Shown in pieces: positions 1 through 64,000 of a stretch of 64,000 bases of DNA. The notes beneath the pieces were generated by a model. That model saw nothing but the letters and a program-made list of their open reading frames with translations, had not been told where the DNA came from and did not search any database. The DNA is taken from contig CM034126.1 in NCBI GenBank assembly GCA_019914995.1, positions 2,361,001 through 2,425,000 on the forward strand. The letters are read 5' to 3'. The stretch's first letter is position 1, and each line of letters starts with the position of its first letter. Made by a program: the position numbers and the translations under genes. Source of the stretch: Acanthochlamys bracteata. Lineage: Eukaryota; Streptophyta; Magnoliopsida; Pandanales; Velloziaceae.

Positions 1-2263
1 ATTAGCGTAGAAGTCTAGGATGACGCTTAAGTGAAAAATAAGTTAATTTGAAGGTGGATCATTAATTCGTTTTGTGTTGGATCAAATAGATCTGACTTTG
101 TAGGCTTATAGTTCACGTTTTTTAATAATTTCACATTACATGAGTGCTGGAATGAGTGCATGTTTATAAGTAAAAATACTAATATTTAAAGGTTGGCTAA
201 TTATTTAGTATGGAGACTCAATTCTATAATATTGTTGCGCGCAATAAAACATATGTATCAAAGCATGTTTCAATTATTTAAAGTGAAGTTTTATAAATAT
301 GAGTTTTATAAAAGTAAATTTTGGTGAGAAATAAGTTCAGCAAAAATATAATTCAGAGTGATAATTAAAACACGTGAGGTAAAGTTTAAATTAAATTTTG
401 ATAAAAGTAAAATTTAGTGTGTGAAGTAAAAGTTAAATTCTTAGTGTTAATTATAATATATAAAGTGATAAAACTCAAAATACAAAAAGAAAAAGCAGAA
501 TATTTATAATTAAAATATACTTTGTAGGTACTGCCATAATAATAGTCATAGAATAGAAGTATTAGGTTTTTTATTGCGTCTAGCTATTTCAACGTGTGTG
601 TTTTTCTTATATATAACTCACTTATTTTTATTAAATATTTACTTCAGCTACAAGAAAATAAAATTTTATTTTCAATCTAAAAATATATATAAATATTATT
701 TTAACAGTATTATTTATAATAACTTATTTTTAATAATTAATTTATTTTTTAATAAATTACTTACAGTAAAGAGCCGCACTCTAATGTTTCTTACGAGTTG
801 TGAACATATAGGAGAGGAAAAAGTTACGAGTTTCTATTTGTAATTGCAATAGTAGTATCTAATGCATCAATTGATCTTTATAAATTATAACTACAGGCAT
901 TTATCAACTTCGTTTCATATACTTCAAGATTATTCATTTTTTCGTCCATTTGCTTCAGTTTGAATTGATCCTTACTATATACATAAGTCCCTTTTCCTCT
1001 ACTGTATCTCTCATCTTTAAACACCTAAAAATCATCTGAAGATCTTCTTCTACAAGAGTAGTGACAACGAAGATCGATGCAGAAAAACCGTACTTGTAAA
1101 CAAGCTAGGCTAGCTCTTCATAGATAAACTGTGTCATTGCTTGCTTGAAAACATACTCAAGACAACTAATTACTTACTTGAATGATTAATTAAGTAATTA
1201 ATTGAATCTCTCATGGAAGCTACCATTATCTTGTTTCCGTGCAGTCCGCTAGATCTCCTCGGTAGTACTAAAAAAACGTTGACAATTATTAATGGCGTGC
1301 TACTTCTTCCATCAGAATTCACATATTGCACTTTCAATTGGCTCTTTTGAATTTTGATTACATACATCAAATCAAAGTAGTTTTGAATTACCAAATCTTT
1401 GAGAACCCAATAACGTCGACACAGACATCAAAGCATAGAACGTGTAGAAGAATGAGAAGAAGTAAACTTGTCTGAGTTCGGCTATAATATATTATATATA
1501 TGCTTTTTGTAGTAGTAGTGGTGGTAGTTCAGATATGTCTTCAATTCTAAGCTTTCTCCATTGTTAATTAACCCTACTTATTATTTCGTTCTCTGACTCC
1601 ACACATGTTGCTGGTGTACAAAGGCACGATACCAATTGCATTTCTCCTCTTAAAGCAACGGAAACACATTAGAAAAAAAAATTTCATCATTCAATCCAAA
1701 TTTATCTAGAAGCCGGGTGTATATTCTTTTTACCTTTTCCTACAAAGTGTGTGTGAACTTCAACAAGCTAGGTCAAATTAGAAAGATGTATATACTGCTT
1801 TCAAGTAATGAAAACAAACAAGAAAGTAGTAGTTACTAGTTAGTATTAATTTCAACTACTAATTTGGTCAAGGAGCAAAGAATGCATAAAAGTCCAGAAT
1901 TTGAAAGACATGTTACGTGATGGCTAGAAATCTGCTAGTATGAGAGTACTCTTCTTCGACTTCAAGCATAACGTATGTAAAATTTTTTTAAAAATAATGT
2001 TACGTATGAATTAACTTCCTCAAATCACTGACTTGAAGATCACTCATATATGACAATCAAATGGATTAAATTTTTGGATATGAAAAGCTAATGATTATCA
2101 CATACTTGAAGATCACACACATATGAGAAATAAAATTAATAAACGTTTAAATATGAAAAGATAAAAATTAACGTAATAACTTAACCATTTTTTAGTTCAT
2201 GAACTAATATTTATTTGAAACAAGAGATTCTCGTTTAATTGAGAAAATTAATTAATTATATTA
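1..2263. other. AT-rich intergenic region downstream of the pectinesterase
   Basis: No gene is supported here. The open frames at 574-843 (+) and 1170-1394 (-) are short, of low complexity and unlike any family I recognise. The stretch around 190-240 weakly resembles the dispersed repeat seen near 40 kb and 49 kb, and 600-770 is a very AT-rich block. The last few hundred bases before 2264 should include the 3' untranslated region of the minus-strand pectinesterase. Confidence 0.5.
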
Positions 2264-3950
2264 TCAGAAACCAGAAGCAAATGGTATACCGGCAGATGGT
2301 ATCCACGTATTACCGGCAATAAAGTTGCCGACGGTGAACTGCCGTACGAACGACGGCCGAACAATCACATGGTAACCACGCCATTTTACTCGCAGCGACA
2401 TTCTTGACCCAGGTCCGGTGTTTCGGAATTCTGCATAGAACAGAGTGTTGAGCGCGAAGTTTCCATTGAACGGCAGCCATCCGGCGGGGTTAATGAAGCT
2501 GTCGATGAAGTTCTGCATGTAAATGGTTCTTGAGTACTGTTGCCATGGTCGACCTAGGAACGTGCTCACGACACCGCGCACAGGGAATAAATCGGGAGCT
2601 GGCCGGATTCTGGAGAACTGGATTACAATGCCGGTGTTCTGGTTAGGATCTGTCCTGCCCTGTGCGGTGATCACGTTAGATTCCCCTTTCCGTGGTCGCC
2701 TTGGGAAGATGTTGCAGTTCTGAAGCACTACTGCTGCGTTACCAAATATGAAATCTATCGTGCCGTATATGTCGCATTCTCTATAGAACTGTCTCTGGGA
2801 GAAGACGCAAAGAGTGTCTTGGTATCCTTCAAAGCTGCATCGATAGAAGATTGATCGATCTGAACCTGAGAGCAAAGCCACTGCTTGCGAACCCGGACCA
2901 AATGTGTTTCTGAAGGTTATTCCACTAGCGACAAATCCATCACCAAAAACACCTAAGTCATTTAGAAAAAAATTTGGTCGATATATACCATTTTAAACTC
3001 GTTAGGTAAAGTTTCACTAAATTTGAAGTATGATAATTAAATGTCTTACTGAAAGTTGGGGAGCTGAAAGTCGTGAATCCTCCGGCAACACTCCGACGGG
3101 CGGTGATAATTGTTCTTCCTTTGCCATCACCAATCATGGTGATGTTCTTTAAACTGTTAACTATAATCACATTCTCATTATAGACACCAGCTTTCACATG
3201 TATCACAAACCTAGAGTTAATTCTATTCCTCATCACAGCTGCAGCCAGATCCAAAGCTTGCTTTATAGACCTGAAGTTCCCTGACCCGTCTGCCGCCACG
3301 ACTGTGTCCGCTCTCCTCGATAACTGCAAAAGACGCCGACCACCAGCTGAAGTTAGCGGCGGCGGTATTGCGGTCATATTGCCAGACAAGTACGCTTTGT
3401 TGATCGCAAGACAGTTGCTGATGAGCTCAGAGAGGTTATACTTCATCACCGGCTCAATGATCTCAAGAGTCTCGCCTATGTCGTGGAAACCTTTCCGACA
3501 AGCTTCAAGATTTGTAAGCGCGGCGCTGAGCCATGTTTGAGCATCGACGGGTGCGCAAGTTCCACTGGGCGAATTCACGGTGCGGTTGAGTTGAACTACA
3601 GTGTTACCGTAAAGCCTCCAGCAATCAAGCCAAGCTGTCCTTTGCGGTTTGGTCCGGCATTCCTTACCTAGATGCTTGAGATGGGTTTGCGCCCGGAGAG
3701 TCAGACCGTAAGCGAGCTCGACGGAGGCGCGATAGAAATCAGAGCGACTCCAAGGGTGTTCTGGGCATGCAGAAGGGTTGTGAAGGAAGTAACGGCAAGG
3801 CTCCGGGTGAGGTGTCTCGGCGCACCACCGTTTAACGTCGGCATAGTTGCAGGTGCTGTTGATGATTGGATGAGATGTTGAATGCTTTACAAGAGAAAAG
3901 AAGAGGGCGATGGAAAGTAGGAGAAGAGGAAGCAGAGGAGAAGAATGCAT
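2264..3950 (-). CDS. Pectinesterase with N-terminal PMEI domain (type I PME)
   Basis: Two exons, 3950-3050 and 2952-2264, join in phase across a GTAAGA/CTTAG intron and encode 529 residues. The enzyme removes methyl esters from cell-wall homogalacturonan. Residues 1-27 form a hydrophobic signal peptide. A PMEI pro-domain (about 34-190) carries several cysteines and is followed by a basic RRLL processing motif at 205-208. The catalytic domain begins near VVAADGSGNF (217) and keeps the family's key residues: Gln323 (QAVAL), Gln345 and Asp346 (GYQDTL), Asp367 (DFIFG), and Arg435 and Trp437 (LGRPW). It ends with the usual FTVGNFIAGNTWIP-type segment. Residue 349 is Cys where the family usually has Tyr. 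A TA-rich TATA-like run lies about 110 bp upstream of the start. Family membership is certain; the paralogue is not determined. Confidence 0.96.
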
Positions 3951-4061
3951 GGCCGAAGATTGGGTTATGAGATGTTAATGAGGAATTCGAAAGGGTGGAG
4001 AGAGCTACGTTTGGAACTTTTGATCAGGTAGTACTTGGGTGAAGCGTTCCTGAAACTTTGT

Positions 4062-4081
4062 ACATATATATATATATATAA
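4062..4081 (-). promoter_or_regulatory. TA-dinucleotide run, likely TATA region of the pectinesterase
   Basis: An alternating TA tract sits about 110 bp upstream of the pectinesterase start codon on its strand, at a distance that suits a TATA element plus short leader. It is also a plain microsatellite, so the promoter role is inferred. Confidence 0.4.
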
Positions 4082-4392
4082 GATGAAAAGGGGAAAGGGA
4101 AAGGAGTTAAAAGGTTTTGTTTGCATGGAGATGGAGATGGATTTGGCAGTCAACAATTAGACTAGTCTTAATCAGGAATCAAGGTTTGGTGGGTCACCAG
4201 CAGTTAGCATTACCAAAACTCTGTAGTGTTCAGTAAGTAACATACATGGATATGGATGGATTACTGACAAGTTGAGCTGGGTAAATTTTGGAGCAAGTTG
4301 CGCACTATGTCTTGTAATTGCGTTGGTAGATGATTACGGATTCAATCTCAACGAGAGTGGTTAACAATTCGCATATAGAAGCACGCTGAAAA

Positions 4393-4453
4393 GCTGGAGT
4401 AGCTCAGTTGGCTGTTAACCACGAGGCCGAAGGTTGAACCCCTTCCTCTAGCG
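4393..4453 (+). pseudogene. Broken tRNA-Asn(GTT) with a 13-base internal deletion
   Basis: The 61 bases match plant nuclear tRNA-Asn: the acceptor arms pair (GCTGGAG with CTCTAGC), the D-arm start GCTCAGTTGG is present, the anticodon-loop sequence CTGTTAA is present, and a T stem GAAGG/CCTTC is present. A normal tRNA-Asn is 74 bases. The missing 13 bases are the rest of the D arm and the 5' half of the anticodon stem, lost between two short TGG repeats. The T loop reads TTGAACC where TTCGAAC is usual. It cannot fold as a tRNA and is a pseudogene. Confidence 0.85.
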
Positions 4454-5438
4454 TTTCACAACTTGTACTACTTAAAGCTTTTCTATTTATGATTTATGAA
4501 TATCGTGTTTTCTGCGGTGCATAATTTGGCTCAATTTGGTTTTACAGAAAGAAAAAGTCAAAGAAAGGAAAGCAAATTAGATTTCTATTATGGAGGACAT
4601 ACTTCGACTTTACCATACAAAATTTTACTTTTTCTAAACATATTTTTAATATAAAATAATTAAAATAATCTTTTAATTAATTTTTAATTTAATTTTAAAA
4701 ATTACTATTATAAAAATTTATTTGTATTAAATATATTAAAATATTAAATTTAATTATTTATATATATTTTTTTAAAAACTGAGATTACATCAAAGTAGAT
4801 ACACCCTATATATAACCTCTCCCAAATGAGGCTCAGGTTTTGACAGCGCGACTACGCTCGTCCCTGATGCTTTTCCATATGGTTAACACCTTACACAGAG
4901 CAAACTCTTGGAGCTTTTGTCACAATTATGTGCTAAGCCAAAAATTTATCCAGACGTTCAAGTTCCATGTTGATTAATTTGTCCAGACGGTGGATGTACT
5001 TTACCATTAGCGGTGGGAAGGCTTGAATAGACTCCACATTATAACGGGAGTTACCAAATTGAGTTGTTAACACTTAATTGTTTCTAAGAAAAGTTCGCAT
5101 TCGTTTGTGTATGTTACTCTAAGGAATGATTGTATTTATCAATATTGTATTTTTCTTTTTTATTTTCACTGTGGATGCTTGTTTGGTAGCTGGAAATATC
5201 AGTCTGTATGATCCACGTAGAAATATCAGGTGAATTTTTCAGATGGAATTCATTATTTTCTAGAGCACACAGAAGTTGCCCGAGGAAAATACAAAAACAT
5301 TCAACAGTAAACGCGTAATTTTCATTTCCACTCCACACAGACTCAAACAGAATGCCATGTTATCATATTCTGACTGCATATTCATGCAAGAGGAACGACC
5401 GACTCAAAAAGCCATTTTACGTCTAAGAAATGCTCTAG

Positions 5439-20106
<14,668 letters not shown>

Positions 20107-20447
20107 TCCAGAGTTGCAGTTGGATCTCGTTAATATCGAGTAGTGAGTGAGAGAAGTATAAACTCCGGCGAGCGGCGAGTTTGATTTGGTTTTTGCAGAC
20201 AAGAGCGAAAGAATAAAATGATTTATGTGGGCTGGATTTTAGCAAACAGGCCTTTTACTAATTGGGCTTTCAACGTAGGATCTTGGAAAGCTTTTTGGAG
20301 GACCGAGTTCCGCCGAATTCCAGAACCGAGAAAGAACTGGAACACTCTTTGCGAGGTATCGCATCTCTTCAAAAACTTTCGAAGAAAAATACTCGAAGTG
20401 TTCATCTCTGTTCTCTCTGTAGATCATCGACAATTCAATTCAAATCA
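20107..20447. promoter_or_regulatory. Shared divergent promoter of cofactor D (-) and HOP (+)
   Basis: The two start codons face away from each other, 341 bp apart (245 bp if the cofactor D start is 20202), so both promoters and leaders must fit here. The interval contains TTCCAGAA at 20318-20325, which fits the nTTCnnGAAn heat-shock pair, followed by further GAA units (GAGAAAGAACTGGAAC). Heat control of HOP is known in plants; activity of these sites is inferred. No clear TATA box is seen. Confidence 0.65.
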
Positions 20448-23400
20448 ATGGCGGAAGAAGCTAAAGCGAAAGGGAACGCCGCGTTCTCTGCCGGAAAATT
20501 CGAAGAGGCAATCAAATTCTTCACTGAAGCAATTGGTCTCGCTCCGAACAACCATGTTTTGTACTCCAATCGCTCCGCCGCCTACGCTTCCCTCAATCGT
20601 TTCTATGAAGCTCTTGCAGATGCGAAGAAAACAGTTGAGATGAAACCTAACTGGTCTAAAGCTTACTCTCGTCTAGGTGCTGCGCATGTTGGTCTCAAGA
20701 GCTATGATGAAGCGATATCTGCTTATAAGAAAGGTCTTGAACTTGATCCGTCGAACGAAACATTGAAATCTGGACTTGCTGAGGCTGAGGCTTCTGCAGC
20801 TCGAGTTTACCGCCCGAAGTCGGCATCCCCGTTTGGGGATTTATTCAAGGGTCCTGAGGTTTGGGCGAAGCTTGCTGCTGATCCAACGACTAGGAATTAC
20901 TTGCAGCAGCCGGATTTTGTAAGGATGATGCAGGAAGTGCAGCGTAATCCAAATAGTATTAATCTTTACATGCAAGATCAGAGGATGATGAATGTGTTGG
21001 GGGTTTTGTTCAATGTAAACATGATGCCAGCGTCTGATGAAATGAAGAGGGAATTCTCGGAGAAGCCGCAGCCTGCAGCACCGAAGGAGACAGAGAAAAA
21101 GGGAGAACCAGAGCCTGAGGTGGAGCCAGAACCTGAACCGATGGATGATGAGGAGAGGGAGAAGAAGCAGCGCAAGGTTGAAGCACAGAAGGAGAAGGAT
21201 GCTGGAAATGCAGCTTACAAGAAGAAGGATTTTGAGACCGCGATCCAGCACTACACTAAGGCTATGGAGCTTGATGATGAGGATATATCATACATCACCA
21301 ACAGGGCTGCGGTCTACTTGGAGATGGGCAAGGTAATAACTTTGACCAGCTTAACCTGTGATTTTTAAAGAATAAAGCTACAAAAGTTCTTTTTCTGTTT
21401 CCCCAATGAATTCTACTAAGGTACTTGTGTTAGGCATCTTTAACATGAAAGAGTGCATAGTTGAAAGGAAGTAAATGCTATGAGTGACTAGGAAACTAGG
21501 AACTTTAAATGGATTTCCACTTTTTCTCTCTACGGAATAATTACAAATTAATTATTGGAACAACAGATGGGACTTTGGTCCGGCAGCTATGCAACTTGAC
21601 TTTCTTTTAATGATGATGCAACTTGACTTTAAATGGCCTCAAAATTTTGAGGCTAGTCTTTTGGTGCCAGAATCAATGACGTGTGTGTTCATAATGTGCT
21701 TATTCCGTCTAGGAGTCTGTTGTTGAGCTTCTTCTGAAGGAAAAGGTTCATCTGATAAGAATGCTTATATTTATTAATATCTTTCTTGTTTATTCAAGGG
21801 TATTGCTCCTCCTGTTTTATGTTAAAAGCAACATCTGCCCATTATTGTTCTGCTATTGTTGCAATATTTGGGTAGAACCAAGGGGCTGGTGCAGTTATTG
21901 GATCAAAACTTATTACAACCTGATGGCATTGACTAATTTTATTGACTTCAGTATGAAGATTGTATAAAGGATTGTGACAAGGCTGTTGAAAGGGGAAGAG
22001 AGCTCCGGTTTGATTTCAAGATGATAGCCAAAGCATTGACTAGAAAGGGGACTGCACAAGTGAAAATGGCTAAATCTTCCAAGGACTATGAGCCTGCTAT
22101 TGAGACTTTCCAGAAGGCTCTGACTGAGCATCGTAACCCAGACACATTGAAAAGACTCAATGATGCAGAGAGAGCGAAGAAAGAACTAGAGCAGCAGGAA
22201 TATTTTGATCCAACAATAGCTGATGAGGAGCGTGAAAAAGGTGATCTTTCTCAAAAGTTAATAGGGTTGCTAGTTTAACATTATTATATTTATCCTGGGA
22301 CTGAAATATTTATATGTTGTGTTTGGTTTTTTATTAGAAAAGCACATTTCTTTTATTTATAATTTATGACAAATATATATTTAATAATTAGCTTTACTCA
22401 CTGGTCTTAATGTCGACAACATAGAGAAACCAAAATATTTCACCAAATTTCACCTGCTGTTTAAATTTGACAAACAATTATCCCGTTGTGAATGGGCTGG
22501 CTATTTACATCTACACTTCTGATATGCAGGCAATGAATGTTTTAAGGAGCAGAAGTATCCTGAAGCAATTAAGCACTATAGTGAAGCTATCAAGAGGAAC
22601 CCTCGTGATCCAAGGGTACTTATGATATATGCTGAAATCCTGAAAAATTATTTCAAGCTTTGTTCTTCAGTAATCAAAAGCTCATAGGAGGACATCAGTG
22701 TTTGTCTAGGTAGATTACTAATTCATTGATTAGTAATACTTTTGTATATGTGATGTTGGATCTCTCAGGTATACAGTAATAGAGCAGCATGTTACACCAA
22801 GCTGGGCGCTTTGCCTGAGGGACTGAAGGATGCAGAAAAATGCATTGAGTTGGATCCTACCTTTTCCAAGGGATATGCAAGAAAAGCTGCTATCCAATTC
22901 TTCATGAAGGAGTACGATAAGGCACTGGAAACATATCAGGAGGGCTTGAAACATGATGCCAACAACCAAGATTTGATGGATGGAGTGAGAAAGTATGAGC
23001 CTTACCGATAGCCTTAGATGCTTGTTTGGGTTTTCGCTTGGTGGCTAACCTGGATTCTTTGCAGGTGTGTGGAACAGATCAACAGGACTAACAGAGGTGA
23101 GCTTAGTCCAGAGGAACTGAAGGAGAGACAGGTAATGCAAGAGACCATATCTTGATGCCAGAGCTTGTTCGAGTTTCTTTAAATGTTACATTGATGTTAT
23201 ATCTAAACTGTGTTTCACAATGCAGGCGAAGGCTATGCAGGATCCTGAAATCCAAAACATACTTTCCGATCCTATTATGCGTCAGGTTATAGTTGATGCC
23301 TAGTGTGATGTTTTGCAAATTTGCTGTTGTTTTATTTTTGCTTGAGTAGTGTTGTGTCCATGTAATTAGCTTGTTGTTTCTGTGCTCATTGTTGTCAGGT

Positions 23401-23512
23401 ACTGATCGACTTCCAGGAGAACCCAAAGGCTGCACAGGAACACTTGAAGAACCCACAGGTCATGCATAAGATTCAAAAGCTAATTGGTGCAGGGATTGTT
23501 CAAATGAGATGA
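20448..23512 (+). CDS. HOP: Hsp70-Hsp90 organizing protein (HOP/STI1)
   Basis: Seven exons (20448-21332, 21952-22240, 22530-22615, 22769-22992, 23065-23131, 23226-23285, 23399-23512) join in phase and encode 574 residues with no breaks. HOP is a cytosolic co-chaperone that bridges Hsp70 and Hsp90 and passes clients between them. TPR1 covers about residues 2-115, with carboxylate-clamp residues Lys6, Asn10, Asn41, Lys71 and Arg75. A DP/STI1 region (about 135-190) follows, then an acidic Pro-Glu linker (207-237), TPR2A (from about 245), TPR2B (containing EKGNECFKEQKYPEAIKHY and VYSNRAACYTKLG) and a C-terminal DP2 region ending AGIVQMR. The start at 20448 matches the family N-terminus; an in-frame ATG at 20262 is upstream leader. 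It diverges from cofactor D. Confidence 0.97.
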
Positions 23513-24738
23513 AATGCGAATATTAGCTCTAAATTAATCATCTTTTGAGGGACTCCTATGTAGTTTTGGAGAAGCTTCACTAGGTTTTGTTTTTTGGAAC
23601 AGTGTAATTGGATGGTGAAACTCATAATTAGTTTCCTTCTCTGTCCTAAGGTATCATGCAACCGCCTTATTGCTAAACATCAAAGTGATAAAATGATTAA
23701 GACAGACTCTCGAAGTGAAGTCTGGCTCTTGTGTTCGACTTATTCTGGCTGTCCATACAGAAAGTGAAATGTTGTGTTACCTTGGTCGTTCTTCAGCTTC
23801 TGGAATGCAGATTGCAAAGGATACTTCTAAGGTTTCCATGGTCTAGCATGTATCTGATCTCTAATGATGGTGATGATTGATTAACTGAACACCCTGCTAT
23901 GAAGATATATCCATTGTGTTTTGGTTGACTTTTGTTCTTGATGTGCATGGAGGAGTACAGGGTAGTTGCTATTGGTCATGATTAGAGCATCCTCTGAAGG
24001 TTAGAGGTCAGGCAAGTTACCTGCTCTTGGGATACCCGAATGGCGCGAGGACTACATCCTGAACAGTGGAAACGGTGCTGGTGGTGATGGTGTATGGGCA
24101 TGTTTGGTTTTGTTTAATATTATAACTCAGATCACATTGGAAAAGGATGATCAGGTCCACCACCCAGCATACGGAAAGAATTGTGCGCTCATTATTAGGA
24201 TGGTAATGCAATGCAGTCCAGATAGTCTCTAGTAATTCAAGATGCGAGCATGTCCAACAATGTCAACTACATACTAAATTTTCACTGTTTCACAATACCC
24301 AAAAAATTCTGGCACGTACTCTCACAAAGTTTTCATACGAGCAGATAGAAAAATCCAAAGTATTCAGAAGGTGCCAAGGTGGACTAGGCTTTGAGATTTG
24401 TGGTGAGCGGTGAAGGGGCCCCAGCAATGCCCAAATACATAGCTGATTCGTGGAGAAGAGAAATGGTCGACGTGGACTTGAGCACGCCTCTGGCTGGTGA
24501 TTACCGTCGGTTGCTTTTCAATTCAATCCAACTTCCCTTTAAGTTAGTTTTCTAATTTCTATATACCAACAATTGTTTTTGTCGCAGTGAGCTAAGTTGA
24601 TTTTTAGTCTCAAGTAGATAAACGTACATATAAAACCTCGACCATTTTGGTGAAGCTTAGCTCCCTCGCGTTATCCTCCCACTTCAAGCAGCAATAGTGA
24701 GGAACAAAGAAACACAAAAGAAACAAGAGACTGTCATC
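23513..24738 (+). other. Intergenic region between HOP and chloroplast EF-G
   Basis: Contains the HOP 3' untranslated region and the EF-G promoter, with a TATAAAA element at 24629-24635, about 105 bp before the EF-G start. No further gene is supported; the frames at 24017-24211 (-) and similar are chance. Confidence 0.6.
24629..24635 (+). promoter_or_regulatory. TATA box of the chloroplast EF-G gene
   Basis: TATAAAA lies about 104 bp upstream of the EF-G start codon at 24739, leaving room for a leader of about 70-75 bases. Confidence 0.55.
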
Positions 24739-27700
24739 ATGGCGGGAAAAGCGGTGAGGATAACGTCGACGGCGCCTTGCGGCTTACGTGGGTCCCATCG
24801 TTGTCTCGCTTCTTGCCGCCGCAATCTTTGCGTTCCCGCTCGATTCTTCTTCTCTGAATTCCTTGGTGGTCGAATTAAGTTGCGAGCAGCTTCCGCTGCT
24901 GTCTCTCAACAACCAGCTGGCCGTCACTCAGTTGTTGCCATGGCCGCTGGGAGTGGTAATTACCTCGCTTTCTTTTAAATTTGTGTTTTCTTTTTTAGAT
25001 GAATCGAGGGAACTGTTTTTTGATTGCTGGATTTTGTTGAGTGCGGTAAGTGGAATGCGAATCGTTACTTATGAGACGTTGCGTTAGAGAAAAGTTAGTG
25101 CTGCTACTATTTATTTATTTTTTTTATATCATACGTTTTTATTGGTTGAATGTCTTATCTTGGTTTTGGGTTATATAGAGTTAAAAGGTTCTTTCCTTTT
25201 GGTATTTTTTAATAGCTTTTTTTTCAGGTTGGAAAAAAAGGAACATGCAATAGGTTATTGATTATTTGGTTGTTTATTTCTTTTGGCAATGTTGAAGTTC
25301 AATGGATGTGTAGTGTTCAATGATCTGTTTCTTTCGTTGTTAAATTGGTTTTGGGTGAAAAAAGAAACCTAAAGAAAAAGAAACACAGAAGAAATGGGTG
25401 TTCACTGAAATTTACCGATGATTTGGTTGTTTTTTGGTTGCATTGTGGAATATAAATTAAGAGGTGGGAAGCTTACGCTCTTCAACTCCAGCTGTGGATG
25501 AAAGTTTATGAGTTATTCTTAGAATTCAAGGTGCTCGGTAAAATGACTCTGAGAATATGCTTCACTGTAGCTTGAAAGTATACATGTCAAGTCATATTCA
25601 GAAGACTGTGCTGTCCTGCGAAAATATGGTGGTCCGTGTACTTCAGTTCGCATTTGTAAGCAACCAGTTTTGTGCACTTCGAAAATATGTTGTATGAATC
25701 TTTGCCAAAAACTGTTCTTTTTAGTGATTACCATGAACCCTAAGCATTTTCACTTGTTGCAAAAGAGTGCTGCTGCTAAACCTTAGCCTCTGTTTGACTC
25801 GTGCATGTGTTATGCATTTTGTCTTTAGTATGAACAAACTAATGCCTACATCATCTCTTCGTTATTTTGGAGTTATTCTCTTGATCTAGTGCCAATCTTC
25901 ACCACTATACTTTAGGGGAATGTCGGTTGTCAATGTACTTGCAAATTGCATATTTTAGCCCACCCACTTTATGTGCAATTCCTTACTGTCAACAGCATCA
26001 ACTGCATAGTCAGACTTCGAAGGTGAAAATGAGAAATAAGGACAACAAAAGAGTAGTCTGTGAAATAAAACATCGGCCTTTTGATGGCTAAAATTTGCAA
26101 GAGGTCTCTGTGATTTAGCTAGTGTTAAAAGCGGTCCCTAAGGTTTACTTTATTATGAAATGGTCCGTGAGATTTTGCTTATGATGCAAAAGAGTTCAGG
26201 GTTACTCTCTTATCTAGTGATAAATAGGATTTTATGTATGCTGGTAAAAGTCTCTGAATGTCAAATATCACTGATGATAAGTATCTAAAAATATTTTTTC
26301 CACTCCAAATAACAAAAATTCGGGATGATAGAACAAAAAACAGTAGGGACTTTTTTGCAGCATAAGTAAAACTATATGGACCATTTCATAACAAAATAAA
26401 CCTAAGGACCACTTTGCATCATAAGCAAAATCTTAAGGAATCATTTGGTAACAGTGTAAATCCTATGGACCGTTTTGACACTTTAGAAAAACCCAAGGAA
26501 CCTCTGGGTGACTTGGTCGTCTTTTGATAGAAACTGTTAACTGAAGAATGTCAAGATCGACAAATAGGAAAACTGTCTCAAAGATGAACATTGTGCAGAA
26601 TTGGAGAAGGGTTTGACACTTCAACGATGTTATTATGTTGTAGAAAGCTTAGCATTTGTCTAGTGAAGTTATTTTAACTAGGAGCCATACTTATACGCAG
26701 GCTAGGGAGGGATATCAAGTCTAGACTCTAGAATCGCCATATCCAAATAATTTAATAAGGCACATCCTTTTGGTGGAACTTATGATTGTCTAAGCATTTC
26801 TGATGTTTTGAATTATCATTTCCAAGTATGTTAATGATTTACTTTCCTTCTTCACAAAAAATTTATTTTCCGAGTATGTTAACTAGGAGCCACACATTTA
26901 CACAGTTTAGGGAGGAATGTCAAAGTCTAGAATCGCCTATCCAAATAATTTAATAAGGCAACATCCCCTTTGGTGGAAATTTATTATTGTCTAAGCATTT
27001 CTTACTTTTTGAACCATTTTCCAGGTATGTGGATGATTTGCTTCACAAAAACTTAATTTTTTGAACTTTGTTTACCTAAATAACATGCATGTAAGTCTCT
27101 GAAAAAGGTACATGAGATACATGTGCGTTTTGTTTAGTTTGTTTTTAGAATAGTTCTTCCAGGCGGTTATGTACTTTCTGGTATTGTACTTGACTGACAG
27201 AAGATATTTCTCTTGATTTTATTGAATTCCAGATTTCAAGCGAGAAGTTCCATTGAAAGACTACCGTAATATTGGAATCTGGCTCATATAGATGCTGGAA
27301 AGACAACAACTACTGAACGCATTCTGTACTACACAGGACGGAACTATAAAATTGGTGAGGTACATGAAGGAACAGCTACTATGGACTGGATGGAACAGGA
27401 GCAAGAAAGAGGAATTACCATTACACTCAGCAGCAACTACAACCTTTTGGAACAATCACAGGATTAACATTATTGACACTCCTGGTCATGTTGATTTCAC
27501 TCTTGAAGTAGAGCGTGCCCTCAGAGTCTTGGATGGTGCTATATGCTTGTTTGACAGTGTTGCTGGTGTGGAACCACAATCAGAAACTGTGTGGAGACAA
27601 GCTGATAAATATGGAGTTCCTAGGATATGCTTTGTTAATAAGATGGATCGTCTTGGTGCTAACTTTTTCAGGACAAGGGACATGATTGTTACAAATTTAG

Positions 27701-29867
27701 GCGCGAAACCTTTAGTCATTCAGCTACCAATTGGAGCAGAAGACACTTTCCAAGGAGTTGTTGATCTTATCAAGATGAAAGCAGTTGTGTGGTCTGGGGA
27801 AGAACTGGGTGCAAAGTATTCTTTTCAAGATACACCAGCTGATTTTGAGGATATGGCTCAAGAGTACCGAAACTTATTGATGGAAACTGTGGTCGAACTG
27901 GATGATAGCTCTATGGAGAACTATCTTGAAGGAGTCGAACCAGATGAGGAAACTATTAAAAAATTAATTAGAAAAGGAACCATTGGGAGCAATTTTGTTC
28001 CAGTTTTATGTGGCTCTGCATTTAAAAACAAAGGCGTCCAGCTGCTACTAGATGCTGTTGTTGATTATTTGCCTTCTCCAGTTGAATTGCCTGCAATGAA
28101 AGGTACTGATGTTGATGATCCAGAAAAGACACTTGAGAGGCGCCCAAGTGATGAAGAGCCATTTGCAGGACTAGCTTTCAAGATCATGAGCGACCCATTT
28201 GTGGGATCTCTTACATTTGTAAGAATTTATTCAGGGAGGTTGGCTGCTGGTTCTTATGTCCTGAATGCCAATAGAGGGAAGAAAGAGAGAATAGGCAGGC
28301 TATTGGAGATGCATGCTAACAGTAGAGAGGACATCAAATATGCTTTGACCGGTGACATTGTTGCTCTGGCTGGTTTGAAGGACACAATCACTGGAGAAAC
28401 ACTCTGTGATCCGGAGAAACCCATTGTACTTGAAAGAATGGACTTCCCAGATCCTGTCATCAAGGTAGCAATAGAGCCCAAGACAAAGGCTGATGTTGAT
28501 AAGATGGCTGTTGGCCTTATAAAGCTTGCTCAAGAAGACCCATCTTTCCATTTCTCACGTGATGAGGAGATAAACCAGACTGTGATTGAAGGAATGGGAG
28601 AGCTCCATCTTGAGATCATTGTAGATCGATTGAAGAGAGAATTCAAGGTATGCATTAGTTTTGTATATTTCTCAGGTTATCATAAGATCTTTTTCTCACT
28701 TTATTTTTGTCTCTTGTTATTACATAATTCTAAGAAATTGGAGTTTGTTATTAAAGGTAGAGGCAAATGTTGGTGCACCTCAAGTAAATTACCTTGAGAG
28801 CATATCTAAAGTCTCTGAGGTGCAATATATCCACAAAAAACAGTCTGGAGGACAAGGTCAATTTGCAGACATCACTGTCCGGTTCGAACCTCTAGAGCCC
28901 GGCAGTGGATACGAGTTCAAGAGTGAAATAAAGGGTGGAGCTGTGCCCAAAGAATACATCCCAGGTGTCATGAAAGGGCTAGAAGAGTGCATGTCTAATG
29001 GTGTTCTTGCTGGGTACCCTGCCGTAGATGTCCGAGCTGTCCTAGTAGATGGATCATATCATGAAGTTGACTCCAGTGTTTTGGCATTTCAATTGGCAGC
29101 CCGGGGTGCTTTCCGTAATGGAATGAGGAAAGCAGGTCCCAAGATGCTGGAGCCCATAATGAAGGTCGAAGTAGTCACCCCAGATGAGCATCTTGGTGAT
29201 GTTATTGGTGATCTCAACTCAAGAAGTGGACAAATTAATAGTTTTGGTGACAAACCAGGTGGTCTTAAAGTATAGTTTCTCATCCTTCTACAAATTTGAT
29301 ATCTTCAATTAAAATAACTTGCCATTTTAATTCGATTGCTAGTTTGCATATCTACAGCACATATGATGACCCAAACTACTACTTTCAGACGAGAAACTGA
29401 TGATTTAGGAGAATACCTTCTAATTTCTTACATCGTTTAAAATGCTATGAGACATTGAACTTCCAAAAGTTTGTTGTCATTAATTTTTGAAGTGGGCTTT
29501 ATCCTGTTCACAGATCGCTAAGGTCTTCAGGCCTTTCTATTTCAATTGATTTTTCCTAGAAGTTACTAACAGTCTCTTTTTTTCAAGAAACTCTCTCTTT
29601 TTATCCAGTTTTGCACAGACTGCCTTTATATAGGTTATAGTGTTTAACATCTTTCTTTATGTTTTACATGAGAACTTTATCTTATATCATATAAATGTAG
29701 GTGGTTGATTCTTTGGTGCCACTGGCAGAGATGTTTCAATATGTCAGTACTCTTCGTGGAATGACAAAGGGTCGTGGCTACACTATGCAACTCTCAAAAT
29801 TAATGTGGTGCCACAACATATCCAGAACCAGCTGTCTTCTAAGAAGGAGGAGGCAGTTGCAGCTTGA
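24739..29867 (+). CDS. Chloroplast elongation factor G (cpEF-G, SCO1 type) with three frame breaks
   Basis: Exons 24739-24955, 27233-28647, 28757-29269 and 29701-29867 join in phase. The implied protein, if the breaks are repaired, is about 770 residues. EF-G is the GTPase that translocates tRNA and mRNA on the plastid ribosome. Exon 1 encodes a basic, Ser/Ala/Arg-rich transit-like leader. Later blocks are highly conserved: DTPGH (27475-27489), NKMD (27637-27648), [53 protein letters not shown] and [12 protein letters not shown]. Breaks: one base missing at 27279/27280 gives TAG at 27289; one extra C near 27426 restores frame; one base missing near 29801-29803 shifts the tail, with the true TGA at 29865. 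One codon is also lost in the usual TKGRASYTM (here TKGRGYTM). Assembly error or a decaying copy; identity is certain. Confidence 0.93.
26086..26520. mobile_element. MITE with long terminal inverted repeats in EF-G intron 1
   Basis: The two ends are inverted copies containing AGAGGT(C/T), CGGTCC, TTATGAAATGGTCC and TTTTGCTTATGATGCAAA, over more than 150 bp per side. The 8-mer CTTTTGAT flanks it at 26078-26085 and 26521-26528, a probable target-site duplication. No transposase is encoded. Long inverted repeats with an 8-9-bp duplication suggest a Mutator-like or hAT-like MITE. Confidence 0.75.
26677..27063 (+). repeat. Tandem duplication of about 200 bp in EF-G intron 1
   Basis: Copy one (about 26677-26880) and copy two (about 26881-27063) both begin AACTAGGAGCCA, include CCAAATAATTTAATAAGGCA and TTGTCTAAGCATTTCT, and end with a CTTCACAAAAA stretch. 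They are diverged and lie just before exon 2. Confidence 0.8.
27279..27426 (+). other. Out-of-frame P-loop/switch I segment of EF-G between two compensating indels
   Basis: From the missing base at 27279/27280 to the extra C near 27426, the EF-G frame is displaced. The displaced frame still encodes the P-loop ([11 protein letters not shown]) and the segment to GITIT without a stop, so only the two indels are damaging. As written, normal translation stops at 27289-27291. Confidence 0.9.
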
Positions 29868-30683
29868 CATAACAATACTCACTTTGATATGTTTTGCAGG
29901 TGGACTGCGTAGCATGCTTCTTGCATATAGATCTTTGCCATTAAATACATCTTTTAGCCCCAGTTGTAACTACCTTGCCTTAGATACATCGTGCCCAAGC
30001 ATCTATACAATTTTTGTACATGAGGTATTTGGTCGACCATTATTTATTCCATTGTAGGCTGCCATGATCCCTGGCATGCTTGCTTTGCTTTTGCTTTTGC
30101 TTTCGTATTTAACAGTTGGGTGGTTTTTGCCTAAGATGTCCAGGCCTTCGTTAGGCACGAACAGCAGAGTACAGCATCTTTATTCATAACTGCATAGAGG
30201 GCACATAGTGTAAGAACGACTACAAAGTGTACACTAAAGAGAGTCGTTTCATACTCCGCTGACCCCATTGACAAAATACATGCTAAGAACTTAGCAAATG
30301 GCATACAACCAGCTTCCAGACCAGTATGTATTGAATTCTATTTCCTTAACACAGCAAGATGCAGAATCTGCTTACATTCAACAAAAATGGTTTCTCTCCT
30401 CGAGGATATTCACCTCTTTTAGAAACAAATCATACTTGTGGTTTAACTTTCAGCAACATGGCTAAGAAACTATGTGCACTTTTTACCAGATTTTAAGATG
30501 ACTGGCTAGGTATAATCATACAAATGTAAACAAGTATTGAAGGCAACTGGAACTCTGCTTTGCAAAACTGTAAGTTTGTAAAGAAAATATTTCATATCAC
30601 TTAAAAGAAAAAATTGTGTATGATCCACTGAGTACATCCTCAACAAGATTTCTAGGTGGTCGCTACAGTTAGCTGCAATGCAG
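29868..30683. other. Convergent 3' flanks of EF-G and the Jagunal-like gene
   Basis: The two genes point at each other here, so the interval should hold both 3' untranslated regions. In the shifted frame the EF-G reading runs on to 30057, which is not a natural C-terminus. From about 30429 the left arm of the inverted repeat begins. No gene is seen. Confidence 0.55.
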
Positions 30684-31204
30684 TCACGAAGCTCTTCTAG
30701 GTGACATGTTCTGCACAAGAGCAACTGTAATGATGATTGCAACAATTTGCAATATAATACCTGCAAAGGCTTGGAAATTTGACTAAGATAAGAATTTTTT
30801 TAAATGTAAGTTGTAGAAGGTGTCTAATGAGAAAGTTGGTTTTCATTACCAAGAGAAACACGTCCTCCCTCGACCAGTTCATAACTTGTTATTGATGATA
30901 TATCAAGTTGCTGGATAGCCTGGTGGACAACAAAGAAATAAGACTCCATGTAACGGTAAATAAGTCCAACAAAGTGCAAATAGTCACAGCTTCATAAGTA
31001 CTCACTAAATACTTGCCTAGAGTTTAATTAGTGAGGAAGGTAAAACAGAAAACATGATGCATCTAAGGTAGCTGCTAAGAGGCAACATGTAACAAATACC
31101 TATTGCAAAGGAAATCAGATTTCGGAAAAAGTCTAAACATGTTAGGAGTTTAATAAACAGGATAATATGGTCAGTTGATAACTTGCTGAAGCACTTTTAC
31201 AATA
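30429..31204 (-). repeat. Left arm of an inverted repeat (Jagunal-like exons 5-6 and flanks)
   Basis: This 776-bp stretch is the reverse complement of 32600-33369 with roughly 90 percent identity by eye. It carries functional exons 5 and 6, the intron between them, part of intron 4 and about 255 bp downstream of the stop. The spacer (31205-32599) holds exons 1-4. Confidence 0.92.
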
Positions 31205-32522
31205 GATTTGTTCAACTACATGAACACGCCAACTTCTTGAAAGAAGTCAAGAGATAGAAACAAGTTGCATCAGGTATTTAAAGAACATCATACACCATCT
31301 CTTAATTACGAAGAAAAGACCAATCAACTGTCCAACAAGTAAAGAATGGTGTCAAAGATAGTTACATTTCAAAGAGAAGATGAAAGATGGACTTAGTTAT
31401 GATATGAATATGAATTCAGTAAATGGATGAAGCCAATTATCCTTCCCCAAAATTAAAGCAATTAAAGCAAGAGTGGAGCATCTTCCTGTAAGCTATCTTT
31501 ACATTCTTGCCAGCAACAAAAGCCACACATGACCGCAGTTTCTAAAACAGGCTGTATTTCAACTGGCAAATGTGTTGCACAATTGCAACAATGGGATGAT
31601 TGGTACAAGTTATGCTACTGGATGCTAAGTATGGGCAGACCAAAGTTGACAATGTAGCAGCTCTCTCAACGTATAAACTTGACAAATTTATAGCCAAGGC
31701 ACATTAAAGTATGATCATATATATGGCCTTAACTCTTTAAATTTGTGTCTTTAGTCAGAATAAACAAATGTCAACAAGTCCTATAGACAGAAGTTCATAC
31801 CTTTATAAACAAATTACTCCTGACTAAACAAACAACTGAAAGTGCAGTAGCAATTGACGACACGATGAGGAAGAATCTTAGCAAAACCTTCTGACTCCAT
31901 CTCCGGCCTATAAATTTCGAAAACAAAGAAATGTACAATTCTTACAAGAATAAAAGCATTCAAAAAGCAGAAAGAGTGTTGGATTGCAAAATTCATGCAT
32001 AGAATTACTGAATAAGCAATCTTTACCTAGCTCTCCAATCAACACGGAAAGAAAACCAACAGCGTTTGAAATGAAGACAAAATTTTTAATCCCAGTTTCA
32101 ACTTTAGAACCTAAAATAAATACCAAGAGACATCCTAAAGCGTAGCTAACAGCCTGCACTAGAAAATAATTCAAATAAGCCCAGAATCAAAATTACATAA
32201 AACTAGCGAATCAAAGATATGAAAAAGAAGAAGCAGAAGAAGAGAAGGGATTTGATTTAACTTGCCTGAAGAACAAGAAGATTTCGGAGATGAGTCTTTC
32301 CTCGAGCAACCTTAGTGTACCCTATAAATTTCCAACAAAATCGAAAGAGAGAATGAGAGAATTAAAAGATTGAGAGAAACTTTTTCCTTTGAAGAAATAA
32401 TTATGGAGAGTAGTAGGCTGAGGTAGGTAGGGGGCATTACGGGAATCAACAACCATGCGGTAGGAGAAATCAGAGCCGTCGGTTCCTGTCGGACGACCGG
32501 AAACTGCTCTGCGCTGCTGCAT
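30684..32522 (-). CDS. Small four-helix membrane protein, GTDGSDF family (Jagunal-like)
   Basis: Six exons (32522-32441, 32321-32266, 32153-32027, 31907-31801, 30919-30850, 30760-30684) join in phase and encode 172 residues. The N-terminal GTDGSDF motif (13-19), then YRMVVDSRY, is shared with plant proteins annotated as Jagunal-like; animal Jagunal also starts with GTDGSDF and acts in the endoplasmic reticulum. Four hydrophobic helices are visible at about 46-63, 71-88, 97-117 and 148-165, and the tail QNMSPRRAS is basic. Intron 2 appears to use a GC donor (CAG/GCAAGT). Role in plants is not established; ER membrane location is inferred from the family. Exons 5 and 6 are duplicated in inverted orientation upstream of the start codon. 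Confidence 0.85.
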
Positions 32523-32599
32523 CGCTAAACTCTATCTGGATAACTATCCGTCTGACTCACCGCACGGCGGAGTAATGAATCCCAACCGAACAAGACAGC

Positions 32600-33369
32600 T
32601 ATTGTAAAAGTGCTTCAGCAAGTTATCAACTGATCATATTATCCTGTTTATTAAACACCTAACATGTTTAGAATTTTTCCAAGATCTGATTTCCTTTGCC
32701 ATAGGTATTTGTTTCACGTCGCCTCTTAGCAGCTAAATAGATGCATCACGTTTTCTATTTTACCTTCCTTACTAATTAAATTCTAGGCAAGTATTTAGTG
32801 AGTACTTATGAAACTGTGACTATTTGCACTTTTTTGGACTTACTGTTACATGGAGGAGTCCTATTTCTTTGTTGTCCACCAGGTTATCCAGAATATCATC
32901 AATAACAAGTTATGAACTGGCCGAGGGAGGACGCGTTTCTCTTGGTAATGAAAACCAACTTTCTCATTAGACACCTTCTACAACTTACATTTTCTTTAAT
33001 TCTTGTCCTAGTCAAATTTTAAAGACTTTGCAGGTACTATATTGCAAATTGTTGCAATCATCATCACAATCGCTCTTGTGCAAAACATGTCACCTAGAAG
33101 AGCTTCATGACTGCATTGCAGCTAACTGTGTAGCGACCAGCTAGGAATCTTGTTGAGGATGTACTCAGTGGATCATACACAATTTGTTCTTTGAAGTGAT
33201 ATGAAATATTTTCATTACGAACTTACAATTTTTGCAAAGCAGAGTTGTAATTGCCTTCAATACTTATTTACAAATGTATGATTATACCTAGCCAGTCATC
33301 CTAAAATCTGGTCAAAAGTGCACAAAGTTTCTTAGCCATGTTGCTGAAAGCTAAAGCAGAAGTATGGTT
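32600..33369 (+). repeat. Right arm of the inverted repeat (duplicated 3' end of the Jagunal-like gene)
   Basis: Read on the plus strand it repeats the left arm's minus strand, starting at ATTGTAAAAGTGCTTCAGCA and running to the AGTATGGTT edge near 33369. It begins only 78 bp upstream of the Jagunal-like start codon at 32522, so that gene's promoter must lie inside or beyond this copy. Confidence 0.92.
32883..33110 (+). pseudogene. Inverted pseudo-copy of Jagunal-like exons 5 and 6
   Basis: Exon 5 copy at 32883-32944 has a net loss of 8 bases after ATCCAG, which breaks its frame. Exon 6 copy at 33034-33110 is full length (77 bp), with the same acceptor context, the same NMSPRRAS tail and a TGA stop. 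No exons 1-4 accompany them on this strand, so this is a partial gene copy. Confidence 0.9.
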
Positions 33370-33475
33370 AGGTTAGGTTTTCAGGTTTAGTTTTGGGTTA
33401 GGCTTTACGTTAGGGTTTTAGGTTTTGGGATTTAGGTTAGATTTTGGAACTTAGGTTTAGGTTAGGTAGGCAAAA
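33366..33475 (+). repeat. Degenerate interstitial telomere-like tract
   Basis: A run of TTAGG-containing units (GGTTAGGTTAGGTTTT, TTACGTTAGGGTTTTAGG, GGATTTAGGTTAG and similar) abuts the outer edge of the right inverted-repeat arm. It resembles diverged plant telomere repeats (TTTAGGG). Confidence 0.75.
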
Positions 33476-34500
33476 TGGAATGGTAAATTAGATGACTTCA
33501 ATATTATGAGGATAGCCAAACAATTTAGCATACAATATATGTTAAAATCTGTATAAGAAATAGATGCATCATTTCTAACTAACTAGTATATTTTGAGAAA
33601 TGACTGAAATCTACGGATTATGTGCAGATTCTAGCTACACTTCCCAATATGGTGTCCTAAGAAGATTATCGTTCAAACATTAACAAATAGCTACATAAAT
33701 GGATTGCCACTTTGAGTGGAGAAAATGGAGAACATAAGCACAGGTTAACTTTGATTTGGTATTGAATGTGGCATGAGGAATAGCTAATCTGATTTACTAT
33801 GAACGATCATATTTTATGGGGGAAAGATATTCAGTTGTTCAGGATAAGACAAAGTTATACTAATATACGGCTACAGTAATATCCCATGACTAGTCATACG
33901 CCATAAATCAATATAAATATACAGGATGTTAGCATCTTACAACCTCAATCTCATAGTCAAATTACTCTAAGATATATTTCACTTCAGAAAAAGTTGCAAT
34001 AGCACCAAACCTTTCTTTGTTTCAGCTCAAAACAATAAAAATAAGCAATTCTAAACACGACAATCAACCAGATCTGAAAAGGAAAACTAAATTTTCTAGC
34101 CAAAAAAAAATTAAATACAAAGGTGCTAAACTATTCAGCTAAACTGCTCCAAACATATACTAGCTATCAGCTAAAGAGTTAGAAGAGGTGGATTATATAT
34201 GAAATTTCAACAAAAATGATAAACTACCTACACTCATTAGTAGAATATCAGAGCGATTCAAGTAAATTCAAGCATCAAAGCTTCCTACATTCAAAATCTA
34301 ATTAACTACAGACACAGAAAACACCAATGCAAACAACTACAGAACCAACCAAAACAAGTGAAACAACACAGCCTCAAATCAGATCTATAAAACATGAACA
34401 GAGATCTCACCAACAACTAACAGTTACATAAGCTTGTACCAATCCACATTCGAGAAAGAAATCTATCTAACACTTGAACCAAGAAGTCAACAATTCTTTT
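33476..34500. other. Intergenic region, no gene seen
   Basis: AT-rich sequence between the telomere-like tract and the leader-like patch at 34.5 kb. No open frame, splice pattern or repeat that I recognise. Confidence 0.5.
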
Positions 34501-34960
34501 TACCTATTTGATTGAGATTAAAATGCCTCGGATCCAACAGCATAGAACCGAACTACCCAAAAAAATGTGTAATGAGAAAAACAAGTAGAGAGAGCGAGAG
34601 AAAGAGAGAGTGAGAGAGAAAGAAAGACAGAGACAGAGAGAGCGAGGGATACGAGAAATATGTTTAGTTACCTTTTCGTAGTAGTCTCCCCGCTCGCGAG
34701 CTCGATTGGCCTGCACAACGGCTACAGAGATAGAAGTAGTGAAGAAAAGAAGACGAGAGAGTGAAGATCGGTGTCGGAGAAAAAACACGCTCGCCGGGAT
34801 AAGGGATCGCTGCGAGGATGGGTCGGAGCCGAGCGAAGAAGAACACCTAGGGATCAAGTAGGTGTGAGCGAATGAGAGGTGAATGGCTAGGTGTGTGTGA
34901 TTTTGTGAACTTAATAGGGTCAAAAAAGACCTTTCTACACCTTGGGAGAAGAGTCGCACG
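34500..34960 (-). other. Leader-like GC-richer patch with splice donor
   Basis: On the minus strand, a pyrimidine-rich stretch with many TCTTC and CGCTC motifs ends ACTACGAAAAG followed by GTAACT, a plausible donor near 34673. It looks like a promoter plus 5' untranslated exon. No matching coding exon lies immediately downstream; the next minus-strand coding exon is the Jagunal-like exon 1 at 32522. A GA-rich simple repeat (about 34584-34646) follows. The frames at 34504-34959 are of low complexity and not supported as protein. Confidence 0.35.
34584..34646 (+). repeat. GA-rich simple repeat
   Basis: An imperfect AGAGAG tract lies in the putative leader/intron region. CT-rich tracts on the transcribed strand are common in plant 5' untranslated regions and promoters. 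Confidence 0.7.
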
Positions 34961-35999
34961 CGTCTTGTTCATAAAAGCTACACCGAGTAGTTTTTTTTTT
35001 TTAAACTTATAAGTTAAAATAGCTTATAAGTTACCCAACCAAACACCCCAAATATATTATTTGCAATTTTAAAAAAAACCTATCCAAACAGCCCCTTAAT
35101 GTATTTGGTGAGCAACCATATGGCCCACGCATGTAAAGTATTATGTTTTAGTTTCTAACGAAAGAAAATTTCATCTACTTCTTCAATAACAGCGACAACT
35201 CCAGCAGTAATCCTAAATCATTCACAGCACACTTTCTTATGAGTTGGGTAATTACAATGATTTCTCTCGTATTTGATAAATGGTGTAATAAGATACATAA
35301 GAACTTGAAGAGTAGAAGTGTTGCCATGTCCGCTAAGTAATTATCTCATAACTAATTTTTTTCTTTCTACTAACTTATTTTCTTCTACTAACCACAAAAA
35401 TTATTTAAATGGTGCTATAGTCATAAATTAACTTTCTCCTTCCACTAACAATTTGTTTGGATTGCATAGTAATAAGAAGTAGGACGGAGAATGGAAGGAA
35501 CAGTTAGGAAATGAAGAAGAAGGAAGGGAAGAGTAAAGGCTTAATGTTGTTTGAATAATTAGTAAAGAGAAAGAGGTGTAAGATTAAATTGTGTTTAGAT
35601 TTGAAGAGTAAAGATAAAAAGCAATAGAAGGGAAATTATGAGTAGAAAACTAAAACGCCCTTTTTTTGTTGTATGTAATTTTTTTAATTAGAGTGTAAAT
35701 TATATTTTCTGTTTTTTTAAATGCTTCGGTCTCACAAATTGAGTTAAAATTTAACTTATTTTTAAATTATTGAAAACATACTTTTTTAGTAGTTTATCAA
35801 GAAATAATTTCTTTTATCTCCTTAGGTATATTATCATATCCTTGCGTTGAAGGTTCCATTGAAGTGTTCCTCTTTATAGTGGCATCTTGAAGTCTTTATA
35901 GGACTATGAAAAAAACACACAATAAAATGATTAACTTATCAAGTAGTGAAAATACTGACGCAATATTCAATGTATGATGGAACACGTAAATATAGATTT

Positions 36000-37260
36000 G
36001 TCAATTATATGCAAAAGTTAACAATCTAAGTATTACATTAAATATTGCAAATTCAAAATCCCAGGAATGATGAGAAAATACAAAACTATGACATTCTACA
36101 TAGACTACCAATATCAATTAAAGCAGTACATCAAAAAGCATTGAATAAAACAAAACTGCAAAAATTAGCTGATTAACTATAGAAAAATTGGAATAAGAAC
36201 AATAAGAATATCTATCTAGATAGCACCAGCTACACAAAAGATTGGAACCAGGACAGTAAGAATAACTCTCTAGATAACACCAGCTAGACATAGCACATAA
36301 AGAACCACAACAAAACCACCACACCAATAGCTCATTTAGTCATGTCAGCAATTGAAAAGTGCATGGTATTATAGATGTTGGAAGCACAACCATCATAGCT
36401 AACACTTGTTGATTACATTAATACATTTTAACCATTACAAGCTGATAATACAAAGACCTGATTACTTAAAACTCCTGATAGAGAGCCAATGTCACCCTTG
36501 GTGCCAAACTTTTGTTGAAACCTTTTGAACCTTAGAATAATGCACCAAATTGAGCACTTAGCTGTCTCAAGCCAGAATTACCAGCTATTGCAAACCCTTC
36601 ACCCACTCACAGCAAAAGGAAAGGTACAAGAGCAATGAGGTGAACCAACACCAGCAACAAATCAAAGAACTACGAAAAAGCTATCAGATTTAACAGAAAC
36701 ATCAAAGGAATAACAAATAACAAGAAAGCTATCAGCTACGTTCATCACCCTGCCCAACCCAAATAACAAAAATCTAAAAGAGTTTCCAAATCGGAAAACA
36801 AAATCACCAGATCCAACCAAGCCAAGAACCCCAAAAACTTTCAACTTTGAACTACCAGACCAACTTCTAAACCTAATCCCCAAATTCAATAGCTACCTAA
36901 GCAAGCTCAGATCATTCCTGACTCTCTTTCAACCACGAATAGCTTCTGTCAAGATCTGAGCTACGGTTGAAGAGATCAAAATCCTTATTCTTCCTAAATT
37001 CAATTCAGAAAGGATTCCAGAAACAATAAACTACTTTCACCAAAAATTTATCAAAAAAGAAGCAAAAATTGAACGCATACCTTTGGTAGTTGAGAGAGGG
37101 GAGACGAAGAAAAAGATGAGGTATTTAACTGATGAGATCGAACGGATATAAAGATCGCTGGCGAACTGGAGCGAGCGGGAGCGGGATCGAGCGGCGGCGA
37201 GAAGACGAAGAAAGCAACGCAGGGGCAGGATGAGGAAAAAAGAAAAGAAAAGAAAACCTC
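36000..37260 (-). ncRNA. Possible non-coding transcript or orphan leader
   Basis: On the minus strand a CGTC/CGCC-rich stretch (37230-37100) ends CTACCAAAG followed by GTATGC, a good donor near 37082. T-rich, G-containing sequence without a long open frame continues to about 36 kb. This is the look of a 5' untranslated exon plus leader intron, or of a long non-coding RNA. There is no coding exon with a recognisable family. Expression is unverified. Confidence 0.25.
36188..36293 (+). repeat. Two-unit tandem repeat of about 53 bp
   Basis: Both units begin TTGGAA, include AGTAAGAATA or ATAAGAATA and CTAGATA, and end with an ACCAGCTA-type stretch. Diverged tandem duplication without coding content. 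Confidence 0.7.
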
Positions 37261-37369
37261 ACAGCGATCATTTTTTTTCCACCCACGTTACACCCCAAAT
37301 ACGCTTTTACACCCGAACGGTGCATACTTTTTAGTAATAATAATGTATGATCCGACCGCGAATTCAATC

Positions 37370-38794
37370 AAAAATCCAGATTCAAATAAATTTTAGATCC
37401 ACTTAAATTAATCTGTAAATTTAGATTAGTTCAAAATTAATTTATTATTTATATAATTGATTATATAATATATATTATTTAATAATTTAAAAATATTTAG
37501 AATAATGATTCGAGAATTGAAAGGAAAAGTCGCGCACATTACATTCTCTTGTTCTTCCGTGGGACCTTAACGAGGCGAACGCCTATCTTTTTTTAAATCC
37601 AATCCAGTTGTCTTCCTTCATCTTCATGCTCTGCTTTGTTTGTTCCCACTGCTCAATCGCACTAATTTTTGGTCATCCTACAAACAAGCCTCAAGTGCTC
37701 CTTTTTCAAACCCCGCTTACATTTACTTCAGTGTATTTTCATTCAAACTCTATTTAATCCAGTTAATTTCATATCAATTCATACTATTTCGCATAGTCTA
37801 GACTTTGAAGACCGCATGTCCCTCAACTGGGTATTCTCAGGCTCAGCTTCTTTTATCTAAATTAAATATCACATGTATATCTTCTCCAAATGGTTGGAAC
37901 AGTATTTTTTTATTAGAAATTCACGCAGATATGTAAGCAAACATTAGACATGTACTTTTTTAAAGTAAAGATGCGCAAGCCCACGGATGCCATCATGCTA
38001 TGCTATGAATTAGGAATGAATAATGATGATGACACAGAATAGCGTGAAACCGATCGAATACGGTGGACGCCTTTCCATAGCAGCGCAATGAGTGATGTCG
38101 GCTCTTTTAAAACCAGTTTACTCAAAACATGAATGCCAGATTAGCTCTTTAAATCTATAAAACAATTTGCTAGTCTCCAGTGCATGAATTAACTTTTGGA
38201 AGATCAAACTCTCACCAAACTAACTTTAATTTTGCAATGAGCCAATGATGTTTTCTACTCTTCAGCTCTTACACAGTTTTCACCGTATGTCTGAAGCTCC
38301 GAGACCTGTAGGATTTACACGTATGTGCAGTTAACTCCAATGCTCACTCGATCAGAAATAAGCTAACAGGGGCTGGTTTATGCTTACTCAAATAACATAA
38401 GAAAAACAAAGCGCACAAATATATAGATTGCCAAACTTGCAGAAATATTTTAATTATCAATTAAATTTTATTTTTATCGAGCTTTATGTTTTATTAAATT
38501 TTATTTTTATAAAATTAGAACATGCCCTAACATAATTCAATAAAGCTTCTTTTTAAAAAAGGCGACGTAGGCTTTTTGTAAGCCATCCTTAAACCGACTA
38601 CATTAACTTTAGAAACAATTAAAAATACACAGGCCCAATATTGTGGAAAATGCTTATTTATAGCCCTCTTTTACAAATTCTCCTCGTGTTCTGTCTCCCG
38701 CTTCGATCATATATCTACCTCCGTTTCTAAAAAAACAGTCGCCATCCCGGAAACTCATCAGATCGAAGACTCAATTCTTTCAACAAGCCTAGGC
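37370..38794. other. Intergenic region upstream of PMEI
   Basis: AT-rich, with no supported gene; the frame at 37669-37860 is short and featureless. Its last 200 bp form the PMEI promoter, with TATTTATAG near 38653-38661, about 140 bp before the start codon. Confidence 0.5.
38653..38661 (+). promoter_or_regulatory. TATA-like element of the PMEI gene
   Basis: TTATTTATAG-type sequence followed by a pyrimidine-rich leader lies about 135 bp upstream of the PMEI start codon. Confidence 0.5.
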
Positions 38795-39289
38795 ATGGAA
38801 AACTACAGTTTCAGATCCAACCTTTTCATTGCCACTCTCCTAGCCATTACCTTCCTCTTCAGCAGTGAAGCATCAAGAGTTCTTGTAGAGGATAGCCAGC
38901 TGCGGCAAGCCCAGAATGCGCTGTCTGAGAGCCTTGAAAGCGTTAAGGCAACATGTGATTTTGTCATAAAGCTATCAACCAGCGGTAGTCTTCAGCCGCG
39001 AGAAGCTGCAGCGGTGAAGGATTGCATGGAGACACTCTCGACATCGGTGGATGAGTTGCATAGCTCAGTCGAGGCAATGGGAAGCATAGCGCGCGGCAGT
39101 GGCCCAGAGTTGAAACTGAAGATGGACAACGTGCAGACTTGGGTTAGCGCTGCTCTCACCAACGAAGATACCTGCATGGATGGGTTCTCAGGAGTCAATG
39201 GCGAAGTGAAGACCAGCATTAGAGCCCGTATTGTGAAGGTGGCCAAAATGACAAGCAACGCGCTAGCACTCGTTAATAATCTTGCTTAG
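38795..39289 (+). CDS. Pectin methylesterase inhibitor-like protein lacking the N-terminal hairpin
   Basis: A single exon encodes 164 residues. Residues 1-27 form a signal peptide ending SSEAS. The rest matches the helical bundle of plant PMEI proteins: LQPREAAAVKDCMETL (66-81), SVDELHSSVEAMG, VQTWVSAALTNEDTCMDGF (113-131) and the C-terminal ARIVKVAKMTSNALALVNN. These proteins normally inhibit pectin methylesterases in the cell wall. Family members are usually near 200 residues and begin with a Cys-x(8)-Cys hairpin; here about 35-40 residues between the signal peptide and the first bundle helix are absent, and with them the first cysteine pair. Cys77 and Cys127 match the second conserved pair; Cys54 is extra. 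The frame is clean, so this is an in-frame shortening rather than decay. Confidence 0.9.
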   Translation: MENYSFRSNLFIATLLAITFLFSSEASRVLVEDSQLRQAQNALSESLESVKATCDFVIKLSTSGSLQPREAAAVKDCMETLSTSVDELHSSVEAMGSIARGSGPELKLKMDNVQTWVSAALTNEDTCMDGFSGVNGEVKTSIRARIVKVAKMTSNALALVNNLA

Positions 39290-42200
39290 CTATGCCTCTG
39301 TACCTTCTTTCCTTTTGCTATCCATGACTTATCTCTGCTACTTAGTTTGGTTGTAATAGAAAGATTCCTCAGTGTCATGTGGTTGGTCTTTGTGTACAAG
39401 CTTGTTGATCTGTCATGGTCTTGGTGTTCTCTAGCAAAATCTAATCGAAAGAGGAAAACTAATCGAAAGTGCATCCTGCAAAATCAAGCCTCCAAAAATT
39501 CAGGATCCCATGATAGAGCTGATTATTTGTATTATAAAAAAGTTAGCCGGTGGTCACAAGAAGATCACATTATCCTTACTACTCACCGTATGCTTTCCTG
39601 ACAGACATGCTGGCAATCGCGAAGACTAGTTTCTCCACTGGCAGGCCATACATATTTGAATACAGAAAAAATAATAATAATAAGTTGTTTGTACGAAGCT
39701 TCTACTTTGTCCATCAGAGGATCCTACAAGACCAGGCTCCTACGATTCTGTTTGCGGCATTATCATCCATACAAGAGCACAACCAAACGAACTTATTACT
39801 GAACTAAGAATTATCAATTGAAGAGTCTACGGTCCTGCCAATTCATTGTTCCACAACACACTTACTATACAGGGTTGGTATAAACTAGACTTCCCTTTTC
39901 CACTTAGCACACAAAGTGGGTATGTAAACTATACTTCCCTTTCCAGTGTGAAAATTATAATAAAACGAAATTCACTTTTATATCTAGAAGTGTAGTATAA
40001 GGTCCTCACGTTAAAATAATTAGCCAATAATTTAAAAATTATTATCTCTCATATATATGCACATATTTATTTTAGCACATATTAATATAGAATTATAAGG
40101 AACGTAGAGTTGTTAATCCATCAAGTCATGATCCAACTTGGCCCAGCTCAAAATTGTTGGGCCCCTCCAAATTAGCTAATATATTTTTATTTTGATATCA
40201 TCCATAAATCTTTCTAATATTAATTCAAACCTAACTCAATTTGAATGCTGAATAATCTTTTCTCTAGTAACACGCTGGATGGCTCCATTCTATTAAACTT
40301 TGATACCAATTATAAGATAGGAATCTCAAAGCTAAAATTAATATAAAACTATTCTTATTCTAGCATCCAGTTAATATAAAACCATTAAAGAGCGTGATTG
40401 TTATGCTCACCAAGCCAATGCTCAATTCAATCCAATTTAAGGCGAGTTGCTGACTAACCTACCTCCAAATTAACTAGTTATTTTTTTCAATCGAACGCCA
40501 TCTCTTTAGGCCTAAAGAGGTGAAATAATATGGGCCGGGCCAACTCGGCCCTATTTGGGCATTTAGGTTGGATCAGTCTTGTCCGATCAAAGAAAAAATT
40601 AAACCAACCTTACCCTCATGTCTATTTTTAATTTTTTTAATTTATTTTTTATGTTATAAAAAATTTTTAATTTTTTATATTCAATACTGATAGAGTCAAC
40701 AATTAATTTGATCTGATCAATAGCAACTTGACTAGGTTAATGAATAATTTAACTTCAGACAATTATCATTATTGATTGAGTTAATGGTCAATATCGATCG
40801 GTCAATATAAACAGTAATCGAATAAATGGAGCCGACAAAGTCGACTCTTTACTGCATGATAGACCAGGCCGAGTTGCTCGATTCAGTCACTATTTTCAGA
40901 CTGGATGGGCCATAACTTGATCCGTTTAACCAAGCCATCCAGTTGGCCCATTTAAATCAGCTCATATTTTCATCTATACATAGGTCCTTCCGTTTACTAA
41001 TTACAGACCTAATCCAATTTGGAGAACAGGAAACAACAGTTTAGGTTCTCAAAAATTGTGCAGATAATAGCTTTGATAATTTCCACCATAAAAGTGAAGC
41101 CTTATCGTGCAGCAAAACGTAAGTTCAGGAACAAAATTCACATCAATCGTCTACTGGCTACTACAGAATTGGGCAGAGGACAATCCAGCAAACAAGAACA
41201 AGGAAGAAAAGCTGCCCATCGGCAGAGGTTTTATACTCGGCAAATAAATATGATATTGACCTTGACCATACTTCCAGAAATCTATCAACTAACATTCAAT
41301 ATTTTATCATTTTTAGAGGAACTATACTAGATTATCACTTTCTACAGTTTTTATCTATGTTTCCTGACTACTTAAGAAGGGTATCCTTCAATGTTTTTAC
41401 ACTCGATGACGGATCAATGATTTCATAAATTGTTAAGCAATTCGTTTTCAAACGTTGCATGCACAAGCGTCAACAGACGCTACTCCATTGATTCAAACAA
41501 AACAATCTTACCAAAGTTCATGCAAACAATTGGGAGACGTGACCAGCAATTCCATCAAGTTCCCAACACAATTACTCCCCGGCAGTTCCTTCACACCGAT
41601 AAGAAGAAGACCAACTGAAGATGGAGAAAGAGTGCCGGAAGGATGATTCCTGTGCTACAGTCGAGTACTCAAAGTTTTACAAGCCTTCCTTTAGTCTACC
41701 TTGTGATTGATCATGATAACAGCTACTGAAAAACTTAGTAAAGTTTTAAATAGCATAGATCATGTTAGTCCAATCTACAAAAAAAAAAAAAAAAGCACTT
41801 AGTTTAGTCTTAATTTTGAAACTGAGTTGAAAAGCAACTTGTACATGTAAATCAATCCATTCTTACAGGACCGAGCAGTCCAGCTCTCTACATATACGAT
41901 GTGTATGTTCAACAGTTGTACATATACACACATGAATATGCGTATATGTATATTAACCATACTAATGCTTGACTGTTGGAATCAATCTCTTTTTTGTACG
42001 CTTAGAAATTTGAGTTCTTGAGACAAACAGATGTATATACTACGTACAAAGAAGTTCATGAAAATAATTAGGATTTGTTGGTACCAAGTATCCAGATGTG
42101 CAAGGATTTTGGGCCCAATATGAACTGTAGGCAGTTGGCCACAACGCTCAAGTTTCTTGGATCCGAGTTCATAAACTGGATGGTTTGAATTGCCAAGAAC

Positions 42201-43352
42201 GCAGACCACGGTCGACTGTAATGACTGACGTGTGCACACATGAAACGGAAACAAGAGCAATCATTGGGTCAGCATATTTGTGTTCTTGTACAGGTTGATG
42301 CATCTCTCCAGGTTCATCATCCCTGTGGGACAAACTAGACAAGGAATTTCAACACAACAGCTGCATTGCTCTCTAGAATAAACCTTGTCCGATATGACGG
42401 TGTTCAAGACAGAAAAAGGAAACAAGTACGGAAAAGATAAAGAAAATTGTCCTGTGAATCGTCGGAGAAACTTATGTCATCTGCATAGCTACGTATCAAA
42501 GAAACAAGAAGATGGAAACAGTGCAAGTAATGAGAGGAGACCAAATACACAACAGCAGGACTGAATATTGGAAATGAATACTGATCAACAAGAACAAGTA
42601 TAGAATCCGGAGTAAACAAAAGAGTTTTGCATTAGAAATCACTTATTAAAGTTACTACTACATAATTTGAGGGTACTTCTGAATTCAAGAACTTGACACC
42701 CGGTCATGTCACATATTCAAAAAGGGAATGCTTCGACATTCATAACTATACCTGAAAGCTTGCAACTAGAAAAGTAGCATTTTGCACTCTTATAAGCCAT
42801 TATTGGATCACCTGATACTTTACAGTACTTTGTGCATGCTATTGGTACTGATCCAACCATAAATGTTTGTAGCTATACATTATGCTAATAAAAGCACGGC
42901 TAATGAAATTGCAAAAAACGGAGAGCGGACAATGAAGTGTAAACCGTACGTACTCTTCGCAACTACAGGCCGAAAAGGTGATAGAATCATGTAGCAATCC
43001 AAAACTCTCACAGACACAAGAAGAATACAAGCAAATTGTACAATAGTTTTTGCCCGTCTTCACAGACTTTGCCTTCAAAATTTTAACGACCATTGCTATT
43101 AGTTCAAACAGTCCACTACTCGCACCCTTTTGGAACAATATTTTCAGACCAATGAGAAAATGCACTACATGGATTCTAGGAAAGATCATTAGCTACTCCA
43201 GACCCAGCTGACATACAAAAATTTTGGTATAATAAAACACCTGTACAAGATTATTCCTTCATTTTTTTGGGTCCCCAAGCAAGTAGCTTATGGAGGAACT
43301 AAAACTACCCTCCTCTACTTGATCATCACAGACTTTACACTTAAATGGAAAG
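39290..43352. other. Intergenic region between PMEI and PP2-A13
   Basis: Contains the 3' flanks of both genes and a dispersed repeat at about 39985-40490. The frame at 41019-41330 (+, 103 residues) has no recognisable features. Frames at 41982-42260, 42404-42619 and 42839-43189 (-) look like chance. A poly-A run lies near 41780. Confidence 0.5.
39985..40490 (+). repeat. Dispersed AT-rich repeat, copy 1
   Basis: Shares an ordered series of blocks with 48925-49420: AAAATAATTAG(C/T)CAATAATTTAA, AATAACACxCxGGAT, TTTGATAC(C/T)AATTATAAGA, AAGCTAAAAT and CAATATAAAAC(C/T)ATTAAA. No open frame. It could be a non-autonomous retroelement fragment; class unknown. Confidence 0.65.
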
Positions 43353-46300
43353 CTACACGCATGCCGAGAGTGCTCTCTCCTGTTTACTCCCCTTTGGGTA
43401 TATCACCACAGAATCCACACAGAGACCGCCTTTTGTATGAGTACAGTCAATCTGTGTCATTGAGAACCTGAGCTTTGTTGGTGTATCCGCACTCTCCACA
43501 ACAAAATCACCTACTCGGCAGTATATCCAGCTCCCAGGTTCATCCAAATAGCACTTGGATAGAGCCTGCTGACCACCAGATGTTGAGAGCTGGAACCTCA
43601 CTGGTTTTATATCCCACCCGTGAATGTGCTCTGAGTTGTAGACCCTTCTCCCGAGCCTTTTATAGGGGCGACCCAAATGAAGCCTGAAGAAGAGGCTGTA
43701 TGTCCCTGCTGGGAATCGGAAATCTATCTCTCCATTAACCTCCAACCACCAGATTTGTTGGAGGTATGCGACAACCCGGAACCTGCAAGGTATCAAATTC
43801 AGTTAGCATTCCTTTACTTCTTAGAGGGCCAATCTGGTTGGAGATAATCCTAACATCTTTGAACAGTTAAAACAGATACACCATTCACAGAAGAAAAAAG
43901 GACAGCAAACATATCATAATTTCTTAAGTTGTCTCAAAGCGCATCCTTTGTCAAAAAGCTGGCCATTTTGGCAAAGCAATGTAAATACTTAATAGATGCA
44001 AAAGATTTATATAGCTGAATTGCTCACTCATGCTGCTAAGAAGGCTCGTAATAACAGAATCCCATCATCAAACTAAAATCGCATGCCAGAACTAAATGTT
44101 CTAAGCAAATATCGCCATTACAAACAGTCAACCAGATTAAATCAGGAAATAACTCATTCTACTTCTTTAACACCTTCACATTTCTAGCAAGGAAGAATCA
44201 CTAGCTAAGTTAGATCCTTGGACAAAAACAAACTATTTCCTGTTCAAAAGTTATTTGTACTTAGTAGACAGGTCCAGGCATAAGCAAACTGCACCAAGAT
44301 CTATCCCTTATATAATTCATATCAAAAAAATGCAGCTGAGAAAATTTCATAAAATTATAGACATAATATAAAGTTGTCTAACTACACTCTTAATTTTGTC
44401 AGTTATTCTGCCCATGATTAGCCTTTGTCCTCTAGTAAGAACCCTGCCTCCCATTGTAGCAAATTTATAAATACACAAATAGCTATAAATGTGTAGTTTT
44501 CTAAGTCCAGAGCAGTTATTACTACTAAAAATAACAAACATATATGTCAAAGAGGTTCAAAGAAAAACCTAACTGAATGGATGCCCTTAAGTCTATATGT
44601 AGTGATTGAAGTACCCACGAAAAAAGTGTATACAATCCGCCATACGGAAGCACCCAAACCTAAGCCTAAATTGTAAAAGAGGACCAAACAACTCTTTGTT
44701 CCAAGTGTGCTACAAGTAGTACATATAGTCAGAAAATGTGGTGTATGGTCCAAAGCTAGAGAAGAATACTAAGAACAAAAGCTACAAGGCCTAAATGTAT
44801 TCAAAGTCACTATGCAATGCATCTGGAATTGATTTACTGACCAAAAGCTCAGGACCAGCTGTGACGGCAGGATTTATCTGGTCTCAACCGATGGCATGTC
44901 TATATGCGCTTGACTGTAAAGACGCTATAAGAAACTGGAGCGTGGAAAAGCAATTTGTGAAAAGTTAATAATTTCATTGCAAGAGTAACATCAATCAAAC
45001 AGAAAAGAAATGAATATATATGGAAGTAATGAGTGTTCTTAAAAGCTGTGTTGCTACTTCTGAATAGTTTGTTTTCAGATAAAACAATCAACCGCATATT
45101 ATATTTAAACTGGTAATTGTTGCATCATTACAAACGTCACCAACATGGATGTAAAAGGCCTTTTTCAAAAACATTGCTTTCAGAAACTCCTTATAGCTTG
45201 TGAGTGGACAAAAAATCCCTGTGTACTAAGAGAGGAAATATTATTGACAGATCACGCATGCTAATGAAATGGGTGAACTGTGTTGATCTCTAAATGGATA
45301 GTGCAGATCTACAACTCAAAATAACATAAACACAAGATCTAGCCTATTGATAGGTACATGAGATACACTCGAAGTATACAAAGACACTAATAGCTTATTG
45401 TGCGACTGAAAGAAGATCCGTGCACTCTCACCCCTATAAGCACTAGCAAATCCTCAGAATAAGAAAGTCAATTATAATTATTAGTTACAGCTTGTAAAAA
45501 TAGAACCAATACACAGATCCATTAATAATCCATATACTATTGGGATTTTTCTTTCAAGGAAGAGTACTATCAAAACTTGGGTGCACTTCACTAAAGAAGG
45601 GCATAACCATCTAATATAATACCTTGATTCCTCAGTAGGAATGTAATTCCAGTATCTCCGATCATCAATCCCTGTGATTGCCAAGGCCTTCGATGAAATT
45701 GACATGCAAACACCACCACTGCTCTTATCAAGCCAGAATTCCTACATTAAATAACAGGAAACTGGATCAGTTCAACCTTCAAAGACGAAAAACACAAAGT
45801 CAAACTCCCTATTACAGAAATGCCTATTAGCCAATATGTTTCAGTTACCAACACTCCTTTCGAAACCATTTCTAGGAGCCAAAAACCACATGCAAGACAG
45901 CTTCTTAATCAAACAGAAAACTTATTCCAATAATAAAAATTAACTAGAAAAAAGATTCAATACTTCCCCCTAATTTGAACTTCCATTATCAATTAGGTTA
46001 ACCTCTTCAAAGGAAATCCTATTCCTATTACAACCCTCTCTAATATCCAAACAAAACGACCTAGTTTCAACTTCTCCTCGATCAGCTACAAAAGATTACT
46101 GAATCCATACCCGAATTTCCAACAATAGCACACAGCTAAATAAAACACCCAAAAGTATTAACCAGCATAATTAACAATTTCTCCCAAATAAAAAAAAAAA
46201 AGGAGATAGATAGAAGGCAACGCAGTTCCCACAGACAAAAATTAAGGGGTGGAAAAAAAGAAAGCAACCAAAACCTTAGTTCCGCCATCGAAGGGGTTGG

Positions 46301-46610
46301 GTCGACAAAGCCTAGCATAGATCTCCTTCTTAGTAAGCGCCAAATACCGGCCCCGGACACCAGTATCAAGCAAATACTTGTAGTTTCTAGGGAGCTTAGT
46401 ACTCCAAACGAAATCCGCGTCAGCCGCTCCTCTAAAAACTCTACCAAGCTTCGCAATACGGCAAATCTCCGGTGGGTCAAGATGTTGCAGCACCGCCGCA
46501 ACGCAACCCTCCGGCAAATCACCAATCCCAGTCACATGGGTCCCACCACCACAACCGATAACACTTCCACCATCCGGCCCCACTACCATGCTCGACACCC
46601 CAGCTCCCAT
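43353..46610 (-). CDS. PP2-A13: F-box protein PP2-A13-like (F-box plus phloem protein 2 lectin domain)
   Basis: Three exons (46610-46275, 45741-45623, 43782-43353) join in phase and encode 294 residues, the usual length. Residues 30-72 ([20 protein letters not shown] onward) are an F-box, which binds SKP1 in an SCF ubiquitin ligase. From about 110 a PP2 (Nictaba-like) domain follows, with [60 protein letters not shown] and the highly typical [17 protein letters not shown] and [18 protein letters not shown]. Members are thought to recognise carbohydrate or other targets for ubiquitination. The start at 46610 (MGAGVSS) fits the family's MGA(N/G) beginning better than the in-frame ATG at 46628. 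The MGAG start is also a possible N-myristoylation signal. Donor of intron 1 (GTTTTG) is weak. Confidence 0.95.
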
Positions 46611-46796
46611 CACAGCTCTTCTTCTCAATCGAAAAGAATACTGAAAATTAATGAAGTAAAAAACCGAATGCCGGTGAAACTTTTCCTTATTATAGGAATT
46701 GTTGCATGGTTGAGAAAGCTAGAGAGCTAAAGATGAGGTAATGTTTTCTGTAGACGGTTTAATCTGGAGCTGGAGTTCCCGCTGTTGCAGTGGGGA

Positions 46797-46821
46797 AGAA
46801 GAAGAAGAAGAAGAAGAATAG
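46797..46821 (+). repeat. AAG microsatellite in the PP2-A13 leader
   Basis: About eight GAA/AAG units lie roughly 190 bp upstream of the PP2-A13 start codon, within its likely leader or core promoter (CTT repeats on the transcribed strand). Confidence 0.7.
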
Positions 46822-47119
46822 CAAGAATGGTTGAAACGGAACGGAACGAGGGCAAGATATTTATTATCCTAAGAATTTTGCAAAAACATCACTTAACAAT
46901 CATTCTTCGCACCCAGCAATTGTTGTTAAGGGTGCACCGTTCATAATATAAGGTAAGTTGCTAAAATATATAATTAAATACCTTAAAAGTAAAATGTATT
47001 GTAGCGAAGGTGTGGAAAAGGATAAGAACGACATGTGTTATATCAAAGCTAAATGACGCAATTACTCCTGTAGTTGTTTGTTTACGATCAATGGCGTGGC
47101 GCGGGGCATCTGGAGGTTA

Positions 47120-47370
47120 TGGGCGTGTTTACCAGCCCCTCAAACTCAATTTTTTTTTTATTTTTTTAATATAAAATACACACAAAAATTAAAATAAAAT
47201 TTTTTATTATAATTATTTTAAAATAATTTAATTTCAAAACTTATTATAAATATTAAAGTAATATATAATTTTATTTATTATTAAATATTTTTAATTTTTA
47301 ATTTATTTTTTAAATTAACTTTCAAAAAACTTATTTTATCTACTTTATTTATAAAGTAAGCACGTCCTAT
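47120..47370. mobile_element. AT-rich MITE-like remnant
   Basis: Begins GGGCGTGTTTACCAGCCCCT and ends near TAAAGTAAGCACGTCCT, with inverted ends and a nearly pure A/T interior. It lies directly before family A copy 1, so two elements are nested or adjacent. Confidence 0.5.
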
Positions 47371-47394
47371 ACTTTGAAAATGAGAATTGGGCCC

Positions 47395-47697
47395 ATTTAG
47401 TATTCCAAATGCTCATAATTTTATTTTTTTGAACCAATTTTTAAATTTTGAATATTTCATATATTTTAATTACACAAAAAATTTTGATTCGACTTTCATA
47501 TGCGAAGCTATAGTTCTAATTTTTTATTTGCACATTTTCTAGTACAATTATATCTTTCAGTTTTAATATATTTTTAAAATTTATTGAAAAACAAATACTG
47601 AACTCTATTTCTATTTTATTTTTCAAAAAATTCTATCTTTTATTTTTCACTTTCATAAAATTCAATTACTGGCATTTGAACACGCCCTTATTGAATT
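47395..47697 (+). mobile_element. MITE family A, copy 1
   Basis: About 300 bp ending GGCATTTGAACACGCCC. Interior blocks such as CAATTATATCTTTCA, TTTTAAAATTTATTGAAA and AAATACTGAACT recur in three other places in the window. Left end (TATTCCAAATGCTCATAATT) is the diverged inverted partner of the right end. No coding capacity. Confidence 0.8.
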
Positions 47698-48924
47698 TTA
47701 AAAGTAAATTTATACAAAATAAACTTAAAGTTTGAAAATAAACTTAACAAAAAAATATTTATTTAATATTAAAGTAAGTATAAATTAAAATTTTTAGTTA
47801 AAATTTAAAGTTTGAAATAAAATTTTGGATGGATAAAATTGGGTTTAAGTTTTATTTTGTATTTTGAAATTGAGTTGAACTTTAAAAGTTTTTTATTGAA
47901 AAGAAGTGCGCCTGTCCTTGAACTAGACACGCCCTAAACGAACATTTAAAAGTGTTTATAAATTTTTCTAAATAAACTTTTTTTTTAATAATAAAAATTA
48001 AGTTTAATTTTTTAATTAAAAATAAAAATTATATATATAAATATGTATGACAAATAAATTTTTATATTTTCAAAATAGTTAAAAAGTTTCTATACAATAT
48101 AGTAAAGATTTATAGAGAAATATGAAATTAATTGTATAAATTTTGTATACAATATTTTCATACATAATCTATACAATATTTAGTTATTTTAAAAATATAT
48201 ATTATAATTTTTATTATTTTTAAGATAATAAAGCAAAATTGTTTTTAAAAAAAATTTTAAATATTTTTTTATTTCAGAAAATATTTTCTGTAATAAGCAC
48301 TTCTAGACGTCTGGATCCAGAAGTTTTAATAGGGTTATTCTTTTCACCCTTATGATTTATTTATTAAAAATATTTTTATTTATATCAAAATTAAAAAACC
48401 ATTTAAAATTTTGTACAAACGAACAAAAAAATATTTTTAACTTCATTATAATAAATTTACTTTTGATAATTTAAATTTTAGTAACTAATATTTTGTTATG
48501 AAACACACTTGCAGTGCTTTTGCAGACACTTTTAACATTTCTGATTTGTTGTTGGTCTAGGCTTCTAGTATCATATGCCGGTTAAAAGCTATGCACCGGA
48601 TAAGCAATTTATAAGAAAAATAAAAAAAAAAGAAGAAAAAAAAAAAGATACCAGAGAGATGACGTAATAATAATATCGACTGCAAAAATAATCTTAAAAG
48701 GAAGTAAATTTTTCCAAAATTACTCAGTAAATAATTAATTTTATCGGTATCTTGTGTTTTTGTTCTGATAAATTATTATTTATATAAAGAAGATATTTGA
48801 ATTTTTGTCAAAGAGCCTATGAAACTCGATGTTATTAGCTTTACCTCTAAGGATACAGCCTTAGAGATATCTATGGTGTATTTCTAGTTGGACTGGCTTT
48901 AGATTATGAAAAGCCATGCGGATA

Positions 48925-49420
48925 ACAGCGGTGTAGTATCAAATTTCTAAACTAAAATAATTAGTCAATAATTTAATAATTAATTAATATATATATTTCA
49001 GCAGTAAATTAATTTTGAATTATTAAAGAACATAAATTATTAAGCTCAACAAGTAAAGGGCCTCTTGATCAAGTCAAAAGAGAATTGCTGGTTCTCTTCA
49101 TATTGACTAATTTACTTTTTATTTAAGTACCGTTCCTAAGCCTTATGCTACTAATTCAAATTTAATTTAATTTAGAAATCTAATAATTTTTTCTCAATAA
49201 CACACCGGATTACTTTATACTAACAAATTTTGATACTAATTATAAGAGTCCGTAAGCTAAAATAAGTAGCTAACTATTTAGAGATTAAAATCTTTAAATA
49301 TAAACATATGTTTATTCTAAACTCAACCAATATAAAACTATTAAAAAACGTAAAATTTAAAACTATCAAATTAATGCTCATTTGGTTCAACTCAAAACGA
49401 ACCGTAGGTTATTTTTAAAT
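48925..49420 (+). repeat. Dispersed AT-rich repeat, copy 2
   Basis: Second copy of the repeat at 39985-40490, in the same orientation, sharing TTTTGATACTAATTATAAGA, TAAAATAATTAG and CCAATATAAAACTATTAAA. The two differ by insertions and many substitutions, so they are old. Confidence 0.65.
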
Positions 49421-50750
49421 TGAATAGCACATGTTTTATTTAGATACAATCCTAAATTTTTCTGCTACTAATCGAGCTTAATGCAGTTTGGAGGCTCAAC
49501 AAGTGGCCAAATATAATTCCTTGATATAATGTTTGTTTCATCATATATAGTTTGCTAGGAGATATTCAGTATGCTTGTATATTTATTATTGTGCCTGAGG
49601 ACTTTGTTCTACGTTAAATATTTTTGATCGACTAGATAGATTTCTAATTACAAAAGACTTCAAAACATAATATGTTACCCAACATAAGATTAGATCGTGC
49701 CTCAATTATTTGGAACACTAACAAATGCTCATGGTCATACTTTAGTAAAAATCCGTGAAATAGTTTAACAAGGATAATACACGATAACTACACTTATGGC
49801 CTTTGGTAATTGGTCAAAAAGTTCTTTTATTTTAATTAACACATACCTGGATCTTAGTAGTCCTATTGAATTTATAAAGAGATAGAAATAAATCAGAAAT
49901 TCGCTTCATTTATGTTGTAATGTATGACAAACAGTTCGCACTACTCGTATTCGTGTCTCCAAAATTAAGAATTAATCTTTTTATAGACAAAATTTTCTCC
50001 AATTTACTAATGAGAGTGACTGTGACTGTAGCCAATTGTCCTGTAACGGAATGCAAATAAACAGTGACAGAATGTATATGTGTTGTCCTGAACTAGAATA
50101 CAATTTCTTTCAGATGTTTGTTTAATTATCAGAAAGTAATATGAAAGTAAATTTTAAAAATAAATTTAGAAATAAATTTAAAATATATATAGATATAAAA
50201 TTTATTAAATTTTGTTTGTGATGAAAGAAAATAAATTATACATAAAATAAAATAAAATAGGTCCCAAATATTTTGTTTGAATGTTCTATGGCTGGTAGAA
50301 ATAAATTTGGTTGTCCAGCGACTTCTTGCATGCAAGAAAAGAGATCTTTGCCAGGCTACTTTTTCTGCATGCCATAATAATAACAATTGAACCGAAATGG
50401 ATTCTTTCCAGAAAATTCTAAGCACATGATCAAACCAAAGTAGAAACGTTTGGAGTGCTTTTTTTAAAATAAAAAACATTTTTATTTAATTTTTCAAAAA
50501 TAAATCTTATTTTTTATTTAAAAATTTAATTAAAAATAATAAATAAATTTTATTATATTTTATTTTTTAAAAAAAATATAAATTAAAATTTTAAAAAAAT
50601 ATTTTATGAAAACTCAATGCCAAACCAGCCCTAGTAATTGCGGAGGAACCTTACCTTAAAACGGGAACGGGACAAAAACCACCTCCTTTTAAATGAGGAT
50701 GAAATGATAATAAATATATTTTTTATAAAAAAAAGAGAGAGATGAATAAA

Positions 50751-51045
50751 GGCTAGTTTCAAATGTTCGTAACTGAATTTCGTAAAAATAAAAAATAATA
50801 AGTAGAGTTTCTTGAAAAATGAAGTAAAAATAAAATTCAGTATTTGTGTTTCAATAGGTTTTAAAAATATATTGAAAATTGAAAGATATAATTGTATTGA
50901 AAAGTATGTAAATAAAAAAGTTAGAACTGAAATTCTGCATATAAAAGTGAAGTTCAAAATTCTTTGTGTAATTGAAACATAATAACTGTTCGGAACTTAA
51001 AATTTGATCAAAAAAATAAAATTACGGGCATTTAAAATACGTCTC
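50751..51045 (-). mobile_element. MITE family A, copy 2 (opposite orientation)
   Basis: Reverse complement of the family A pattern: starts GGCTAGTTTCAAATGTTCGT and ends ATTACGGGCATTTAAAATAC. Interior blocks TTGAAAGATATAATTGTA and CAGTATTTGTGTTTCAATA mirror copy 1. Confidence 0.8.
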
Positions 51046-51249
51046 TCCATGAGCTGTGGACCATTATAAAACTGATATGGATCTGTTTTGATTACGAGAT
51101 TAGGGTTGCACTGGACCATTTTGGTTTTGTAAAGGTTTAAGTACTGACTTGATTTTGGTTCTGTTCTTCATTATGAGATAAAAGGAATGTTGTACGTTTC
51201 CACTCTGGCGACGAAGACATGCATTCAAATCCATGGATGCTGGTAGCAG

Positions 51250-51415
51250 GGGGCGTTTGACATTTAGAGTACGTTTTCACATTTTATTTCATTCTATCTT
51301 TAAATTTTATTTTATTTTATATTTTTAATAAATATTTATATTTTTTATAATTTATTTAAAAAATAAAAAATAAAAACATTTTTTTATTTTAAAAAATTCT
51401 ATCTTAAAATCATCG
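51250..51415. mobile_element. Partial MITE-like element
   Basis: Starts GGGGGCGTTTGACATTTAGA and continues with about 150 bp of A/T-only sequence with inverted similarity (TTTTATTTCATTCTATCTT against TTTTAAAAAATTCTATC). The right end is unclear. Confidence 0.4.
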
Positions 51416-53823
51416 ATCCTATGCTTATTCTTAACCCGAACTTCTAGTACAAGTCAGGATCTATTGCCTTTATTACACTATTATTGCCTTTGCCTTATCA
51501 TCAGTGTATGCTTGGATGCTTCTCAAGGAATATTAAGATTAAAATTTAAATAAATTAAAGAAAAATCATACAGACTACCTAGATGTATCTGCTATAACCT
51601 TTATAAAGCTGTACCAAAAATAAAGTTTGCAATAATAAACAAAAGTTTAAAAGAAAATTTAACTTCAAGAAATCTAGGATAAGATTTACCTCTATTTTCT
51701 CATCTTCATCACCAGAAAATTACAATCAAAGGTGTTACCGAGTATAGAATCACTTGAAACAATAATAACTACTAAATATCAGTATGCCTAACGCCTCGAA
51801 TGAGATTTTTCTCCTAATAACTGCTGTTTCATAAGTTAGCGGAGAAAGAACAGATGATTCTTAAAAGACTGCTTTTTAGAAAAGAAAAAAAAACTGTTTA
51901 AAATTTTTAGAAATCTTTTTGTTGTAATTATCTATAATTTCACTTTTTTTCTCAAAATTTTGATTTCAGTACATGTTTCTATTATAATTTCAAATTTTAC
52001 TTTCTCTTCACACTGAACGCTATTGTTATCAAATCTATTTCAAATTATACTTTACGTACTTTGGTTATTGTTATAAATTTTATTTTTTATCGAATTCTAT
52101 TTACTAAATTTACTCTCACAAAATTTACTTTAATGTGATTGAAATCCGCTGTTAAGAATTAAATTGTGCCAAAACCCGCTTCTAGTCCCAATTTGATTGC
52201 GCCGAGTGTGATACAAGCTGCAAAGAGAAGTGCAACAACTCGAATAAGTTATGATGCTGGTCATCTCAAGAGAAAAGCCTCGCGCATGCACATGTATTGT
52301 GGACAATGTTTTATCTTTACTGAGTGGGATACGTCTTAATTTCATTGACGCAAATGCAATTTATCTGAAATGGAATTTGAGTGCTTTCTGACTCTTTAAC
52401 TAGTTCGAGTGCCTGGCATGGAAAAATTAGTCAAGGTAAGTATCTTTTATCATCTGAAAGTAACACAATAGGCTTCTTTTGTGGAGCATTTAGTGCCACT
52501 CTTTTCTTTAGTGGTCAGTTGAGACTCCACACACTATGTTCTACTTCTATTCTATCTAGTGTTGCCTAATCTTTTTTTTCTCAAGCATCACAAAGATAGC
52601 GAGATTGGTATCGATGCTTCTTGCCTTGGGTCGCTCTAAAGGATATGAACAAACAGAATGGAGAATTTGTCACTATCTAGTCATGACATGTACAATGGAG
52701 TGGAATCCATTGATATTCACTTCAAATTTACTATATGAATCACTTCTATCAGCATTGAAGAGTGTGAATTCAGTCCCATAAATGGACAAGCAGACGATTA
52801 AAGTTATGGGAAAGCAACTAAATAAGCAAAGATTATCCCTACATAAATTTTTTTAGGATATTCTTCCGTATTTATGCCCAAAAAACAAAAAAAAATTGCC
52901 GCTACCATTAAAACTTCAAGTTCAAGTTTAAGTAATGACAGGGAATTCAAGACGTGACTTGTAAATCCTATGCTATGCTGCATCATGACTAGTACAACAC
53001 TAATGACTTATGAGACGCACTTTTTGTGATAAAACATTTTCTAGTGCTATATTTTATCACAATGCAACAGAGATCACGTAAGATTTGCACGAAATTTGCA
53101 ATAACATAGAACTAAAGCTCAGTTTATGAAGGTTCCAAACTTCTGTAATTCTCCTGTGTATTGGTTTACGCCATTCTGCTGCTAGAGTCCAAAGAAAGTG
53201 TAAACAACAACAGGATTGACGGCAATAGAATGAAAGAATCCTTTATCACATCAAGTGAGGCGAGCCATTAGATTAGAAAAAATCTGAATGGTAAGCGTCA
53301 ACTTCGCTACTACCCTTGTAAGCAATCAGCTAGAGGTTGAAATGTTGATTCCTTGTGTAATGCATACTGAAACTTAATATACAGGAAAATTACAGCATGC
53401 AGACATCAGTAAATTCGCCAGACTTTTGGTTTCTTGCTTTCATTCCGGAAGTTAGCCTATAGCCTTTCATCTAAATCTTTTTATGACTTCCCGAAAGCAA
53501 CATAATGGCCAATCAATTATAGCACATTTCTTGTAGTCTAGCAGTGATTCTAACTCTGATGTGAAGTTTGTTGTATATATTCAGCTTAAATGTGAGATCA
53601 CAAAAAATGTAAAGAAACATATTCCCTACCAAAGTTACTTTTGACAAAATGGTTAGGTCCACTTCCCTCCATAACACTTCTCACTGTGATAATTGCGCAT
53701 CAACTTACATCAAGATCTTATAGAACCTGAAAACCTTCTTTTGTTTAGGGTTGCAAGGAACATGTGTAACTAGTAAGTGTTCATGTTTCTTTTCTCTAAA
53801 AAGAAGAAGTGTTCATGTATTAA

Positions 53824-54063
53824 GGGGGCGTTTGGCAACATTTCAAATGCTCCTTTATTATTTCACATTTTTCAATAATTTTTTTAATATTTCATAATTT
53901 TTATTTAAATATTTATAAAAATATTCTACGTTATAAAATCTAATTATTGCTTTATATTATTATTTTTTTAAGGTTAAAAAAAAAAGCTCGTTCTTTAAAA
54001 TATAACAAATGTAGTGTCTGTTCTAGAAAAAACTTTATCTCGTAAGCATTCCCAAACACCCAC
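53824..54063. mobile_element. MITE with GGGGGCGTTTGG-type inverted ends
   Basis: Left end GGGGGCGTTTGGCAACATTT and right end GCATTCCCAAACACCCAC are inverted partners; about 240 bp with A/T-rich interior and no frame. Ends resemble hAT-type MITEs. Confidence 0.6.
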
Positions 54064-54924
54064 TAATTACGATAACCTAACCTAGACATCATATCATCTA
54101 TGAACTGGAAAGGGAAATCATCCTTCGTGGGTGTATTAAAAGTGAACTTCATTTCGAGCCTAGCAACTAACTGGCGAGAAAAAAATAACAACGAGAAATA
54201 TGCAAAGAGGCTTAGATAATTTGACAAAACCTGGCCACCATGGGTTTGTCTTTACCAAATTCTGCAGACTTATGCATAACGAGAAAAACAACCTTAGGAG
54301 ATCCTTACGCGCGGACTACATAGGCTAAGAAGTAGATGTCATATACGAAGGTTTTGGAAAATTCATGCTATATTAATAGAAAAGGAGTTATTTCTACTCC
54401 TATGTTCTATGCTAATCAAATGCTTGCAGATTCATAAACAACTAGTCCTATCACACCTATGCATTAAACTACATATAGAAACGGTCTTACCCAGTGAGCA
54501 GTACATCTGTTGATCATCTTGGAGAGGTGCGTACTGAAGTTCCTCTTGTTGATTTCTTTAGCAAGGAGCTTTGATTGTCTCGGCTGCCACACGACTCCAC
54601 GGCCAATGCTCATGACCCCAGCTAAAACCTAGGCACTTTCGCGAAGTACCAAATAGCGGCCTTTGGTTAGAATCATATGTTAGAGGCCATGTGGTTGGTG
54701 CATTCCCATACGTAGGACGTGGCGTTTTTGTGAATGTAATAGTGATCATTCGGATACAAGATAGCTCCTACGTTCGATATAATAAAGCAGTTTGGGAATT
54801 TCAGAAGCATTGACATAAATTTGAAATTGCTGAAATTTAAGTTAGAGATAAACGAAACAAACACTGGCAAACGCAGTCGCATGCCACTCAATTGTATGGA
54901 AAACAAAACCGAGAGCCTCTCTAA

Positions 54925-55230
54925 CTAAGCCCCATTTAGCATTGGTTATAAAAAAATTTATTTTCTCTTTAACTTTCATTTTCCAAAATTTAAATAGTAT
55001 TTTATTTTTTTAAATTATAAAATATAAATAAATTATGCATTCATCAAATTATTTAGTATAATGTTTTTAATTTTTAACTAAAAAAGAATTCTTTTTTTTA
55101 GAAAAAGTACTATAAACTTTTTTTTATTTAGTTTGTTATTTTAAACAATTTGAAACGACTCATTATTATTATTCATCATCTATTCCATATTTTATAGTTG
55201 TTTTAACAACAAACCAAATATTTAAGTTTG
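54925..55230. mobile_element. AT-rich MITE-like remnant
   Basis: Begins AAGCCCCATTTAGCATTGGT and ends near TTTAACAACAAACCAAATAT, with an A/T-only interior. Ends are only weakly inverted, so the class is uncertain. Confidence 0.4.
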
Positions 55231-55808
55231 GCATGCCTCAATACCAAAACCTCAAATTTCTATCCAAGACGTTCCGCATGCATTCTTTGTGTTGCTAAGA
55301 ATTTTAATTAAACACAAACTTTACAGAAGGTTGGCCATGTAAAACACTCTTCTTTGTCGTCTACTTTTGTTTAGTAGTGATTTTCTTTTTTGTCGGTCGT
55401 TTTCTAGTATCTTCTAGCTGTTAATCAAACAACTGAGTTTACTATAAATAATTGTCCATGTTCACACGCGGAAAACAGTATTCTCGTACAAATTCTGATA
55501 TAAAAAATTACGGTAATAAAAGAAAACACTACCTGTCCGTCTCAATTGTCCTCACCAGATCAAAACCTTGAAAACGAATTTTTATTAATCATGGCAGTGA
55601 CTTAGGTGACAAAAGTTCAATCACGAATTTCTTCTTCATGGATCATCACCAACTGACAGTGTTAAGAAATTTTAAGGACTACGAATTAATTACGGTCTGC
55701 CTTCTGTCCTACAGTACGATGGAACTTGGTAATAGGAAATGATGTCTGTCTATATGGATAGTCATATAATTCACGCAGCTTCTGCTCCGTCAACTACTGC
55801 ACCAATAA

Positions 55809-56101
55809 GTGCGGGTTTCAAAACTCTTTCGTAATTTTATTTTTTTTTATCAAATTTTAAATTTTGAATAATTTATATATTTTAATTATATAAAAAATTT
55901 AAAATTTCATTTTCACGTCGAAACTTTAGTTTCTAACTTTTTTATTTACACATTTTTCAATATAATTATATCTTTTAATTTTTAACACATTTTCAAAATT
56001 TATTGAAATATAAATACTAAACTTCACTTCCACTTTATTTTTTAAAAAATTTTATTTTTTATTTTTATGAAACTTAATTACGAACATTTAAGACACTCAC
56101 T
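55809..56101 (+). mobile_element. MITE family A, copy 3
   Basis: Same orientation as copy 1: GTGCGGGTTTCAAAACTCTT at the left, CGAACATTTAAGACACTCAC at the right. Shares CAATATAATTATATCTTTTA and AAATACTAAACTTCA blocks. Confidence 0.8.
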
Positions 56102-56264
56102 AAATTGCTATGTATGCAACTCAGTAGTCGGTATATAATTTCGTACTCTGAAATGATTAACTCTTCTGGCAGCCTATGGATGGTGGCTTGACGTGAGGAA
56201 CCAAAAAAAATGATACTGAGGAGAAGCTGTTCAAATAAGTATACCACATCGACAGCCTAAAAGA

Positions 56265-56515
56265 CAAATACCCTCAATATAGGGTGGTCTAAACTTAGGC
56301 TGAAATTGAGAGGTTCAATTGGTAATGAAAAAACCGCATCAACTTGCTGGAAGGCAACAAATGTGTGAATACCCTCGAGGAAGGGGTTGTCTAATCTAAG
56401 ATGAAGCGACAGATTCCATCTCAAATGAGTAAATACCCTCGATACTTTTAAGGCCAACCATTGTGTGAATACCTTCACTACAGGGTCATCTAAACTAGAC
56501 AGAAAGTGAACCCAA
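56265..56515 (+). repeat. Degenerate tandem repeat with AATACC(C/T)TC units
   Basis: Four diverged units each start AATACCCTC or AATACCTTC, three of them preceded by GTGTG or AGTA, and three contain GGG(T/G)xxTCTAA. Unit spacing is irregular (about 50-110 bp). It is not coding as far as I can see. Confidence 0.55.
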
Positions 56516-58880
56516 CCTCATCCACTGAAAGCTCCATGAACGGGTGCCAAAGATGGCCGACCAATAAACAGATAAAGAGAAGAGTAATACTTTCCAAAAT
56601 AAAAAGGCAAAAGTTCCAAGAAAAAAGACGTACATATGTATACACGCATTCTCCAGCAGCGGATGACATCAAATGGACAATTGTGAATGATGTGGTCAAT
56701 GGTGGACAGGTGGTCTACATGACCCGCCAAGAAGTTGATGGTTTGGAAGGAAAACACAAGCTGGCCCAACGTACCATTAAATGATTAAGAACCATTGGAT
56801 GCCCACCATAACAGCATGTTATAGAATTACTTATTCATTCCTCATTGCCTTCTTCACATATACATACAGTGCAGTCTTTAATAAATTGTCACCTGGGAGT
56901 AGATAATTTATCAACCACAACCACATGGGCTCCATGGAATTCGTCGCAACTAGAAATTTTAGGAATTCTTGTGTCATCTTGTCTAAAGTCTAAAGTTTTC
57001 CAACTTATTAAAGATCTTCATCAACTTATACCTATATAGCCCTCTTCTCTAAAGTTTTCTTTTTCCCATTTCTTTTCATTTACTTTGTTCCTTTTCCTGT
57101 AGGTAGATGTATGCTCCAATCATATTTGAAAGTTCAAAAAACAAAGGGCTTTGAGTCCAGATTACTCAAAGAGCTAGGTAATATACTCGAAAAAATCCTT
57201 AACTGAGATGTCCCCGGACCAAAACTCAGATCATTCTCTTTTTCTTAAAGATCTCTCTCTTGGAATTAAGAAATCTTGATTTGTGCCACACCACAATTTC
57301 TACATAATGAAAAATATTCCATAGTCATGTAGAGAACAAGTATCATCATTGACACAGGAAGTTGAACATATATGTATTCGTATAACAAATGCAATATAAC
57401 CGTCAAAATTTATTCAAAAGAACTTTAAAAAGAAATTTTGAAGAAGTTTTTGAGCACTCACCAACTTATAAATTTGGCTTAAGAGATTAACAGCCACATA
57501 GTACACAACTACTGACCCAACCAACAGTTCCACATTAGAGAAGTTCTCCTGTAGAAAATTGAGGAGGTCAATCTTTCTTTACGTAGACAAGACGACTCTG
57601 ATTAATCTTTATTCTCAACAGTGCAATAAATTCTACCACTAAAGAACTGGTAAGATTTGCATACCATGACAATCTGAATGAAAATGCCACCAGTTCTCAT
57701 CTTCATCCGCATTGTTTTCCTTCCAACATAAATGCTCTAGTAAACATGACTTTGTACTTTCATAATATTCTGCATCACAAACACAGAAACATGGAGAGTA
57801 AATTTGATTAATAGAGACTATTAACTCAGTAGATTACGAATGCAGTATTCTGGAAAGTATAACATAGCCACATACACTGGCAAAAGATATCCTATAAATT
57901 AATTTTATTTTGAAAAATGCTAATCACATAGAAAAGAAATGGTGCCTTTAATAGATAATATTGTCATAGTCTCACTTCTCAAAATGAAAATTATATTCTA
58001 CAAGTATGGATAGAATCCCAGTTAATACAGAAACTATAAACAACATTCTGTAATAATATTTACTTTGAAAGTAGTCTTATGCTATCAACATATCCCAATC
58101 CATGTCATACATGTTTCCAGTTTGCAATGACATGTAGAGGAAAATGGATTAAACTGTAACAAGAAGAGGTAATTATAGCTGACACAATTTTTCAAAATTA
58201 AGACAACTACGCCTTATTAAACAGGATCAATCATCAAACTTTGGAATTGGGTCTTTTCTTCTAAACAGCTAATTCCAGCCAAGTTGCTCCATGATTAGTA
58301 GCCTGTGAATAGATGATAAAACATATAACCAATAAAGGTAGCGATTATTTCTTCAAAAAGATTGTCCTGGATGTATCTCTATTTGTCAACATACACTTGA
58401 TGTATTTATGCATACATCTCCTATTATAACTTAACGACGTAATCATTAGACAAAATAAAAATTATCAGGCATGTAAAATATAGTAAGAAGTGTCAGCTAA
58501 GAGTGTGAAGTATTTTTTTAATTCAAAAAGATATCAGAATCTTTGCAATATGACTGTTCTTTTTGGGTCAAATATAGTATGTATTTCAAGTTTCCAGTTT
58601 CTCTAAGAAAATGCAATTGTTGGCTTTTAGCCATATGAACTCTACAGGGCAAACATCATAAGAATGTAGCTATTAAGAACAAAATACAATAGAGATCTTC
58701 ATTTCCCAGATAAAAATAATCACTAAACAAGGCATTCCGCTTGAAAAATCAACATCTATTAACTATGTTAGACTTTGTATCTTAATAGTACAATGAACAA
58801 TGAGAACCTATGTTTAAACGTCAAAGCCGCATCTCACAACTTTCAAAGTCCACTTGCACCAAACTGAGCTCGCTATACAA

Positions 58881-58999
58881 AAATATCTATAGACAATGTC
58901 CCTTATCAATTTTGCCTATTTCGTGTCATATAATTAAGACGTCAAATTTAAGACACAAAACTTATCTTTTATTTAACAATGTCTATAGACAATGTCCCT
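58881..58999 (+). repeat. Direct repeat of about 20 bp, 98 bp apart
   Basis: TCTATAGACAATGTCCCT occurs at about 58882 and again at about 58980. The sequence between is unremarkable; possibly the edges of a short insertion or slippage product. Confidence 0.5.
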
Positions 59000-60977
59000 C
59001 ACGCCATCTATACTTCCATCCTTGCAAGTTCATGGGGGTCGTCAAGGGGCCAGTCCACATTTAAGGCCTCTGTATGAAATAGATCATCCCTTTGCCTTAC
59101 ACTTGATGCCATTTTCCTTGTTCATATGATACACTATCCATGAAAATCCGTAATATCATTACCTAGATAGAATTTAAAATTAAATGACAGGATTCAGTGG
59201 ATCCTTTTCCCAAAATGGCCAGGCCAAGCTCAAATACAATCCTGCTCCATATGTACTTGCATCGACACACATACAGCTCAGCAGGCTTCATTTGAACCTC
59301 AAGAGGCAGAGAATGCACTTCCAAGGTCTAGATCAGAGGTGAGAGATAGCAATGCTAAACAGAATGTCTGATGCTATCTCATCAAAGGGCCAAGTAGCAA
59401 TTAGCATGAAACTAGAAAGCAGTAAATTGCTCAAAGGAGTACATTGGAAAACTTAATCATAGTATATGGAATTTCATTGTTTATAACATCACGTATCGCA
59501 CAAGATGTAAATTGCAAGCTGCTCAACTTGTCAATAATATTAAGATCTCCAATGTCAATGCATAGGTTTCACATAGAAAAAGTGTGCAGCGCTCATCAAG
59601 AAAAAGAAGTTCAGGTACAATCAACAACAGACTGCACATGTAACAATATAGGCAGCTCCAGCTAAAACACATTTGCAATCACCGAAGCATGACTGATACA
59701 GTCTCACAGAAGGCATTTCTCTGAGTACTGATACCCTTTATGGCTATACAATTGACCTTTTGTGGCTTCAAGATTGACAATAGCCTTCCCGAACGTTCAA
59801 GTATTAACAGGTTTAATTAAGAAATTCTTAAAGCATGGATAAATGTCTACAGTGAGCAAGCACTGTGACAGTAAGCAAGCCAATCCCGGGACTATGAGCA
59901 AGAAGCGCTACCGTTCATCAACCAGCTCAATCAGTTTAATACAGGAAAGATGCTCTCTAGCCAGCTCCAAAACTTAAAAACATGATTGCAAAAGCTGGGA
60001 CCGAAGCGATAAAGAATAACATTAGAATCACAGAAAATTTCGAGATATCAAACACTAGACAAATCCAGAACAAGCAGCAATAGCTACTATAGAAGTAGAT
60101 ATGTCTCAGAATGCAGGAATGTTTTACTGTTGTCCAAATTTTTTAACAAGTACATTAAAAATTTATCAACAATTAAACAGAAAAAAATTTAAAAGGGCGT
60201 ACAAAACAGCAAACAACCATGGCGGACCTCCTTCCCTAACAACAAAGAATGCAGCCTGAGATAGAATACTACATTCTCTGATCACATTTACAGCCCCAAA
60301 ACGCGTAGTCATTTGGCCCCACAAAATCAATATTACCGATAAAACCAAAGGCATAGCTAAGTTTTTAGTTAGGAAATAAGTAATCGATTAAACAAGAATT
60401 TTGGTCAAGGCCTCCAACATTTATGTAATTTAGTGATAAGAAGCTATATATAGAATTTGCAAGAGAACATATCACAGCCCTCTTGTGATGGCTGAACATA
60501 AGCAGATTAGGATTTTGTGAAAACGTGAAGAGACTAAAATGCCCAGAATCCCTAGTTTCCTCTGGCATTTCAGATATGAGAGAATCCAAAAATCAAACAG
60601 AGAGAGCGGATAACCCTTAACTTACTTTGGATTCTGAAGCACCAGAAGATCTTCCATGTGCCCAAAGACTAAAGTAATTTTAGCTAAACAGAGAGCAATC
60701 ACAAGATTCTTACGGGTGCTTCCTGGAACAACAAGAGAAAGTCAGATGTATGGGCGGCAATTTTTATCCAGCGATTCCTCTCCGTTGGATCAATTTTCTT
60801 CTTGCAGCAAAGCACTATCGGGTCATGCTGGACGAGATCATTCTCACTCAGCAATCAATGCTCAACTCAATCTACGAATAAGAGCCATTGAGAATCAAGA
60901 CGCCAACTGAACGAGAAAGGGGAAGAGAACTAGCCGGCGACCAAATTTAGGATTCGCCCGATTGTTGGTTCTTGCGC

Positions 60978-61000
60978 GCGGGAAAAATAATTTGGCGAAA
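60978..61000 (-). promoter_or_regulatory. Two adjacent E2F-like sites
   Basis: On the minus strand TTTCCCGC (60978-60985), the classic E2F core, and TTTCGCCAAA (60991-61000) lie just downstream of the TATATA element. Paired sites of this form mark many plant S-phase and DNA-repair genes. Function here is inferred. Confidence 0.55.
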
Positions 61001-61107
61001 ACTGGCGGTTGGGAAGTGGTATATAAGTAGGCGAAGGGTCCAAGTTTTACTCGGGGTCCGAGTACGTAAAACTTACGCAACGCGTCAATAAAATATCGCA
61101 ATATCAT

Positions 61108-62073
61108 TCCTCAATAATATCCTTTGGCATAATTAGAACCTTATAAATTCAGTAGTAGATGGGAATCCCCATCAGAGTCGAATTACCTTATCCACACTGT
61201 ATAACGTACATTCCACAGGATGTCCCACCTTAAAACTCACTAAATTGCCAAAATTGTGGATAGTTATATAAACTGAATCACCAAATCAAACGAGCAAAAA
61301 TAATACATATGCGAATCAAAATACGTGTTTGAAACATCCTATTTTTTTGGGCTAAATTTGAAATTTCAAACAATTCATATTTTTCATTTATATAAAAACT
61401 ATAAAATTTTATTTTTACATTCGAAATTTTAATTCTAATTTTTTTATTTAAACACCTCTTAATATAATTTATTTTTAAATTTTTATTTCACTTTAAAAAA
61501 TTATTAAAAATTAAAATTAAAATTTATTTCTAACTCATTTTTCAAAAAATTTTAATTTTAATTTTTTACTTTAACCACAGACATTTAAAATACTCCCAAA
61601 GTGAAACCTAAAGCCAGACCCGAAGTATTATTGTTAGAGTAAATAGCAAACCAAGGAGCCTTCATCTTTTGAAGTGCAAACCATACATATATCAACTACC
61701 ATAGCACTGTGAAATGGGAAATAGAAGTTGAAACAAGCAACCGTAACCAACAAACTTCAATTATAACTAAGAAAAATTTGAATTTATTCTTTAAGTGTGA
61801 TTTTGTGCGATATGAACTGAGCACATAAAAGAACTAAACGGAAAATGCTTGTATTAGTTGAAAAGATCAGACACGATACATTAACAAGATGATTCAATCC
61901 TACATAAATAAATACACACATGTATGTGAGAATAAAACTACTGTCTTCAATATAACGCTCCAAATGGTACGACAATGATAATTTACATGTAAAAAAGGAG
62001 AAGAAACTAGTGTCACGAGTCACTAAAGAGTTGGAGAACTGAGACTATGCACTGGGTATGTAGTCTACACTTG
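61108..62073. other. Intergenic region between the E2F-type promoter and the RING E3 gene
   Basis: Contains MITE family A copy 4 and the likely 3' untranslated region of the RING E3 gene. The frame at 61784-62023 (-) has no recognisable features. Confidence 0.5.
61321..61599 (+). mobile_element. MITE family A, copy 4
   Basis: Starts ACGTGTTTGAAACATCCTAT and ends ACATTTAAAATACTCCCA; internal TTTTTTTGGGCTAAATTTGA and AATTTTATTTTTACATTCGA blocks follow the family order. It is more diverged than the other copies. Confidence 0.7.
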
Positions 62074-63465
62074 CTACGATCCAAATACTTCCTCGTTACA
62101 AACTGGGCACACCTACATTCAGAAACATAATACTCATTATAAAAATAAAAAAGAAGAAAAGATGGAGCGGGAAGTGCATTGATTCAATCAGTAATGCTAG
62201 AATATTGCAGAAATCTGTAGATACATGCTGCATTAGAGGCATATAATACAAGATTAGGCCTCACAAATGAAAGTGTAGCAGTAATACCTTCCTCATCTTC
62301 AGCCATCGAGTAACACAGCTTGAGTGGTAATGATGCATGCAAGGCAACCTGATTAGTTTATCTCTGTTCTTATAGGGTACGCAACAGATCACGCATCTAT
62401 AGGCAGAAAAAAAAAACACTTGTTACCAATACATAAAAAGTCAAAACAGAAAAAACACAAGTCCCTATTGCTAGATAAATAATGATGACAACGACAGCGA
62501 TAATATGATGATGAATATAAAACTAGTGCTTTAGAAAAAAAACTTGCATATCTGATGATTATGATTTTTTAGGTACCAATATATAAGTACTGGGTCATTA
62601 CTAGCATTCATCTGCGGTCATATATTCTAAACTATATCATCAGTCTATCTGTTCATGTCAAAGAAGAAAGCTTATCCATCATTGTTCTGTTTACGACTCA
62701 AAACACTTTGTTTGGAAATTTTCTTAGAACCACCCTTATCTTAAATCTTTTTATCAAGAAAGTTTACTTACTAAGAAATATGCATGAAGAAAGCCTATGG
62801 TAGAAAGTTTTTTACTGATAATCAATATACAAGGCTGCATCTCAGATGCTCTATGGAGAGTATACAAGCGTGACCCTCGTAATCCTTCACAGATAAAAAA
62901 TCGTCAAGACATGGTCCTACTACTAGGTCTGCTAACAACCTCTGACAGTTACATGTTGGTCCAATGTAAGATGCTAGAAATAGTGAAGATGCCTATGGAG
63001 TAAAGGACCATCGATACTGTGTTATGCTAAGATGTGTGAATATTCACATTTCATGAGACAACTACGGAAGAATATGTGCTTTCATTTGGCTGGCAATACA
63101 TAGGCTATGGATATGCATACACACACACAAAACGATACATCATCAACTTAATAATAAAATGTGATATTTAAGAAGTGCAATATATGCAAACAAAAGTTAC
63201 AAGACCTCAGAGAAAGCACATGTAACAGTTACAACTGATGTTCAATGACAGCACTAACAAGAACGAGCATGGCACAAAAGGTTAACTGTATACCAGAAAT
63301 AATTACTTTAAATCAAAACACGTAACAACAAAAGCCTTACTCCTCGTGCTTCTCTTTTCTTGAGAAGAATCCTGTTTTATACGTCTCTGTTGGCAAGAAG
63401 GATATAACATCATCTGGCAATCCTCTGCTTTCAGTACCTATAGCTTCGCCTAGCGATTGCAATTC
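62074..63465 (-). CDS. RING-type E3 ubiquitin ligase, BIG BROTHER-related (3' exons only)
   Basis: Three exons, 63465-63341, 62396-62288 and 62112-62074, join in phase and encode the last 90 residues; earlier exons must lie beyond 63465, probably past the window edge. The first visible exon gives LQSLGEAIGTESRGLPDDVI and LPTETYKTGFFSRKEK, which matches the segment before the RING in BIG BROTHER-type proteins. The second carries the RING start CVICCVPYKNRDKL, then LPCMHHYHSSCVTRWLK, and the third ends VCPVCNEEVFGS. Metal ligands C-x2-C, C-x-H, H-x2-C, C-x2-C are complete. BIG BROTHER limits organ growth by ubiquitinating growth regulators; the exact paralogue here is unknown. The residue after CVIC is Cys where relatives usually have Arg or Gln. 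Confidence 0.9.
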
Positions 63466-63762
63466 CTAAAGCAAGCAAACCTGGTTCAGTGAGGGAACAG
63501 TAGAATGATAAAGGAAATGATATACAGTGCCAGCAAAACAAACTGCAGAAAAACACTGTTCATTTCATTATCTGACTCTCTGAAATCTCCACTTCACAAA
63601 AAGTCAGTATACATAACTTAATTATCACAAGGCAGGTTACCTTAAAATGTAGCCAACAAAACACTCATTGAGTCCTAAGATCAAATACAAGGATTACATG
63701 CAGGAGTATGGGCAGGTCAACAATCAGATCAGGAAATTTTTGTATCTGAGGAATGCATTACT

Positions 63763-63888
63763 CATGCCTATTGCGTCCTTAGGGATGTGGAGAAAGGAGA
63801 TATTACTCATCAACAACTGATCCTGCATGCCTATTGGGGTCTTAGGGATGTGGAGAAATGATATATTACTAATCAACATCTGATCCTG
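63763..63888 (+). repeat. Tandem duplication, two 63-bp units
   Basis: 63763-63825 and 63826-63888 are head-to-tail copies, each starting CATGCCTATTG and ending CTGATCCTG, with about seven differences. It lies in an intron or upstream part of the RING E3 gene. Confidence 0.85.
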
Positions 63889-64000
63889 GAAGCACCTTCA
63901 ATAAACCTTCTACATAGCTGCCATGTGGCATATTCCTTCTCTACTCTCTCATAACACCAAAAAATGGAGGCAACTAGATTGACTCAAAAAGATTCTTAAA

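Follow-up and report, generated by a model that had tools for sequence, protein, structure and literature searches.

The window (the whole stretch of Acanthochlamys bracteata DNA that we analyzed, 64,000 nucleotides, C1:2361001-2425000; positions without a prefix count from its first letter) contains a Jagunal-family gene on the minus strand, and its 3' end is present in two inverted copies (Table 1). The gene spans 30684-32522, and its six exons (519 nt, 172 codons) form one intact frame, with four GT-AG introns and one GC-AG intron. The encoded protein matches the Jagunal family of Pfam (PF07086) at 29.7 bits, above the cut-off of 25.4, with a match that covers residues 10-50 of 172 only. 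In a whole-genome search with the protein (using a query with two residues off), 8 of the 8 matches fell at this locus, and by this search the gene is the sole intact copy found in the genome. Literature on Jagunal in Arabidopsis pointed to rice stripe virus, in a plant and in its insect vector.

The duplicated segment begins in the last part of intron 4 and runs through exon 6 to about 250 bp past the stop codon. In a local alignment of arm 1 to the reverse complement of arm 2, 713 of the 795 columns are matches and 22 are gap columns (in 7 indels), for an identity of 92.2% in ungapped columns. BLAST aligns 30428-31205 with 32599-33369 (784 columns at 90.2%), and a repeat finder reports the arms as five separate inverted pairs, each 104-237 bp long and 90-94% identical. 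The initial annotation had described an inverted partial duplication of exons 5-6 and their flanks in a Jagunal-like gene, with arms about 90% identical and exons 1-4 in a 1.4-kb spacer. Our alignments bear out this description: the spacer is 1.37-1.39 kb and exons 1-4 lie within it. (The copy had also been placed 78 bp from the start codon. It does lie close upstream, but the distance from its inner edge to the ATG is 65-76 bp, varying with the alignment.)

The inverted match of the arms is far beyond chance. Between 28 and 38 kb, the arms are the sole long inverted match, and a second copy of exons 1-4 was not found there. Four inverted pairs of at least 150 bp and at least 75% identity were present in 158,009 bases that we screened, and the arms alone exceeded 80% and 300 bp; this small sample was mostly picked because of its transposon content or because it covers this locus, and a genome-wide rate cannot be read from it. 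Arm 2 has a sharp boundary, which lies in intron 4 and adjoins the 5' flank of the gene. At this inner junction, TTGTTC is present both in the 5' flank and where arm 1 ends, after a disturbance of 2 to 5 bases. This TTGTTC may be a microhomology that primed the copying, or it may simply be the end of the arm.

Table 1. Features of the locus, with their positions in the window.
Feature	Position	Strand	Remarks and evidence
Arm 1	30428..31213	-	part of intron 4, exon 5, intron 5, exon 6, 3' flank; ancestral position; alignment
Exon 6 with stop	30684..30760	-	within arm 1
Exon 5	30850..30919	-	within arm 1
Exon 4	31801..31907	-	spacer
Exon 3	32027..32153	-	spacer
Exon 2 (then GC-AG intron)	32266..32321	-	spacer
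Exon 1 with ATG at 32522	32441..32522	-	spacer; open frame, donor, Pfam PF07086
Arm 2	32588..33369	+	inverted derived copy of arm 1; alignment and genome search
Exon 5' in copy	32883..32944	+	8-bp deletion, a frameshift; alignment
Exon 6' in copy	33034..33110	+	alignment
Degenerate telomere-like (TTTAGGG-like) minisatellite	33370..33477	+	similar arrays within PIF/Harbinger relatives
Copy of region upstream of a methyltransferase (Methyltransf_29) gene	33478..34661	-	source C3:3986990-3988160
End of PIF/Harbinger-type transposon	34654..35095	-	repeat family
Terminal inverted repeat GGGGCTGTTTGGATAGG	35079..35095	-	then TTA outside, 35096-35098

The transposon behind the second arm

On its right side, arm 2 is followed by the telomere-like array, the copy of the methyltransferase leader, and the transposon end, in this order. 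The leader copy differs from its source on C3 by K=0.128 over 1148 sites. The methyltransferase frame on C3 matches Methyltransf_29 (64.2 bits, Pfam), and this stretch has a homeologous counterpart on C5. The initial annotation had noted a "leader-like patch" near 34.9 kb. The patch is indeed joined to the copied leader of the methyltransferase gene, but it is itself the end of a PIF/Harbinger-type transposon, which the annotation did not recognize.

A genome search with the repeat that forms this end lists 46 match rows; these include the repeat itself, and some places account for several rows. In the window, the right terminal inverted repeat (TIR) is found with no mismatch; 23 of 100 shuffles yield some match at up to 3 mismatches. 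Three of the four relatives with both ends recovered have matching 3-bp flanks (TAA in L040, provided that its first A is assigned to the flank; TTA in L043; and GAA in L027), while the flanks of L032, whose right end is shortened, do not match. (L041 and L042 were left out of this comparison because their far ends were not recovered.) L040 also has frames that match DDE_Tnp_4 (31.4 bits) and Myb_DNA-bind_3 (63.1 bits), and a third frame between these two (4260-4814) had no match to a Pfam family. The copy in the window is without the DDE transposase and Myb-like frames, and only the right TTA remains of its target site. PIF/Harbinger elements are reported to have TAA or TTA targets and GG(G/C)CC ends (PMC4423477). 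Judging from the family's ends, its target, and the frames of L040, the element behind arm 2 fits this pattern.

The other end of the element is missing near the gene: neither a pattern search nor alignment found a left TIR or a left transposon end there. When the left 60 bp of the family were aligned to 31300-34700, the best scores were 13-15, as compared to 35-52 for true family copies aligned to each other; two control stretches from elsewhere in the window, which at 11 kb each offered more chances, gave 13-19. Arm 2 occupies the position where the rest of the transposon would be expected. A Pack-type element has a gene piece between two TIRs; here, the gene pieces are present and a second TIR was not found.

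The relatives L040-L042 have the same transposon end followed, in the same order, by an array that is similar in kind but longer, and we therefore provisionally set aside telomerase-made filler as the origin of the telomere-like patch. The array matches those of L040-L042 at 81% over 84 bp, arrays at contig ends at 73-82% over about 60-110 bp, and a place on C10 (C10:6233434) at 89% over 62 bp. Because the arrays at contig ends match almost equally well, the array may be of non-transposon origin.

Part of the same methyltransferase leader is also present at two other family ends, on C18 (L037) and at C1:8277 (L038). Their capture boundaries are nearly equal (34162 or 34169 to 34552), yet the two ends differ by K 0.40, and we provisionally set aside separate capture of the piece by several ends. 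Across the family ends that carry the leader, the ends differ by K 0.34-0.52 and the captured pieces by 0.14-0.17; the transposon ends may diverge faster than the captured pieces, or they may align badly.

Polarity of the copy and probable selection on the gene

Besides the two arms themselves, a search of the genome (195.5 Mb in 557 contigs) with arm 1 found a single further place, C2:2507477-2507792, which is collinear with the 3' part of arm 1 at 74% identity. The place on C2 sits in an 18-kb stretch that is collinear with 21.8-42.1 kb of the window, and we therefore read this stretch as the homeolog. The remnant on C2 consists of exon 6 and the 3' flank, in the orientation of arm 1 and after the same neighbor (26923-30116 in the window, 84% identical to C2); exons 1-5 were not found in the 18-kb collinear stretch. 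Because the homeolog keeps the place and the orientation of arm 1, arm 1 is in the ancestral position and arm 2 is the copy. Thus, the homeolog supports the left arm as the original and the right arm as derived, and it gives the inverted partial duplication its polarity.

The arms have 62 differences over 772 compared sites (K=0.085), and each arm differs from C2 by K=0.40 (369 sites for arm 1 and 365 for arm 2). By this measure, the age of the duplication is about one fifth of that of the homeolog split. Of the changes between the arms that C2 polarizes, 15 are on arm 1 and 13 on arm 2; another 3 sites differ in all three sequences.

Six of the differences between the arms lie in exon 6. Four of these are derived in arm 1, and all four are synonymous; a single arm-2-derived change alters the amino acid; and one is of undecided polarity. 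(C2 is a diverged outgroup for this test, and four sites are few.) Furthermore, in 20,000 simulated runs with the substitution and indel rates of the arms, a neutral frame of the gene's length stayed open in 4.6% of the runs, and it stayed open and kept its splice dinucleotides in 2.0%. Divergence between the arms is 0.082 in intron 4, 0.064 in exon 5, 0.123 in intron 5, 0.085 in exon 6, and 0.082 in the 3' flank. The exons show no clear trough, which may speak against strong constraint, or these short exons may hold too little sequence. Overall, the gene has probably been under selection since the duplication, on moderate evidence. If so, it would be transcribed either from the remaining 65-76 bp together with the copy or from the leader formed by the transposon and the methyltransferase piece.

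Possible splicing, hairpins and traces of methylation

The initial annotation had proposed that transcription of the minus strand from further upstream, for example from a start near 34.9 kb, would yield RNA with both arms, which could fold into a long hairpin. From the geometry alone, an unspliced transcript would indeed contain both. For the RNA from 33400 to 30400, the predicted fold has a minimum free energy of -1506 kcal/mol, with 728 arm-to-arm pairs; when arm 2 was shuffled (three shuffles), the predictions were -684 to -694 kcal/mol, so the long hairpin is also plausible energetically. The arms share 12 exact runs of at least 21 bp, of which the longest is 58. Given these runs and the strong pairing of the arms, a read-through transcript could be a long substrate of the Dicer type. 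Nevertheless, a search of 29000-37000 against Rfam found 0 matches at the gathering threshold to known RNA families, including miRNAs. The potential hairpin would be a by-product of the rearrangement, with a role that is hypothetical; the small RNAs and the blocked 5' flank that the initial annotation proposed are likewise hypothetical.

Transcripts from the predicted leader might also bypass arm 2. On the minus strand, a donor-like site that reads ATAG|GTAAAA in both the window and C18 occurs near 34.50 kb, within the copied methyltransferase piece; in C3, the site is ATAG|GTAG or GTAG-like, and it is not kept in C1:8277 or C5. A second donor-like site, AAAAG|GTAAC, lies in the transposon end near 34.67 kb. 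The copied piece ends about 440 bp short of the likely ATG of the methyltransferase gene, and the likely acceptor of that gene is therefore not included. A transcript from the leader would thus need another acceptor, such as the one at 32321 (exon 2), in which case arm 2 could be spliced out as an intron.

If small RNAs from such a hairpin had led to methylation of the arms, we might see its traces in the sequence. Just 6 of the 28 polarized changes in the arms are C>T or G>A. The ratio of transitions to transversions is 33:29 in the arms, 79:55 in the methyltransferase piece, and 260:197 in the neighboring gene. Both results speak against past methylation of the arms. The observed/expected ratio of CpG is ambiguous: the arms have values of 0.25 and 0.37 and the methyltransferase piece has 0.40, as compared to 0.59 for the spacer and 0.57 for the window. 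Low CpG in the arms would fit past methylation, yet arm 1, which stands where the ancestral sequence stood, is low as well, and the depletion may be older than the duplication. In hairpin transgenes, mismatches within the inverted repeat were reported to lower self-methylation (PMC9263138), which leaves room for a hairpin to persist at 8% divergence.

Origin of the inverted copy

We propose that the locus is probably the scar of a rearrangement beside a working gene, left by the repair of a break (with filler DNA or by a template switch) at a broken transposon. A PIF/Harbinger-type transposon with the copied methyltransferase leader would have arrived upstream of the Jagunal-family gene. Its side toward the gene would later have been lost, and the break would have been closed with inverted filler for which the 3' end of the gene itself served as the template; loss and filling may have been one event. 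Fold-back priming, a template switch, and synthesis-dependent strand annealing are candidate routes: a 3' end at about -70 from the ATG would be extended on the 3' part of the gene and then joined to the inner sequence of the element. The proposed order of these events, and the break as their proposed cause, rest on the divergence values of single copies (K 0.13 for the methyltransferase piece versus 0.085 for the arms). Also, because the left target duplication is gone, insertion of the transposon at this spot cannot be proved. Of 94 putative excisions of DNA transposons described in rice, 8 were perfect and 58 had filler DNA, with a mean length of 13 bp and up to 123 bp (PMC4423477). In yeast, templated inverted duplications are reported to form at breaks by fold-back, and most were about 5-34 bp (PMC11724301). 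The putative filler here, at about 780 bp, is much longer than the rice or yeast cases, and this counts against repair of a break.

Alternatively, a transposon might have taken the 3' end of the gene first and then inserted by chance beside its donor, as a Pack-type capture. The same element does carry another copied gene piece, and Pack-PIF elements have been reported in maize (PMC8903248). But a left TIR between the ATG and arm 2 was not found, the whole-genome search gave no further copy of the captured piece, and, unless the transposition was local, it would take a coincidence to place the element 65-76 bp from the ATG of its donor, so we consider this origin unlikely. It seems quite improbable that the whole gene was duplicated in inverted orientation and the copy then trimmed by deletion to its 3' end: although the head-to-head geometry suits a shortened second gene, the copy breaks off abruptly within intron 4, next to the 5' flank of the first gene, and exons 1-4 have no second copy within 28-38 kb. 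Inverted repeats are prone to assembly errors, and the initial annotation had named misassembly as one result that would overturn it. The arms of an assembly or read-chimera artefact should be nearly identical; here, 8% divergence, 7 indels, and derived changes on both arms (15 and 13) make an artefact hardly credible.

Another view of the locus is that it targets itself, with the leader driving minus-strand RNA through the antisense arm 2, the gene, and the sense arm 1, and with small RNAs made by Dicer tuning or methylating the gene. The geometry is right, the arms pair and share exact runs as described above, a transposon end with donor-like sites faces the gene, both arms are low in CpG as compared to the spacer, and there is a precedent in the PAI1-PAI4 locus of Arabidopsis Ws (PMC3203196). 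Against this, C>T and G>A changes are few, transitions are no more frequent relative to transversions than in the comparison alignments, the low CpG may predate the duplication, and no Rfam family was found at the gathering threshold in 29000-37000. Also, the frame of the gene is still intact, and arm 2 could be lost from the transcript if a donor further upstream were used for splicing. A self-targeting locus is therefore rather unlikely. We give still less credence to a combined scenario in which the broken transposon supplied a new promoter and also triggered the inverted copy, so that the gene became self-limiting via small RNAs while mismatches guard it against self-methylation; this seems very unlikely. 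If it were true, then each read-through transcript would hold the gene's first exons between antisense and sense copies of its own 3' end.

As a scar of break repair, the locus resembles the repair of transposon excisions with filler DNA, in that foreign filler lies at a damaged transposon site (as described in PMC4423477). Unlike the rice fillers, it is about 780 bp, inverted, and from 1.4 kb away, and so is far longer. The element itself resembles the Pack-PIF members of PIF/Harbinger in its TIR (GGGGCTGTTTGG), its 3-bp TTA/TAA target, and its copied gene piece; it differs in that a left end was not found, a leader region takes the place of coding exons, and there is a telomere-like minisatellite.

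In Arabidopsis Ws, a heterologous promoter is reported to be joined to the PAI1-PAI4 inverted repeat, with a minority of the transcripts entering the second arm and folding back (PMC3203196). Our locus shares with it, on paper, inverted copies of an endogenous gene behind a heterologous upstream promoter. The PAI repeat, as described, is a tail-to-tail repeat of two genes for which methylation and small RNAs were demonstrated, whereas here a 3' fragment lies on the head side, is 8% diverged, and is known from its sequence alone. In rice, Lgc1 is an inverted repeat with natural RNA silencing. An inverted repeat at soybean CHS has likewise been linked to natural RNA silencing (PMC3608071). Unlike these two, our locus involves a single-copy gene and was read from genomic DNA only. 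In the inverted duplication model for the origin of plant miRNAs, as it is described, an inverted segment of the target gene, often linked to a transposon, is the starting point (PMC3237417). Our locus has such a segment; it differs from the model in that no miRNA-like short hairpin is defined, there is no Rfam match, and the copy and its source enclose the first exons of the gene.

The locus offers a datable and polarized case of the way in which a gene-fragment inverted repeat can form at a broken DNA transposon, and such a repeat is the starting structure of the inverted duplication model for plant small-RNA genes. Because the gene is the sole intact one found in the genome and is probably under selection, the locus is suited to asking whether such a structure can persist without self-silencing. 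As compared to these known systems, the structure is of a known kind and would at present be an ordinary rearrangement scar, but one that is dated, polarized, and linked to a transposon.

The Jagunal-family gene and its homeolog

Intron 2 of the Jagunal-family gene has a GC rather than a GT donor (CAG|GCAAGT, window 32264-32266). In the collinear region of C2, which we read as homeologous, the gene survives as exon 6 plus the 3' flank (C2:2507477-2507799); exons 1-5 were not found across this 18-kb stretch.

Sequences carried by the transposon family

In the transposon family represented in the window, at least three ends (in the window, on C18 and at C1:8277) have been found to carry the upstream region of one methyltransferase gene. 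Inside each of the PIF/Harbinger relatives L040, L041 and L042 lies a telomere-like minisatellite about 500 bp long, placed in L040 between the Myb-like frame and the transposon end. Sequence of this kind spans about 108 bp in the window (33370-33477).

Other repeats

Dispersed A/T-rich repeats lie within window 47400-61587; their copies, some direct and some inverted, are about 60-300 bp long and 60-81% identical.

Locations of the methyltransferase upstream region and its copies, the minisatellites and other repeats
Feature	Location
Methyltransferase upstream region, C3 locus	L036:6991-8161
Copy in window transposon	window 33478-34661
Copy at C18 end	L037:7360-7740
Copy at C1:8277 end	L038:1507-1936
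Internal telomere-like minisatellite	L040:6258-6762
Internal telomere-like minisatellite	L041:5522-6045
Internal telomere-like minisatellite	L042:4530-5040
A/T-rich dispersed repeats	window, around 47.4-47.7, 50.5-51.0, 55.8-56.1, 61.3-61.6 kb
Tandem repeat, two copies, 63 bp, 89%	window 63763-63888
Tandem repeat, two copies, 73 bp, 75%	window 2024-2169
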